NCBI GenBank assembly: GCA_017882375.1
Contig: JADGPP010000014.1
Coordinates: forward strand, 1-52,582
Direction: 5' to 3'
Length of the DNA stretch: 52,582 bases
DNA from: Solirubrobacteraceae bacterium
GTDB taxonomy: Bacteria; Actinomycetota; Thermoleophilia; Solirubrobacterales; Solirubrobacteraceae
This document shows, in pieces, positions 1 through 52,582 of the stretch. The notes under the pieces are model-generated. The model was not told the origin of the DNA and searched no databases. It was given only the letters and a program-made list of their open reading frames with translations. Numbering within the stretch: position 1 is the stretch's first letter; every line of letters starts with the position of its first letter. The position numbers were made by a program, and so were the translations under genes.

Positions 1-1545
1 AACCCGAAGGGTGAAATCATCGAGCGCCCGATCAAGGCCAACTTCATGGAGGGCCTGTCGGTGCTCGAGTACTTCATCTCCACGCACGGCGCGCGAAAGG
101 GTCTCGCCGACACCGCGCTGCGCACCGCCGACTCGGGCTACCTCACCAGGCGCCTCGTGGATGTCGCGCAGGACGTGATCATCCGCGAGCCCGACTGTGG
201 CACCGGGGACTACATCGAGATGCCGGTGTTCAAGGACGGCGGCGAACCGAATGACGGTCTCGTCGGACGCGTCGCCGCGCTTGCGATCACGACCAAGCGC
301 AGTCGCATGCTCGCCGAGCAGGGCGCGGAGATCGGCCGCGCGGAGCTCGCCGACATGGTCGTGGCGTTCGCCGACGATCACGAGAAGGGCACGGCGGTTG
401 CCGTGCCGGTGCGCTCGGTGCTCAAGTGTGAGGCCCAGAGCGGTGTGTGCCAGGCCTGTTACGGCCGGGCGATGGCCACCGGTGCGCTCGCGCAGATCGG
501 CGACGCGGTTGGAATCGTCGCCGCGCAGTCGATCGGCGAGCCCGGAACGCAGTTGACGATGCGTACGTTCCACACCGGCGGTGTCGCCGGCGCGGACATC
601 ACGCACGGTCTTCCGCGCGTGGTCGAGCTGTTCGAGGCGCGCAAGCCCAAGGGCCTTGCTCAAATCGCCGAGCAGGATGGAGTGGTCACGATCGAGGAGA
701 CCGAGAAGGCGCTCACGGTCGTCATCACCGACGAGGCCGGCGAGGAGCACCGCCACGCCTTCCCGCGGCGCACGCGGCTGTTCGTCGGCGCCGGCGAGAA
801 GATCAGCGCCGGGCGCCAGCTCAACGAGGGGTCGGTCTACCCGCACGAGCTGCTGGCGATCCGCGGGCGCACCGACACCGAGGTGTACCTGGTCAAAGAG
901 GTCCAGGAGGTCTACAAGTCACAGGGCGTGGACATCGACGACAAGCACATCGAGTTGATCGTGCGTCAGATGCTCAAGAAGGTGCGCGTCGACCAGAAGG
1001 GCGACACCGACTACCTGCCCGGGCAGTTCGTCGACCGCTTCGAATTCGCCAAGGTCAACGACGCGGTTATCGAGAAGGGCGACGAGGCCGCGCAGTTCGA
1101 GGACATCATCCTCGGGATCACCAAGGCATCGTTGAACACCGACTCGTTCCTCTCGGCGGCCTCTTTCCAGGAGACCACGAAGGTGCTCACCGACGCGGCG
1201 CTCGAGGGCAAGACCGATCGCCTCAACGGTCTGAAGGAGAACGTGATCATCGGCAAGCTGATCCCGGCGGCGACCGGCCTGAAGCGCTACCGGCGGATCG
1301 AGATCGAACCGTCCGAACCGCTGCCGCGCGCGATCGACGATGTCGGCCTGCTCGACCAGGACGAGATCGCGGCCGAGCTCGGGCTGTCCGGCGGCGAGAG
1401 CCTCGGTGGCGGCTACGGCCACGAGTTCGATGCCGACCTCGCCTCGCTGGAGAAAATCGGCGCTGGTGACAGCGACCCCGGCTTCGTCGAGGAGCTCGCC
1501 GAGCTCGAGGTCCCCGAGGAGGACCCGGCGCCCGAGCAGAAGTAG
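1..1545 (+). CDS. rpoC: RNA polymerase beta' subunit, C-terminal part (5' truncated by window)
   Basis: Catalytic beta' subunit of RNA polymerase; 514 codons are visible, in frame from base 1. Early in the fragment the trigger-helix region is recognisable ([19 protein letters not shown]). It is followed by the four zinc-site cysteines: one in EPDCGT, then C-x6-C-x2-C in [14 protein letters not shown]. Next comes the highly conserved segment around [20 protein letters not shown]. The C-terminal tail is acidic. The true start lies upstream of the window, where rpoB would be expected. A strong hairpin follows the stop codon, so the rpoBC transcript probably ends here rather than running into the str operon. 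Confidence 0.98.
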
Positions 1546-1553
1546 CGGTTCTT

Positions 1554-1583
1554 CCCCCGGGCGGCAAGCAGGCCGCCCGGGGG
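1554..1583 (+). terminator. Intrinsic-type terminator hairpin after rpoC
   Basis: A perfect 12-bp inverted repeat: CCCCCGGGCGGC at 1554-1565 and its complement at 1572-1583, with loop AAGCAG, starting 9 nt after the rpoC stop. No U-tract follows, which is common for hairpin terminators in high-GC Actinobacteria. It separates rpoC from the amidase gene. Confidence 0.8.
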
Positions 1584-1649
1584 ACAAGCTGAGCGGATTC
1601 TCATGCGCTCCTGGCGCATCTTCTCCGGGAGCGTGCTGTTCTCAGGACG

Positions 1650-3263
1650 ATGACCGCCGGTCGCATGACGCGCCGCTCGCTGCTCGTCGCCGCCGGCGGC
1701 GCCTTTGCCTCCGGTGGGCTCACGCATCCGGCCGGCGCGCTCGCGGCTCTTGCCCGCCCGGCGAATCCCGTGCTCGCCGATCGATGGCTCGGGGCGGTCG
1801 CGGCGGGTCAGCGCACGATCGAGCTGGCCCACAGCGCCGATCTGCTGGGCATCCAATGGCGCGGCCCCGTGCAGGCGCGCCTGCACGTGCGCTTCAAGGG
1901 CTACGACGGGCGCTGGAGCGAGTGGGCCTCGGCAGGCGCCACCGGGCACGGGCCCGATCGCCCGTCCCAGCGTGATGCGCTGGTCGGCGAGCCCGTGTGG
2001 ACCGGCGGGACGCGAACCGTGCAGCTGCGCACCAATCACGCGCTGCGCGGCGTCCGGGTGCACCTGATCGACGTCAGCGGCGGCGTCGGAGCGCATCGAG
2101 CGGCACTCGCCGCAGACCGCTCGGCGATCGCCCGCCTCGCGCGGTCGGCCTCGCTTGCGCTGGCTGCGCCCAGCCTGCAGGCCGGCTCCGGTCAACCGCC
2201 GATCATCGCCCGCAGAGCTTGGGCGCGGGGGATCGCCCATCCCCGGGTCGCGCCGGAATATGGGGCCGTGCGCCTGGCCTTCGTGCATCACACCGAGAAC
2301 CCCAACGGCTACTTGGCGGGCGAGGTGCCGGCGATGCTGCGCGCGATCTTCGTCTTTCATCGCGAAGTCCGCGGCTGGAACGACATCGGCTACAACTTCG
2401 TCATCGACGCCTTCGGGCGTGTCTTCGAGGCGCGTGCCGGCGGCATCGACGAGCCTGTCGTCGGCGCTCACGCGGGCGGCTACAACCTCGCCTCCACCGG
2501 CGTCGCGGTGCTCGGCTCGTTCACCAGTCAGCCGCTCTCCGCGCCGGCCAGGCGCGCTCTGCAGCGTCTGCTCGCCTGGAAGCTCGCGCTGCACGGCGCA
2601 CCGGCGCAGGGGCGCGTGACCGTTCGAGTCAATCCGGCGGGCGCCGTGTACAGCCGCTTCCCGGCCAATGCGCCCGTCTCGCTGCCGCGCATCGCCGGCC
2701 ACCGCGATGCCGACACGACCGACTGCCCGGGCGACGCGCTCTACGCGCAACTGCAAGCGATCCGCCCGAGCGTGCGGCGCCTGGCGCCCCAGCCGGTGCT
2801 CGCGACCGTCGCGCTGACCCGCACGATCCTCGCCCCGCCGACGAGCCCCGCCACGCCCACGCCCACGCCGTCGCCGCCCACGCCGGTGCCGCCGGCCGGC
2901 ACGGTCGGCGGCAGCGAAGGCCTCGCGGGCACGCTCGCGTTCCTCGACGGCACGCCGATCGCCGGCGCGAGCCTCCAGATCCAGGCTCGCAGCGTCGCGC
3001 GGCGTGGGGAAGTGGTCGTCGAGCAGACGCTCGCCCAGGTGCAGAGCGACGCCGAAGGCCGCTGGTCGCTGCCGGCGAGCGTCGTGCCCGCCAGCAGCGG
3101 CGTGTCGCTGCGCGCGCTCTACGCCGGGGCCGTCGCCGGGGCCGGCGGCCCGCCGGGGGCGGGGGCCGCGGTCTCTGACCCGCTGGTGCTCCTGGCCTCC
3201 ACGCTCACGCCGGCGGGAGCTCCCGCGCCCACGCCAGCAGCAGCGCCCGCTCCCGCGTCGTGA
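1650..3263 (+). CDS. Secreted PGRP-type N-acetylmuramoyl-L-alanine amidase
   Basis: 537 residues. The N-terminus has a twin-arginine-like signal (RMTRRSLLVAAGGA, arginines near residues 8-9) before a hydrophobic stretch ending near an Ala-rich site, so the protein should be exported. A peptidoglycan-recognition/amidase_2 domain covers about residues 180-375. Candidate zinc ligands are the His pair in AFVHHTEN and the His and Cys in GHRDADTTDCPGDA; GWNDIGYNFVID is also typical. A Pro/Thr/Ser-rich linker at about residues 395-420 leads to a C-terminal beta-type domain and an Ala/Pro-rich tail. Likely role: cell-wall cleavage between muramic acid and L-Ala. The 3' end overlaps the convergent HAD-like gene by 59 bp. 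Confidence 0.85.
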   Translation: MTAGRMTRRSLLVAAGGAFASGGLTHPAGALAALARPANPVLADRWLGAVAAGQRTIELAHSADLLGIQWRGPVQARLHVRFKGYDGRWSEWASAGATGHGPDRPSQRDALVGEPVWTGGTRTVQLRTNHALRGVRVHLIDVSGGVGAHRAALAADRSAIARLARSASLALAAPSLQAGSGQPPIIARRAWARGIAHPRVAPEYGAVRLAFVHHTENPNGYLAGEVPAMLRAIFVFHREVRGWNDIGYNFVIDAFGRVFEARAGGIDEPVVGAHAGGYNLASTGVAVLGSFTSQPLSAPARRALQRLLAWKLALHGAPAQGRVTVRVNPAGAVYSRFPANAPVSLPRIAGHRDADTTDCPGDALYAQLQAIRPSVRRLAPQPVLATVALTRTILAPPTSPATPTPTPSPPTPVPPAGTVGGSEGLAGTLAFLDGTPIAGASLQIQARSVARRGEVVVEQTLAQVQSDAEGRWSLPASVVPASSGVSLRALYAGAVAGAGGPPGAGAAVSDPLVLLASTLTPAGAPAPTPAAAPAPAS

Positions 3264-3702
3264 GTCCGTGCTCGGCGAGGGTCGCCACGAGCAACGTCGG
3301 TGCCGCGCGGGCGTCCGCCCAGTCGTGGCAGGCCCGATTGAAGGCATCGTCGATCCACGCCAGCGGGCGCTCGCCGGCGTACGCGTCGATCGCGTCGAGC
3401 TTCCAGTGGGCGTTGGCGCGGCCCACCGAGCGGTCGAAGCGCAGGAACGGCATGCCCGCCGGCAGCCCGAGCAGGTGGGGAAGGTGCTCGTTGGCCTTCT
3501 CCTCCCAGCCACTGCACCAAACCGGCTCGAAATGCCCGGTCAGGTCGAGCAGGTGAGCGGCGGCGGCGGACGAAAGAAAGTGGGGAATGCCCTCGATCGA
3601 GTGGAACGAGCCCGCCTGGGAGCCGAGGTTGCCCCCGAACAGCGAGATCACGCCGTCGATGTCGACGAGCAGCAACGGCTTGTGCGAATCGGCGCTAGTC
3701 AA
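3205..3702 (-). CDS. HAD-like hydrolase domain protein
   Basis: About 165 residues if translation starts at the TTG at 3702. The HAD motif I is near the N-terminus (LLLVDIDGVISLFGG), followed by a WCSGWEEKAN segment and a late acidic motif (PLAWIDDAF), matching small HAD-fold proteins of unassigned substrate. The reading frame stays open to an ATG at 3855, but that start would leave only 6 bp to the divergent gene at 3862, and the extra 51 residues look unlike a conserved domain, so I prefer the internal start. The last 59 bp overlap the 3' end of the convergent amidase gene. Substrate unknown. Confidence 0.65.
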   Translation of the reverse strand: MTSADSHKPLLLVDIDGVISLFGGNLGSQAGSFHSIEGIPHFLSSAAAAHLLDLTGHFEPVWCSGWEEKANEHLPHLLGLPAGMPFLRFDRSVGRANAHWKLDAIDAYAGERPLAWIDDAFNRACHDWADARAAPTLLVATLAEHGLTTRERALLLAWARELPPA

Positions 3703-3742
3703 CTCGGAGCGTTTCTTTGCGCGTTCTTTAGTTTCTACAGAG

Positions 3743-3767
3743 GTTGCTGGGGGTACTCTCCAGCAAC
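3743..3767. promoter_or_regulatory. Inverted repeat between divergent genes (candidate operator)
   Basis: GTTGCTGG at 3743-3750 and CCAGCAAC at 3760-3767 form a perfect 8-bp palindrome with a 9-bp spacer, placed between the probable HAD-like start (3702) and the transporter start (3862). It could be a regulator-binding site or a 5' UTR hairpin; nothing in the sequence identifies a regulator. Confidence 0.4.
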
Positions 3768-3861
3768 GGCCGATACGTCGAACCCCACGCGCAGGCAGTA
3801 AAGCAGCCGGCGATATCCGTCGATCCCCCCTCACGCACTCCCCGACTTCCCCCATCTCCTC

Positions 3862-4740
3862 ATGACCCTAGACATCGGCATCCTCCTCGCACTTGCCTGC
3901 GCTTTCGTCGCCAACCTCGGCTTCTTCTACAAGCACCGCGGCGCCAACTCCGTACCGAAGATCGACGTCCGCCACCCGTTTGCAGCGGCGCGCTCGCTGT
4001 ACTCGTCCAAGTGGTTCACGATCGGCATGATCACTGCCACCATCAGCTGGGGCCTGCATGTCGCGGCGCTCGCGCTCGCGCCGATGTCGGTCATCCAGGT
4101 GGCGCTTGCCGCCGGCGTCGTGTTCATCGCCGTGATGGCGGACCGCCTGTTCGGCTTCGAGGTCGGGCGTCGCCAGTGGATCGGGCTGTTGCTGATGGCC
4201 GCCGGTCTGGCGGTACTCGGGATCACCGCACCGACGATGCACGGCGCGCACTCGCAGTTCTCGGTCGCCGCGATGATCGCCTTCGAGGCCGGCCTGTTCG
4301 GACTCGGCGGGCTGCTGATCATGGGCCCGCGCATGGGCGGCCCGGTCGAGCACCACGGCGTCATGCTCGGCGCCGCCGCCGGCATCCTCTTCGGCGTCTC
4401 TGACACGGCGATCAAGGCGCTGACGGGCATCACCGGCGCGCACGGCTTCCTCGGGCTGCTGCTCAGCCCCTGGCTGATCGTCGCCGTGCTCGCCTCGATC
4501 GTCGCCTTCTACGCCTCCGCCCGCGGCCTGCAGGACGGCGACGCCGTGCCGGTGATCGCCGTCACGGGCACCGCCGCGAACATCGCAGGCATCACCGGCG
4601 GCATCCTCGTGTTCGGCGATCCGATGGCCGGCAGCCCGCTCGGCCTCACGCTGCAAGCGATCGCCTTCGTGGCCGTCATCATCGCCGCGGCGATGATGCC
4701 CGCCCCGGTCCGCGCCGCCGGCGCTGCCGCAAGCGCGTAG
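3862..4740 (+). CDS. EamA/NIPA-like multispanning membrane transporter
   Basis: 292 residues, almost entirely hydrophobic helices (about 9-10 predicted by eye) with short polar loops. It starts directly with a helix ([19 protein letters not shown]), and the two halves resemble each other as in the drug/metabolite transporter superfamily. The [16 protein letters not shown] segment and the paired-helix layout suit DMT/EamA or NIPA-type magnesium transporters. Substrate not determinable. It ends 22 bp before rpsL, and the rpsL promoter probably lies at its end. Alternative: an uncharacterised DMT protein. Confidence 0.75.
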
Positions 4741-4746
4741 CGCTGC

Positions 4747-4752
4747 TAGCAT
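4747..4752 (+). promoter_or_regulatory. Candidate -10 box of the rpsL-rpsG transcript
   Basis: TAGCAT at 4747-4752 fits the actinobacterial TAnnnT -10 and ends 10 nt before the rpsL ATG, which would give a nearly leaderless mRNA. No convincing -35 is visible, so this is tentative. Confidence 0.4.
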
Positions 4753-4762
4753 CACCGCCCGG

Positions 4763-5158
4763 ATGCCAACCACCTCGCAACTCGTGCGCAAGGGCCGCGT
4801 CGCCCCGAAGAAGAAGCTCGCCACCCCGGGCCTGAAGTCGGGCTCCGGGCGCAAAAAGAAAACGGCCGCGCCGCAACGTCGCGGCGTCTGCACGCGCGTC
4901 TACACGACGACCCCGAAGAAGCCTAACTCCGCGCTGCGCAAGGTCGCGCGCGTGCGTATCTCCGGCTCGATCGAGGTCACGGCGTACATCCCCGGGGAGG
5001 GCCACAACCTGCAGGAGCACTCCGTCGTGCTCGTCCGCGGCGGCCGCGTCAAGGATCTGCCGGGCGTTCGCTACAAGGTCGTCCGCGGCACGCTCGACGC
5101 CGCCGGCGTGAGCGACCGCAAGAAGGCCCGCTCGCAGTACGGCGTGAAGAAAAAGTAG
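4763..5158 (+). CDS. rpsL: 30S ribosomal protein S12
   Basis: 131 residues; decoding-centre protein. It starts with the typical [12 protein letters not shown] and contains the invariant [11 protein letters not shown] loop (site of streptomycin-resistance substitutions; the lysine is wild type here) and [13 protein letters not shown] Lys-rich insertion at about residues 13-32 makes it a little longer than the 124 residues of E. coli S12. First gene of the split str operon; rpsG begins at the base after its stop codon. Confidence 0.98.
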
Positions 5159-5629
5159 ATGCCCCGCCGCGCAGCAGCCCAGATTCGCCCCGTCGAGGCG
5201 GACCCCGTCCACCGCTCCAAGCTCGTCCAGCAGGTCATCAACAAGGTGATGCTCGACGGCAAGAAGTCGACGGCCGAGCGGATCGTCTACGACGCGCTCG
5301 CGCTGATCGGCGAGCGCTCGGACAAAGACCCGATCGAGACGCTCGAGGCGTCGATCAAAGCGCTCACGCCGACGCTCGAGGTCAAATCGCGCCGCGTCGG
5401 TGGCGCCACCTACCAGGTGCCCGTCGAGGTCGCCTCGCGGCGCGCCCGCACGCTCGCCGTGCGCTGGCTGGTCGAGTTCGCGCGCCAGCGCCGCGAGAAG
5501 ACGATGGCCCAGCGACTCGCCAACGAGCTCACCGACGCGCAGTCCCAGCAGGGCGGCGCCTACAAGCGCAAGGACGACATCTACCGCATGGCCCAGGCCA
5601 ACAAGGCCTTCGCCCACTACCGCTGGTAG
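5159..5629 (+). CDS. rpsG: 30S ribosomal protein S7
   Basis: 156 residues, the usual bacterial length; primary 16S rRNA binder that nucleates the 30S head. [12 protein letters not shown] starts immediately after the rpsL stop with no spacer, so the two are translationally coupled. Conserved segments [17 protein letters not shown] and RWLVEFAR are clear. In most bacteria fusA follows; here fusA is 5.7 kb away. The stop codon is inside the left arm of a structured repeat (5626-5728). Confidence 0.98.
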
Positions 5630-5728
5630 CGGGCCGAGGATCGGCGCGATACTGCGTCCTCGTTCGCTCGTGTGCGGAGCACACTTTGCTCGCTGCGTCC
5701 TTGTCTCGCTTGACCCTCAGCCCGCTAC
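5626..5728 (+). repeat. Structured intergenic repeat, copy A (after rpsG)
   Basis: First of four related elements. Outer arms GTAGCGGGC (5626-5634, containing the rpsG TAG) and GCCCGCTAC (5720-5728) are perfectly complementary. Just inside, GAGG pairs with CCTC. The centre holds the hairpin GTGTGC-GGA-GCACAC (5670-5684). The shared core has the GCGTCCT/CTGCGTCCTTG blocks found in the other copies. Arm sequences differ from copies B-D but remain paired. Function unknown: transcript end/processing structure or a mobile palindromic repeat. Confidence 0.7.
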
Positions 5729-5861
5729 GGGCTGATTGCACGCAAGCCACGCCCCCGGGCGTTCTCGGTCGCCTGATCGAGGACCCGCTGCTGATCTCGC
5801 TGGGACCCGCCCCGGCGTCCCTGTATCCCTCGGCCATCGGTTGGCCTAACGTCCATAGGGA

Positions 5862-5890
5862 TGGACCGCGGCCCCGTGGCGGGGTAGTCT
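5862..5890 (+). promoter_or_regulatory. Promoter of the NHL-repeat gene (leaderless)
   Basis: -35 TGGACC (5862-5867), a 17-nt spacer and -10 TAGTCT (5885-5890). The expected transcription start is about 5897, next to the ATG at 5898, so the mRNA would be leaderless. Confidence 0.5.
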
Positions 5891-5897
5891 GCGAGCC

Positions 5898-8846
5898 ATG
5901 TCGCCTCGCGCGCGATCAACCGGGTGGGGGCGGGCACTGCGCCTTCCCGCGGCCTGGCTGACTGCGCTTGCCTTGCTCGTCGCGGCGCCCTCGGCCGCGG
6001 CTGCGTCGCCCGCACCCGGCACGATCGCGACGGTCGCGGGCGGGCCGGTGCTGGGGCCGGTTGCGGCGACGTCGGTCGGGCAGAGCCCGCAGATCGTGGC
6101 GGCGAGCCGCGCGGGCACCCCTTACGTCTACGCGCTCGACAGCTCCAACGACACTGTCAACCGCATCGACGAGGGCAGCGGGCAGCAGGTGCTGTTCGCG
6201 GGCAATGGCGCGAGCGGCTCCTCCGCCGACGGCAGCGCCGCCGCGGGCGCCGCGTTGCTGGAACCGTGTGGCCTGGCGGTCGACGAAGCCGGCGACGTGT
6301 ACGTCGAGGAAGCGGCCTCGCGCGTTCGCTTCGTGCCGGCGAGCACGGGCACGTTCTTCGGCCAGGCGATGAGCGCCGGGCACCTGTACACCGTCGCGGG
6401 CACTGGGGTTCCCGGCTTCGCGGGCGACGGCGGCCCGGCCACCAGCGCGCAGTTCGACGCCCGCGCCTTCTTCGCGCCGCCCGGGCAGATCGCCGTCGAC
6501 TGGGAGGGCGACCTCGCGATCGCCGACAGCTTCGACAACCGCGTCCGGTTCGTTCCCGCCAAATCGGCCACCTACTACGGTCGCGCGATGACCGCCGGCG
6601 ACATCTACACGCTCGCGGGCAACGGCGAAGCAGCGTTTGGCGGCGACGGCGGCGCTGCAGGCGAAGCCAAGCTGAACGAGCCGCTCGGCGTCGGCTTCGA
6701 CTCGCTCAACAACCTCGCGATCGGCGACACGCAGAACGCGCGCGTTCGCTTCGTCTCGGCGAGCAGCAAAAGCCAGTTCGGTCAGTCGATGACGGTCGGC
6801 TCGATCTACACGATCGCCGGCAACGGCAAACAGGAATACGCGGGGGAGGGCGTCGCCGCGACGGGCGGCGGGCTGCAGTTCCCCGACGGCGTCGCCTTCG
6901 ATGCGCTCGGTGACCTGCTGCTCGCGGAGACGAACGGCGCCCGAATACGCGCGGTGCCGCGCGTCTCGGGCAACCTGTTCGGCGCAGTGCGAACGGCCGG
7001 CGACATCTACACGATCGCGGGCAACGGCAGCTTCGGGTTCTCAGGCGACGGCGGCATCGCCGGCGGCGCGCAGATCTCGACCGCTGAGAGCGTCGCGATC
7101 GACCAGGGCGGGAGCCTGCTGATCGCCGACGGCGGCAACGACCGGGTGCGGCTCGTGCCGTCCACGTCGGGGTCCCTGTTCGCAGGCTTCCGCGAAGCAG
7201 ACCACATCTACACGGTCGCCGGCAACGGCAGTGCCGGCTTCTCCGGCGACGGCGGGCCGGCGACGGGCAGCGAGCTCGCGACCCCCGTCGGCATCGCGCT
7301 TGCGCCGCAGGGCGGCTTCGCGGTGGCGGACTTCGTCAACAACCGCATTCGCTTCGTCTCCGCCGGCGGAGCCCTGTTCGGGCAGGCGATGAGCGCGGAA
7401 GACATCTACACGGTCGCCGGCAACGGGACGGGCGGGTTCGGCGGCGACGGAGGTCTGGGGACGAGCGCGGAACTGTCAGAGCCCGAGGGCGTCGCCTTCG
7501 ACGCCGCCGGCGACCTCGCGGTCGCCGATCGCTTCAACCACCGCGTGCGCTTCATGCCTGCCGCCTCGGGGACCTACTTCGGCCAGGCGATGAGCGCCGC
7601 GCACATCTACACGATCGCGGGCAGCGGCAAAGCGGGCTTCGGCGGCGACGGAGGACCGGGACCCGCCGCCGAACTGGACGAGCCGGTGAGCGTCGCCTTC
7701 GACGCGGCCGGCGACGTGTTCATCGCGGACGCGGAAAACCACCGCGTGCGCTTCGTGCCGGCGAGCTCGGGGACCTACTTCGGCCAGGCGATGAGCGCGG
7801 CGCAGATCTACACGATCGCCGGCAATGGCAAAGCGGGCTTCAGTGGCGACGGTGGACCCGCGAGCGCCGCGGAACTGCAGAACGCGTGGTCCGTGGCCGC
7901 CGACGGCGCGGGCGACGTCGTGATCGCCGATCCCGGCAACGCGCGCGTGCGCTTCGTGCCGGTGAGCTCGGGCAGCTTCTACGGCCAGGCCATGAGCGCC
8001 GCGCACATCTACACGATCGCCGGCAACGGCGGGACTGGATTCAGCGGCGACGGCGGCCCCGCGACGGCCGCGGAACTCGAGCCCCAGGGCGTTGCGCTCG
8101 ACGCCGCCGGGGACGTGGCGATCGGCGACGAGCAAAACAACCGCGTGCGGCTGCTCGCCGCGCACGAAGCGGCGATGTTCGGGGTGGCGATGCGCGCCGG
8201 CGACATCTACACGATCGCCGGCAGCGGTGCGGCAGGCTTTGGCGGAGACGGTGGCGCCGGCACCGCGGCACTGCTCTCCGAACCCAACGGCGTCGCCTTC
8301 GACGCGGCCGGCGACGTGCTCTTCGCGGACGCCGGCAACAACCGCGTCCGCATCGTCTACGGCGGCGGCCCGGCGGCGAGCGGCCCGGTGCCGAGCGGGC
8401 CAGCGCAGAAAGGCCCAGGCCCGAATCCGCGCAAAGCGCCGCTGCTGGGCGGCGTGCGTCAGTCACACTCGCGCTGGCGCGAGGGCAGCGCGCTGGCGCG
8501 GATCAGCCGCCGCCGTCGCGCGCCGCTCGGGACGACTTTCTCCTTCACGCTCGACCAGGGCGCGACCGTCACGCTGCGCTTCACGCAGCGTCTCCCTGGG
8601 CGGCGACGGGGCCGTCGCTGCATACCGCCGAGCCGCCGCAACGCGAAGCGCAGGCGCTGCGCCCGCACCGTGACGATCGCGACGCTCTCCCTCCCGGCGC
8701 GCGCGGGACTGGACAAGCTGGTCTTCCAGGGACGCGTGTCGCGCAGTCGCAAGCTGCGGCCAGGCCGCTACACGATGTTGATGCGTGCCGCCAATGCGGC
8801 GGGCAGCTCAGCCACGCGCTCGCTCACGTTCACGATCGTGCGCTGA
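5898..8846 (+). CDS. Secreted NHL-repeat beta-propeller protein
   Basis: 982 residues. A signal peptide (basic start, then AWLTALALLVAAPSAAAA) predicts export. About ten well-conserved repeats of roughly 55-75 residues follow, plus a degenerate N-terminal one. Each has a YTIAGNGxxGFxGDGG segment, a GVAFDAAGDLxIAD segment and NRVRFVPA, which are NHL/YVTN-type propeller blades. The C-terminal ~130 residues (from about 850) form a distinct beta-rich domain with a Cys pair in an Arg-rich loop and a LRPGRYTMLMRAANAAG-like end; I associate this tail with Thermoleophilia surface proteins. Ligand unknown. It sits alone between rpsG and the MFS gene, inside what is elsewhere one operon. Confidence 0.8.
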   Translation: MSPRARSTGWGRALRLPAAWLTALALLVAAPSAAAASPAPGTIATVAGGPVLGPVAATSVGQSPQIVAASRAGTPYVYALDSSNDTVNRIDEGSGQQVLFAGNGASGSSADGSAAAGAALLEPCGLAVDEAGDVYVEEAASRVRFVPASTGTFFGQAMSAGHLYTVAGTGVPGFAGDGGPATSAQFDARAFFAPPGQIAVDWEGDLAIADSFDNRVRFVPAKSATYYGRAMTAGDIYTLAGNGEAAFGGDGGAAGEAKLNEPLGVGFDSLNNLAIGDTQNARVRFVSASSKSQFGQSMTVGSIYTIAGNGKQEYAGEGVAATGGGLQFPDGVAFDALGDLLLAETNGARIRAVPRVSGNLFGAVRTAGDIYTIAGNGSFGFSGDGGIAGGAQISTAESVAIDQGGSLLIADGGNDRVRLVPSTSGSLFAGFREADHIYTVAGNGSAGFSGDGGPATGSELATPVGIALAPQGGFAVADFVNNRIRFVSAGGALFGQAMSAEDIYTVAGNGTGGFGGDGGLGTSAELSEPEGVAFDAAGDLAVADRFNHRVRFMPAASGTYFGQAMSAAHIYTIAGSGKAGFGGDGGPGPAAELDEPVSVAFDAAGDVFIADAENHRVRFVPASSGTYFGQAMSAAQIYTIAGNGKAGFSGDGGPASAAELQNAWSVAADGAGDVVIADPGNARVRFVPVSSGSFYGQAMSAAHIYTIAGNGGTGFSGDGGPATAAELEPQGVALDAAGDVAIGDEQNNRVRLLAAHEAAMFGVAMRAGDIYTIAGSGAAGFGGDGGAGTAALLSEPNGVAFDAAGDVLFADAGNNRVRIVYGGGPAASGPVPSGPAQKGPGPNPRKAPLLGGVRQSHSRWREGSALARISRRRRAPLGTTFSFTLDQGATVTLRFTQRLPGRRRGRRCIPPSRRNAKRRRCARTVTIATLSLPARAGLDKLVFQGRVSRSRKLRPGRYTMLMRAANAAGSSATRSLTFTIVR

Positions 8847-8871
8847 GCTCAGATCCAGACCCGGCGGTGTC

Positions 8872-8892
8872 GCGGGGCGTGGTAAGCCCCGC
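8872..8892. terminator. Hairpin after the NHL-repeat gene
   Basis: GCGGGGC (8872-8878) and GCCCCGC (8886-8892) form a perfect 7-bp stem with a 7-nt loop, 25 nt past the stop codon. It has no U-tract. It could serve either strand. Confidence 0.5.
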
Positions 8893-9023
8893 TAGGCCTT
8901 GACCCATCCAATCATGCTCGCCTCCCCGCTTTGGCGCGGGGCGGTGCGCGCCCGCAGTTCGGCCTCGAGGCGCCGCAGGCCAGCGCGCAGGTCCTCGGGG
9001 TGACAGAACGTCCGTCCAGACCC

Positions 9024-9064
9024 TTGAAGAAATAAGCTTCGGTACCTAAACTTAAGGTACCGAA
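9024..9064 (+). promoter_or_regulatory. Promoter with overlapping operator for the MFS-MarR pair
   Basis: -35 TTGAAG (9024-9029), a 17-nt spacer and -10 TAAACT (9047-9052). A perfect 10-bp inverted repeat, TTCGGTACCT (9038-9047) and AGGTACCGAA (9055-9064), with a 7-bp centre spans the -10 box and reaches the first base of the start codon. This is the geometry of a MarR-family operator; the downstream MarR gene is the obvious candidate repressor. The expected transcript start at about 9059 leaves essentially no 5' UTR. Confidence 0.75.
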
Positions 9065-10584
9065 TGGCTTCCACGCAGACGACAGACCTCGACACCGCCG
9101 CCGGCTCGGCCGCCGCCGCAACCGACACGCGCGACCACGGCCCAGCCGCCCACGACCGCATCGAGCCCTACGTGTGGAAGATCGCAGGCGTGGTGATCCT
9201 CGGGATGATCATGTCGATCCTCGACACGACGATCGTCAACGTCGCGCTGCGCACGCTCGGTCACGACCTGCACAGCTCGATCTCACAGATCCAGTGGGTC
9301 GTGACCGGCTACCTGCTCTCGCTTGCGGCGGTCATCCCGGTCACCGGCTGGGCTGCGCGGCGCTTCGGCGCCAAGCGCGTGTACATGACGTCGCTGGTGC
9401 TGTTCACGGCCGGCTCGGCGCTGTGCGCGGTGGCCGCGTCGACGACCTCGCTGGTGCTCTTCCGCGTGCTGCAGGGAGCGGGCGGCGGGATGATCATGCC
9501 CGTCGGCCAGCTGATCATGGCGCAGGTCGCCGGCCCGCAGCGCATGGGTCGTGTGATGGGCATCGTCTCGATGCCGGCGATGCTCGCGCCGATCCTCGGC
9601 CCGGTCGTCGGCGGGACGATCCTGCAGAACCTGCACTGGTCGTGGATCTTCCTCGTCAACCTGCCGATCGGCGCGATCGCCTTCGTGCTGGCCTGGCGGA
9701 TGCTTCCGCACACCGACTCCGGCGAGGCCGGGCGCCTGGACGTGCTTGGGCTGGCGCTGCTGTCGACGGCCTCGACAACGCTCGTCTACGGCCTCAGTCA
9801 GCTCGGCACGCACAGCAGCCTGACGGCTCCGATCGTCGTCTGGCCGATCGCCATCGCGCTCGTGCTGTCGAGCGTGTTCGTGTGGCATGCGCTGCGCGTC
9901 GAGCGCCCGCTGCTGGACGTGCGCCTGTATGCCAACCGCGTCTTCGGAGCCGCCTCGCTGACCACCTTCGGCCTCGGCGCGGCGCTGTTCGGCGCGATGA
10001 TCCTCGTGCCGCTCTACTACCAGGAAGTGCGCCACGAGAGCGTGATCGTCACCGGGCTGCTCGTCGGCCCCCAAGGCCTGGGAATGCTGCTCGTGATGCC
10101 GCTCACCGGCCGTCTGACGCAGCGCTTCGGCGGCGGCCGGGTTGCTCTGGGCGGCGTGCTCATCCTCTGCCTCGCCACGATCCCGCTGGCGTTCGTCGGC
10201 GCCGGTACCTCGATCGCCTTCATATCGCTCGTGCTGCTGATCCGCGGCGTCGGCATCGGCTTCTCGTTCATGCCGGCGATGACCGCTGCCTTCTCCGCGT
10301 TGCGCCCCGACCAGCTCTCCGACGCCACGCCACAGCTGAACGTGTTGCAGCGGATCGGCGGGGCGATCGGCACGGCGGTCCTCGCCGTGGTGCTGCAGCG
10401 CGCGACCGGCCACGCCCTGATCAAGCCCGCGAGCGCATTTCAGAGCGCCTACTGGTGGTCGGTGGGCATCTGCGTGCTCTCGCTGATCCCCTGCGTCGTG
10501 CTTCTGCGAGCCGAGAACCCGCACGCGCGGCTGAGCCGTGCGGCGGCCAACGCGGAGGCGGCAGCCGAGCCGCTCGGGGTCTGA
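9064..10584 (+). CDS. MFS multidrug efflux transporter, DHA2 (14-TM) family
   Basis: 506 residues with about 14 hydrophobic helices. The DHA2 signature ILDTTIVNVALRTLG is in TM1 (about residues 58-75), followed by a WVVTGYLLSLAAVIPVTGW segment typical of EmrB/QacA-type proton antiporters. The N-terminal ~35 residues are polar and Ala/Thr-rich. Role: proton-driven export of drugs or other hydrophobic compounds across the cytoplasmic membrane. It is followed 8 bp later by a MarR regulator, and its promoter carries a 27-bp palindrome, so it is probably substrate-induced. Confidence 0.88.
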   Translation: MASTQTTDLDTAAGSAAAATDTRDHGPAAHDRIEPYVWKIAGVVILGMIMSILDTTIVNVALRTLGHDLHSSISQIQWVVTGYLLSLAAVIPVTGWAARRFGAKRVYMTSLVLFTAGSALCAVAASTTSLVLFRVLQGAGGGMIMPVGQLIMAQVAGPQRMGRVMGIVSMPAMLAPILGPVVGGTILQNLHWSWIFLVNLPIGAIAFVLAWRMLPHTDSGEAGRLDVLGLALLSTASTTLVYGLSQLGTHSSLTAPIVVWPIAIALVLSSVFVWHALRVERPLLDVRLYANRVFGAASLTTFGLGAALFGAMILVPLYYQEVRHESVIVTGLLVGPQGLGMLLVMPLTGRLTQRFGGGRVALGGVLILCLATIPLAFVGAGTSIAFISLVLLIRGVGIGFSFMPAMTAAFSALRPDQLSDATPQLNVLQRIGGAIGTAVLAVVLQRATGHALIKPASAFQSAYWWSVGICVLSLIPCVVLLRAENPHARLSRAAANAEAAAEPLGV

Positions 10585-10592
10585 GCAGCGCG

Positions 10593-11144
10593 ATGGCCGG
10601 CCCCACCACAGCCAAGCCTAAGCCCGCGGCCGCCCCAGTCGGCGAGCTGAGCCCGCCGCTGGCGGAGCTCGGTCTGGCCTTCCGTCTCGTCTTTCGCACG
10701 CTCAGCCGCCTGCGCGGCCGCGATACGCACCTGCAGGGCTCAGAGCTCAGCCACGCGCAGTTCGAGCTGCTGATCGAGCTCGACGAGCGCGGCGAGCTGC
10801 CCGCCGGCGAGCTCGCGGCGGCCGCGCGCCTGACGCCGGCGACGGTCACGCAGATGCTCGATCACCTGGCCGCTTGCGGGCACGTCGAGCGCCTGCGCTC
10901 GCCGACCGATCGACGCGTCGTCGTGTCGCGTCTGACCGCCCAGGGTCGCGAGAAGATCGCCGCCAAGCGCAGCGCCTGGCAGGGTCGCTGGCAGGACGCG
11001 CTGGGGGATGTTTCCGAGCGCGATCTGCGTGCCGCCACGCGGGTGCTCCAGCGGCTCGGGAAGATGTTCGACGACGCCTCGCCCGGGGCCGGCTGCGACC
11101 CCGTCGTCGACGGCGTGCAAAGCCACTCTCAGAGCCCGCAATAG
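10593..11144 (+). CDS. MarR-family transcriptional regulator
   Basis: 183 residues. A winged-helix domain covers roughly residues 50-130: SHAQFELLIELDERGELPAGELAAAARLTPATVTQMLDHL followed by the wing SPTDRRVVVSRLTAQGR (quoted in parts), both typical of MarR. The N-terminus is Ala/Pro-rich and variable. It is 8 bp downstream of the DHA2 exporter and almost certainly co-transcribed, so it most likely represses the pair by binding the palindrome at 9038-9064. The ligand is not predictable. Confidence 0.85.
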   Translation: MAGPTTAKPKPAAAPVGELSPPLAELGLAFRLVFRTLSRLRGRDTHLQGSELSHAQFELLIELDERGELPAGELAAAARLTPATVTQMLDHLAACGHVERLRSPTDRRVVVSRLTAQGREKIAAKRSAWQGRWQDALGDVSERDLRAATRVLQRLGKMFDDASPGAGCDPVVDGVQSHSQSPQ

Positions 11145-11148
11145 CCGT

Positions 11149-11176
11149 CTGAGAAGGCCAAATCCTCTGCTATAGT
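11149..11176 (+). promoter_or_regulatory. Promoter of fusA-tuf
   Basis: -10 TATAGT (11171-11176) with a weak -35 CTGAGA (11149-11154) at 16-nt spacing, just after the MarR stop. It gives fusA-tuf a promoter independent of rpsL-rpsG. The expected start is at about 11183. Confidence 0.6.
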
Positions 11177-11190
11177 CGGCCCCGTCGCGC

Positions 11191-11259
11191 GTGTGCCCGC
11201 CTCGCTTTGAGCGCCGCTACGACGGAGTCGCAATCAAGATGGAGACCTCGATCAGATAG
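11191..11259 (+). CDS. Candidate leader peptide upstream of fusA
   Basis: A 22-codon frame opening with GTG about 8 nt after the predicted transcript start. It reads MCPPRFERR... and ends ...METSIR-stop; an internal ATG at 11239 would give only METSIR. The last sense codon is AGA, which should be rare in this GC-rich genome, and the stop lies 7 nt before the first arm of the attenuator. The arrangement resembles leader peptides that control transcription attenuation. Too short to prove as coding. Confidence 0.4.
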   Translation: MCPPRFERRYDGVAIKMETSIR

Positions 11260-11265
11260 CGCAGC

Positions 11266-11318
11266 GGACCGGTCCACAAGACCAGTAGCGCGCGTGGACC
11301 CGAGGGGTCCATTTTTTT
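11266..11318 (+). promoter_or_regulatory. Terminator/antiterminator in the fusA leader
   Basis: Terminator: TGGACCC (11295-11301), loop GAG, GGGTCCA (11305-11311), then seven T (11312-11318). Competing pairing: GGTCCAC (11271-11277) is exactly complementary to GTGGACC (11294-11300), which would break the terminator. GGTCC can in turn be sequestered by GGACC at 11266-11270. Four arms in this order are the classic attenuator layout. fusA starts 40 nt downstream. Confidence 0.7.
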
Positions 11319-11358
11319 CGCCCGAACCGCCACCGGTCGCCACCAACCCCACTCACTG

Positions 11359-13461
<2,103 letters not shown>

Positions 13462-13504
13462 GCGGGCAGGCCGGGCAGCACAGAAAGCAAGACTTCAGCA
13501 GCAA

Positions 13505-13562
13505 GCGCCAGTCACCGACTGGCGCAGTTAGATAGATTTCTCAGGTTCGCCCTCACAGGGCG
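13505..13562 (+). promoter_or_regulatory. Two hairpins in the fusA-tuf spacer
   Basis: GCGCCAGTC-ACC-GACTGGCGC (13505-13525) is a perfect 9-bp stem with a 3-nt loop; CGCCCT-CAC-AGGGCG (13548-13562) is a 6-bp stem. Neither has a U-tract, so mRNA processing, stability or partial termination between fusA and tuf is more likely than full termination. tuf begins 32 nt after the second. Confidence 0.5.
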
Positions 13563-13594
13563 GACATACAAGTCGATATAGGAGCGAACCAAAA

Positions 13595-14779
13595 GTGGCG
13601 AAGGAGAAGTTCGAGCGCGACAAGCCGCACGTCAACGTCGGGACCATCGGTCACATCGACCATGGAAAGACGACGCTGACCGCTGCCATCACGACGGTGC
13701 TGGCCGAGAAGGGCGGCGCCGAAGCCCGCACCTTCGCGGAGATCGACAACGCTCCTGAGGAGAAGGAACGCGGCATCACGATCGCCACGTCGCACGTCGA
13801 GTACCAGACCGAGAACCGGCACTACGCGCACGTCGACTGCCCTGGGCACGCCGACTACGTGAAGAACATGATCACGGGCGCCGCGCAGATGGACGGCGCG
13901 ATCCTCGTCGTCTCCGCCGCCGACGGCCCGATGCCGCAGACGCGCGAGCACATCCTGCTTGCCCGCCAGGTCGGCGTGCCGTACATCGTCGTGTTCCTCA
14001 ACAAGGCGGACATGGTCGACGACGACGAGCTGCTGGAGCTGGTCGAGGTCGAGGTTCGCGAGCTGCTCAGCGAATACGACTTCCCCGGCGACGACATCCC
14101 CTTCATCACGGGCTCGGCGCTGAAGGCGCTGGAAGGCGACGAGGCCTATAAGGAGAAGATCATCGAGCTCGCGGCGGCGCTGGACACGTACATCCCCGAG
14201 CCGGTGCGCGAGCTGGACAAGCCGTTTCTGATGCCGGTCGAGGACGTCTTCTCGATCACCGGCCGCGGCACGGTTGCCACGGGCCGCATCGAGCAGGGGA
14301 TCGTCAACACGGGCGACACGGTGGAAATCGTTGGCGTGCACGACTCGACCTCGACGGTCGTCACGGGCGTTGAGATGTTCCGCAAGATCCTCGACCAGGG
14401 TCAGGCCGGCGACAACGTCGGTTGTCTGCTGCGTGGAACCAAGCGCGAGGAGATCGAGCGCGGCCAGGTGCTGTGCAAGCCCGGCTCGATCACGCCGCAC
14501 ACGAAGTACAAGGCCGAGGTCTATGTCCTGAAGAAGGAGGAGGGTGGCCGCCACACGCCGTTCTTCACGGGCTACCGGCCGCAGTTCTACTTCCGCACCA
14601 CCGACGTCACCGGCGTGGCGAAGCTGCCCGAGGGCGTCGAGATGGTCATGCCCGGCGACAACGTCCAGATGGACATCGAGCTGATTCAGCCGATCGCCAT
14701 GGACCAGGGCCTGCGCTTCGCCATCAGGGAGGGCGGTCGCACGGTCGGCTCTGGCGTTGTGACGGAGATCATCGAGTAG
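13595..14779 (+). CDS. tuf: Elongation factor Tu
   Basis: 394 residues; delivers aminoacyl-tRNA to the ribosome as a GTP complex. The GTG start has an upstream AGGAG and gives the typical [27 protein letters not shown]-like N-terminus. G motifs: [21 protein letters not shown] and NKADMVD (Ala replaces the Cys of the common NKCD). Domains II and III are complete, with the GGRHTPFF kirromycin-region segment. A UUCG-capped hairpin follows the stop codon. Confidence 0.98.
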
Positions 14780-14783
14780 CAGC

Positions 14784-14803
14784 CGCCGCCCTTCGGGGCG
14801 GCG
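14784..14803 (+). terminator. Terminator hairpin after tuf
   Basis: CGCCGCCC (14784-14791), UUCG tetraloop, GGGCGGCG (14796-14803), then TTTC. An 8-bp GC stem with a stable tetraloop and a short T run, 5 nt after the tuf stop codon. It ends the fusA-tuf transcript ahead of the S10 operon. Confidence 0.8.
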
Positions 14804-15034
14804 TTTCATTGGCAGTCCGATACGACTAACAAAGCCTCCCGCAAGGGGTGGTGGCGAGCAGGAGGGCGGATTCCTCACCCGGAAGCCGCTTTTACTCATC
14901 ACCCGGGAGGGGCTCCGGCGGGAGTTCGCTGCGCCGCTGGAGACGCCGAGCAGCCCAGACAGCAGTGCCGCAGCGAGTAGACACCACAGACCAGACCAAG
15001 ACGAATCACAGACAAGAGAGCGCAAACAACTTCC

Positions 15035-15361
15035 ATGGCATCTGCCACCCAGAACAAGATCCGCATCCGCCTGAAGGCGTATGACACCTCGGCGATCGAG
15101 TCGGCGGCGAAGGAGATCGTCGAGACGGCGACGCGCACCGGCGCGACCGTCTCCGGTCCCGTGCCGTTGCCTACCGAAAAGAACGTCTACTGCGTGATCC
15201 GCTCGCCGTTCAAGGACAAGGACTCGCGCGAGCACTTCGAGATCCGCACGCACAAGCGCCTGATCGACATCCACCAGCCGACGCCGAAGACGGTCGACTC
15301 CCTCCAGCGCCTGGATCATCTCCCGGCCGGTGTGGACATCGAGATCCGCCTGGCCACCTGA
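15035..15361 (+). CDS. rpsJ: 30S ribosomal protein S10
   Basis: 108 residues, standard length; also NusE, the antitermination partner of Nus[24 protein letters not shown] and [19 protein letters not shown] are characteristic (quoted in parts). First gene of the S10 operon. The 231 bp between the tuf terminator and this ATG contain no gene and must hold the S10 promoter and leader, but I could not identify a clear -10/-35 pair. Confidence 0.97.
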
Positions 15362-15392
15362 CCCTCTACCGCTCTCTGCTCAACCGCTTGCA

Positions 15393-16010
15393 ATGTCCGC
15401 CATCCTCGCCAAGAAGCTCGGCATGACACAGGTCTTCCAGGAGGACGGAAGCGTCGCGCGCGTGACTGTGCTGCAGGCCGGGCCTTGCCCGGTGACGGCG
15501 ATCCGCTCGCCTGAGCGCGACGGCTACAACGCGTTGCAGCTGGCGTTCGGGCAGAGCAAGGAGAAGCACCTGACGAAAGCCGAGCTCGGCCACCTGCGCA
15601 AGGCCGACGCGCCGCCGCTGCGCCACGTCGTCGAGTTCCGCGACGAGGCTGGCGAGCTGCAGGTCGGCGAGAGCGTGACCGTCGAGTCCTTCGAGGTGGG
15701 CGCTCGTGTGAAGATCTCCGGCGTCTCCAAGGGCAAGGGCTTTCAGGGCACGATCAAGCGACACAACTTCGCCAGCGGCCCCAAGTCGCACGGTTCGCAC
15801 AACAAGCGCGCGCCGGGCTCGATCGGCGCGTCGGCGACGCCCTCGCGCGTGCACAAGGGCATCCGCGGACCGGGCCAGATGGGCAACAAGCGCGTGACCC
15901 AGCCGGGCCTGGAGATCGTCTCGATCGACACCAAGGAGAACCTGCTGCTCGTTCGCGGCTCGGTGCCGGGTCCGCGCGGCGGCGTGGTGGAGGTGCGTAG
16001 CAATGCCTGA
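15393..16010 (+). CDS. rplC: 50S ribosomal protein L3
   Basis: 205 residues with start ATG at 15393 (MSAILAKKLGMTQVF). The frame is open further upstream, but only from this ATG does it match the family. The internal loop segment KGFQGTIKRHNFASGPKSHGS and GQMGNKRVTQPGLEIV are typical of L3, whose loop reaches the peptidyl-transferase centre. The start lacks a clear Shine-Dalgarno sequence. It overlaps rplD by 8 bp. Confidence 0.97.
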   Translation: MSAILAKKLGMTQVFQEDGSVARVTVLQAGPCPVTAIRSPERDGYNALQLAFGQSKEKHLTKAELGHLRKADAPPLRHVVEFRDEAGELQVGESVTVESFEVGARVKISGVSKGKGFQGTIKRHNFASGPKSHGSHNKRAPGSIGASATPSRVHKGIRGPGQMGNKRVTQPGLEIVSIDTKENLLLVRGSVPGPRGGVVEVRSNA

Positions 16011-16668
16011 CGCCCCCGTGCTCGGTGCTGGCCGATCTTCGATCGGTAAGAAGGTCAAACTCGATGATGGCGCCTTCGGCGCGAGCTTTCGTGGTCCGCT
16101 GGTGCACCAGAGCGTGCGTGCCGAGCAGGCCGCGCGCAGGCGCGGCACGGCGGCGACGAAGACGCGCGCGATGGTCTCCGGCGGCGGCGCCAAGCCGTGG
16201 CGCCAGAAGGGCACCGGCCGCGCCCGCGCCGGCTCCAGCCGCTCGCCGATCTGGACGGGCGGCGGCGTGGCCTTCGGCCCGCAGCCGCGCTCGTACACGT
16301 TCAAGGTCAACCGCAAGGAGCAGCGCGCGGCGCTGCGCAGCGCGCTGTCGCTGCACGCCGAGCGCCGCTCGCTTGCGATCCTCGACGTGGGCGCCTTCGA
16401 GGCGCCCAAGACGCGCCAGGCCTTCGACCTGCTCGACGACTGGGCACAGAGCGGCCCGACGCTCGTCGTGCTCGCGCCCGAGGAGTCCGCGGCGGCGCTG
16501 TCCTTTCGCAACCTCACCCGCGTGGCCGTGCTGAGCGCCGCCGACGTGGGCGTGACCGATCTTCTCGCCGCGGCCTCGCTGCTGGTCTCCGAGGCCGCGC
16601 TGGCAGAGCTCACGGCGCGTGTCGCCCATCAGTCCGCGCGCCGCGGCGCCGAGGAGGCCAAGGCCTGA
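16003..16668 (+). CDS. rplD: 50S ribosomal protein L4
   Basis: 221 residues. The extended loop KPWRQKGTGRARAGSSRSP (about residues 64-85), which lines the peptide exit tunnel, is intact. In other bacteria L4 can autoregulate the S10 operon; whether it does so here is not visible. The start overlaps rplC by 8 bp, and the stop overlaps the rplW ATG (TGATG). The 5' codons contain the 21-bp sequence also found after rplQ (see findings). Confidence 0.97.
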   Translation: MPDAPVLGAGRSSIGKKVKLDDGAFGASFRGPLVHQSVRAEQAARRRGTAATKTRAMVSGGGAKPWRQKGTGRARAGSSRSPIWTGGGVAFGPQPRSYTFKVNRKEQRAALRSALSLHAERRSLAILDVGAFEAPKTRQAFDLLDDWAQSGPTLVVLAPEESAAALSFRNLTRVAVLSAADVGVTDLLAAASLLVSEAALAELTARVAHQSARRGAEEAKA

Positions 16669-16967
16669 TGGATCACTCACAGGTGATCATCCGCCCGGTC
16701 GTCTCGGAGAAGAGCTACGTGCTCTCTGCGCTGCACCGCTACACCTTCCGCGTGCACCACGAAGCGCACAAGACGCAGATCCGCCAGGCCGTCGAGGCGC
16801 TGTTCGACGTCCACGTCGTCGAGGTGCGCACGTCGACGGTCAAGTCCAAGCCCAAGCGCCGCGGCACCACGACCGGGCGCACGCGTACGTGGAAGAAGGC
16901 CATCGTGCAGGTGCGCGAGGGCGAGTCCATCCCGATCTTCCAGGGCCTCGCGGCCGTGGACTCGTAG
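16668..16967 (+). CDS. rplW: 50S ribosomal protein L23
   Basis: 99 residues from the ATG at 16668, whose A is the last base of the rplD stop. IIRPVVSEKSYVL and the KSKPKRRGTTTGRTRTWKKA loop (part) identify L23, the tunnel-exit docking site for trigger factor and SRP. The frame is open far upstream, but that is a shadow of rplD. Confidence 0.97.
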   Translation: MDHSQVIIRPVVSEKSYVLSALHRYTFRVHHEAHKTQIRQAVEALFDVHVVEVRTSTVKSKPKRRGTTTGRTRTWKKAIVQVREGESIPIFQGLAAVDS

Positions 16968-16976
16968 GAGCCAGCT

Positions 16977-17822
16977 ATGCCCATTCGCAAGCCCAAGCCC
17001 ACGAGCCCCGGTATGCGCTTCGTGTCCTACCCGGACTTCGCCGAGGTCACCAAGTCAAAGCCCGAGAAGACGCTCGTCGAAGGGCTGAAGAAGAGCGGCG
17101 GGCGCAACGCGCACGGGCGCAAGACCTCGCGCCATCGCGGCGGCGGTGCCAAGCGCGCCTACCGCCGGATCGACTTCAAGCGCCGCAAGGACGGTGTCGA
17201 CGCGAAGGTCGCGGCGATCGAGTACGACCCCAACCGCTCGGCCTACATCGCGCTGCTGCACTACGTCGACGGCGAGAAGCGCTACATCCTCGCGCCGCAG
17301 CGGCTGACCGTCGGCATGACTGTCTCCTCCGGCGACACGGCCGAAGTCTTCGTTGGCAACTGCATGGCGCTCGAGCGCATGCCGGTCGGCACGGTGATCC
17401 ACAACGTCGAGCTGCAGCCGGGGCGCGGCGGTCAGATGGCGCGCTCGGCCGGCGCCGCCGTTCAGCTGATGGCCAAGGACGGCGAGATGGCGACCCTGCG
17501 CCTGCCCTCGGGCGAGATGCGCATGGTGCGTGCCGAGTGCCGCGCCACGGTCGGCACGCTCGGCAACGCCGAGCACCAGAACGTGAAGATCGGCAAGGCC
17601 GGGCGCAAGCGCCACATGGGCGTGCGCCCGCAGACGCGCGGCACGGCGATGAACCCTGTCGACCACCCGCACGGCGGCGGCGAGGGCTCGACGACGGCCG
17701 GTCGCCACCCGGTCACGCCGTGGGGCGTGCCGACGCTCGGCTACCGCACGCGCAAGAAGAACAAGGGCTCCGACGCATACATCGTGCGCGGCAGACGACG
17801 TGGAAAGGGCAAGCAGCGATGA
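16977..17822 (+). CDS. rplB: 50S ribosomal protein L2
   Basis: 281 residues, with GGAG 5 nt or so before the [18 protein letters not shown], the [23 protein letters not shown] segment and [13 protein letters not shown], with the catalytic-centre-proximal histidine, are all present. Required for subunit association and peptidyl-transferase assembly. The stop codon directly abuts repeat copy B, which separates it from rpsS by 169 bp, unusually far for this operon. Confidence 0.98.
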
Positions 17823-17968
17823 CCACGCACACGCATGGCGGCGCCGGATCGGCGTCCTCGATCGCTCATGTACCGAAGCCGGGCGACACTCGCTCCGCTC
17901 GCATCCCCGTTTCGGCCAGCACATTTCGCTCACTGCGTCCTTGCCCGGCTTGCCCTGCGTGTGCGTGG
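17823..17968 (+). repeat. Structured intergenic repeat, copy B (rplB-rpsS)
   Basis: Perfect 13-bp terminal inverted repeat CCACGCACACGCA (17823-17835) / TGCGTGTGCGTGG (17956-17968), beginning at the base after the rplB stop. Inside it, GCCGG pairs with CCGGC and GGC with GCC. This copy has a longer centre (about 45 bp more), where ATGT/ACAT and CCGAA/TTCGG still pair. Shared blocks: GGCGTCCTCG and CTGCGTCCTTGCC. Confidence 0.75.
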
Positions 17969-17991
17969 GAGCGCGAGAGGGAGGAACAGCG

Positions 17992-18264
17992 ATGAGTCGC
18001 TCCAGCAAGAAGGGTCCGTGGGTGGAAGAGCGCTTGATGAACCGCATCGAAGCGCTGAACACCGCCAACAACAAGAAAATGCTGCGCACGTGGTCGCGCG
18101 CGTCGACGATCTTCCCGGAGATGGTCGGCCACACGATCGCCGTGCACGACGGCAAGAAGCACGTTCCCGTGTTCATCAGCGAGTCGATGGTCGGGCACAA
18201 GCTCGGCGAGTTCGCGCCCACGCGCATGTTCCGCGGTCACGCCGGCTCCGGGCGGGTCAGATGA
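17992..18264 (+). CDS. rpsS: 30S ribosomal protein S19
   Basis: 90 residues; the ATG at 17992 is preceded by [23 protein letters not shown], the [19 protein letters not shown] region and [14 protein letters not shown] are diagnostic. Binds the 30S head next to S13. Flanked on both sides by structured repeats (copies B and C), so this small gene is isolated by about 170 and 133 bp in an otherwise tightly packed operon. Confidence 0.97.
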
Positions 18265-18265
18265 G

Positions 18266-18367
18266 CCTGAGCACGCATGGCGGCGCCGGATCGGCGTCCT
18301 CGGTCGCTCGCGTGCAAAGCACGCCACGCTCCCTGCGTCCTTGCCCGGCTTGCCCTGCGACCTCAGG
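18266..18367 (+). repeat. Structured intergenic repeat, copy C (rpsS-rplV)
   Basis: Starts 2 nt after the rpsS stop. Outer arms pair as CCTGAG/CTCAGG (18266-18271, 18362-18367) and CGCA/TGCG (18274-18277, 18356-18359). Inner arms are GGC/GCC and GCCGG (18285-18289)/CCGGC (18345-18349). The centre hairpin is GCGTGC-AAA-GCACGC (18310-18324). About 80 of the 100 positions match copy B where the two align, by eye. Confidence 0.75.
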
Positions 18368-18397
18368 ACGGCCGGGTTCGTTTCCGGAGGTGCTGGC

Positions 18398-19015
18398 ATG
18401 ACCGCCGAGCAGGAGAAGGACGACGTGACGCCGGCGGACGCGCCCGAGGCCAAGAAACCGGCCGCGAAGAAAGCTGTGAGGAAACCGGCCAAAGCGGCGG
18501 CCAAAGCCGACACGAAGGCCGCCGACGCCAAAGCCGCCGAGGGCAAGGAACCGGCCGCGAAAAAAGCTGCCAAGAAACCGGCCGCCGCGAAAGAGCCGGC
18601 GGCAAGCGAGAAGAAAGAGCGCTCCAAAGCCGCCGCCAAACCGGCGCGTCGCAGGGTCGTGCGCGCGCACGCCCGCTACGTGCGCACCTCTGCGCGCAAG
18701 GCGCGCATGGTCTGCGGGCACCTGCGCGGCAAGTCCGTGCAGGAGGCGCGCGCTATCCTCGCATTCACTCCTCGTGAGGTGGCGCGCGACTGGAGCAAGC
18801 TGCTCGAGTCGGCAGTGGCGAACGCCGAGAGCAACCACGAGTTGCTCGAGGACGATCTGATCGTCCGTGAGGCCTACGCCGACGAGGGGCCGACGATCAA
18901 GCGCTTTCGCCCGCGCGCGATGGGCCGCGCGACGCCGATTCGCAAGCGCACCAGCCACCTGACGATCGCACTGACCACCGACACCGCGCAGCGCACAACC
19001 AAGAGAAACGGCTAG
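18398..19015 (+). CDS. rplV: 50S ribosomal protein L22 with Lys/Ala-rich N-terminal extension
   Basis: 205 residues from the ATG at 18398, which has GGAGG 7 nt upstream. Residues 88-205 are an ordinary L22 ([21 protein letters not shown]; the NAESNHEL region). Residues 1-87 are a disordered-looking Ala/Lys/Pro stretch with repeated KKPAAKKA-type motifs, like histone H1 tails. L22 lines the exit tunnel and its N-terminus faces the solvent side. The extension has the same codon style as the core, so a frame error is unlikely. Confidence 0.95.
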
Positions 19016-19025
19016 AGAGACAGGT

Positions 19026-19949
19026 ATGGGACAGAAGGTTCATCCAGAGGCAATGCGCGTGGGCTACATCCACGACTGGAAGTCGAACTGGTTCACCGAA
19101 CGCCACTTCGCCGAGTACCTGGCCGAGGACGTGCGCATTCGCGAGCACATCACCAACAAGCTCGCGCACGCGGGGTTGTCGAGCATCACGATCCGCAAGG
19201 ACGCAAACGAGCTCGAGGTCAACATTCACACCGCGCGCCCGGGCATCGTGATCGGCAAGTCGGGCAGCGAAGTCGATGCGCTGCGCCGCGACCTGCACAA
19301 GATGACCAGCAAGCAGATCAAGGTCAACATCCTCGAGATCAAGCGCCCCGAGCTCGACGCGTCGCTCGTCGCGCAGTCGATCGCCGAGCAGCTGCAGAAC
19401 AGGGTCGCCTTCCGGCGGGCGATGAAGCGCGCGCTGACGAGCGCGATGCGCTCCGGCGCAAAGGGCGTGAAGGTGCAGGTCTCCGGACGTCTCGGCGGCG
19501 CCGAGATGGCCCGCACCGAAAGCTACTCCGACGGTCGCGTGCCGCTGCACACGATGCGCGCGGACATCGACTACGGCTTCTACGAGTCGCGCACGACGTT
19601 CGGGCGCATCGGCGTCAAGTGCTGGATCAACAAGGGCGAGATCATGCCCGAGGGCTACACCGGCACCGACCTCACCGACCTCACCGCGCCGGCGGCCCCG
19701 AGCTCTGATCGCGACAGTCGCGGAGGACGCGACGGGCGCGATGGACGCGGGCGCGGTCGCGGCGGCGGCGGTCCGGGCGGCGGCAGCGGCGGCGGACGCG
19801 GACGCGGCGGACCGGGCGGCCAGGGTGGCGGCGGACGTGGACCGGGTGGCTTCGGTGGCCAAGGCGCACGTGGCGGCGGCGGCGGTGGCGGGCGCGGTCC
19901 CGGCGGCGGTGGGCGCGGCGGACCCCGTCCAGGCGGCGGTGGGCGCTGA
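19026..19949 (+). CDS. rpsC: 30S ribosomal protein S3 with Gly/Arg-rich C-terminal tail
   Basis: 307 residues against about 210-275 in most bacteria. Residues 1-220 are canonical S3: [15 protein letters not shown], the KH-domain GxxG in [10 protein letters not shown], and [12 protein letters not shown]. Residues 222-307 are almost only Gly, Arg, Pro, Asp and Gln in RGG/GRG repeats, an RNA-binding-type disordered tail next to the mRNA entry site. The stop overlaps the rplP start by one base (CTGATG). Confidence 0.96.
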
Positions 19950-20359
19950 TGCTCTCTCCCAAGCGCGTCAAGCACCGCAAGCAGCACCGTGGACGCCGTG
20001 CCGGCACCTCGCGTGGTCAGGTCAAGGTCCAGTTCGGCGAGTACGGCCTGAAGGCGCTCGAGGGTGGCTGGCTGACCAACCGTCAGATCGAGGCCGCACG
20101 TGTCGCGATGACGCGCAAGATCAAGCGTGGCGGCAAGGTGTGGATCAACGTCTTCCCCGACAAGCCCGTCACCAAGAAGCCCGCCGAGACGCGCATGGGC
20201 TCGGGCAAGGGCTCGCCGGAAGGCTGGGTCGCGGTGGTCAAGCCCGGGCGCGTGATGTTCGAGCTGGCCGGCGTGTCCGAGCCGCTCGCGCGCGACGCGA
20301 TCCGGCTGGCGGCGCACAAGCTTCCGGTCAAGTCCAAGTTCGTGCTGCGCGAGGACTGA
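19949..20359 (+). CDS. rplP: 50S ribosomal protein L16
   Basis: 136 residues. [37 protein letters not shown] and [19 protein letters not shown] (the tRNA-contacting loop) are unmistakable. Needed for 50S maturation and A-site tRNA positioning. It follows rpsC with a one-base overlap and precedes rpmC by 7 bp. Confidence 0.98.
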
Positions 20360-20366
20360 GGCTGAG

Positions 20367-20570
20367 ATGAAGGCGAAGGAGATCCGCGACTTGGAGGACA
20401 GCGAGCTGGTCAAACAGATCGGCGTGCTGCGCAAAGAGGTGTTCGGCCTGCGCTTCGCCAACGCGACCGGCGAACTGGACAACACCGCAGGCGTCGGACG
20501 CGCCAAGCGCGAGCTCGCGCGCGCACTGACGGTCGCGCACGAGCGCGAGCTCGGAACAAAGCGCAACTGA
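20367..20570 (+). CDS. rpmC: 50S ribosomal protein L29
   Basis: 67 residues, helical. [30 protein letters not shown]-like start and [13 protein letters not shown] end (parts). Sits near the exit tunnel beside L23. In its expected place between rplP and rpsQ. Confidence 0.96.
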
Positions 20571-20596
20571 GCATTAGCTAAGAAGAAACGGAAGAC

Positions 20597-21307
20597 ATGG
20601 CTGACGAGAAAGACAACGAGACCCCCGCAACGCCCGACGACACCGAGGCGCAGACGCCCGACGCTCCAGAGGCTCAGGAGCCGCAGGCCGAGGCGCCCGA
20701 GGCCGCGGCGCCCGAGGCCGCGGCAGCTGAGGCCGAGACGCCTGAGGCAGACGAGCCTGCGGCCGAGGAGCCAGTCGCCGAGGCAGCTGAGGCGCCCCAG
20801 GCGGCCGAGGAGGTTCCCGCGAGCGAGCCCGAGGAGCAGCTTTCCCCGAAGGAGCGCCGGCGCAGGACGCGTTCCAAGCACGAGCGTCAGGCGCGGCCGA
20901 CCCGTACGCCGGAGGAGCGTCAGGCCGACCGGCTGGCGACGCGCAAGACCAAGGCCGTGAGCCGTCGCGCGCGACGCCTGCAGGAACGCGCGAAAGCCGC
21001 CGAGCGTCGTGCCGCAGCGCCGGCCGCCGAGCCACTTGCGCCGGTGCACGCGCCGGTCGAGGGCAGGCGCAGGATGCGCCAGGGGATCGTCATCTCAGAC
21101 AAGGCCTCCAAGACGATCACCGTGCGCATCGACGTTGCGCGCCGCCACCGTCGTTACGAGAAGATCGTGCGCAGCTCGAGTACGTTGCACGCGCACGACG
21201 AGAACAACGACGCGCACGAAGGCGACGTGGTGCGCGTGATCGAGAGCCGGCCGCTGTCGCGCTCAAAGCGCTGGGCGCTCGTCGACGTCTTGGAGCGCGC
21301 GCGATGA
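20597..21307 (+). CDS. rpsQ: 30S ribosomal protein S17 with long N-terminal extension
   Basis: 236 residues, about 2.8 times the usual 80-90. The S17 OB-fold core is residues 161-236 ([41 protein letters not shown]). Residues 1-82 are an acidic Ala/Glu/Pro low-complexity stretch. Residues 83-160 are basic ([17 protein letters not shown]) and probably helical. The ATG at 20597 has a nearby GAAGAAACGGAAG stretch, and no other good start exists nearer the core. The stop overlaps the rplN ATG (ATGA). S17 is a primary 16S rRNA binder, so the tail would protrude from the 30S body. Confidence 0.92.
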
Positions 21308-21672
21308 TCCAAAACGAGACGAGATTGCGCGTCGCGGACAACACGGGCGCGCGGGAGATCCTGTGCATCCGCGTGAAGGGCGGCTCGCAGCGTCGCTACG
21401 CGTTCGTGGGCGACGTGATCACGGCGACGGTCAAGCAGGCCAACCCGCAGGGCGCCGTGAAAAAGGGCGAGGTCGTCACGGCGGTGGTCGTGCGCACGAA
21501 GAAGCCGATCGGCCGCGACGACGGTACCTACATTGCCTTCGATGAGAACGCCGCGGTGATCATCGACGACCAGAACAACCCGCGCGGCACGCGCGTGTTC
21601 GGGCCGGTCGCGCGCGAACTGCGCGAGCGCAACTTCATGAAGATCGTCTCGCTGGCGCCGGAGGTTCTGTGA
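21304..21672 (+). CDS. rplN: 50S ribosomal protein L14
   Basis: 122 residues, standard. [24 protein letters not shown], then [11 protein letters not shown] and [13 protein letters not shown]. Forms intersubunit bridge B8. Starts inside the rpsQ stop (ATGA), so the S10 and spc groups are joined here without a break. Confidence 0.98.
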
Positions 21673-22043
21673 TGGCCCGCGCAACGGTTGCCAAGCGGCG
21701 CAACAAGCTGAAGATCCGCTCTGACGACCACGTCAAGGTCACGGCGGGCAAGGACCGCGGCAAGACCGGCAAGGTGCTGCGTGTGGAACCGGCCAAGCAA
21801 CGACTGTTCGTCGAGGGTCTGAACATGGTCAAGCGCGCGGTGCGCCCGCAGGTCAACCAGAGCTCCTCCACGCTCCCCGGCACCGAGGGGCAGCTCGGCG
21901 GCGTGATCGAGCGCGAGGGGCCGATCCACATCTCAAACGTTATCCTGCTCGACGCCAAGGGCAACCCCACGCGCGTGCGCATCGAGCGCAAGAGCGGCTC
22001 GCGCGTGCGCATCGCCAAGAGCACCGGGGCGGAGCTGGACTGA
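21672..22043 (+). CDS. rplX: 50S ribosomal protein L24
   Basis: 123 residues from the ATG at 21672 (a GTG three bases earlier is possible). KOW motif: [23 protein letters not shown]; then [11 protein letters not shown]. Assembly initiator of the 50S subunit. The start overlaps the rplN stop by one base. Confidence 0.97.
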
Positions 22044-22045
22044 GT

Positions 22046-23056
22046 ATGGAGGCTACGACCACAGACGCACCGCCCGCACGCCTGAAGGCCCGGTATTTCG
22101 AGGAGATCCGCCCGACGCTGATCGAGCGCTTCGAGTACTCGTCGGTGATGCAGGCCCCGCGCGTGGAGAAGATCACACTGAACATGGGCGTCGGACTGGC
22201 CAAGCAGGACTCCAAAGTGCTCAAGGCGGCCACCGAGCAGCTCGCGACGATCGCCGGCCAGCAGCCGAGCGTGCGCCGCGCGCGCAAGTCGATCGCGGCC
22301 TTCAAACTGCGCGAGGGCATGCCCGTCGGCGTCGCCGTGACGCTGCGCGGCGAGCGCGCCTACGAGTTCCTCGACCGCCTCGTCTCGATCGCGATTCCGC
22401 GGATTCGCGACTTCCGCGGGCTCAACCCGCGCTCGTTCGACGGCCGCGGCAACTACTCGATGGGCGTGCGCGAGCAGATCATCTTCCCGGAGATCGACTA
22501 CGACGCGATCGACCAGGTGCGCGGGCTGGACGTCACGATCTCCACGAGCGCCGCCAGCGACCGCGAGGCGTTCGCGCTGCTGCAGGCGCTCGGCATGCCG
22601 TTCGCGGCCCAGGGTCGCCCCAAGGGCTTTGACCCGCAGGCCGATGAGGCCGAGGCCGAGGCGCGCGCCGCCGCACACGCGGCCAAGGTCGCCGAAGCGC
22701 CGGCCCCGGCAGCCAAAGCTGCGCCCCAGACGCCAGCGCCCGAGGCCGCTGAGCCCGAGGCAGCGGACGAGACTGCCGAGGAGCCGGCCGAGACTGCCGA
22801 GGAGCCGGCCGAGACTGCCGATGCGTCGGCCGAGACCGCTGAGCCCGAGACATCGGACGAGACGGCCGAGGATGATGCCGCAGCCGAGACCGCCGAGCTC
22901 GAGGCGCAGGCTGCGGCCGAGACAGCCGAGGTTTCCGAGGACGCAGAGCAGGGTGACGAGCCCGAGGCCACGGCCGAGCAGGCCGCCGGCGCAGAGGCAG
23001 CCGCAGCAGAGCAGGAGCAAGCCGCAGAGACCGCCGAGAAAGAGAGCACCGACTGA
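22046..23056 (+). CDS. rplE: 50S ribosomal protein L5 with acidic C-terminal tail
   Basis: 336 residues; the L5 core is about 1-190 ([42 protein letters not shown]) and is complete. Residues 191-336 are a low-complexity Ala/Glu/Thr/Pro tail with ETAEEPAE-type tandem repeats; the DNA at about 22780-22830 shows 24-bp direct repeats. L5 binds 5S rRNA and contacts P-site tRNA. The tail stays in frame right up to the ATG of rpsN (1-bp overlap), so it is not an assembly artefact of a missing stop. Confidence 0.94.
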
Positions 23057-23241
23057 TGGCCAAGACATCTCAGCGCGTCAAACAGACGCGCACACCAAGA
23101 TTCAAAACCCGCGCCTATACTCGGTGCAGCCGTTGCGGACGTCCGCGCGCGGTGTATCGCAAGTTCGGGGTGTGCCGCATCTGTTTGCGCGAGCTCGCCC
23201 ACAACGGCCAGATCCCCGGGATGACGAAGTCCTCCTGGTAG
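23056..23241 (+). CDS. rpsN: 30S ribosomal protein S14, zinc-binding (type Z)
   Basis: 61 residues. Two CxxC pairs, CSRC and CRIC, form the zinc ribbon of the short S14 form; it ends GMTKSSW, typical of the family. The zinc-containing paralogue is the constitutive one in Actinobacteria; any zinc-free copy would be elsewhere. Overlaps rplE by one base. Confidence 0.98.
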
Positions 23242-23277
23242 CGACGGCGCCACGACTTCTGAGATAGCGATCAAACC

Positions 23278-23685
23278 ATGTCGATGACAGATCCCATTGC
23301 CGACTTCCTCACGCGCGTGCGCAACGCGATCCACGCTGCGCACGAGACGGTTGAGATCCCCGCGTCCAAGACCAAGAGCGAGCTCGCGCGCATTCTCACC
23401 GAGCAGGGCTACATCGACTCCTACTCGGTGATCCCCGAGCCAGACGGCGGCCCCGGTCAGCTGATCCAGATCCGCTTGAAGTACACCGAGGACCGCCGCT
23501 CGGCGATCGCCGGCCTACGCCGCGTGTCGCGCCCCGGCCGGCGCACGTACGTCGACGCCAAGCACATCCCCAAGGTGCTCGGCGGCATGGGCACTTCGAT
23601 CGTCTCGACCTCGCACGGTGTGATGACCGGGCACGACGCGCGCTCGGCGGGCGTCGGCGGCGAGGTCCTGGCGCAGGTCTGGTGA
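23278..23685 (+). CDS. rpsH: 30S ribosomal protein S8
   Basis: 135 residues. MTDPIADFLTRVRNA (after MS), the RISRPGRR-like segment RVSRPGRRTYV, and the C-terminal SHGVMTGHDARSAGVGGEVLA. A 16S rRNA binder and, in E. coli, the spc operon autoregulator. 6 bp before rplF. Confidence 0.97.
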   Translation: MSMTDPIADFLTRVRNAIHAAHETVEIPASKTKSELARILTEQGYIDSYSVIPEPDGGPGQLIQIRLKYTEDRRSAIAGLRRVSRPGRRTYVDAKHIPKVLGGMGTSIVSTSHGVMTGHDARSAGVGGEVLAQVW

Positions 23686-23691
23686 GCTGAC

Positions 23692-24225
23692 GTGTCGCGC
23701 ATCGGCAGACAGCCCATCGCAGTTCCGACCGGCGTGACCGTCGCGATCGAGCCCAACGAGGTCCGTGTCAACGGCCCCAAGGGAGAACTCTCCGAGCGCA
23801 TTCACAAGGACATCGAGGTCAAGCAGGACGGCGAGCAGCTGGTCGTCACCCGCCCGACCGACCGCGGCGAACACCGCGCGCTGCACGGCTTGACGCGCTC
23901 GCTGGTGGCGAACATGGTGCAGGGCGTGACAGCGGGCTATGAGAAGCGTCTGGAGATCCAGGGCGTCGGCTATCGCGCGCAGCTGAAGGGCAAGAACCTC
24001 GAGCTCGCTGTCGGCTACTCGCACCCCGTGCCGATCCCGGCGCCCGACGGGATCGAATTCGAAGTGCCCCAGCCGACGCGTGTCGTCGTCAAAGGCATCT
24101 CCAAGCAGCTCGTCGGCGAGACGGCCGCGATCATCCGCAAGCAGCGCCCGCCCGAGCCCTACAAGGGCAAGGGCATTCGCTACGAGGGCGAGTACGTCCA
24201 GCGCAAGGTAGGAAAGCGCGCATGA
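23692..24225 (+). CDS. rplF: 50S ribosomal protein L6
   Basis: 177 residues from a GTG start ([17 protein letters not shown]). The two-fold repeated L6 structure is evident, with [21 protein letters not shown] and the C-terminal [18 protein letters not shown]. The TGA stop lies in the left arm of repeat copy D, which fills most of the 127 bp to rplR. Confidence 0.97.
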
Positions 24226-24321
24226 GCACGCATACCGTCGCTGGATCTTCGTCCTCGGTCGCTCGCGTGCGTAGCACGCCACGCTTCCTGCGTCCTCGCC
24301 CAGCTTGGTCTGCGCGCTCAT
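24222..24321 (+). repeat. Structured intergenic repeat, copy D (rplF-rplR)
   Basis: Outer arms ATGAGCACGCA (24222-24232) and TGCGCGCTCAT (24311-24321) pair at 10 of 11 positions. Inner arm GCTGG (24240-24244)/CCAGC (24300-24304) replaces the GCCGG/CCGGC of copies B and C, a compensatory change. Centre hairpin GCGTGC-GTA-GCACGC (24265-24279). The left arm contains the rplF stop codon. Confidence 0.75.
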
Positions 24322-24352
24322 GCGATGCGTCGAGTCGATCGGGGGCTCGCTC

Positions 24353-24706
24353 ATGAGCGTCATCACCAAGGGCGACCGCCGTCTCAAGCGCCGCAGGCGC
24401 GTGCGCGCGAAGGTGTCGGGCACGGCCAGCCGGCCGCGCATCTCCGTGTTTCGCTCAAACCAGGGCATCTGTGCGCAGCTGATCGACGACACCGCCGGTC
24501 GCACGCTCGCGGCCGTCAACTGGTACGAGCCCGACCTGCGCAAGCTGGGCAAGCCCGAGCGCACCAAGCGCGCGGGCGAGACGCTCGCCGAGCGGGCCAA
24601 GGCCGCCGGCGTCGCCGAGGCCGTGTTCGACCGCGGCGGCTATCGCTACCACGGGCATGTTCGTGCGTTCGCCGAGGCGATCCGCGAGAGCGGCATAACC
24701 GTCTAG
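24353..24706 (+). CDS. rplR: 50S ribosomal protein L18
   Basis: 117 residues with start ATG at 24353, preceded by GGGGG; an in-frame TTG at 24305 would begin inside the repeat and is rejected. [24 protein letters not shown] and [20 protein letters not shown] are typical. Binds 5S rRNA together with L5. Confidence 0.96.
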
Positions 24707-24748
24707 GCGTCCAGGCATCCCGCGACCGCTACCCTCTTCACTGCTCTC

Positions 24749-25390
24749 ATGTCAATAACCGTAGACCGCTCAGTCACTCCCGCCGGCCTGGATCTCCAGG
24801 AGCGCGTGGTCGAGATCAACCGCGTGGCCAAGGTCGTCAAGGGTGGCCGGCGCTTCTCGTTCACGGCGCTCGTCGTCGTCGGCGACGAACGCGATGTCGT
24901 GGGCATCGGCTACGGCAAGGCCAACGAGGTGCCGCTGGCGATCCAGAAGGGCGTCGAGCGCGCGAAGAAGGACCTCTTCCGCGTGCCCAAGCACGGCAGC
25001 ACGATCACCCACCAGACGACCGGCATCTTCGGCGCCGGGCGCGTCCTGCTCAAGCCGGCATCGCCGGGTACCGGCGTGATCGCCGGCGGTGGCGTGCGCG
25101 CGGTGCTCGAGCTCGCCGGCATCCACGACATCCTCTCCAAGAGCCTCGGCACGCAGAACCCGATCAACCTCGTCAAGGCAACTGTCGCCGGCCTGCGCGG
25201 CCTGCGCACCCCGGCCGAGGTCGGCGAGCTGCGCGGCCTGTCGATCAACAAGGTTCTCGGCCTCAGCAGCGAGCCGGCCAATGGCGCCCCGGCGGCCGGC
25301 GAGGTCTCCGCCGCGAGCGAGGCGGAAGCGACCGCCGAGCCCGAAGCCGAGCCCGTCGTCGCCGCAGCCAGCGAGGAGGCGTCATCCTGA
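24749..25390 (+). CDS. rpsE: 30S ribosomal protein S5 with acidic C-terminal tail
   Basis: 213 residues. Core to about 170: [38 protein letters not shown] and [21 protein letters not shown]. The last ~42 residues are Ala/Glu/Pro-rich and acidic, beyond most S5 proteins. Important for decoding fidelity. Stop and rpmD start overlap (TGATG). Confidence 0.96.
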
Positions 25391-25575
25391 TGGCAGCCCT
25401 CACCGTGACCCAGCGCAAGTCGCGCAACGGCGCGAACAAGAAACAGCTCGACACGCTGCGCTCGCTTGGATTGCGGCGAATCGGACACAGCGTGCGGGTG
25501 CAGGACTGCGATCAGGCGCGCGGAATGCTGCACGCCGTGCGCCACCTCGTTGAGGTCAAGGAGGGCTCGCGATGA
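25390..25575 (+). CDS. rpmD: 50S ribosomal protein L30
   Basis: 61 residues from the ATG at 25390. TVTQRKSRNGANKKQLDTLRSLGLRRIGHS matches L30 (quoted in part). It begins on the last base of the rpsE stop codon and itself overlaps rplO by 4 bp (ATGA), so all three are translationally coupled. Confidence 0.96.
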   Translation: MAALTVTQRKSRNGANKKQLDTLRSLGLRRIGHSVRVQDCDQARGMLHAVRHLVEVKEGSR

Positions 25576-26078
25576 GCCCTGACGAAGACGCCAAGCCGCA
25601 GCGCATCGGGCTGCACAGCCTCGCGCCGGCCCCCGGCAGCCGTCGTCCGCGCAAGCGCGTCGGCCGCGGCGAAGGCTCGGGTACGGGCAAGACTGCGGGG
25701 CGCGGGCAGAAGGGCGCGGGCTCGCGCTCGGGCTCCAAGCGCCGCGCGCGCTTCGAGGGCGGCCAGATGCCGATCCACATGCGCATGCGCAAGCTTCGCG
25801 GGCCGCACATGAAGAAGTCGATGCCGTTCGAGCCCTTCCGCACGCACACCCAGCCGGTCAACATCGCCTCGTTGGAGAGCCGCTTCGACGCCGGCGCCGA
25901 GGTGACGATCGAGCTGATGCAGGCCAACGGGCTGGGCACCCGCAAGGACGTCCCGATCAAGGTGCTCGCCAACGGCGAGCTGTCAAAGGCGCTGACCGTG
26001 CACGCGCACGCCTTCAGCGCCAGCGCTAAAGAGCGCATCGAGGCAGCCGGCGGCACCTGCAAGCTCGTCGAGCGCTAG
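25572..26078 (+). CDS. rplO: 50S ribosomal protein L15
   Basis: 168 residues. The Gly/Arg-rich N-terminal arm (RKRVGRGEGSGTGKTAGRG, QKGAGSRSGSKRRARFEGGQ) and the C-terminal domain GELSKALTVHAHAFS fit L15, a late 50S assembly protein. Slight acidic N-terminal addition (MSPDEDAKPQ). secY follows after 107 bp. Confidence 0.97.
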   Translation: MSPDEDAKPQRIGLHSLAPAPGSRRPRKRVGRGEGSGTGKTAGRGQKGAGSRSGSKRRARFEGGQMPIHMRMRKLRGPHMKKSMPFEPFRTHTQPVNIASLESRFDAGAEVTIELMQANGLGTRKDVPIKVLANGELSKALTVHAHAFSASAKERIEAAGGTCKLVER

Positions 26079-26185
26079 AGAGCCGTACGGGCCGTGCAAG
26101 CGGCGGCACGCACCAGCGCATCCACTAGAATCCAGCGCTCCGCGGGAGGGAGTGCAGCGGCGCTCTGAGCCGCGGAGCAAAGCCC

Positions 26186-27457
26186 ATGCTCTCGACGATT
26201 CTCAACGCATTCCAGGTTGCGGACATCCGCAAGAAGATCGCCTTCACGGCGGGGATGCTGCTGATCTACCGCCTCGGCTCGCACATCCCCGTGCCGGGCG
26301 TCAACCTCAGCGCCGTCAACAACATCCAAAAGGAGTTCGGCGGGTCGAACATCCTCGGGCTGCTGAACCTATTCTCCGGCGGCGGCCTGTCGCGGATCGC
26401 CCTGTTCGCGCTGGGCATCATGCCCTACATCACCGCCTCGATCATCCTGCAGCTGCTGCAGGTCGCCGTGCCCTCGCTGGAAAAGCTCTCCAAGGAAGGC
26501 GAGGTCGGCCAGGCGCGGATCACGCAGTACACGCGCTACCTCACCGTCGGCCTGGCCTTCGCGCAGTCGATCGGCTACGTCTTCCTGTTCCACACGCTGC
26601 AGGCGAAAGCCGGCGAATCGGTCGTCACGCACTTCGACGCGCCGCACATCTTCTTGATCGTCATCTGCCTGACGACCGGCTGCGTGCTGCTGATGTGGAT
26701 CGGCGAGCTGATCACCCAGCGTGGCATCGGCAACGGCATCTCGCTGCTGATCTTCGCCTCGATCGTCGCGCGCCTGCCGAGCGGCATCCAGACGTGGTGG
26801 ACCTCGCAGAACCAGGTCTTCAAGGTGATGATGCCCTTCCTCGTGCTCGCCGTCGTCGCCGGCATCGTGTTCGTGCAGGAAGGCCAGCGGCGGATTCCCG
26901 TGCAGTACGCAAAGCGCGTGATCGGGCGGCGCATGACCGAGGGCGGTCAGACCTACCTGCCGTTGCGCGTGAACATGGCCGGCGTGATCCCGGTGATCTT
27001 CGCGGCGAGCATCATGGCCTTCCCGCCGACCGTCGGGCAGCTCGTGAAAACGCACTGGGGCCAGCAGATCTCCGACTTCTTCTCGCCCAACGGCTGGCAC
27101 TACGTGGTCGGCGAGTCGCTGTTCATCCTCGTCTTCACATACTTCTACACGGCCGTCACCTTCAACCCGGTCGACCAGGCGGACAACCTGAAGAAGTACG
27201 GCGGCTTCATCCCCGGCGTCCGGCCGGGGCGGCCGACCGCCGAATTTCTCGACCGCGTCCTCGCGCGCCTGACGTTCCCCGGCGCGCTGTTCCTCGCGGC
27301 CGTCGCCGCGCTGCCGACGATCCTGATCGCGCGCACGCATCAGAACATCCCGCTCGGGGGTACCTCGATCCTGATCGTGATCGGCGTCGCGCTGGAAACG
27401 ATGAAGCAGCTCGAGGCGCAGCTGATGATGCGAAGTTACGAGGGCTTCTTGAAGTAG
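26186..27457 (+). CDS. secY: Preprotein translocase subunit SecY
   Basis: 423 residues with ten hydrophobic helices; channel-forming subunit of the Sec translocon. It starts MLSTILNAFQVADIRKKIAF; the SGGGLSRIALFALGIMPYITASI and GGTSILIVIGVALETMKQLEAQL segments are signatures (parts). It ends EGFLK. A TAGAAT (26126-26131) about 55 bp upstream could be a -10 box for extra transcription of secY-adk-map, but no -35 is clear. The last codons are duplicated 70 bp downstream. Confidence 0.97.
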   Translation: MLSTILNAFQVADIRKKIAFTAGMLLIYRLGSHIPVPGVNLSAVNNIQKEFGGSNILGLLNLFSGGGLSRIALFALGIMPYITASIILQLLQVAVPSLEKLSKEGEVGQARITQYTRYLTVGLAFAQSIGYVFLFHTLQAKAGESVVTHFDAPHIFLIVICLTTGCVLLMWIGELITQRGIGNGISLLIFASIVARLPSGIQTWWTSQNQVFKVMMPFLVLAVVAGIVFVQEGQRRIPVQYAKRVIGRRMTEGGQTYLPLRVNMAGVIPVIFAASIMAFPPTVGQLVKTHWGQQISDFFSPNGWHYVVGESLFILVFTYFYTAVTFNPVDQADNLKKYGGFIPGVRPGRPTAEFLDRVLARLTFPGALFLAAVAALPTILIARTHQNIPLGGTSILIVIGVALETMKQLEAQLMMRSYEGFLK

Positions 27458-27529
27458 TCATTCGGGGGGAGGTCGGGAGGCGGGGCCTGCCCCCTTCCCG
27501 CGTCAGTGCGAGGGCTTCTTGAAGTAGTC
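27439..27529 (+). repeat. Duplicated secY 3' end (70-bp direct repeat)
   Basis: The 21 bp at 27439-27459, coding the last residues of SecY plus the stop and two further bases, recur exactly at 27509-27529. Between the copies a GC-rich hairpin (GGGGC-CT-GCCCC at 27482-27493 with flanking G/C complementarity from 27475 to 27499) could terminate or process the secY mRNA. Looks like a tandem-duplication or slippage scar. Confidence 0.7.
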
Positions 27530-27563
27530 CCGCTGGCAGCGCAACGGATAGGCTGCCTCGCAC

Positions 27564-28241
27564 TTGTCGGAACTGAACCTCATACTGCTCGGTCCGCCGG
27601 GCGCGGGGAAGGGCACCCAGGCCGAGCGCCTGCGCGAGGACTTCACCCTGCCGCACATCTCCACCGGCGACATGCTGCGCGCGGAGGTGACGCAGGGAAG
27701 CGATCTGGGTCGCGAGGCCAAGCGCTACATGGATGCCGGCGACCTCGTTCCCGACGAGGTGATCATCTCGATGATCATCAAGCGAGTCGAGGGGCCCGAT
27801 GCCGCCGAGGGCTTCCTGCTCGACGGCTTCCCGCGCAACGAGCAGCAGGCCGACGCGCTCGCGGAGGCCCTCACCGGCCTCGGCCGACGCCTCAGCGCGG
27901 CGCTGCTGATCGAGGTCGGCGACGACGAGCTCGTGCGACGGCTGGCCGGGCGGCGCGTGTGCGTGAAGAATCCCAGCCACATCTACCACGTCGAGTTCGA
28001 CCCGCCCAAGCACGAGGACGTGTGCGACCAGGACGGCTCGCGCCTGATCCAGCGAGACGACGACAAGGAGGAGACGATCCGCCGGCGCCTGCAGGTCTAC
28101 CACTCCCAGACCGAGCCGCTGATCGACTACTACGATCGCGCCGGCCAGCTGCGCCGCTTCGACGGGACTCGCGACCCCGACGAGGTGCACGCGCGCATCA
28201 GGGCGACCGTCGCGGCGCTGCGCCTGGAGGAGAAGCTCTAG
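27564..28241 (+). CDS. adk: Adenylate kinase
   Basis: 225 residues from a TTG start (MSELNLILLGPPGAGKGTQ); P-loop GPPGAGKGT, NMP-binding HISTGDMLR and LLDGFPRNEQQ are intact. The LID (about residues 128-155) is the long type with CVKNPSHIYH and CDQDG: two cysteines and an Asp of the zinc-binding pattern are present, but Asn stands where the second Cys is normal, so zinc binding is doubtful. Usual secY-adk-map order. Confidence 0.96.
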   Translation: MSELNLILLGPPGAGKGTQAERLREDFTLPHISTGDMLRAEVTQGSDLGREAKRYMDAGDLVPDEVIISMIIKRVEGPDAAEGFLLDGFPRNEQQADALAEALTGLGRRLSAALLIEVGDDELVRRLAGRRVCVKNPSHIYHVEFDPPKHEDVCDQDGSRLIQRDDDKEETIRRRLQVYHSQTEPLIDYYDRAGQLRRFDGTRDPDEVHARIRATVAALRLEEKL

Positions 28242-28262
28242 GGGGCCAGCTAAGCTCCCCGG

Positions 28263-29066
28263 GTGATCATCAAGAAGTCCCCAGAGGAGATCGAGAAGAT
28301 GGCGCGCGCCGGCGAGATCCTCGTGGCGGCGCTGGAAGATGTCGAGTCGCGAGTGGCGCCCGGGGTGAGCACCGAGGAGCTCGATCGCGCCGCCGAGCGC
28401 CTGATCCGCTCCCGCGGCGGCGTGCCGACGTTCAAGGGCTATCGCGGCTTTCCCGGCTCGATCTGCGCTTCGCCGAACGCGATGGTCGTGCACGGCATCC
28501 CCGGCCCGTATCGCCTCAAGGACGGCGACATCATCTCGATCGACGTCGGCGTAACGCTCGACGGCTGGGTCGCCGACGCCGCGCGCACGCTGCCCGTCGG
28601 CGAGATCGGCGCGCAGGAGCAGAACCTCCTGCGCGCGACCGAGCAGTCGCTGCACGCCGGCGTCGCCGAGTGCCGCGCAGGCAACCGCATGGGCGACATG
28701 TCCAGCGCCATCCAGCGTGTCGCCGAGGGCGCGGGGCTGTCGGTCGTGCGCTCGCTCGTCGGGCACGGGGTCGGGCGCAGCATGCACGAGGACCCGCAGG
28801 TGCCGAACTACGGCAAGCCCGGCAAGGGTCCGCTGCTGGAAGAGGGCATGGTGCTCGCCGTCGAGCCGATGATGACCGCCGGTGCAGCCTCGGTGCGCGT
28901 CGGCGGCGACGGCTGGGCGATCTTCTCCCAGGACGGCTCGCCGGCGGCCCATTTCGAGTTCACGATCGCGATCACCGGCGACGGGCCGAGGGTCCTCACG
29001 CCGTGGCATCTCGCCGCAGCAGCGCACGCGGGCGAGCACGCTCCGCAGGGCGCCGCGAGCACCTAG
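28263..29066 (+). CDS. map: Methionine aminopeptidase, type I
   Basis: 267 residues from a GTG start. Metal ligands in order: the Asp in SIDVGVTLDGW, the Asp in VADAART, His in GHGVGRSMHEDP, Glu in VLAVEPM and the final Glu in AHFEFTIAI. Removes initiator Met co-translationally. The C-terminal ~25 residues are Ala/His-rich extra. In most bacteria infA comes next; here it is absent. Confidence 0.96.
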   Translation: MIIKKSPEEIEKMARAGEILVAALEDVESRVAPGVSTEELDRAAERLIRSRGGVPTFKGYRGFPGSICASPNAMVVHGIPGPYRLKDGDIISIDVGVTLDGWVADAARTLPVGEIGAQEQNLLRATEQSLHAGVAECRAGNRMGDMSSAIQRVAEGAGLSVVRSLVGHGVGRSMHEDPQVPNYGKPGKGPLLEEGMVLAVEPMMTAGAASVRVGGDGWAIFSQDGSPAAHFEFTIAITGDGPRVLTPWHLAAAAHAGEHAPQGAAST

Positions 29067-29197
29067 GAGTTGCTACCATCAGGAGTCCTGCTCGATGCGA
29101 GGTGTATGTTCGTGGTCGAGCGATCTCCACGACTTGGTAGCGGCGGCCGCAACGGCAGCCAGAGCCGGGTCGCGGAACCCAGCCGCCGAAAGGGATC

Positions 29198-29311
29198 ATG
29201 AAGGTACGACCGTCGGTCAAGCCGATGTGCGAGAAATGCAAGATCATCCGCCGCCACGGGGTGGTGCTGGTGATCTGCCAGAACAAGCGCCACAAGCAGC
29301 GTCAGGGGTAG
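29198..29311 (+). CDS. rpmJ: 50S ribosomal protein L36
   Basis: 37 residues, [21 protein letters not shown]...; zinc ligands CxxC, a later Cys and His (CQNKRHKQ). Normal size and type. The 131 bp before it do not code for a protein I can recognise; they contain a short CGTGG/CCACG hairpin around 29109-29130 and cannot fit infA. Confidence 0.97.
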
Positions 29312-29317
29312 AGGCAG

Positions 29318-29701
29318 ATGGCTCGCATCGCGGGGATCAACCTGCCCTTGAACAAGCGCTCGGAGATCGGGCTGACCTACATCTACGGGATCGGTCGCGC
29401 GACGTCCAACAAGATCCTCGCGCAGGTGGGCGTCAGCCCGGACACCTACATTCGTGACCTCACCGAGGACGAGGTGGCCAAGCTGCGCGACGCGATCGAC
29501 GACGGCTACGCGGTCGAGGGCGACCTTCGCCGCGAGCGCTCGCAGGACATCAAACGCCTTCAAGAGATCGCCTGCTATCGCGGTCTGCGCCACCGCCGCG
29601 GCCTTCCCGTGCGCGGCCAGAAGACCAAGACCAACGCGCGTACGCGCAAGGGCCCCAAGCGGATGCAGGTCGCCGGCAAGAAGAGAGCGGGTAAGAAGTA
29701 G
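29318..29701 (+). CDS. rpsM: 30S ribosomal protein S13
   Basis: 127 residues. [26 protein letters not shown] and [24 protein letters not shown] are characteristic (parts). Head protein contacting tRNA and the 50S. Its TAG shares its last base with the GTG start of rpsK. Confidence 0.98.
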
Positions 29702-30096
29702 TGCCCGCAGCTCCCAAACGCGCCCGCGGCCGGCGCAAGCCAAAAAAGAACATCCCGATCGGGCAGGCGCACATCAAGACTTCGTTCAACAACACGATCG
29801 TCTCGCTGACCGACACCACGGGCAACGTGATCGCCTGGGAGTCCGCCGGAGGAGCCGGCTTCAAGGGCTCGCGCAAGTCGACGCCGTTCGCCGCCCAGGT
29901 GACCGCCGACGCCGCAGCGCGTAAGGGCCTGGAACAGGGTCTGCAGAAGGTCGAGGTCTACGTCAAGGGCCCGGGCTCTGGCCGCGAGACTGCGATCCGC
30001 TCGCTGCAGGCCGCCGGCCTCGAGGTGACCGGCGTCAAGGACGTGACCCCACAAGCCCACAACGGTTGTCGCCCGCGCAAGCGGCGGCGCGTATAG
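29701..30096 (+). CDS. rpsK: 30S ribosomal protein S11
   Basis: 131 residues from a GTG that overlaps the rpsM stop. [19 protein letters not shown] and the C-terminal [18 protein letters not shown] are diagnostic. Platform protein near the Shine-Dalgarno helix. Confidence 0.98.
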
Positions 30097-30119
30097 CCGG
30101 CGCGGAGACGAGCTGACAG

Positions 30120-30740
30120 ATGGCCAGAGACACAGGACCACAGTGCAAGCAATGCCGCCGCGAGGGACAGAAGCTGTTCCTCAAGGGCGAGCGCTGCCTG
30201 ACGGACAAGTGCGGCGTGGAGCGCCGTTCCTACCCGCCGGGCGAGCACGGCCGCGGTCGCATGAAACAGAGCGAGTACCGCGTGCAGCTGCGCGAGAAGC
30301 AGAAGGCCAAGCGCTACTACGGCGTGCTCGAGAAACAGTTTGCCGGTTACTACAAGAAGGCCTCGCGCCAGACCGGGATCACCGGCGAGAACCTGCTCGC
30401 GATGCTGGAGTGCCGTCTGGACAACGTCCTGGTGCGTCTCGGCTTCGCGGCTTCGCGCCGCCAGGCGCGCCAGCTGATCCGCCACGGCCATTGGACGGTC
30501 AACGGTCGGCGGGTGAACATCCCCAGCTATCAGGTGCGCCCGGGCGAGGTGATCGCCATCAAGGCCGAGACATCGGCCACGCAGGTGGTCAGAGATGCCA
30601 CCGAGCTCACCGGACAGATTCCCGCGTGGCTACAGGCCGACCATGAGTCACTCACGGCCAAGGTGCTGCGCAAGCCGGAGCGACGCGAGGTCGCCGCGCC
30701 GGTGCAGGAGCAGCTCATCGTCGAGCTGTACTCGAAGTAG
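30120..30740 (+). CDS. rpsD: 30S ribosomal protein S4, zinc-type
   Basis: 206 residues. The N-terminus carries CKQC and C...C (QCKQCRREG, RCLTDKC), the zinc-knuckle form of S4. The S4 RNA-binding domain follows (LDNVLVRLGFAASRRQARQLIRHGHWTVNGRRV, parts). Primary 16S binder and 30S assembly initiator. 99 bp before rpoA. Confidence 0.97.
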   Translation: MARDTGPQCKQCRREGQKLFLKGERCLTDKCGVERRSYPPGEHGRGRMKQSEYRVQLREKQKAKRYYGVLEKQFAGYYKKASRQTGITGENLLAMLECRLDNVLVRLGFAASRRQARQLIRHGHWTVNGRRVNIPSYQVRPGEVIAIKAETSATQVVRDATELTGQIPAWLQADHESLTAKVLRKPERREVAAPVQEQLIVELYSK

Positions 30741-30839
30741 TTAGCGGGACCCTTTCAGCGCCCCGCCCCAGGTGGGCGAGGCTCCCGAGCCGGCCGTCCC
30801 CCGACGCCGGTGCGACACCAAAACGACGTTAGGACTCTG

Positions 30840-31814
30840 ATGCTCGACTTCCAAATCCCCCGGATCACAAGCGAGTCCGTGGAGCAAAACCGTGGCACGT
30901 TCACGATCGAGCCGCTTGACCGCGGGTTCGGCTACACGTTCGGAAACTCGCTGCGCCGCGTATTGCTCTCGTCCCTCTCCGGGGCGGCTGTCACGAGCGT
31001 GCGAATCGAGGGCGTCGCCCACGAGTTCTCGACGATCAACGGCGTCAAGGAGGACGTGACCGACATCGTGCTCAACCTCAAGGGCGTGGTCTGCCGCATG
31101 CACTCCGACGCCAGCGAGGTCGAGGCGCCGCTGGTCGTCAGCGGACCCGGCGAGATCACGGCGAAGGACATCGACCTGCCCGCCGGCGTGGAGATCCTCA
31201 ACCCCGACATCCACATCGCCACGCTCGAGAAGAAAACGAAGCTCGAGCTGTACATGACGATCGGCCGCGGCCGCGGCTACCGCCCGGCTGAGGAGAACAA
31301 GTCCTCTGACCAGCCGATCGGCGTGATCCCGATCGACTCGATCTTCTCGCCCGTGCGCCGCGTCGCCTACGCCGTGGAGGGGGCCCGCGTCGGTCAGAAG
31401 ACCGACTTCGACAAGCTCACGCTGGACATCGAGACCGACGGCTCAATCGACCCGCAGGCGGCGCTGCGCGAGGCGGCCGAGCTGCTGATCAGCCAGCTGG
31501 CGATCTTCACCGACGCCGACCGCATCCAGGAGCTGCGCGCGACCCCCGGCGGTCAGCTCGACGGCCACGGCCTCGCCGTCGGCGGCGGCGCCCCCGCGGC
31601 GCTGCAGGGCGAGGAGTACAGCATCCTGATCGAGGAGCTCGAGCTCGGCGTGCGCTCCTACAACTGCCTCAAGCGGGCCGGCATCCAGACGGTCGGCGAC
31701 CTGATCTCCAAGTCCGAGGCGGAGCTCAACGCGATTCCGAACTTCGGCAAGAAGTCGATCGACGAGGTCATCGAAACGCTGCACACCCGCGGCCTCGATC
31801 TCCGTCAAGACTGA
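30840..31814 (+). CDS. rpoA: RNA polymerase alpha subunit
   Basis: 324 residues from the ATG at 30840 (MLDFQIPRI...) with AGGA 7 nt upstream; an open frame 30 bp further upstream is not needed. The alpha-NTD (about 1-230) has GFGYTFGNSLRRVLLSS; the alpha-CTD (about 255-318) has ELELGVRSYNCLKRAGIQTVGDL for UP-element and activator contacts. Usual rpsD-rpoA-rplQ order. Confidence 0.98.
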   Translation: MLDFQIPRITSESVEQNRGTFTIEPLDRGFGYTFGNSLRRVLLSSLSGAAVTSVRIEGVAHEFSTINGVKEDVTDIVLNLKGVVCRMHSDASEVEAPLVVSGPGEITAKDIDLPAGVEILNPDIHIATLEKKTKLELYMTIGRGRGYRPAEENKSSDQPIGVIPIDSIFSPVRRVAYAVEGARVGQKTDFDKLTLDIETDGSIDPQAALREAAELLISQLAIFTDADRIQELRATPGGQLDGHGLAVGGGAPAALQGEEYSILIEELELGVRSYNCLKRAGIQTVGDLISKSEAELNAIPNFGKKSIDEVIETLHTRGLDLRQD

Positions 31815-31838
31815 GAAAGCGCCGCGGCCGTTTAGACT
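31811..31838 (+). promoter_or_regulatory. Candidate promoter before rplQ
   Basis: CTGAGA (31811-31816, the same -35-like hexamer as at fusA), a 16-nt spacer and TAGACT (31833-31838), ending 10 nt before the rplQ ATG. It could supplement transcription from rpoA. Confidence 0.4.
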
Positions 31839-31848
31839 CCCCCTGCTC

Positions 31849-32202
31849 ATGAGACATCAGCGCAAAAGACACCAGCTGAGCCGCGACAGCGCGCATCGCA
31901 AGTCGCTGCTGATGAACCTGAGCAAGGAGATCATCGAGCACGAGCGGATCAAGACCAGCGAGGCGAAGGCCAAGGCGGTCAAGCCGGAGGTCGAGAAACT
32001 GATCACGCTCGCCAAGCGCGGCGACCTGCACGCGCGTCGCCAGGCGCTGTCGACGCTCTCGCAGGACAAGTTCGCCGTGCACAAGCTGTTCGAGGATCTC
32101 GCGCCGCGCTACGCCGACCGCCCGGGCGGCTACACGCGCATCCTCAAGCTCGGTCCGCGCAAGAGCGACGCGACCGAGATGGTCTTCATCGAGCTGGTCT
32201 GA
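31849..32202 (+). CDS. rplQ: 50S ribosomal protein L17
   Basis: 117 residues. MRHQRKRHQLSRDSAHRKSLLMNL is the standard start (part), then RIKTSEAKAKAVKPEVEKLI. Last ribosomal gene of the cluster. Followed 9 bp later by the CCGATC-TTC-GATCGG hairpin and then truA. Confidence 0.98.
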   Translation: MRHQRKRHQLSRDSAHRKSLLMNLSKEIIEHERIKTSEAKAKAVKPEVEKLITLAKRGDLHARRQALSTLSQDKFAVHKLFEDLAPRYADRPGGYTRILKLGPRKSDATEMVFIELV

Positions 32203-32211
32203 AGTCGCTGG

Positions 32212-32226
32212 CCGATCTTCGATCGG
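32212..32226 (+). promoter_or_regulatory. Small hairpin between rplQ and truA
   Basis: CCGATC (32212-32217), TTC, GATCGG (32221-32226): a perfect 6-bp stem 9 nt past the rplQ stop. It lies in a 21-bp sequence (32207-32227) identical to one inside rplD (16027-16047). No U-tract; possibly a processing or weak termination signal. Confidence 0.4.
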
Positions 32227-32243
32227 TGGCGCGCGCTGCGGGG

Positions 32244-32981
32244 ATGATCACAAAGCTGACGCTCGAGTACGACGGGTCGGGCTTCGCGGGCTGGGGGCGC
32301 CAGCCGGGGCTGCGCACGGTGCAGGAGGAGGTCGAGCGTGCGCTGCGGACGGTGCTCGGCGAGACCGCCACCGACGGATCGCCGCTGAAGCTGACGGTCG
32401 CCGGGCGCACCGACCGCGGCGTGCACGCTTGGGGGCAGGTCGCCAGCTACGCGCACGAGGCCGTCGACCCGCTGCGCCTGAACGGCCTGCTCCATAGAGA
32501 TGTCGCCATTCTGCGCGCCGAACCGGCGCCGGAGGGGTTCGACGCGCGCCGCGATGCGCGCAGCCGCACGTACTGCTACCGCGTGCTCGCGCGGCGCGCG
32601 CGCAGCGTGTTCACGCACAACACGGCATTCTGGTGGGTGGGGGAGCTCGACGGGGAGGTCCTGAGGCAGTGCGCGAGCCTGCTGCTCGGCAAACACGACT
32701 TCACGGCGTTCACCCCGCGCGAAACCGAGCACCGCTGGTTTCAGTGCAGGGTCGTCCGGGCCGAGTGGCTCCAGGCGGGCGACACGCTCGAGTTCTGGAT
32801 CGAGGCGGACATGTTCCTGCGCCACATGAACCGCGTGCTCGTGGGCACGATGCTCGACGTCGCCGCCGGTCAGGCGACGGTCGAGCAGTTCGCGGGCCTG
32901 CTGCAGGGCAGCCCGCGCGCGCAGGCGGGGAGGACCGCGCCCGCGCACGGGCTGGCGCTGGCGAGCGTGTCCTATGCGTAG
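32244..32981 (+). CDS. truA: tRNA pseudouridine(38-40) synthase TruA
   Basis: 245 residues from the ATG at 32244 (MITKLTLEYDGSGFAGWGRQ); a GTG at 32226 is an alternative. The catalytic Asp is in AGRTDRGVHAWGQV, and FTPRETEHRWFQC and FLRHMNRVLVGTM follow in the expected places (parts). Isomerises U38-40 in tRNA anticodon stems. Often follows rplQ in bacteria, as here. Confidence 0.95.
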   Translation: MITKLTLEYDGSGFAGWGRQPGLRTVQEEVERALRTVLGETATDGSPLKLTVAGRTDRGVHAWGQVASYAHEAVDPLRLNGLLHRDVAILRAEPAPEGFDARRDARSRTYCYRVLARRARSVFTHNTAFWWVGELDGEVLRQCASLLLGKHDFTAFTPRETEHRWFQCRVVRAEWLQAGDTLEFWIEADMFLRHMNRVLVGTMLDVAAGQATVEQFAGLLQGSPRAQAGRTAPAHGLALASVSYA

Positions 32982-33008
32982 GGGCTTGCGCCTATGCTGC
33001 ATGAGCTG

Positions 33009-33827
33009 ATGCTGAACGTTCTGCTGACAAACGACGACGGGATCGAGGCCGAGGGCCTGCAGGCGATGCGCGTCGCGCTCGCCGCGATCGACGGCGTTCG
33101 TCTGGCGGTGATCGCACCCGACGGCAACCGCTCGGCGATGGCGCGCTCGATCACCACGCGCAGGCCGCTGTGGGTCGCCGAGGTCCCGTTCGCCGACGGC
33201 TCGGTAGGGTATGCGACCGACGGCACGCCGGTCGACTGCGTGCGGCTGGCGAGGCTCGGGCTAGTCGAGGGCTTCGACGCCGAGCTGGTCGTCGCGGGGA
33301 TCAACCACGGTGCGAACCTCGGCGACGACATCACCTACTCGGGCACGGTCGCCGCGGCGCTGGAGGGCGTCGTCCTCGGTCTGCCGTCGATTGCCGTCTC
33401 TCAGCAGTCGGGGGCGCGGGCGCTGGACTACCGCTTCGATGGCGGCTTCGGCTTCGAGGTCGCGGCGCAGTTCGTCGCACGGCTCGTGCAGCGCATCGAG
33501 GACGTGCCGCTGCCGGCGACGACGCTGCTCAACGTCAACGTCCCGGCGGGGGGGCCCAGCGGTGTGGAGGTCACGAGCCTGGGCAAGCGCATCTACCGCG
33601 ACGAGCTCAAGCTCGACAGCGAGGAGCAGCACCGCCGCCGCTACTGGATCTACGGCTCGGACCCGGGCTTCCACGACGAGCCGGGCACCGACCTGGCCGC
33701 CGTGGCCGCCGGCAGGATCGCCGTCACGCCGATTCACTTCGACCTGACCGATCGTGCGGGCCTGCAGGCGCTCAAGGCCTTCGACCTGAACGACTTGCTC
33801 GCGCCCGTCACGCGCGAGACGCCGTGA
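33009..33827 (+). CDS. surE: 5'/3'-nucleotidase SurE
   Basis: 272 residues from the ATG at 33009 (MLNVLLTNDDGIEAEGL), matching the family start; an ATG 15 bp upstream would add MLHEL. The metal site Asp pair in NDDG, Ser/Asn in the APDGNRSAMARSIT region and GINHGANLGDDITYSGTV are present. Phosphatase for nucleoside monophosphates. A TATGCT (32992-32997) just upstream could be a -10. The stop overlaps the ligA GTG by 4 bp. Confidence 0.94.
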   Translation: MLNVLLTNDDGIEAEGLQAMRVALAAIDGVRLAVIAPDGNRSAMARSITTRRPLWVAEVPFADGSVGYATDGTPVDCVRLARLGLVEGFDAELVVAGINHGANLGDDITYSGTVAAALEGVVLGLPSIAVSQQSGARALDYRFDGGFGFEVAAQFVARLVQRIEDVPLPATTLLNVNVPAGGPSGVEVTSLGKRIYRDELKLDSEEQHRRRYWIYGSDPGFHDEPGTDLAAVAAGRIAVTPIHFDLTDRAGLQALKAFDLNDLLAPVTRETP

Positions 33828-35854
33828 GCGCTGCGCAGACGCCGCCAAAGACACACGCGCGAGCGCAGGAGCTGCACAAGCTGCTCGATCACCACTCGCG
33901 CCGCTACTACGTCCTGGACGACCCGGAGATCGGCGACGACGAGTACGACGCGCTGCTCGATGAGCTGCGCGCGATCGAGCGCGAGCACCCCGAGCTGGTC
34001 GGCCCCGATTCGCCCACGCAGCGCGTCGGCGGCGAGCCGGTCGGCCGTCTGGAGAAGGTCGAGCACCTCGAGCCGATGCTCTCGCTCGGCAACGTGCGCT
34101 CCGAGCTACAGCTGCGCGCTTGGGTCGAGCGGATGCGCAACCACCTAGCGCGCGAGGGGATCTCCGAGCCGCGGTTTCAATATGTCGTCGAGCCGAAGAT
34201 CGACGGGCTGGCGATCAGCCTGGTCTATCGCGACGGCTCGCTGCAGCGCGGCGCGACGCGCGGCAACGGCGAGATCGGCGAGGACGTCACGCACAACCTG
34301 CGCACGATCTCGGCGATCCCGCTGGAGCTGACCGACGCGCCCTCGCTGGTGGAGGTGCGCGGCGAGGTCTACATGTCGCTCGCCGACTTCACGGCGCTGA
34401 ACGAGCGCCGCGCGGAAGCGGGCGAGTCGACGTTCATGAATCCGCGCAACTCGGCGGCCGGCACGATCCGCCAGCTCGATCCGGCCGATGCCGCCAAGCG
34501 GCCGCTGTCGATCTGGTGCTACCAGGTGGGCATCACCGACGGCCTCTCCTTCCAGCGCCACGTCCAAGCGCTCGAGTGGCTGAAGCAGCACGGATTCCGC
34601 GTCAACCCTGACGTCAAGCTGCTGGGCAGCGAGGATGAGGTGATCGCGCAGTGCCTGCAATGGCAGCAGCGCCGAGGCGAGCTCGACTTCGAGATCGACG
34701 GCGTCGTCGTCAAGGTCGACGACCTGGCGCTGCAGCGCAGGCTCGGCTCGGTCGGGCGCGATCCCCGCTGGGCGGTCGCGTGGAAGTTCCCGCCGACCAC
34801 GGCCGTGACGCGACTGGAGAAGGTCATGTGGAACGTCGGCAAGTTCGGCGACATGCGCCCGTACGCCGTGCTTGAGCCGGTGGTCGTCGGCGGTGTGCGC
34901 ATCGGTATGGCGACGCTGCACAACGAGGAGGACCTCGCGCGCAAGGACATCAGGGCGGGCGAGGAGGTGATCGTGCTGCGCGCCGGCGACGTGATCCCGC
35001 AGGTCGTCTCGCCGGCGCCACACGTCGTCGAGCAGAGGGGTCGCCCGCCGCGCCCGCGTCCGCCGGCGCGCTGCCCGTTCTGCAACACCCAGACGATCAA
35101 GGCTCAGGACGCGGTGTTCACCAAGTGCCCCAACCCGCTGTGCCCGGGCCGCGCCTGGCAGCTGCTCAAGCATTTCGTCTCGCGCGGCGCGATGGACATC
35201 GAGGGGCTCGGCGAGAAGCAGGTCGCGCTGCTGCAGCAGCGCGGCTTGGTAAAGACGGCGGGCGACTTCTACCGGCTGACCGAGCCCCAGCTGCTGGAGC
35301 TGGACGGCTTCGGCGAGCTGTCGGCGAAGAACCTGCTCGCGGCGATCGACGCATCCAAGCAGCGCCCGTTCGCGCGCGTGCTGTTCGCGCTCGGGATCGA
35401 GGAGGTCGGCGAGGTGACCGGACGAAACCTCGCGCAGCGCTTTCGCAACATCGAGGCGCTGCTCGCGGCCTCGCCCGAGGAGATCGAGCAGACGCCGGGG
35501 ATCGGCAGCAAGATGGCCGCGTCGATCCGCGCGCAGCTCGACGACGAGCGCATGCGCGAGCTGATCGACGATCTGCGCGAGCTCGGCCTGCGCTTCGCCG
35601 AGGAGGGGCCGGCGCCGTCGGAGGGCCCGCTCAACGGCAAGACGCTGGTGCTCACGGGCACGCTGCCCGACTGGTCGCGCGAGCAGGCCACCGAGCGGAT
35701 ACTGGCCGCCGGAGGGCGCGTGACCACCTCGGTGTCGAAGAAGACCGACTATCTCGTCGCCGGCGACAGCGCCGGCTCGAAGCTTGCCAAGGCCGAACGG
35801 CTGGAGGTGCCTGTGCTCGACGAAGCGGGGTTGCGCGAGGTGCTCGGTCAGTAG
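33824..35854 (+). CDS. ligA: NAD+-dependent DNA ligase
   Basis: 676 residues, full length, GTG start overlapping the surE stop (GTGA). Domain order: Ia helical region (YYVLDDPEIGDDEYDALL), adenylation with the active Lys in EPKIDGLAISL, OB fold, four-Cys zinc finger (CPFCNTQ ... CPNPLC), helix-hairpin-helix repeats (IEGLGEKQV; IEQTPGIGSKMA) and a C-terminal BRCT domain (LNGKTLVLTGTLPDWSREQA). Seals nicks in replication and repair. The 3' end overlaps the convergent carboxypeptidase gene by 7 bp. Confidence 0.97.
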   Translation: MSAAQTPPKTHARAQELHKLLDHHSRRYYVLDDPEIGDDEYDALLDELRAIEREHPELVGPDSPTQRVGGEPVGRLEKVEHLEPMLSLGNVRSELQLRAWVERMRNHLAREGISEPRFQYVVEPKIDGLAISLVYRDGSLQRGATRGNGEIGEDVTHNLRTISAIPLELTDAPSLVEVRGEVYMSLADFTALNERRAEAGESTFMNPRNSAAGTIRQLDPADAAKRPLSIWCYQVGITDGLSFQRHVQALEWLKQHGFRVNPDVKLLGSEDEVIAQCLQWQQRRGELDFEIDGVVVKVDDLALQRRLGSVGRDPRWAVAWKFPPTTAVTRLEKVMWNVGKFGDMRPYAVLEPVVVGGVRIGMATLHNEEDLARKDIRAGEEVIVLRAGDVIPQVVSPAPHVVEQRGRPPRPRPPARCPFCNTQTIKAQDAVFTKCPNPLCPGRAWQLLKHFVSRGAMDIEGLGEKQVALLQQRGLVKTAGDFYRLTEPQLLELDGFGELSAKNLLAAIDASKQRPFARVLFALGIEEVGEVTGRNLAQRFRNIEALLAASPEEIEQTPGIGSKMAASIRAQLDDERMRELIDDLRELGLRFAEEGPAPSEGPLNGKTLVLTGTLPDWSREQATERILAAGGRVTTSVSKKTDYLVAGDSAGSKLAKAERLEVPVLDEAGLREVLGQ

Positions 35855-37179
35855 TCGGCGAGCGTGATCGTCATGTGGTCCTGGATCACGTGCGCCAGCG
35901 TCGTCGAGATGCCGTCGTTGAAGAACGCGAAGGCGAGCAGGTGTCCGTTGGCGGCCTGGCAATAGCCGACGAGGTTGGAGTAGCCGGTGAGCGTGCCCGT
36001 CTTGCCCTGACAGCGCCCGGAGGCGGCTGTGCCGCGCATGCGTTTGGCGAGCGTGCCGGTGTGCCCGGCGATCGCCATGCTGTTGCGCAGGATCGCGCCG
36101 GTCGGCGTGGGGGCGAGCGTGACGAGCAGGTCGGCGACCTGATAGGCGGAGGTCCGGTCGGCTTCTGAGAGCCCAGAGCCGTCGACCACGCGGGGGTGAA
36201 TCCCCAGCAGCGCTGAGATCGTCTGGCTGACGACCGCAGCGCCGGCGGCTGTCGTTCCGGCGCCTCCGGCGGCGCCGCCGAGATCCTTCAGCAGCGTCTC
36301 GGCGAAGAAGTTGTCCGAGGGCGGCAGCATCAGGCCGAGCAGCTGTTCGACCGTCGGTGAGCTGACCTGCGCGAGCTGCGCAGCGCCGGGCGCAACGGCG
36401 GCTGCCCCGCTTGAGCCACGGATGCTCACGCCGTCGTTCTTGAGCATCGCCCACAGCTTGCGCGCGGCGTAGACGGCGGGGGCGTGCGCTGCCTTTTCCG
36501 CGCCGCTGGCTCCGCGGTCGAAGGCCAAGCCGCTCAGCGTGCCTTCCAGGAAGGGGTCCTGGGCGTAGCCGCTGGACGGCTCGCCGCGCTGGGAGTCGAA
36601 GTTGGACTCGTCGCCGTAGACCGAGCCGCGCACGGCGTGGATGCCGTCGACTTGCACCAGCTGGGAGACGAGCGTGGAGATGCTCGCGCCGACGCCGCCG
36701 TAGTGGCTGCGGATGAACGCCGAGTCGCCGAACGTGGGGTCGCCGCCGCCGTGCAGGTACAGATCGCCTTCCCACACCCCCGTCGGGCTCAGCGCACCGG
36801 TGCCGAGGACCGTCGTCGACAGGCGCGCGGTTGAGCCCAGGCGCGCCAGCGCCGTGGTGGCCGTGTAGAGCTTCTCCACCGACGCGGGCGGGCGCAGCGT
36901 GGTGTCGCGCAGGGAGAACAGCGCCTGTTTGCTTGTGAGGTCGTAGACGTAGGCGCTGGAGCGCGCGCCGGAGATCTGCATCTGATGCGCGAGGTCGCCC
37001 TGCAAGGCGCCCAGGCTGCCGGCTGCCTCGGCGCCGGCCGGCAGCGCGGCAAAGCCGATCGCGAGCGCGGCGAAAAGCGCCGCGCTCACTGGCCGTGGCC
37101 GTCTACGGGCCCGCCGGCGCAGGGCATCGCGCGCACTGATCGGCGCCCGCAAAGGCACAGCGATGCGCTCCTCGGTCAT
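35848..37179 (-). CDS. dacB: D-alanyl-D-alanine carboxypeptidase/endopeptidase (PBP4, peptidase S13)
   Basis: 443 residues. An Arg-rich N-terminus and a hydrophobic helix (SAALFAALAIGFAALPAGAEA) make a signal or anchor. The three penicillin-binding motifs are present: SxxK in PPASVEKLYT, SxN in PPSDNFFAE and KTG in GKTGTLTGYSN. The insertion domain between SxxK and SxN is typical of class C PBP4. Trims or cleaves peptidoglycan cross-links outside the membrane. Divergent from the patatin gene with only 23 bp between the starts. Confidence 0.92.
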   Translation of the reverse strand: MTEERIAVPLRAPISARDALRRRARRRPRPVSAALFAALAIGFAALPAGAEAAGSLGALQGDLAHQMQISGARSSAYVYDLTSKQALFSLRDTTLRPPASVEKLYTATTALARLGSTARLSTTVLGTGALSPTGVWEGDLYLHGGGDPTFGDSAFIRSHYGGVGASISTLVSQLVQVDGIHAVRGSVYGDESNFDSQRGEPSSGYAQDPFLEGTLSGLAFDRGASGAEKAAHAPAVYAARKLWAMLKNDGVSIRGSSGAAAVAPGAAQLAQVSSPTVEQLLGLMLPPSDNFFAETLLKDLGGAAGGAGTTAAGAAVVSQTISALLGIHPRVVDGSGLSEADRTSAYQVADLLVTLAPTPTGAILRNSMAIAGHTGTLAKRMRGTAASGRCQGKTGTLTGYSNLVGYCQAANGHLLAFAFFNDGISTTLAHVIQDHMTITLADY

Positions 37180-37187
37180 GTGTCCCT

Positions 37188-37193
37188 TAGAAT
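37188..37193 (+). promoter_or_regulatory. Candidate -10 of the patatin gene
   Basis: TAGAAT at 37188-37193, 9 nt before the ATG at 37203, in the 23-bp divergent spacer. Any promoter here must overlap that of the opposite gene. No -35 is clear. Confidence 0.35.
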
Positions 37194-37202
37194 CAAGTCA
37201 GG

Positions 37203-38522
37203 ATGGGCAAGGTTGTCAAGCTGGAACCGACGGACACGGCCAAGGTTGCGGCGAAGAAGCGTAGGGCGAGCATGCACTCGGCCAGGGGTGTCGGACGCAA
37301 TGGATCGGCCGATCGGCGCCGGCGTCCCAGGCGCCACAAGACGGCGCTCGTGCTCGGCGGCGGCGGGTTCACCGGCGGTGTCTATGAGATCGGCGCGCTG
37401 CGGGCGCTCGACCTGCTGGCGGTGAACAGCAGCGTCAACCAGTTCGATGTCTATGTCGGTACGTCCGCGGGCGCGTTCATCGCCGCGCTGAGCGCCAATG
37501 GCGTGACCCCCGAGGAGATGATGCGGGTGGTCACGCGCCAGGGCAAAGCGCCCTTCAAAGACATCGACCTCAGCGACCTGCTGCGCCCCAACCTGCTCGA
37601 GTTCGCGCGCAAGGGCGCGGTGCTGCCGCTTCGCGCGCTGTCGATGGCGCGACAGATCATCTCCCAGCGCGGCGGCGTGTCGCTGATGGACGTGGTGCTC
37701 GGCCTCGCCGAGGGACTGCCGTCGGGCGCCTACACCGGCGCCGGGATCGAGTCCTACCTGCAGGAGGTGCTCTCAGAGCCAGGCCGCACCGACGACTTCG
37801 ACGAGCTGGCTTGCGAGCTGTACCTGACCGCGACCGACCTCGACACGTGCGAGCGCGTGGTGTTCGGCGTGGACAGCGCAGAAGACGTGCCGATCTCCAC
37901 CGCCGTGCGCGCATCCGGTGCGCTGCCGATGGTCTATGCGCCGGTTCGCATCGGCGATCGCGAGCTGATCGACGGCGGAATGGTCTCGACGACGAATCTC
38001 GACATCGCGGTGGAGGCGGGGGCCAAGCTGATCGTCGTGATCAACCCGATCGTGCCGTTCGTCAACGACTTCGCCGCGCAGATCAGAACACTGCGCGGCA
38101 CGCGCCCGCGGCGCGTCTCGGACATGGGCTTCCCGCAGATCGGCTACCAGGCGTTCAAGCTCGTCGCCCACCAGCGGCTGCACGAACTGGCCAAGAACTG
38201 GGAGAGCCGCTACCCGGGCGTGGACATCGTGCTGATCGAGCCAGAGCCGACCGACGAGCTGATGTTCCAGACGTCGATGATGAACTTCGCCTCGCGCGTG
38301 GAGATCGCCCGCCACGGCTTTGAGTCGGTGACCAAGCATCTGGCCGAGGAATACGAGCGCTACGAAGCTGTCGCCGAGCGCCACGGCATCGACATCTCGG
38401 GCACTCGCGTGCGCAAGGTCGTCGAGCACTTCGACACCGAGCCCGAGCAGGTCAGCGCATGGCGCAAGATCCTCGAGGGGACCACTGGCACCCTCCTGCG
38501 CCAGTCCGGCTCCGCCAACTAG
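37203..38522 (+). CDS. Patatin-like phospholipase family protein
   Basis: 439 residues. After a basic 45-residue N-terminus comes the oxyanion-hole glycine run in LVLGGGGFTGGVYEIGALR. The nucleophile Ser is in GTSAGAF, and the partner Asp in LIDGGMVSTTN. A helical C-terminal part of about 150 residues has no motif I recognise. Expected acyl-hydrolase of lipids, cytoplasmic or membrane-associated (no signal peptide). Its 3' end overlaps the convergent aminotransferase gene by 4 bp. Confidence 0.88.
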   Translation: MGKVVKLEPTDTAKVAAKKRRASMHSARGVGRNGSADRRRRPRRHKTALVLGGGGFTGGVYEIGALRALDLLAVNSSVNQFDVYVGTSAGAFIAALSANGVTPEEMMRVVTRQGKAPFKDIDLSDLLRPNLLEFARKGAVLPLRALSMARQIISQRGGVSLMDVVLGLAEGLPSGAYTGAGIESYLQEVLSEPGRTDDFDELACELYLTATDLDTCERVVFGVDSAEDVPISTAVRASGALPMVYAPVRIGDRELIDGGMVSTTNLDIAVEAGAKLIVVINPIVPFVNDFAAQIRTLRGTRPRRVSDMGFPQIGYQAFKLVAHQRLHELAKNWESRYPGVDIVLIEPEPTDELMFQTSMMNFASRVEIARHGFESVTKHLAEEYERYEAVAERHGIDISGTRVRKVVEHFDTEPEQVSAWRKILEGTTGTLLRQSGSAN

Positions 38523-39643
38523 TCCGCGGCTGGGCGCGGCGCCAATAGCGCTTTGTCGACGGCCGCGAGCAGGCGCGTAGTCGCGTCGCTGTTGCGGATG
38601 CCGATGCGCACGTGCTGAGGCTCGCCGAGCGCGTCGCCTTCGGCGACGAGCACGCCGGATTGCGCCAGTCGCGCCGCGAGCTCCCCGCCGCTGAAGGCCG
38701 GATGCGCGGCCCAGACGAAGTTGGCCTGACTGTCGGCGACCTCGAAGCCGCGCTCGCGCAGGCCCTCGGTCAGGCGCGCGCGCTCCTCGCAGATCGCGCG
38801 CATGTGGCGGGCGAGCAGACCGGAGCACGTACGCAGCGCCTCAAGCGCTCCGGCCTGGGAGATCTCTGAGACGCCAAGATCCGGCTCCAGCTCGGCCATC
38901 AGATCCTGCGAGTCGGGTCCGCCGATCGCATAGCCCACGCGCAGGCCGGCCAGTCCCCAGGCCTTGGAGAAGCTGCGAAAGACGAGCAGGCGCGGATGAT
39001 GCTCGAGCAGTTGCAAGGACGAGTTGGTCGGCTGGGTGTCGACGAACTCCACGAGCGACTCGTCGAGCAGCACGGCAACGCCCTCGGGAATGCCGTCGAG
39101 CAGTCGCTTGAGCTCGCTGGTCGGGAGCAGCTCGCCGGTCGGATCATTGGGGCTGGCCAGGGCGATCACGCGCGTCGAGGGCTCCTTGGCCGCCTCGATC
39201 AGCGCGTCGACGCCGCCGGTGATCGGCACGGCGCGGCCGTGTGCGCGTCGCGCCATGATCGGATAGAGCGGGTAGGAGGGCCAGGTCGTCAGCAGCTGCT
39301 GGCCGGGCTCGATCAGCGCTCGCGTGGCGGAGCTGAGCAGCTCGGCGGCGCCGTTGCCGAGGATCAGCCGCCCTGGGTCGACCTGAAGGCTCGCTGCGAG
39401 CTCGTCGCGTAGCTCAGAGCCGCGCACGTGCGGATAGTGATGCAGCCCGCGCCGGGCGACGTAGGTGATCGCGCTGACGATCCGTGGGTGGGGCAGATCC
39501 GGCCAGGTCGTCTGCGAGAGGTCGAGCGTGTCGACGCGCGTGAGCGCTTTGCGACGGCGCTCGGCGGCGTCCTCGCGCAGGCCCGCGTTGACCTCCTCCT
39601 CGGACATCCCTTCGAACTGGCGGTAGTAGTCGAGCAGACCCAC
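38519..39643 (-). CDS. HisC-like class I/II PLP-dependent aminotransferase
   Basis: 374 residues. The fold-type I pattern is clear: LGNGAAELLSS near 95, SPNDPTGELLP with the conserved Asn-Asp-Pro, and the PLP Lys in FRSFSKAWGLAGLRVGYAIG. It resembles histidinol-phosphate or threonine-phosphate aminotransferases, but there is no his gene nearby, so the substrate is open. Convergent with the patatin gene. Confidence 0.85.
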   Translation of the reverse strand: MGLLDYYRQFEGMSEEEVNAGLREDAAERRRKALTRVDTLDLSQTTWPDLPHPRIVSAITYVARRGLHHYPHVRGSELRDELAASLQVDPGRLILGNGAAELLSSATRALIEPGQQLLTTWPSYPLYPIMARRAHGRAVPITGGVDALIEAAKEPSTRVIALASPNDPTGELLPTSELKRLLDGIPEGVAVLLDESLVEFVDTQPTNSSLQLLEHHPRLLVFRSFSKAWGLAGLRVGYAIGGPDSQDLMAELEPDLGVSEISQAGALEALRTCSGLLARHMRAICEERARLTEGLRERGFEVADSQANFVWAAHPAFSGGELAARLAQSGVLVAEGDALGEPQHVRIGIRNSDATTRLLAAVDKALLAPRPAAD

Positions 39644-39715
39644 GGCAAAGCCCGTTCTAGCAGGCGATGTCGAGCGCGGTCCGGTACCGGTTCGGCGCGC
39701 CGGCTGGGGTGCTCA

Positions 39716-40195
39716 TCACTGGCCGTTACGGGAGATGGTGATCGACCCCGGCCCGTGAATCACCACGAACCAGAACGCGAACCCCAGCCCGCAGACCACC
39801 GCGGCGGCGCCAAAGATCCGGCCCATGATCCCCGTTCGCTGGTCGTAGCCTGCGGCGCGACGCACCAGGATCCATGCCTGGTCGAGGCGTTTCAGCAGCG
39901 AAAGGGTCCCAAACAGGAGCACGAACAGCGCGATGAACGAGACGAGGATTCCCATGCCGACGCTTCCTGAGAGGTAGTCGATCTGCGAGCCGACCCACAG
40001 GCATGCGAGCGGGATCGGTCCCCAGCAGAGCAGGCTGAGCAAGATCATCGCCGCAACCATCACGCCGGCGATCGAGCCGTCCACGCGCTGGCGCTTCTCG
40101 CTGCCTCGCTCGGGCAGCGAGCGGAAGCGAACCGGCGCAGTGCCGGGGCGGCGTCCGACGAACAGGCCGCCGTTGTCGCTTGGATCGCTGCGCAT
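39716..40195 (-). CDS. Small hypothetical membrane protein
   Basis: 159 residues. A polar N-terminus of about 40 residues is followed by three hydrophobic helices (around 42-68, 77-100 and 125-148), the last followed by a short extracytoplasmic-type end. No family recognised. Good GC3 and codon use like its neighbours support a real gene. It is 72 bp from the aminotransferase and upstream of it on the same strand. Confidence 0.6.
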   Translation of the reverse strand: MRSDPSDNGGLFVGRRPGTAPVRFRSLPERGSEKRQRVDGSIAGVMVAAMILLSLLCWGPIPLACLWVGSQIDYLSGSVGMGILVSFIALFVLLFGTLSLLKRLDQAWILVRRAAGYDQRTGIMGRIFGAAAVVCGLGFAFWFVVIHGPGSITISRNGQ

Positions 40196-40244
40196 CAGTC
40201 TCTATGTTCGCAGCTAACGACGCGATTCCGGCGCGCTCGCCGAG

Positions 40245-40259
40245 GCTGGCCACGCCAGC
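40245..40259 (-). terminator. Possible terminator after the acyl-CoA synthetase gene
   Basis: GCTGGC-CAC-GCCAGC forms a perfect 6-bp stem with a 3-nt loop, 28 nt past the end of the minus-strand fadD-like gene. No U-tract. Confidence 0.35.
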
Positions 40260-40287
40260 GAGTCGGGCGCTCGTCGGCGATGACCTA

Positions 40288-42135
40288 TCAGCCCGCGTAG
40301 AGGGCGTCGAACAGGTCGGCGTATTTCTCGTTGACGATGTTGCGCTTGACCTTCAGCGTCGGCGTCAGCTCGCCCGTCGCCTGGGAGAGATCGCGGTCGA
40401 GGATCATGAACTTCTTGACCTGCTCGACCTGCGCGTATTTGGCGTTGGCGCGGTCGATCTCCTGCTGGATCAGCGAGCGCACCTGCTCACAGCGCGCGAG
40501 CGACGGGAGGTCCTTGGGCAGGTCGTGCTCGGCGGCGTAGATCGGGATCTCCTCCTCGTCGAGCGTGATCAGCACGACGGGATACGGACGCTGGTCGCCG
40601 TGCATCACCGCCTGGGAGATCCAGCGGCACTGCTTGAGGTCGTTCTCGATGTTCGCCGGCGTGAGGTTCTTGCCGCCGGCGGTGATGATGATGTCCTTCT
40701 TGCGCCCGGTGATCGAGAGGTAGCCGTCCTCGTCGATTGAGCCGAGATCGCCGGTGTGCAGCCATCCCTCTGCGACGGTGCCGAAGCTCGCGTCGGCGTT
40801 GTTGTGGTAGCCGGCGAAGATGTTCGCCCCTTTGACGAGGATCTCGCCGTCGTCGGCGATCTTCAGCTCGACGCCGGGCAGCGCGCGACCGACCGTGCCG
40901 AAGCGGTGGTTCTCGACGGTGGAGGTCGTGGCTGCGGTCGCCGTCTCGGTCATGCCGTAGCCCTCGAGCACGGGCACGCCGCAGGCCCAGAAGAACTCGA
41001 GGATCTCGCGTGCGATCGGCGCGGCGCCGCTGGTCGCATGGCGCACGCTGCCGCCGAAGATCGCGCGGACGTTTTTGAACAGCTGCTCGTCGGCTTCGTC
41101 GAAGGGCTTTTGCAGCTCCTCGGGAACGGCTTCGCCGCGGTTGATCATGTCGCGAACCTTCGCGCCGAGCTTGATCGCGGCCTCGGCGCGCGCCTGCTCC
41201 TCGGCGCCCTGAGCCTCGATTGCGCCGTGAGCGAGCGTGTAGATCTTCTCGAACACGCGCGGCACGGACGGCAGATAGGTCGGTTTGACCTCCTGCAGCT
41301 CGGGCACGATCTGCTTGGTGTCGCCGCCGAAGTAGGCGAGCGTGCCGCCGAGGTCGAACACGCCCAGCTGGATCAGCAGCGCGAAGGAGTGCGCGAGCGG
41401 GAGGTACAGGTAGATGACCTCGTCGCCTTGGATCTCGCCGGCCTCGCCGACCATGTCGATGATCGCGCGGTAGTTGCCGTGCGTCAGGACGCAGCCCTTG
41501 GGCGGACCGGTCGTGCCAGAGGTGTAGATGAAGGTGAACGGATCCTCCGGGCGCACCGCCGCGCGGCGTGCCTCGAGCTCGGCCGCGCAGCGTCCGTGTC
41601 CGCGCTCGCGAACCTCCTGCAGGCTGATCGCGCCGAGCGCACGCACGGCGTCGGACGGGCCGCCGGCGATCGAGTCCGAGTCCGGCGGGTCGATCACGAT
41701 GATCGTGCGGATGCCCGGGATCTGGTCGCGGATCTCGGCGATCTTCTGAAGCTGCTCGTCGTTCTCGCAGACGATCGCGCAGGCCTCGGAGTCGGAGATC
41801 ACCCACAGGCACTCCTCGGGGGAGTTGGTCTGGTAGATCGGCACCACCACGGCGCCGGCGGAGGTCGCGGCCATGTCCGCGTAGGACCACTCCGGGCGCG
41901 TGTTGGCGAGGATGCACAGCCGCTCGCCGGGCTGGATGCCGAGGTCGATCAGCCCGAGGCCGATCTCCTGGACGATCTCGGCGAGCTGCTCGTAGCTGAC
42001 GTCCTGCCACGCACCATCGCGCTTGTAGCGGATGGCCGGTCTCGCGCCGTGTCCCGCGGCAGCCCGCGGGATCAGGTCGGCGATCGTTTGCGACCCCGTT
42101 GTCGACCCCGCGGTCGACGCCGTCGTGACCTCCAT
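40288..42135 (-). CDS. Long-chain fatty-acid--CoA ligase (AMP-forming), FadD15-like
   Basis: 615 residues from the ATG at 42135, which has a strong GGAGGAGAGG ribosome site; an in-frame ATG at 42165 is less likely. Adenylate-forming motifs: YTSGTTGPPKGCVLTHGN (A3), GYGMTETATA (A5), TGDLGSIDEDGYLSITGRKK (A7-A8) and the catalytic C-terminal lysine region PTLKVKRNIV. Activates fatty acids to acyl-CoA at the membrane face. An AGTCAA/TTGACT -35-like hexamer (42177-42182) lies upstream on the coding strand. Confidence 0.93.
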   Translation of the reverse strand: MEVTTASTAGSTTGSQTIADLIPRAAAGHGARPAIRYKRDGAWQDVSYEQLAEIVQEIGLGLIDLGIQPGERLCILANTRPEWSYADMAATSAGAVVVPIYQTNSPEECLWVISDSEACAIVCENDEQLQKIAEIRDQIPGIRTIIVIDPPDSDSIAGGPSDAVRALGAISLQEVRERGHGRCAAELEARRAAVRPEDPFTFIYTSGTTGPPKGCVLTHGNYRAIIDMVGEAGEIQGDEVIYLYLPLAHSFALLIQLGVFDLGGTLAYFGGDTKQIVPELQEVKPTYLPSVPRVFEKIYTLAHGAIEAQGAEEQARAEAAIKLGAKVRDMINRGEAVPEELQKPFDEADEQLFKNVRAIFGGSVRHATSGAAPIAREILEFFWACGVPVLEGYGMTETATAATTSTVENHRFGTVGRALPGVELKIADDGEILVKGANIFAGYHNNADASFGTVAEGWLHTGDLGSIDEDGYLSITGRKKDIIITAGGKNLTPANIENDLKQCRWISQAVMHGDQRPYPVVLITLDEEEIPIYAAEHDLPKDLPSLARCEQVRSLIQQEIDRANAKYAQVEQVKKFMILDRDLSQATGELTPTLKVKRNIVNEKYADLFDALYAG

Positions 42136-42232
42136 CCGGACCTCTCCTCCTCGTTGATCAAACAAGCTGGCTGACCAGTCAATGTTAGACCGAGAACGCG
42201 CACTTTACGAGCGTCGCGGCAAAGGTCTGCGC

Positions 42233-42997
42233 TCACACGGGATTGGGCACGTCGAGAAAGACGTGGCGCACGCCGAAACGCTCGGCCAGATGCTCGCCCA
42301 GCCGCCTCACTCCGAAGGTCTCCGTCGCGTAGTGGCCGGCGGCGATGAAGTGCAGGTGCGACTCGCGCGCGTTGGCCATCGCGCGCTCGACCGGCTCGCC
42401 GGTGAGCAGGGCGTCGGCCCCGGCGGCGGCCGCGTCGGCTAGGTAGTCCGACCCGGCGCCGGAGACGACCGCCACGCTGCGTACGCGCGCCGGGCCTGCG
42501 TCGAACACCAGTGGCTCGCGCGAGGTGATCTCGTGAACGCGCGCGAACAGTGCCTCGGGGGAGATGCCCTCACCGGGCAGGCGCGCGAGGATGCCGATCG
42601 GCTGGCCGCGATGCAGCGCAAACGGCTCGAGTGCCTCGGCGCCGAGCGCCTGCGCGAGCAGCGCGTTGTTGCCGAACTGCGGATGCGCGTCCAGCGGCAG
42701 GTGGTAGGCGGCCAGGGCGATGTCCGCGTCGAACAGGATCTTCAGGCGGCCCTTGAGCGCCGCGTCGATCGGTCCCGGACCCGCACCCCAGAAGAGTCCG
42801 TGGTGGACGAGCAGCAGCTGGGCGCGCTCGGCTGCGGCAAGCTCGAACAGCTGCAGATTGGCCGAAACGCCGGTGGCTACCGTCTGGACCTGCGCCGGGC
42901 CGGGGACCTGTAGTCCGTTGGGGCCGTAGTCGTCGAAGCGCTCCGGTTCGAGGATGCGATCGAGCTCCTGCAGGATGTCGATTGCGGCGGCAGGCAC
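42233..42997 (-). CDS. Nif3-like dinuclear metal-centre protein
   Basis: 254 residues from a GTG at 42997. The longer open frame to 43129 runs through the tRNA-Pro gene and is rejected. Metal-site motifs: LLVHHGLFWG (His pair), the AYHLPLDAHPQFGNN segment, and the C-terminal AAGHYATETFGVR with His and Glu. Fits the Nif3/GTP cyclohydrolase I type 2 family, whose function is not settled. A TATCTT sits close upstream on the coding strand, again suggesting a very short leader. Confidence 0.88.
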   Translation of the reverse strand: MPAAAIDILQELDRILEPERFDDYGPNGLQVPGPAQVQTVATGVSANLQLFELAAAERAQLLLVHHGLFWGAGPGPIDAALKGRLKILFDADIALAAYHLPLDAHPQFGNNALLAQALGAEALEPFALHRGQPIGILARLPGEGISPEALFARVHEITSREPLVFDAGPARVRSVAVVSGAGSDYLADAAAAGADALLTGEPVERAMANARESHLHFIAAGHYATETFGVRRLGEHLAERFGVRHVFLDVPNPV

Positions 42998-43034
42998 CGG
43001 GCGAAGATAGCGGTATGGAATACTGACGGCGCAT

Positions 43035-43108
43035 CGGGGCGTGGCGCAGCCTGGTAGCGCGCACCGTTCGGGTCGGTGAGGTCCCGAGTTCGAATCTCGG
43101 CGCCCCGA
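43035..43108 (+). tRNA. tRNA-Pro (anticodon CGG)
   Basis: 74 nt without encoded CCA. Acceptor CGGGGCG/CGCCCCG, D-stem GCGC/GCGC, anticodon stem CACCG/CGGTG around loop TTCGGGT (anticodon CGG at 43069-43071), T-stem CCGAG/CTCGG with TTCGAAT loop, discriminator A. All stems pair. Reads CCG proline codons. Divergent from the Nif3-like gene; its 3' end is the probable integration site of the downstream island. Confidence 0.96.
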
Positions 43109-43109
43109 T
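43099..43109 (+). repeat. Candidate attL: tRNA-Pro 3' end
   Basis: GGCGCCCCGAT, the 3' end of tRNA-Pro plus the next base, recurs in the same orientation at 46221-46231. The two copies enclose the restriction-modification pair. 11 bp is short for an att core. Confidence 0.45.
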
Positions 43110-43268
43110 AATTCGTCGTTTCTCCGCATAGCCCCGCACTGCTATGCAGATCCGCTCAAATGCTGCTGCGTATAGGTCCGCATACCTCCGCATAACTCCG
43201 CACTCCGGTGGTGTGAACCGGTGACCTCACCGGGCGAGCCAGACCAGGATGTGCTGGCCTCTTGCCCA
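43110..43268. other. Gene-free stretch next to tRNA-Pro with short repeats
   Basis: No convincing gene. TCCGCATA occurs three times (around 43132, 43177 and 43187), with the related CCGCACT twice. Closely spaced short repeats beside an att site resemble arm-type binding sites of integrases or excisionases. Local base composition is less GC-rich than the flanks. Confidence 0.4.
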
Positions 43269-43379
43269 TCATTTGGTTTCGTCGTGCTGGGTTCGCAGCC
43301 AAACTTCGACGGCTGAGACCTGGAACCGGCGGCGGTTGCCGAGGAGCAAGGACCCGTTCGGCCGCCTCGTGGGGTCTCG
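43269..43379 (-). pseudogene. Excisionase/HTH-protein remnant
   Basis: A minus-strand frame ending at 43269 reads ...SLLLGNRRRFQVSAVEVWL and RTQHDETK-stop. GNRRRF followed by xVxxVEVWL is the typical end of short MerR-like excisionase/HTH_17 proteins. The frame hits a stop about 45 codons upstream and no start or first helix is recognisable, so it looks truncated or frameshifted. The plus strand has a competing open frame to 43534 with good GC3, so the call is tentative. Confidence 0.4.
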
Positions 43380-43495
43380 ACCGTTTCCCGCCGACCCGGA
43401 AGCTCCTCAAGGAGCATTTCGGGACGCTGGAGGTAACGATTGGGGACTTCACAAACGGCCCGGGCAGCCACGTGAAGCTCATCAACCTCGAGGAG

Positions 43496-44266
43496 CTACG
43501 ACCCGACCTGTTTCCGCCTATGCCGAGCTTGTGACCCCTTGCTCCTGGCGTCGGGGACCCATTGCGACGCGAGTAGTCCCGCGGCGCGGGCTCGGATCGC
43601 TGCGGCGAAGGTCGTAAAGCTCAGGTCTGGCGCTGGCTCGTGGATAGGCGACCTTGAATCCGCGGAGGCCGTGACGAAGCAGGCGGCGTCGTAGAGGCGC
43701 TCGAGGATGAGTCGGCGGCAAAGGACCTCGTAGCGCTTCTTGTAGGACGCGTCGAGAAAGACGGGGTCGACCTCGAAAAACGGCTGCTTGACGCGTACCG
43801 GCTTGGTTGAGCCGGGGGCCTCCTCCAAGAGGAATAGGTATCCCAACCAGGGACGCACAGTTCCGAAGCGGCCCTCGCGGTAGGCGGTCCAGATGTCGAT
43901 CGCGTTGCCGATTGCCTCCTCGCTGCGGTTGTTGTAGTTGTTGCCGAACGAGGGCCCTACTTGACTCTTGAACTCGATCGCCGCGGCGAGCGCGTCGCCG
44001 TGGACGACCACGAGGTCCCACTTCTTCTCTGGGCGGAAGTAGCCGGGGAGCTCGACGGCCGACCCGCGGCTGATGCTTGACGGCGCGAATCCTGCGTCGA
44101 TAAAGATCGACTCCATGAGCTCGGCCATCGGGTCCATGTGAGCGCCGCCAGTGACGGCGCCTCGCAGGCCGGCATCTGAGCGTCCGGAGTCGCGCTGCCT
44201 TTGCGCCTGACCCTCGCGGACGATCCAATACTGGCGAACCGCTGCGTCAAATGCTTGCTGATCCAT
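43496..44266 (-). CDS. Type II restriction endonuclease, PaeR7I/XhoI-like
   Basis: 256 residues from the ATG at 44266; the upstream part of the open frame is a shadow of the methyltransferase. The PD-(D/E)xK core is visible as KKWDLVVVHGDAL...AAIEFKSQ, followed by VGPSFGNNYNNRSEEAIGNA and WTAYREGRFG, which I recognise from PaeR7I/XhoI-type enzymes (site CTCGAG). Cuts unmodified foreign DNA. Lies 35 bp downstream of its methyltransferase on the same strand. Confidence 0.85.
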   Translation of the reverse strand: MDQQAFDAAVRQYWIVREGQAQRQRDSGRSDAGLRGAVTGGAHMDPMAELMESIFIDAGFAPSSISRGSAVELPGYFRPEKKWDLVVVHGDALAAAIEFKSQVGPSFGNNYNNRSEEAIGNAIDIWTAYREGRFGTVRPWLGYLFLLEEAPGSTKPVRVKQPFFEVDPVFLDASYKKRYEVLCRRLILERLYDAACFVTASADSRSPIHEPAPDLSFTTFAAAIRARAAGLLASQWVPDARSKGSQARHRRKQVGS

Positions 44267-44301
44267 GCCGCACCGTAGATTCGCGGCGCTGGCGCACCTT
44301 C

Positions 44302-45996
44302 CTACCCTGGGAGCTCCTGGAGCCCATAGGCATCCAGCGCGGCGGCGGTCGCGTGCTCGACATCTCGCGCGGCAAACGCCCGCTCCAGTTCGCGTCCGGT
44401 GCGACTTGGGAGCAAGTCGAGTCGTGGAACGCGGATTCGGCGCAGGTATTGAGCCTGGAACCGGAGGTATCCGCCTCGCATCTTCACCGCGTAGCACTCG
44501 ATGAACATTTGGGCCACACCGGATAGGAGAAGCCCGCCGAGGATCTCGGGATCCCAGCGGTCGCTCGCTACCCAGTAGAGGTTGTGATGTGGATAGAGGA
44601 GGCCCGAGTCGAGTACCGGGTGCATCTCGGCCTTGATATCGGGGACAAGGAGCTTGGGCTTGCTTGTGAGCGAGTGGTCGACTCGGTCGATGGTGCGGTA
44701 CCACTGCTGTGGTCTACGCCCGGCAACGTTGCGCTTGCATAGTGCCGGTGCGTTGGACTCGAAGTACTCGCGCAATCGCGGGTGGTCGTCGAGGGAGACG
44801 AGGGCCCCAGTGTCGCCATCCCAGGGGTTCACGAGGAAGTGGCCAGACCAGTCCAGCTGTCCGCTAAGAGTGTCGCGTCCCATCGCGAGCGGCAACAGCC
44901 GGTCCTCCTCGACTATCGCCGGGTCCTTGATCACGAATACGCGGTCTGCACCGGTCGCCACGCCAATGCCCACGCGCGTGGCTGTCTTACCGTCCTCCAG
45001 TGGCGGCAGGTCTCGCTCCAGCTGGGCCACGAGCGCGAGCCGCTCTGGCGAGCCCGTCGGCCATGATGACGCGCCATCGAACCACGCTGGCAGGCGCGCG
45101 GCCTCGAAGGTGGGATCGCTCATCCTGAGGTCGTCCTTGCGGCTGGCCCACAGGCGGACTCGCCGCGCAGCCGATTGATCGAAGCTGCCGTGCGCCGTCG
45201 CGACGATCGCGCGCCCCTGCTGCTCCCGACGAAGAATCGTCACAGACGGGTACGCGCTCACCTCCTCGTCAAAGGCATCAACATCGTGCATCTCGATCAC
45301 GGCCTCGACACAGAACCGCGTGGCGACCATGCTGCGAAGGCGCTGCCCGTACTGGTTGCGCATCCAGCGGTCCGCACAGATGAACCCGAGCGCGCCGCCG
45401 GGGCGCAGCGCGTTCAGGCCAACCTCAAAGAACCCAACGTAAACGTCCGAGCGTCCGCCCATCGTCGAACAGGCGCGGCGATAAGCCTCGCTGCGAAAAC
45501 GCGCGACAGCCTCTAGTCGTATGTACGGAGGGTTGCCGATCACGAAGTCCGCAGTACCGGCGTCCCCCTGATTGAGCAGGAAGTCGTCATGGGTAACCCA
45601 GCCCTCGGCAAGAGTCTGTGCCGCCTCGGCTGAGTGGCCACCGCTGACCAGACGTTCCTGCGCTACGCGGCGACTCTCAGCGACGCTAGCCGGCTGCAGA
45701 TCGCACGCCCGGATGGCGCCGCTGGCCTCGTTGATCTCTCGATCATGAACACGGCACGAACTCACGAGCCGCTCAACCATGGGGCCCAGGAAAGCGCCCG
45801 AACCGCATGCGGGCTCGACCGCCTGAAGAACAGCTAGGTCACGGTCGGCCGTGTAGCCGACCAGATCGAGAATCAGCTCAACCACCCAGCGTCGTGTAAA
45901 GACAGCCCCGTACTCGTGATCTTCCTCAACGGTCGAAGCAGCGATCGAGGCGGCGTGCGCTTCGTCGCCAAGAAATTGCTGTTGGGCGTAGGCCAT
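44302..45996 (-). CDS. Type II N6-adenine DNA methyltransferase, PaeR7I/XhoI-like
   Basis: 564 residues. The SAM-binding motif is in EPACGSGAFLGPM (about residue 63) and the catalytic NPPY in DFVIGNPPYIRLE (about 155), the gamma-class N6-adenine order. The C-terminal half (about 300-564) with PWFNPWDGD-like and PHHNLYWVASD segments would be target recognition. Protects host sites from the adjacent endonuclease, presumably at CTCGAG. The codon use contains more A/T-ending codons than the ribosomal genes, as expected for acquired DNA. Confidence 0.9.
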   Translation of the reverse strand: MAYAQQQFLGDEAHAASIAASTVEEDHEYGAVFTRRWVVELILDLVGYTADRDLAVLQAVEPACGSGAFLGPMVERLVSSCRVHDREINEASGAIRACDLQPASVAESRRVAQERLVSGGHSAEAAQTLAEGWVTHDDFLLNQGDAGTADFVIGNPPYIRLEAVARFRSEAYRRACSTMGGRSDVYVGFFEVGLNALRPGGALGFICADRWMRNQYGQRLRSMVATRFCVEAVIEMHDVDAFDEEVSAYPSVTILRREQQGRAIVATAHGSFDQSAARRVRLWASRKDDLRMSDPTFEAARLPAWFDGASSWPTGSPERLALVAQLERDLPPLEDGKTATRVGIGVATGADRVFVIKDPAIVEEDRLLPLAMGRDTLSGQLDWSGHFLVNPWDGDTGALVSLDDHPRLREYFESNAPALCKRNVAGRRPQQWYRTIDRVDHSLTSKPKLLVPDIKAEMHPVLDSGLLYPHHNLYWVASDRWDPEILGGLLLSGVAQMFIECYAVKMRGGYLRFQAQYLRRIRVPRLDLLPSRTGRELERAFAARDVEHATAAALDAYGLQELPG

Positions 45997-46467
45997 GCAC
46001 CGAGCCTACATCCGGCTGGCGATGGCTCTCGCGGCGCGTGATCCGCAGAGCGGGCGCCGCCGCACGCCTGGAGCTCGTCGGCTCTCTCCAGAGGGGGGGT
46101 CTGCCTTGACGAGCTGGGGGAGCAAATGGCGAGTGTCTGCTGAGACTAAGTGTCGCAACCGGGGCGCAAATCGGCAAGCATTTGGCTCTAAAATGCGGCT
46201 TTGAGCTTCGACGTGAACCGGGCGCCCCGATTGGTTAGTCAACCGCGAACACCAGCGAACACGGGCGAAGACCCCCGAAGACGCTGAGCCTCCCGGGGCG
46301 CTGTTCGCTCGTCCCGCGCGGCTGCTCGTGTCCCCTGCACGCGGAGACTGCATCAGCGCCATTTGACGCGGAGCTGGACTCCCACGTCGATGTCGAGGTG
46401 GCCCTGCTGTCGCCAACGCTCACGCAGCCCTCTCAGCTCAGGGTCCGTTGGGGATAAGCTGGATGCC
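45997..46467. other. Non-coding stretch with island right end
   Basis: No gene recognised in 470 bp. It must hold the methyltransferase promoter (minus strand). It includes the hairpin GCATTT/AAATGC around 46177-46196 in a locally AT-rich patch, the tRNA-end repeat at 46221-46231, and GCGAACAC-type short repeats just beyond it. Confidence 0.5.
46221..46231 (+). repeat. Candidate attR: copy of the tRNA-Pro 3' end
   Basis: GGCGCCCCGAT, identical to 43099-43109 and in direct orientation, 3.1 kb away. It would mark the distal border of an element inserted at tRNA-Pro. The match does not extend further on either side. Confidence 0.4.
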
Positions 46468-46731
46468 GTGACGACAGATGCGATAGGTGTTCTCGTAAGA
46501 CGCTTGGCTCGTCCACATATCTCCGGCGGGATGGTGATCGAGCGTTCTGTGATCCTCGCTGAGGGGGCCGACTCGGGGGCGATCCTGAACTGGATATCCG
46601 ACCACGACGGCATAGCCGACTCCACGGCTCCCCCTTCGCGCAGTAGCGGCCTGCATGGGTCGCGCGAGACTCTCGGCGTCGATGCGGCCCCGGCACGTCG
46701 GTTCGTGCTGCCAGCAGACGCATTCGACTGA
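46468..46731 (+). CDS. Hypothetical protein
   Basis: 87 residues from a GTG at 46468; the frame is open further upstream to a TTG at 46363. Contains RRLARPHISGGMVIERSVILAEGADSGAIL and a Ser/Arg-rich middle (parts). No family recognised. Codon third positions are mostly G/C, supporting coding. It lies between the island border and the lipoprotein gene and might be the first chromosomal gene or an island remnant. Confidence 0.45.
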   Translation: MTTDAIGVLVRRLARPHISGGMVIERSVILAEGADSGAILNWISDHDGIADSTAPPSRSSGLHGSRETLGVDAAPARRFVLPADAFD

Positions 46732-46778
46732 GCCTGCCGGGGGTAAGTCGATCCCTCGGACACGCGCGCCGCTGCGGG

Positions 46779-46807
46779 TTGAACGACCCCCGCCGGCCGA
46801 ATACGCT
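46779..46807 (+). promoter_or_regulatory. Promoter of the lipoprotein gene
   Basis: -35 TTGAAC (46779-46784), exactly 17 nt, -10 TACGCT (46802-46807). The expected start is at about 46814, only about 5 nt before the ATG at 46819. Confidence 0.6.
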
Positions 46808-46818
46808 GCTTGCCCACG

Positions 46819-47562
46819 ATGGCTCCTCGCAAAGTCAACGGCTGCACGGCTCACCGCTACCTCGCCGCGCTCGTGGCGTCGCTCGCGCTCGTCCTGGCCG
46901 GCTGCGGCTCGGGCTCCGACGCGCCATCGGGGCTCAGCATCTCAGGCCCCGGGCTGCAGACGAGCCAGCCGTCGGTGCAGCCGAACCAGGCGCCGTGGCG
47001 ACCGGAATACGCGCATCTGGCCCAACGGCTGAAGCTGATCGGGATTCCCCCCGGAGGCAAGGAAGAGTTCCACATCCACGCGCTGCTGCACATCTACATC
47101 AACGGCCTGCTGAGCCCGCTGCCGGCGGACATCGGCATCGACTCGGCCAAGGGCATCGAGTCGAGCATGCACACGCACGACGGCACCGGCATCATCCACA
47201 TGGAGGCTCCGCATCCCTTCAAGTACACGCTTGGGGACTTCTTCTCGGTCTGGGGCGTGAAGCTCGGCCCCGCGCAGGTCGGCGGCCTGAAGGGGTACGG
47301 CGGCGATCACCTGCACTTCTACCTCAACGGCAAGCCGCTGAAGAACCCAGCCGCGCTCGTGCTGCACAACGGCGACAGCGTCGTCATCGGCTATGGGCCC
47401 GCCAACGGCTTCCCCCACGCGCCGAGCACCCTCCTGCTCAAGGAGGTCGAGAAAGGCGAAGGCGGGCTGGGCTGCGGCGCCGCCAAGGCGGGACACCCAG
47501 GCAAAAGCTGTCTCGCGCCCAAGGCGCCGAGCAGCGGCAAGTCCAAGGCCGGCACGAGCTGA
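46819..47562 (+). CDS. His-rich lipoprotein of unknown function
   Basis: 247 residues. The signal ends in a lipobox, LVLAGC (Cys near residue 31), so the protein should be lipid-anchored outside the membrane. The mature part has several His-containing motifs: EEFHIHALLHIYING, SSMHTHDGTGIIHMEAP and GDHLHFYLNG, suggesting metal binding. The C-terminal tail is Gly/Lys/Ser-rich with two cysteines. I do not recognise a named family. A metal transporter gene follows downstream, which fits a metal-related role but proves nothing. ATG at 46819 preferred over TTG at 46810. Confidence 0.75.
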   Translation: MAPRKVNGCTAHRYLAALVASLALVLAGCGSGSDAPSGLSISGPGLQTSQPSVQPNQAPWRPEYAHLAQRLKLIGIPPGGKEEFHIHALLHIYINGLLSPLPADIGIDSAKGIESSMHTHDGTGIIHMEAPHPFKYTLGDFFSVWGVKLGPAQVGGLKGYGGDHLHFYLNGKPLKNPAALVLHNGDSVVIGYGPANGFPHAPSTLLLKEVEKGEGGLGCGAAKAGHPGKSCLAPKAPSSGKSKAGTS

Positions 47563-47600
47563 GCCGCCGTCGAGATCATCGGCGGCGTCCACTTCCATCA

Positions 47601-47817
47601 CTAGCGCTCCGGCAATCTCAAGGACGACACGCCGGTGAACAGCTCTCGGATTGCGTCCGGGATCGACGACATAGACACCCGTACCGAAGCCGGTCATCCG
47701 CACCGTGAATACGTCGCCGTAGCGCGTCTGCCACTGGCGCAGTAGATCCAGAGGCCTACGGCCGAAGCGCACGATGTTGGCGAGGCCCGGGATTCGAGGG
47801 CCTGGCGCAAGCGCCAT
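47601..47817 (-). pseudogene. Cytochrome P450 N-terminal fragment
   Basis: The minus-strand frame from the ATG at 47817 reads GPRIPGLANIVRFGRRPLDLL, then RYGDVFTVRM and GTGVYVVDP, the classic N-terminus of bacterial P450s. After about 53 codons the frame must shift by one to continue as AIRELFTGVSS, and it then reaches a stop at 47601. The I-helix, ExxR and heme Cys regions are absent. A dead remnant of about 75 residues, 50 bp from the divergent CDF transporter. Confidence 0.75.
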
Positions 47818-47854
47818 GGGACCGGTCTAGAGCGCTCGGTGACGCCGGGCGACC

Positions 47855-47860
47855 TAACCT
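47855..47860 (+). promoter_or_regulatory. Candidate -10 of the CDF transporter gene
   Basis: TAACCT at 47855-47860 ends 7 nt before the ATG, predicting a leaderless mRNA. No -35 at the right distance is convincing. Confidence 0.35.
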
Positions 47861-47867
47861 GGGGACC

Positions 47868-48632
47868 ATGCCGGTCGCTAGCTATGAGCACGTCAAAGGC
47901 GACCTGCACCGTCACGGCACGCTGCGCCACGCCCACCCGCATGCCGGGCCGCACGCACACGACTCCCACCGCGGCAACGAGCACCCGCGCGAGGATCACG
48001 CCGAGCACGCGCACGAACACTCTCACGGCCTCGTGGACCAGAGCATCAAGCGCTCGCGCAAGGGAGTCCGAGCCGTTGCGCTCGCGCTCGCAATCCTCGG
48101 AACGACCGCGGCAGTCCAAGCGCTCGTATTCGCGCTCAGCGGCAGCCTGGCGCTCCTGGCCGATCTGATCCACAACGGCGGAGACGCACTGACCGCGATC
48201 CCACTTGGCATCGCCTTCGCGCTGCGCTCTGCCCGCGCCGAGCGCCTGGCCGGCCTGGCGGTTGTCGCGGCCATCTTCATCTCCGCGTGCGTCGCGGCGT
48301 ATGAGTCGATCCTGCGCCTCATCCATCCATCCACGCCCGGTCATCTGCTCGTCCTCGCGCTCGCAGGGGCAATCGGGTTCGCCGGCAATTGGTTCGCCGC
48401 GCTGGTACGCAGCCGCGCCGGGCGCCGGCTGCAAAGCCCTGCGCTGATCGCAGACGGCGATCATGCCCGCGTGGACGCATACGTCTCACTCGCCGTCATC
48501 GCAAGCGCTCTGGCCATCGCCGCGGGCGCGCCGATCCTCGATCCGGTCATCGGCCTGGGCATGACCGTCGTGATCCTGCGCATCACCCGCGAGAGCTGGC
48601 GCACGGTACGCGGGCACCCGCACAGCCACTAG
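47868..48632 (+). CDS. Cation diffusion facilitator (Zn/Cd/Co-type) with His-rich N-terminus
   Basis: 254 residues. The first ~55 residues are packed with His (HRHGTLRHAHPHAGPHAHDSH and more), a likely cytoplasmic metal-binding loop. About six helices follow, with the CDF metal-site motif HNGGDA in TM2 (LADLIHNGGDALTAIP) and DGDHARVDAYVS in TM5. The family's long cytoplasmic C-terminal domain is reduced to a few residues ending GHPHSH. Exports divalent metal in exchange for protons. The frame immediately after its TAG continues as an ArsR-like remnant. Confidence 0.88.
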   Translation: MPVASYEHVKGDLHRHGTLRHAHPHAGPHAHDSHRGNEHPREDHAEHAHEHSHGLVDQSIKRSRKGVRAVALALAILGTTAAVQALVFALSGSLALLADLIHNGGDALTAIPLGIAFALRSARAERLAGLAVVAAIFISACVAAYESILRLIHPSTPGHLLVLALAGAIGFAGNWFAALVRSRAGRRLQSPALIADGDHARVDAYVSLAVIASALAIAAGAPILDPVIGLGMTVVILRITRESWRTVRGHPHSH

Positions 48633-48791
48633 GCCGAGCGCGCCGAGAGCCTCGTTTCCCATCACGTTCGAGCGCTGCGCACGGCTAGCCTCGTGCGCTC
48701 TCGCCGCGACGGCAAGATGGTGATGTACGCGCTCACCGACCGTGGTCGAGACCTCGTCGATGTAGTGCTCGCGGATCGGGTAACGGCGTGA
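48633..48791 (+). pseudogene. ArsR-family regulator, C-terminal remnant
   Basis: Begins right after the CDF stop in the same frame: ESLVSHHVRALRTASLVRSRRDGKMV then MYALTDRGRDLVDVVLADR. This is the recognition helix and wing of an ArsR/SmtB metal-sensing repressor. The N-terminal half and any start codon are missing. It was probably fused to the transporter end by a deletion. Confidence 0.75.
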
Positions 48792-48945
48792 GCTCCGCGT
48801 CGGGGGAGCTGCCGATCCGGTGACGGCGCTTGCGATCGCGGGGGTTGCGGTGAAAGAGGGGAGAGGCGCGTGGCGCGGCGAGTCGTGCTGTACCGCACCC
48901 ATCACCAACCGCGAGGAAGATGGCTGCGGCAAGGGGTGTTGCTAG
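48790..48945 (+). pseudogene. Cation-transporter C-terminal remnant, Cys-rich
   Basis: Overlapping the ArsR remnant's stop, another frame reads ADPVTALAIAGVAVKEG, then AWRGESCC and GCGKGCC-stop. The ADPxxALxIAGxAVxEGxxAWRGExCC pattern is the last helix and Cys-rich tail of small CDF-type metal transporters that usually follow an arsR gene. Only about 50 codons remain; a GTG at 48820 could give a 41-residue Cys-rich peptide, but expression is speculative. Confidence 0.6.
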
Positions 48946-49017
48946 ACGGTGGGGGCACCATGCGTCCTGGGTCTGACCGCCTCTGAAGCCGCGTCGTCGT
49001 GTCCTGCCTGCGATCCC

Positions 49018-50475
49018 TCAGCAGGCGACGCGCGGCGGGAGATCGCCCGGTGTGTCGGTGAGGTCGACGAATTCGGCGGCGAAGCGCATGAAGCGGTTAA
49101 GGTCGTTGAAGTTCGTGGCGAGCCCGAGTGAAGCGCGGACGGCACCGCCGGACGGCAGGCCGATCGCTCTAACGTAGTCGTCCAGGGCCATGCCGTCGCC
49201 GAACTCCCCGCCGACGAGGGTCTCCCGTGAGATCGTGAATGCGAGCTCGCCGGTGCCGGGGTTGCAGAAGCAGCCGGTGCGCAGCGAGACGTTGTGCCGG
49301 TGAGCGATGCGGTCGACGTAGCGCTCATCGACGATGCGGCCGTCGGGGTGCCGGAGGTTGAACGCGATCGTGGCGCCTCGCTGCTGCCATGATTGCGGTC
49401 CGTAGATGATCGCTGCCGGCGAGCCGTCGGAGTGTCTCAGCTCCCCTAGGTTTTCCAGCAGCCAGTCGCCCAGGACGGCGACTCGCGCGTGGATCGTCTC
49501 GAGCCCGACGCGGTCGAGCAAGTCCAGGCCGATCTCAACGGCGGGCAGGCTCAGGTAGTTGACCGTGCCGTCCTCGAAGTGCGCGGCGCCTGGAGCGGAC
49601 TGGTAGTACTGGCGCTGGACGAATGCCGCGACAATCGTGCCGCCGGAGAACCATGGGCGCTCGAGCTTGGCGAGCGCGTCGCGGCGGGCGAGCAGGCAGC
49701 CGACGCCGGTGGGCCATCCGAACATCTTGTAGAAAGAGGCCGCCACGTAGTCAGGGTGCCAGCGGCTCAGATCCAGCCGGTTGGTTGGCACGTATGCGGC
49801 GGCGTCCAGCAGCACGTCCCAGCCGTGCGCGTGCGCCTGCTCGATCCACTCCAGCGGGTGGAGGACGCCCGAGAAGTTCGACTGCGCGGGGTAGGCGAAC
49901 AGGTTGTGGTGATCGCCGAGGGTCTCGGTCAGGTAGCGCGGCAGCAGGCTCTCGTCCACGCGCAGTTCGGGCGCCACACTCGGCACGTAGGTCGTCTCGG
50001 CGCCACGGGCACGGGCGAACTCGCGGATCCCGTTGACCGAATTGTGGTTGTCGAAGGTGAGCAGGAAGTGATCCCCGGCGTGGAACGGGTAGGCCTCGCC
50101 GACGAGACGCAGAGCCCCGGTCGCGTTGGGCGTGAAGATCGCCTCGTACTCCTCGGGGGAGGCTCTGAAGAACTCGAGCACGCGGGCTCGGGTGCGCTCG
50201 AGCAGCTCGGTGCTCAAAGCCGAGGTCGGGTTGACCGAGTGGGGGTTGCCGAACACGTTCTCGCGCAGCAGCGCCATGTGCTTGGACAGCTGCGAGTCGG
50301 CGTACAGTCCGCCGCCGGTGTAGTCGAGGTAGACGTGCCGCCCACTGTCCAGGCGCGCGAAGTCGGTTCGGCGCAGCTCGTCGAGTGCGGCCGTCTCGCT
50401 GTAACCCGGATGCTCGCTCCGAAAGGCTGCCTCGGCCGCCCGAAGTGATTGCAGCTCAGCATCGGCGGGGCTCAT
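49018..50475 (-). CDS. Class V aminotransferase-fold PLP enzyme (MOCOS/cysteine-desulfurase-like)
   Basis: 485 residues. Fold-type I class V features: YLDYTGGGLYADSQL near 48, FTPNATGALRLVGEAYPF, the FDNHNSVNGIREFARARG segment, PLP-binding Lys in ASFYKMFGWPTGVGCLL, and RTGCFCNPGTGEL with two cysteines that could act on sulfur. This layout matches the N-terminal domain of molybdenum-cofactor sulfurase more than IscS/SufS, without the MOSC domain. Likely cytoplasmic sulfur-transfer or lyase activity; substrate unproven. Next to a sulfide:quinone oxidoreductase-like gene, which fits a sulfur theme. Confidence 0.85.
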   Translation of the reverse strand: MSPADAELQSLRAAEAAFRSEHPGYSETAALDELRRTDFARLDSGRHVYLDYTGGGLYADSQLSKHMALLRENVFGNPHSVNPTSALSTELLERTRARVLEFFRASPEEYEAIFTPNATGALRLVGEAYPFHAGDHFLLTFDNHNSVNGIREFARARGAETTYVPSVAPELRVDESLLPRYLTETLGDHHNLFAYPAQSNFSGVLHPLEWIEQAHAHGWDVLLDAAAYVPTNRLDLSRWHPDYVAASFYKMFGWPTGVGCLLARRDALAKLERPWFSGGTIVAAFVQRQYYQSAPGAAHFEDGTVNYLSLPAVEIGLDLLDRVGLETIHARVAVLGDWLLENLGELRHSDGSPAAIIYGPQSWQQRGATIAFNLRHPDGRIVDERYVDRIAHRHNVSLRTGCFCNPGTGELAFTISRETLVGGEFGDGMALDDYVRAIGLPSGGAVRASLGLATNFNDLNRFMRFAAEFVDLTDTPGDLPPRVAC

Positions 50476-50476
50476 C

Positions 50477-50794
50477 TCACCCGCTCGCTGCCGACTGGAT
50501 CTACCACGACGTCGACCTCGATGCCTGCCCGCATGCTCTGAGTGACCACGCAGGGCTCCTCGAACAACTCAAGACAGCGCTGCACCGGCAGCTGCTGCGA
50601 CTCTTCGACGACCTCGCCGCGCTCGGCCCGGAACCGTCGTTGAGTGGCTCGGGCTCATCCATCATCAGCCGGGGCATGCCCACCTGCGCGAGGTCGACAT
50701 CAACCGCGACCATGCTCCGATCGGGCTCGCAGGAGCAGGCCAGGTCGCCCGTTGTGCCGCGCCGTCGTGCGTCCCGTTTCCGAGTGGATGTCAT
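50477..50794 (-). pseudogene. OsmC-family protein remnant (frameshifted/deleted)
   Basis: From an ATG at 50794 the frame reads TTGDLACSCEPDRSMVAVDV and LMMDEPEPLNDGSGPSA, as in OsmC N-termini. The matching C-terminus lies in another frame: ERGEVVEESQQLPVQRCLE, then LFEEPCVVTQSMRAGIEVDVVV up to a stop at 50477. The usual central helix with the first reactive Cys is missing, so an internal deletion plus a frameshift is likely. OsmC proteins detoxify organic hydroperoxides. It ends 2 bp upstream of the aminotransferase start on the same strand. Confidence 0.65.
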
Positions 50795-50821
50795 TGCGGC
50801 TCGTCACGATCTGACTGTAGC

Positions 50822-51143
50822 TGCGTGAACGCGGGAGGGCCTCGGTTAGCTGCCCGCCCGACGTCAGCTCCCCCTGGTCCTATGGCCCATGACGGCGACC
50901 CGAAAGAGTGGACCGGGCGCGTCTCATGAATGGGACGATTGAAATGGCTCCAACCTCGGACTCGTAGCGGTGTTGCGCGCGTGGAAATCCTCGAATCGGG
51001 TCGTAGTTATCCCGCATGGCGCTGTGATCCTCCCGAGTTAGCGTTATCCAGACGATGGGTATCCGGATCGGCTCAGAACGAGGTGCTTTGCGGCTGACCA
51101 GCGCTGCGGCCGCCGTGATCGGTACGACGGGGTGGAGACGGCA
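50822..51143. other. Gene-free stretch before the flavoprotein gene
   Basis: No gene, strong hairpin or clear promoter recognised in about 320 bp. TTGAAA at about 50939 and GTTATCC-type sequences further on are not at promoter spacing. The stretch should contain the promoter of the downstream gene. Confidence 0.4.
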
Positions 51144-52582
51144 ATGAGTCGGGTCGTCGTGCTCGGTGCCGGCATCGCGGGACACACCGCTGCAGCCTTC
51201 GCGCGCAGCTGGCTCGGACGCGGAGACACCGTGACGGTCGTCTCTCCCAGGTCCGACTACAACTGGGTGCCGTCCAACATCTGGGTCGGTGTCGGGCTGA
51301 TGAAGCCCGCGCAGGTCACGTTCCCGCTGGCACCGGTCTACGAACGGGCTGGGATCGAGTTCGTGCAGGCAGCAGCGAAGGAGATTCACCCGGAGGGCGA
51401 CCGCGACCACCCGACCCCCTACGTCACAGCCGAGACCGCAGACGGCGAGACGAGGAAGGTGCCATACGACTTCCTGATCAACGCAACCGGTCCGGCGCTG
51501 CGCTTTGACAAGACCGACGGGCTCGGCCCGGAGGGCGGCAACAGCCTGTCCGTCTGCCTCCCCGCGCATGCGGCGCAGGCGGCGGCGGCCCTCGCCGAGG
51601 AGGTCGAGCGGATGCGCAAAGGCGAGCGGCGGCGCTTCCTGGTCGGCGTCGGCCACGGCACGTGCACCTGCGAGGGCGCCGCGTTCGAGTACATCGTCAA
51701 CCTCGAGTTCGAGCTGCGCAACCGCGGCGTGCGCGACCGAGCCGAGATCACGTGGATCACGAACGAGTACGAGCTTGGTGACTTCGGCATGGGCGGCATG
51801 CACCTCAAGCGCGGCGGGTATGTCACGCCGAGCAGCATCTTCAACGCCTCCCTGTTCGCCGAGCGCGGGATCGACTGGATCACCCGCGCACACGTCCAGA
51901 AAGTCGAGCCCGACCGCGTCCTCTACGAAACGGTCGACGGCAGAGAGGGCGAGAAGGAGTTCGACTTCGCGATGCTGCTGCCGCCCTTCTCCGGTGTCGG
52001 CCTGAAAGCGGTCGGCCGGGACGGTGCTGATATTACCGAGCGTCTCTTCCTCCCCAACGAATTCATGCGCGTCGACGCCGACTACACGCCCAAGCCCCAT
52101 GAGGACTGGAGGGCGTCGGACTGGCCGCGCACTTACCAGTCGCCTGACTACGAGAACATCTTCGCGGCCGGGATCGCCTTCGCGCCGCCGCACGCGATCT
52201 CCGTCCCGCACAAGAGCCCGAACGGCACGGTGATCGCGCCGGCGCCGCCACGTACCGGCATGCCATCGGCGATGATCGGCAAGGCGGTAGCGAGCAGCAT
52301 CGTCGACATGATCGGCGGCGCGAAGGCGCCGACGCATACCGCCTCGATGGCCGAGATGGGCGCCGCGTGCGTCGCCTCCGCGGGCGCCAACCCCTTCACA
52401 GGAACGGCCGCCTCGATGACCGTTTACCCGATCGTGCCCGACTTCGAGCGCTACCCCGACCACGGCCGCGACCAGGACCGCACCTTCGGCGAGATCGGAC
52501 TCGCCGGCCACTGGATCAAGATCCTGCTCCACCACCTCTTCCTCTACAAGGCGCGCCTGCGACCGGGCTGGCGCCGGATCCC
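51144..52582 (+). CDS. Sulfide:quinone oxidoreductase-like FAD/NAD(P) flavoprotein (3' truncated by window)
   Basis: 479 codons visible, open at the window end. FAD-binding GxGxxG at the N-terminus (VVVLGAGIAGHTAAAF), the SQR-type SPRSDYNWVPSNIWVGVG region, NATGPAL before the second nucleotide domain, and a central CxC in VGHGTCTCEGAAFEY that could supply redox cysteines. AMLLPPFSGVGLKAVG and NIFAAGIAFAPPHAISVPHKSP match the family's C-terminal half. It would oxidise sulfide and pass electrons to quinone at the membrane; the substrate is inferred. ATG at 51144 chosen because FAD motif spacing is then normal; the upstream GGTGGAGACGG is a plausible ribosome site. Confidence 0.82.
   Translation, partial: MSRVVVLGAGIAGHTAAAFARSWLGRGDTVTVVSPRSDYNWVPSNIWVGVGLMKPAQVTFPLAPVYERAGIEFVQAAAKEIHPEGDRDHPTPYVTAETADGETRKVPYDFLINATGPALRFDKTDGLGPEGGNSLSVCLPAHAAQAAAALAEEVERMRKGERRRFLVGVGHGTCTCEGAAFEYIVNLEFELRNRGVRDRAEITWITNEYELGDFGMGGMHLKRGGYVTPSSIFNASLFAERGIDWITRAHVQKVEPDRVLYETVDGREGEKEFDFAMLLPPFSGVGLKAVGRDGADITERLFLPNEFMRVDADYTPKPHEDWRASDWPRTYQSPDYENIFAAGIAFAPPHAISVPHKSPNGTVIAPAPPRTGMPSAMIGKAVASSIVDMIGGAKAPTHTASMAEMGAACVASAGANPFTGTAASMTVYPIVPDFERYPDHGRDQDRTFGEIGLAGHWIKILLHHLFLYKARLRPGWRRI

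What the first reader, a model, noticed from the sequence alone, without database searches (positions are those of the whole stretch)
11191..11318. fusA leader looks like a peptide-controlled transcription attenuator
After the TATAGT promoter a 22-codon leader ORF (11191-11259) ends in a rare AGA codon and stop, 7 nt before the arms GGACC (11266), GGTCCAC (11271), GTGGACCC (11294) and GGGTCCA (11305), followed by T7. A ribosome slowed at the leader's end would cover the first arm and free the second to pair with the third, cancelling the terminator and letting fusA be made. Control of EF-G by slowed translation would be a direct feedback. I know of no such described leader in front of fusA.
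Basis: partly seen in the sequence, partly recalled or inferred. Interest (0 to 1): 0.8.

Follow-up and report, generated by a model that had tools for sequence, protein, structure and literature searches.

The report
Six-codon leader switch before elongation-factor genes
Across one order of soil actinobacteria (Solirubrobacterales), the operon for translation elongation factors and ribosomal proteins starts with a tiny six-codon gene and a premature stop signal, which looks like a switch by which translation itself decides whether the operon is transcribed.

Summary
Its last six codons are: ATG GAG ACC TCG ATC AGA TAG (11239-11259, METSIR*). A six-codon mini-ORF, about 33 nt before an intrinsic terminator, lies upstream of fusA in 70 of 81 upstream regions from the window's family. 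It recurs in three sister families of the order (36 genera sampled), but not in other orders of the class, where fusA follows rpsG directly. The length is nearly invariant (90 of 98 exactly six codons) while the sequence drifts. The consensus is Met-Glu/Asp-Thr/Ser-x-x-Thr. Arm 1 is not conserved. In one genus fusA has left the operon and the leader sits before tuf, so EF-G-specific feedback is unlikely. Best reading: a new ribosome-mediated transcription attenuator of the (fusA-)tuf-S10 operon reporting translation speed on a minimal ORF. The sign of the response and any activity are unproven.

The parts
11168..11176 (+). extended -10 promoter element TGCTATAGT; -35-like CTGAGA at 11149-11154; transcription start expected about 11183 (inferred)
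   Evidence: TGCTA[T/G] at a near-constant distance before the terminator in nearly all relatives
11239..11259 (+). conserved six-codon mini-ORF ATG GAG ACC TCG ATC AGA TAG (METSIR*)
11259..11293 (+). hairpin H2 directly behind the stop codon (GCGC..GGTC/GACC..GCGC), competing with the antiterminator in the window's genus
   Evidence: folded alone -14.2 kcal/mol; covariation only in part of the family
   Evidence: conserved as GGTCC in most of the genus
11294..11318 (+). intrinsic terminator: stem GTGGACCC/GGGTCCA(T), loop GAG, T7 (T 11312-11318)
   Evidence: 8 pairs, -12.1 kcal/mol; compensatory changes among relatives
11359..13461 (+). fusA (EF-G, 700 aa)
   Evidence: relatives
13595..14779 (+). 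tuf (EF-Tu), next gene of the operon; takes the place behind the leader in genus g19
15035..29701 (+). S10 (15035-15361), L3 (15330-16010) and on through the ribosomal-protein genes (S10/spc/alpha type order)
   Evidence: by eye from translations

Best explanation
A ribosome-mediated transcription attenuator. RNA polymerase starts about 55 nt before a six-codon mini-ORF. A ribosome loads on it (SD-poor in most clades), reads Met-Glu-Thr/Ser-x-x and meets a rare A-ending last codon, then a stop (mostly UAG). The bases 5-14 nt after the stop can pair with the terminator's 5' arm (antiterminator) or leave it free to form the terminator. A ribosome delayed on or before the last codon leaves these bases free, so the antiterminator can form and the (fusA-)tuf-S10 operon is read through. 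A ribosome that finishes promptly changes what can pair (covering the antiterminator arm in several clades) and favours termination. So slow translation, whatever its cause (low EF-Tu ternary complex, EF-G, amino acids, drugs), raises synthesis of the elongation factors and ribosomal proteins. Shown: the mini-ORF, its constant length, the amino-acid-level and last-codon conservation, the terminator, the order-wide distribution, the link to tuf when fusA is gone. Inferred: translation of the ORF, the switch, its direction and its signal.
For: 70 of 81 upstream regions in the family carry the six-codon ORF before a terminator. Same unit in sister families f2-f4. Stop-to-terminator spacing 27-42 nt, mode 32. 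Codon 3 is Thr by all four codons or Ser by both TCN and AGC, codon 2 Glu or Asp: selection on the peptide or its tRNAs. Last sense codon A-ending in 70 of 87 versus 14 of 348 for the four codons before it; ACA is 3 of 178 Thr codons and AGA 0 of 182 Arg codons in six window genes. Antiterminator complementarity exceeds swapped partners in f2-f4 (p 0.003), g17+g10 (p 0.006) and overall (p 0.0002), weaker in the window's genus (p 0.08). ORF pairing with the post-stop region is avoided. With the last codon in the A site the arm is engaged on average 0.5-0.7, and 0.95 in the window.
Against: No transcript ends, ribosome footprints or reporters. Antiterminator covariation is not significant in the other genus groups of the window's family (p 0.36), and the swap tests do not correct for relatedness. 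A genus-balanced version with free energies gave p 0.18. The predicted effect of a ribosome on the stop differs in sign between clades. No run of regulatory codons. About 20% of ordinary window genes also end in an A-ending codon (6 of 30), so part of that bias is general. Some relatives keep promoter and terminator but have no mini-ORF (L122, L129, L235, L240, L241).
Confidence: 0.6

Rival explanations
1. Same attenuator, opposite emphasis: what is sensed is whether ribosomes load and finish the mini-ORF at all. Free initiating ribosomes sit on the stop, cover the antiterminator arm and shut the operon; scarcity of ribosomes opens it. It measures initiation capacity, not elongation speed.
For: In g17+g10 and f2-f4 a ribosome on the stop lowers antiterminator pairing (0.58 to 0.38; 0.68 to 0.52) while a ribosome-free RNA keeps it at 0.65-0.69. 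Same logic as the Mtb ilvB1 attenuator at its stop codon (PMC13236596).
Against: In the window itself the ribosome-free RNA leaves the terminator arm mostly free (0.24 paired) and the ribosome at the end engages it (0.98). It does not explain the rare last codon.
Confidence: 0.25
2. The mini-ORF senses ribosome-targeting antibiotics: drugs that stall after Ser/Thr/Ala-containing short peptides freeze the ribosome on the leader and induce the operon.
For: Thr/Ser-rich short peptides; uORFs that sense several ribosome drugs are known (PMC12121999, title and abstract only). That phenicols prefer Ala/Ser/Thr contexts is my own knowledge.
Against: The target is core translation genes, not a resistance gene; a rare last codon is not needed for drug stalling. 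A special case of the best explanation rather than its opposite.
Confidence: 0.08
3. Autogenous control by a ribosomal protein or elongation factor binding the leader RNA (rpsL-leader or S10-leader type); the mini-ORF is incidental.
For: The operon encodes ribosomal proteins; rpsL/fusA attenuators of this kind were predicted in other phyla (PMC2965389).
Against: No conserved structure except the terminator; no Rfam match even at E 5; conservation follows codons, reading frame and stop.
Confidence: 0.07
4. Specific EF-G feedback: EF-G shortage slows the ribosome on the leader and so raises fusA.
For: fusA is first in the operon in nearly all carriers.
Against: In genus g19 the leader controls tuf, with a divergent fusA elsewhere; the one such fusA locus read has no leader. 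Any cause of slow translation would act in the same way.
Confidence: 0.1

Closest known systems
Leader-peptide transcription attenuators (trp/his/ilv type; in actinobacteria ilvB1NC of M. tuberculosis, PMC13236596, and ilvBNC of Corynebacterium, PMC10272879)
   Same: short translated-looking ORF, intrinsic terminator, competing antiterminator whose 5' arm lies just behind the stop codon
   Different: only six codons, constant length, no run of codons for one amino acid; controls translation factors and ribosomal proteins rather than biosynthesis
rpsL-leader attenuators, including the one predicted before fusA in streptococci (Naville and Gautheret 2010, PMC2965389)
   Same: predicted premature terminator in front of str-operon genes
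   Different: no leader peptide described there; thought to bind S7; no shared sequence seen; here the element is a coding mini-ORF and belongs to Solirubrobacterales
whiB7/wblC and other uORF attenuators that sense translation stress (whiB7 known here from a citation in PMC13236596; E. coli topAI uORF, PMC12121999, abstract only)
   Same: uORF translation status decides expression of the gene behind it
   Different: target genes, ORF length, order-wide constancy, rare last codon

Membership tests
Ribosome-mediated (leader-peptide) transcription attenuator | conserved short ORF in the leader with start, stop and coding-type conservation | tested here: met
Ribosome-mediated (leader-peptide) transcription attenuator | intrinsic terminator between the ORF and the first gene | tested here: met
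Ribosome-mediated (leader-peptide) transcription attenuator | antiterminator that excludes the terminator, with an arm within reach of the ribosome at the ORF's end | tested here: inconclusive
   supported in f2-f4 and g17+g10, borderline in the window's genus, not in the rest of the family
Ribosome-mediated (leader-peptide) transcription attenuator | run of codons for the amino acid made by the operon (biosynthetic class only) | tested here: not met
   so not a biosynthetic-type attenuator, though it may still work like one
Ribosome-mediated (leader-peptide) transcription attenuator | read-through depends on translation of the ORF | not testable with these tools
   needs reporter, term-seq or ribosome profiling
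Ribosomal-protein leader (autogenous) | conserved structured protein-binding site or match to a described family | tested here: not met
   apart from the terminator no family-wide structure
EF-G feedback device | element always tied to fusA | tested here: not met
   before tuf in g19
Antibiotic-sensing leader | drug-dependent stall on the ORF | not testable with these tools
   no assay

The most novel reading that the evidence does not exclude
The mini-ORF is a minimal speedometer for translation: a fixed six-codon track ending in a rare NNA codon, whose decoding time relative to RNA polymerase sets transcription of the elongation-factor and ribosomal-protein operon across a whole bacterial order.
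Probability: 0.35. Interest if true: 0.85.

Novelty: new variant of a known kind. Interest (0 to 1): 0.68.

Why it matters
How bacteria match the supply of elongation factors and ribosomal proteins to translation demand is mostly explained by ppGpp and by ribosomal proteins binding their own mRNA. A conserved leader that lets translation speed itself set transcription of fusA-tuf-S10 would be a direct and simple alternative, in a group of soil bacteria whose gene control is hardly studied. The constant six-codon length and the rare last codon make it easy to test.

Tried and rejected
The 22-codon GTG ORF: its first 16 codons are not conserved. Arm 1 GGACC: varies within the genus. A hairpin between ORF and post-stop arm (anti-antiterminator): pairing there is avoided, not favoured. 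Pairing of the 5' region with the post-stop region or the terminator arm: no excess over swapped partners; earlier by-eye matches such as GCGTCG/CGACGC hold in some relatives only. Known RNA families: no match. Spread outside the order: the hits in f5, f7 and G686 are chance terminators or unrelated genes; a scan of 396 genomes of the phylum found no convincing case outside the order. Repeated copies in the own genome: one real match only. Free-energy swap test with one sequence per genus group was not significant, and helix extension in f2-f4 from a fixed GGG core was not either (partly because the core was misplaced in two sequences); the arm-level score was. Literature search found no leader-peptide attenuator of fusA, within open-access papers only.

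Full report
What was checked. fusA starts at 11359 and is followed by tuf, S10, L3 and a long run of ribosomal-protein genes (genes after tuf read by eye). rpsL lies at 4862-5152 in the same contig, and rpsG-like sequence, judged by eye from its antisense frame, at about 4.7-5.6 kb. Both are separated from fusA by three unrelated genes, so the str operon is split here.

Relatives. fusA upstream regions were taken from 79 genomes of the window's family besides the window, plus one locus from genome contigs (L003, apparently the same contig as one of the 79). Reading them shows at once a conserved unit: promoter, about 55-65 nt, then ATG GAG ACC xxx xxx xxx stop, 27-42 nt, terminator, T tract, and then fusA. 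70 of the 81 regions hold a six-codon ORF before a terminator; three more have five or seven codons. A model built from 61 of them (R1) finds one real copy in the own genome and 112 of 399 genomes of the class. Reading the hits and other fusA upstream regions places it in four families of the order. L003 is named Solirubrobacterales, which gives the order its name here. In the families sampled outside the order (f5-f9) fusA follows rpsG directly and has no such leader; weak hits there are chance. A phylum scan adds only chance.

Is the mini-ORF coding? Ninety of 98 aligned cases have exactly six codons although the sequence differs widely (54 distinct ORFs in the family alone). Start (ATG, GTG, TTG) and stop (TAG 67, TAA 17, TGA 5) vary as codons do. 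Codon 3 is Thr by ACC, ACG, ACT or ACA, or Ser by TCN or AGC; codon 2 is Glu or Asp. That is conservation of residues, not of bases. The most striking position is the last sense codon: A-ending in 70 of 87 distinct cases, against 14 of 348 for the four codons before it and 4.4% of third positions in six window genes. It is mainly ACA, in the window's genus also AGA; these are 3 of 178 Thr and 0 of 182 Arg codons in six window genes. Relatedness was not corrected for, but the bias is seen in 35 of 36 genus-level groups. Six of 30 ordinary window genes also end in an A-ending codon, so a smaller general bias exists.

Structures. The terminator is kept everywhere with compensatory changes, one of them in the window itself. 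The antiterminator was tested by asking whether the bases 5-24 nt after the stop pair better with their own terminator arm than with those of other sequences: yes in f2-f4 (p 0.003) and g17+g10 (p 0.006), borderline in the window's genus (p 0.08), no in the rest of the family (p 0.36), all together p 0.0002. In f2 and f3 a CGGGC motif about 8 nt after the stop faces GCCCG of the terminator. Against dinucleotide shuffles the mean over genus groups was z -0.59, 26 of 36 negative. A stricter free-energy test with one sequence per group was not significant (p 0.18). ORF-to-post-stop pairing is avoided, and the 5' region shows no consistent partner, so there is no general 1:2 hairpin of the trp type. 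In the window's genus a local hairpin H2 does compete with the antiterminator.

How it may work. Masking bases as a ribosome would (3' edge about 16 nt from the first base of the P-site codon, my assumption from toeprinting) and folding what is free: with the last codon in the A site, the terminator arm is engaged by upstream pairing at 0.52-0.68 on average in all clades and 0.95 in the window. With the stop in the A site it falls to 0.38 in g17+g10 and 0.52 in f2-f4, but stays at 0.69 in the window's genus and 0.98 in the window. The common element is that a ribosome delayed on the rare last codon permits antitermination; what a ribosome on the stop does is clade-dependent in this crude calculation. 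I therefore commit to a translation-speed sensor with antitermination on delay, and rate the direction as little better than even. That the leader is a translation-dependent attenuator at all I hold at about 0.8.

Against EF-G specificity. In genus g19 (G114, G118-G120) the same leader, with codon 2 changed to CAG, stands directly before tuf. In those genomes the best fusA match is elsewhere and divergent (71-72% identity), and the locus read in G120 has no leader (L162). In G114 a frame antisense to an rpsG-like sequence precedes the leader, so fusA seems to have been lost from between rpsG and tuf (by eye). The constant target is thus the (fusA-)tuf-S10 operon.

Known work. Attenuators before rpsL in several phyla and before fusA in streptococci were predicted by Naville and Gautheret (PMC2965389), without leader peptides. 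In actinobacteria the ilvB1NC leader of M. tuberculosis is proposed to work by a ribosome covering about 26 nt at the stop and blocking the antiterminator (PMC13236596). Two large surveys of bacterial noncoding RNAs searched here do not mention fusA or this order (PMC11109978, PMC8632094). No Rfam family matches. Most subscription papers and preprints could not be searched.

Verdict. Observation partly confirmed, with the ORF corrected to 11239-11259. Interpretation partly supported. A new variant of leader-peptide attenuation, on a new kind of target, conserved across an order; function untested.

Noticed in passing
L195-L198, L255 (G114, G118-G120, genus g19): fusA has left the operon; the leader now stands before tuf, with mini-ORF MQTxGT (MQIxGT in L198); a divergent fusA lies elsewhere and has no leader in the locus read (L258).
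   Followed up: partly
L158, L160, L161 (genus g20), upstream of fusA: Promoter kept, but neither the six-codon ORF nor the terminator was found; instead a different long leader ending ...AAGTCGTCTGCGTACCTCG.AAGCT.TTTC before fusA, alike in the three, possibly another regulator.
   Followed up: no
L122, L129 (family f1) and L235, L240, L241 (family f2), upstream of fusA: Promoter and terminator-like hairpin kept only tens of bases apart, with no mini-ORF.
   Followed up: no
11319 onward and relatives, just behind the T tract: GCCC(G) is frequent directly after the T tract across the order and could pair with GGGC of the terminator arm; purpose unknown.
   Followed up: no
11183-11200 and relatives, about the expected transcription start: A CGTCGC/CGCCTCG-like stretch shortly after the -10 box is conserved even where the mini-ORF is absent; may be part of the promoter.
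   Followed up: no
5898-11144: A repeat-rich protein (5898-8846), an MFS-type transporter (9064-10584) and a MarR-like regulator separate rpsL-rpsG from fusA in this genome; functions judged by eye only.
   Followed up: no
4800-4870, upstream of rpsL: rpsL appears to have its own extended -10 (TGCTAGCAT) only about a dozen bases before an ATG, so it may be nearly leaderless, without an attenuator.
   Followed up: no

What the first reader, a model, noticed from the sequence alone, without database searches (positions are those of the whole stretch)
43035..46231. Decayed integrative island carrying a PaeR7I/XhoI-type RM system at tRNA-Pro
The 3' end of tRNA-Pro(CGG), GGCGCCCCGAT, is repeated 3.1 kb away in direct orientation. 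Between the copies lie only an RM pair, short repeats next to the tRNA and an excisionase-like remnant; no integrase is left. RM genes retained by addiction after loss of mobility functions would explain this.
Basis: partly seen in the sequence, partly recalled or inferred. Interest (0 to 1): 0.6.

Follow-up and report, generated by a model that had tools for sequence, protein, structure and literature searches.

The report
Restriction system stranded beside tRNA gene
A soil bacterium carries a complete DNA-cutting defence pair inside the worn-down remains of a mobile element that once inserted at the end of a tRNA gene; all its parts are of known kinds, so it is a tidy but ordinary example of genes outliving their vehicle.

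Summary
tRNA-Pro(CGG) (43034-43109) ends in GGCGCCCCGAT; one direct copy lies at 46221-46231. It is not a chance repeat: the DNA right of the second copy aligns, in register, with DNA directly following intact tRNA-Pro in two other species of the genus (E 1.6e-13 and 9.4e-12). So 43110-46220 is an insertion at the tRNA end. It holds a complete XhoI/PaeR7I-type pair (R 43496-44266, M 44302-45996, minus strand) under purifying selection, and no integrase. The 'short repeats' beside the tRNA are a 10-bp-period array resembling integrase arm sites. The 'excisionase remnant' is real but on the minus strand (about 43287-43367). A different 10-bp array starts right of the second copy, so two elements may have stacked there. 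This fits a CIME-like remnant (att ends kept, integrase lost), perhaps by accretion. Against it: only 11 bp of the displaced tRNA end survive, no same-species empty site was available, and recombination was not tested. 'Retained by addiction' cannot be told apart from retention for defence. New member of a known kind; low to moderate interest.

The parts
43034..43109 (+). tRNA-Pro(CGG), the insertion target
   Evidence: ARAGORN
43099..43109 (+). att copy 1 (last 11 bases of the tRNA gene)
43122..43204 (+). array of TCCGCATANN-like units, 10-bp period; probable integrase arm-type sites on the tRNA side
   Evidence: TRF; 3 of the window's 6 TCCGCAT lie in 43123-43193; periodicity p about 0.011 against 3000 random windows. 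Binding not tested.
43287..43367 (-). C-terminal remnant of an excisionase (HTH_17 type), in open frame 43272-43406
   Evidence: no Pfam match of its own
43496..44266 (-). XhoI/PaeR7I-type restriction endonuclease, 256 aa
   Evidence: PF04555 E 3.1e-71; PADLOC REase_II E 1.4e-72; start chosen to agree with the G014 homologue
44302..45996 (-). cognate N6-adenine methyltransferase, 564 aa, with NPPY
   Evidence: PF07669/PF02384; PADLOC MTase_II E 2e-188; translation
45997..46220 (.). island end without a recognisable gene
46221..46231 (+). att copy 2, displaced tRNA-Pro 3' end
46245..46284 (+). second array, GCGAACACNN-like units with 10-bp period, abutting att copy 2; follows intact tRNA-Pro in G002 and G010

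Best explanation
43110-46220 is the integrase-less remnant of an element that inserted by site-specific recombination at the 3' end of tRNA-Pro(CGG). It keeps the tRNA-side junction with integrase-arm-like repeats, a scrap of its excisionase, and the displaced tRNA end on the far side. Its only intact genes are a PaeR7I/XhoI-type M-R pair, which should methylate the cell's own sites (CTCGAG by analogy) and cut incoming unmodified DNA. The array right of the second att copy probably belongs to an older element at the same tRNA, so the whole is likely a tandem: tRNA, younger remnant with the RM genes, displaced tRNA end, arm of the older element. Shown by sequence: the repeat and right junction, gene content, purifying selection on R and M, absence of an integrase. 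Inferred: the recombination mechanism, the order of the two events, enzyme activity and specificity, and why the genes were kept.
For: Right-flank homology in register with DNA directly after intact tRNA-Pro in G010 (66 bp, 83%, E 1.6e-13) and G002 (92 bp, 77%, E 9.4e-12). Exact 11-bp direct repeat, about 0.004 expected. tRNA-Pro is an insertion hotspot: the downstream DNA of 20 relatives resembles none of the island and only 2 of 20 resemble the right flank; G017 and G009 have displaced tRNA ends 10.3 kb away; G007 has an integrase about 40 bp after the tRNA. Excisionase remnant: best hit in ten own-genome sequences for each of three excisionase queries, two of them from genes beside an integrase. 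In G016 an excisionase-like gene lies in the same place and strand, between a GCGAACA-type array and cargo. Selection: dN/dS about 0.09-0.18 for R and M.
Against: Only 11 bp of the displaced tRNA end are kept; no T-arm similarity remains (anchored alignment p 0.17), whereas G017 keeps 43 bp. No same-species empty site. tRNA-end-like bases followed by a GCGAACA-type array also occur away from an intact tRNA (C136, C53, G125), so copy 2 plus its array could have arrived as one unit. The left array and excisionase scrap have no matching complete element in 232 genomes. RM homologues in sister species are not at tRNA genes.
Confidence: 0.78

Rival explanations
1. The RM pair did not arrive with the tRNA-targeting element: it was captured later, by IS-linked or illegitimate recombination, into an already decayed element at tRNA-Pro.
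For: 3 of 24 genomes of the genus carry the pair, at three unrelated loci sharing only the RM genes; a PaeR7I system was seen to move with IS elements or by joints with 1-3 bp of identity in E. coli (PMC3031569 abstract).
Against: No IS, target duplication or RM-specific border was seen inside 43110-46220; the island has room for little besides the RM genes and the att ends.
Confidence: 0.3
2. Copy 2 with the right array is an independent junction of another element that came in as one unit; the RM region is whatever lay between it and the tRNA.
For: The same array follows tRNA-end-like fragments at C136 and C53 of the own genome and in G125.
Against: In G002 and G010 the same sequence abuts intact tRNA-Pro itself, the expected original state; copy 2 matches the tRNA-Pro end exactly.
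Confidence: 0.15
3. Chance repeat: the 11-bp copy and the RM genes near a tRNA are unrelated.
For: With one mismatch allowed, the 4 matches in the window are no more than the 5.07 expected from shuffles; 10 exact copies genome-wide.
Against: In-register flank homology to tRNA-Pro neighbourhoods in two species; about 0.004 exact direct copies expected in 3.1 kb from the genome count.
Confidence: 0.02

Closest known systems
CIME (cis-mobilizable element) and its tandem accretion, as defined in PMC5704250 (passages read)
   Same: att ends kept, integration genes lost, sits at the 3' end of a tRNA gene, apparently in tandem with another element whose arm lies beyond the displaced gene end.
   Different: No transfer gene or clear parent element identified; excision and cis-mobilisation untested; the host is an uncultured Solirubrobacterales bacterium, not a streptococcus.
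PaeR7I/XhoI type II restriction-modification systems (Pfam XhoI PF04555)
   Same: R of the XhoI family, M an N6-adenine methylase immediately upstream on the same strand; 47-48% identity of R to plasmid homologues over 86% of its length.
   Different: Chromosomal at a tRNA gene, whereas the 110 plasmid records with an R match are mostly mobilizable plasmids; specificity not tested.
Sth368I RM system on ICESt1 (title seen in the reference list of PMC4176335)
   Same: A type II RM pair as cargo of an integrative element.
   Different: There the carrier is an integrative conjugative element (recalled); here only a remnant with no integrase.

Membership tests
CIME (cis-mobilizable element) | attL and attR retained | tested here: met
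   Two copies of the tRNA end bound the island and the right junction is confirmed by relatives; met at sequence level only, with just 11 bp left in copy 2.
CIME (cis-mobilizable element) | integration and transfer genes lost | tested here: met
   No integrase by HMM; excisionase only a fragment; the other island ORFs scanned have no family match.
CIME (cis-mobilizable element) | derived from an ICE or IME | tested here: inconclusive
   An excisionase scrap and an arm-like array point to an integrative element, but no transfer gene or complete parent was found.
CIME (cis-mobilizable element) | can be moved together with a neighbouring element | not testable with these tools
   Needs excision or transfer assays.
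PaeR7I/XhoI RM family | R belongs to the XhoI endonuclease family and is full length | tested here: met
   PF04555 positions 1-182 of 191, E 3.1e-71, no stop.
PaeR7I/XhoI RM family | paired N6-adenine methylase | tested here: met
   PF07669, PF02384, PADLOC MTase_II; nearest solved relatives are BseCI and TaqI methylases.
PaeR7I/XhoI RM family | recognises CTCGAG | not testable with these tools
   In 87 kb of own DNA CTCGAG occurs 69 times against 94 expected: weak avoidance, not a test.
Tyrosine-integrase arm-type sites | tandem short direct repeats flanking the core site | tested here: met
   10-bp period beside each att copy.
Tyrosine-integrase arm-type sites | bound by the element's integrase | not testable with these tools
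   No integrase remains to pair with them; binding needs an in vitro test.

The most novel reading that the evidence does not exclude
In this lineage, tRNA-end junctions marked by 10-bp arm arrays may be a standing docking system for very small integrase-less cargo units made of little more than an addiction or defence module, moved in trans by integrases of other elements that recognise the arrays. The window's RM unit would be one. By eye, a RelE/HigB-like toxin and an HTH gene end just before another tRNA-end-plus-array junction at the end of own contig C136, and TIR/Fic and RES/Xre/Fic genes follow the array at tRNA-Pro in G002 and G016.
Probability: 0.1. Interest if true: 0.55.

Novelty: new member of a known kind. 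Interest (0 to 1): 0.3.

Why it matters
It is a compact case of a restriction system that outlived the element around it, in a group of soil bacteria for which a library search of the order name with restriction-modification found no paper. The tRNA-Pro(CGG) site is an insertion hotspot across the genus with toxin, TIR or RM genes beside it in several species, so it is a practical place to look for defence genes in uncultured Solirubrobacterales.

Tried and rejected
Plus-strand ORFs 43262-43534 and 43249-43617 as the excisionase: no Pfam or PHROGs match, the first also no NCBIfam match; the real remnant is on the minus strand. A longer displaced tRNA fragment left of 46221: not significant. 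The left array elsewhere: a 436-bp query gave only short matches (24-51 bp, E 1.5e-4 to 8.5e-4) in 6 of 231 other genomes of the order; the strict pattern TCCGCATANNTCCGCAT occurs in 2 of 232, the window and a contig end in G007 beside what reads, by eye, like a group II intron reverse transcriptase. The C136 fragment as the end of the nearby tRNA-Gly: no match. R as phage cargo: no match in 50,697 phage records. PDB: no relative of R. tRNA genes near the other PaeR7I-type loci: none in L158-L162. The 45-aa excisionase fragment in phages and plasmids: nothing at E below 3. Weak matches: 9 of the 14 non-self loci were inspected; 2 are excisionase genes, 6 are not, and for one (L168) the script printed no frame; 5 were not inspected.

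Full report
What is there. tRNA-Pro(CGG) lies at 43034-43109. Its last 11 bases recur exactly at 46221-46231 on the same strand. Between them are R (43496-44266, minus, PF04555 XhoI E 3.1e-71) and M (44302-45996, minus, Eco57I/N6_Mtase; PADLOC MTase_II E 2e-188). Both are open and full length. dN/dS by a Nei-Gojobori script of my own is 0.216/1.23 (M against G014), 0.147/1.42 (M against G007) and 0.110/1.23 (R against G014): purifying selection on both, though synonymous sites are near saturation.

Is the repeat real? The own genome has 10 exact copies of the 11-mer; leaving out these two, about 0.004 direct copies are expected in 3.1 kb. In 162 kb downstream of tRNA-Pro in 20 relatives, each relative's own last 11 tRNA bases recur in 2: G017 (a 43-bp copy 10.3 kb away) and G009 (a fragment 10.3 kb away that also keeps most of the T arm). 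The strong evidence is the right flank. A 130-bp query from 46221 was run on 232 genomes of the order; 12 had a match at E <= 0.001. The best outside the own genome are G010 (66 bp, 83%, E 1.6e-13) and G002 (92 bp, 77%, E 9.4e-12); in both, the match begins inside tRNA-Pro and runs into the DNA directly after it. The DNA right of the intact tRNA in the window has only short, weak matches elsewhere. So 43110-46220 separates a tRNA end from its former neighbour. A same-species empty site was not available: none of 20 relatives shares the rest of the right flank next to tRNA-Pro.

Arms and excisionase. Right of the intact tRNA is a 10-bp-period array of TCCGCATANN-like units; right of the second copy is a different one of GCGAACACNN-like units. 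Against 3000 random 160-bp windows their periodicity scores have p about 0.011 each; of the 25 sequences scored, own contig C136 (0.011) and G002 (0.019) are similar, G016 and G001 are weaker (0.07), and the other 19, G010 included (0.14), are not notable. A 45-aa minus-strand frame (43272-43406) carries NRRRFQVSAVEVWL. Searched against 101 genomes it gave 14 non-self hits at E <= 0.05; of the 9 inspected, two are excisionase-type genes, in G041 directly before an integrase and in G031 beside an integrase and a tRNA-Arg, and both match HTH_17, the G041 gene below Pfam's cut-off. In reverse, against ten own-genome sequences, each of three excisionase queries finds this spot first (E 5e-4, 8e-4 and 0.097). 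The fragment itself has no Pfam match. No integrase is found in the window.

Neighbours of the site. G016 has tRNA-Pro, a GCGAACA-type array (by eye), an excisionase-like gene (43% over 51 aa to the G041 one, E 8e-11), then a RES gene, an Xre-like gene below Pfam's cut-off, and Fic. G002 has the array, a CAP12-type TIR gene, Fic, an integrase fragment and a piece of the same excisionase. G007 has an integrase frame starting about 40 bp after the tRNA. G015 has a Fic gene. These are ORFs I chose for scanning, not a census. tRNA-Pro is thus a hotspot, and GCGAACA-type arrays go with integrative elements, which is why I read the window as a probable tandem: younger remnant with the RM genes, displaced tRNA end, arm of an older element. 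The published model of decay to a CIME and accretion (PMC5704250, passages read) describes the same kind of arrangement.

Where else the RM pair occurs. 3 of 24 genomes of the genus carry it, each at a different locus: here; G007, with the end of R missing near a DUF4277 gene; and G014, beside HipA. Records matching two of these (G007, G014) in contig length are Solirubrobacterales metagenome-assembled genomes; the only other relatives that scan found are in Streptosporangium and Nonomuraea. The pair therefore moves independently of this island, and capture into an older remnant is a serious rival.

Limits. The displaced end is only 11 bp and shows no trace of the T arm. Arm function, recombination, methylation and restriction are inferred. 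Addiction and defence cannot be told apart by sequence. The genome is a draft in 172 contigs and read coverage could not be examined.

Novelty. RM genes on integrative elements and integrase-less remnants at tRNA genes are both known (PMC4176335, passages; PMC5704250, passages). Two searches of the held library, for restriction-modification, tRNA gene, integrase, genomic island and PaeR7I together and for Solirubrobacterales with restriction-modification, found no paper. I file it as a new member of a known kind.

Noticed in passing
L094 (G000:C136, last 260 bases): A tRNA 3' fragment not derived from the nearby tRNA-Gly is followed by a GCGAACA-type array at the contig end; a RelE/HigB-like toxin and an HTH gene (by eye) lie just before it.
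   Followed up: partly
L095 (G000:C53 near 87.4 kb) and L155 near 10007 (G125:C189:82606): Two more places where tRNA-end-like bases are followed by DNA resembling the right array, without an intact tRNA at the junction.
   Followed up: partly
L052 and L102 (G017:C22:60942-71221): A 10.3-kb stretch between tRNA-Pro and a 43-bp copy of its 3' half, with a 1609-aa surface-type protein; no integrase found with the local HMM.
   Followed up: partly
L099 (G039) and L100 (G045), just after tRNA-Pro: In two genomes of another family a 42-43-bp copy of the tRNA-Pro 3' half lies about 50 bp after the gene, perhaps a nearly empty double att site.
   Followed up: no
window 46450-46728 (+): An ORF of unknown function with relatives (about 47% identity) in G016:C105 and G007:C259, the latter some 12 kb from that genome's RM pair.
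   Followed up: no
window 48632-48952: A stretch repeated in the own genome at C144 (L104), 92% identical over 190 bp and 75% over a further 142 bp.
   Followed up: no
87 kb of own-genome DNA (window, L094, L095, L104): ATCGAT is the most under-represented six-base palindrome (9 against 34.7 expected), far more than CTCGAG (69 against 94).
   Followed up: no
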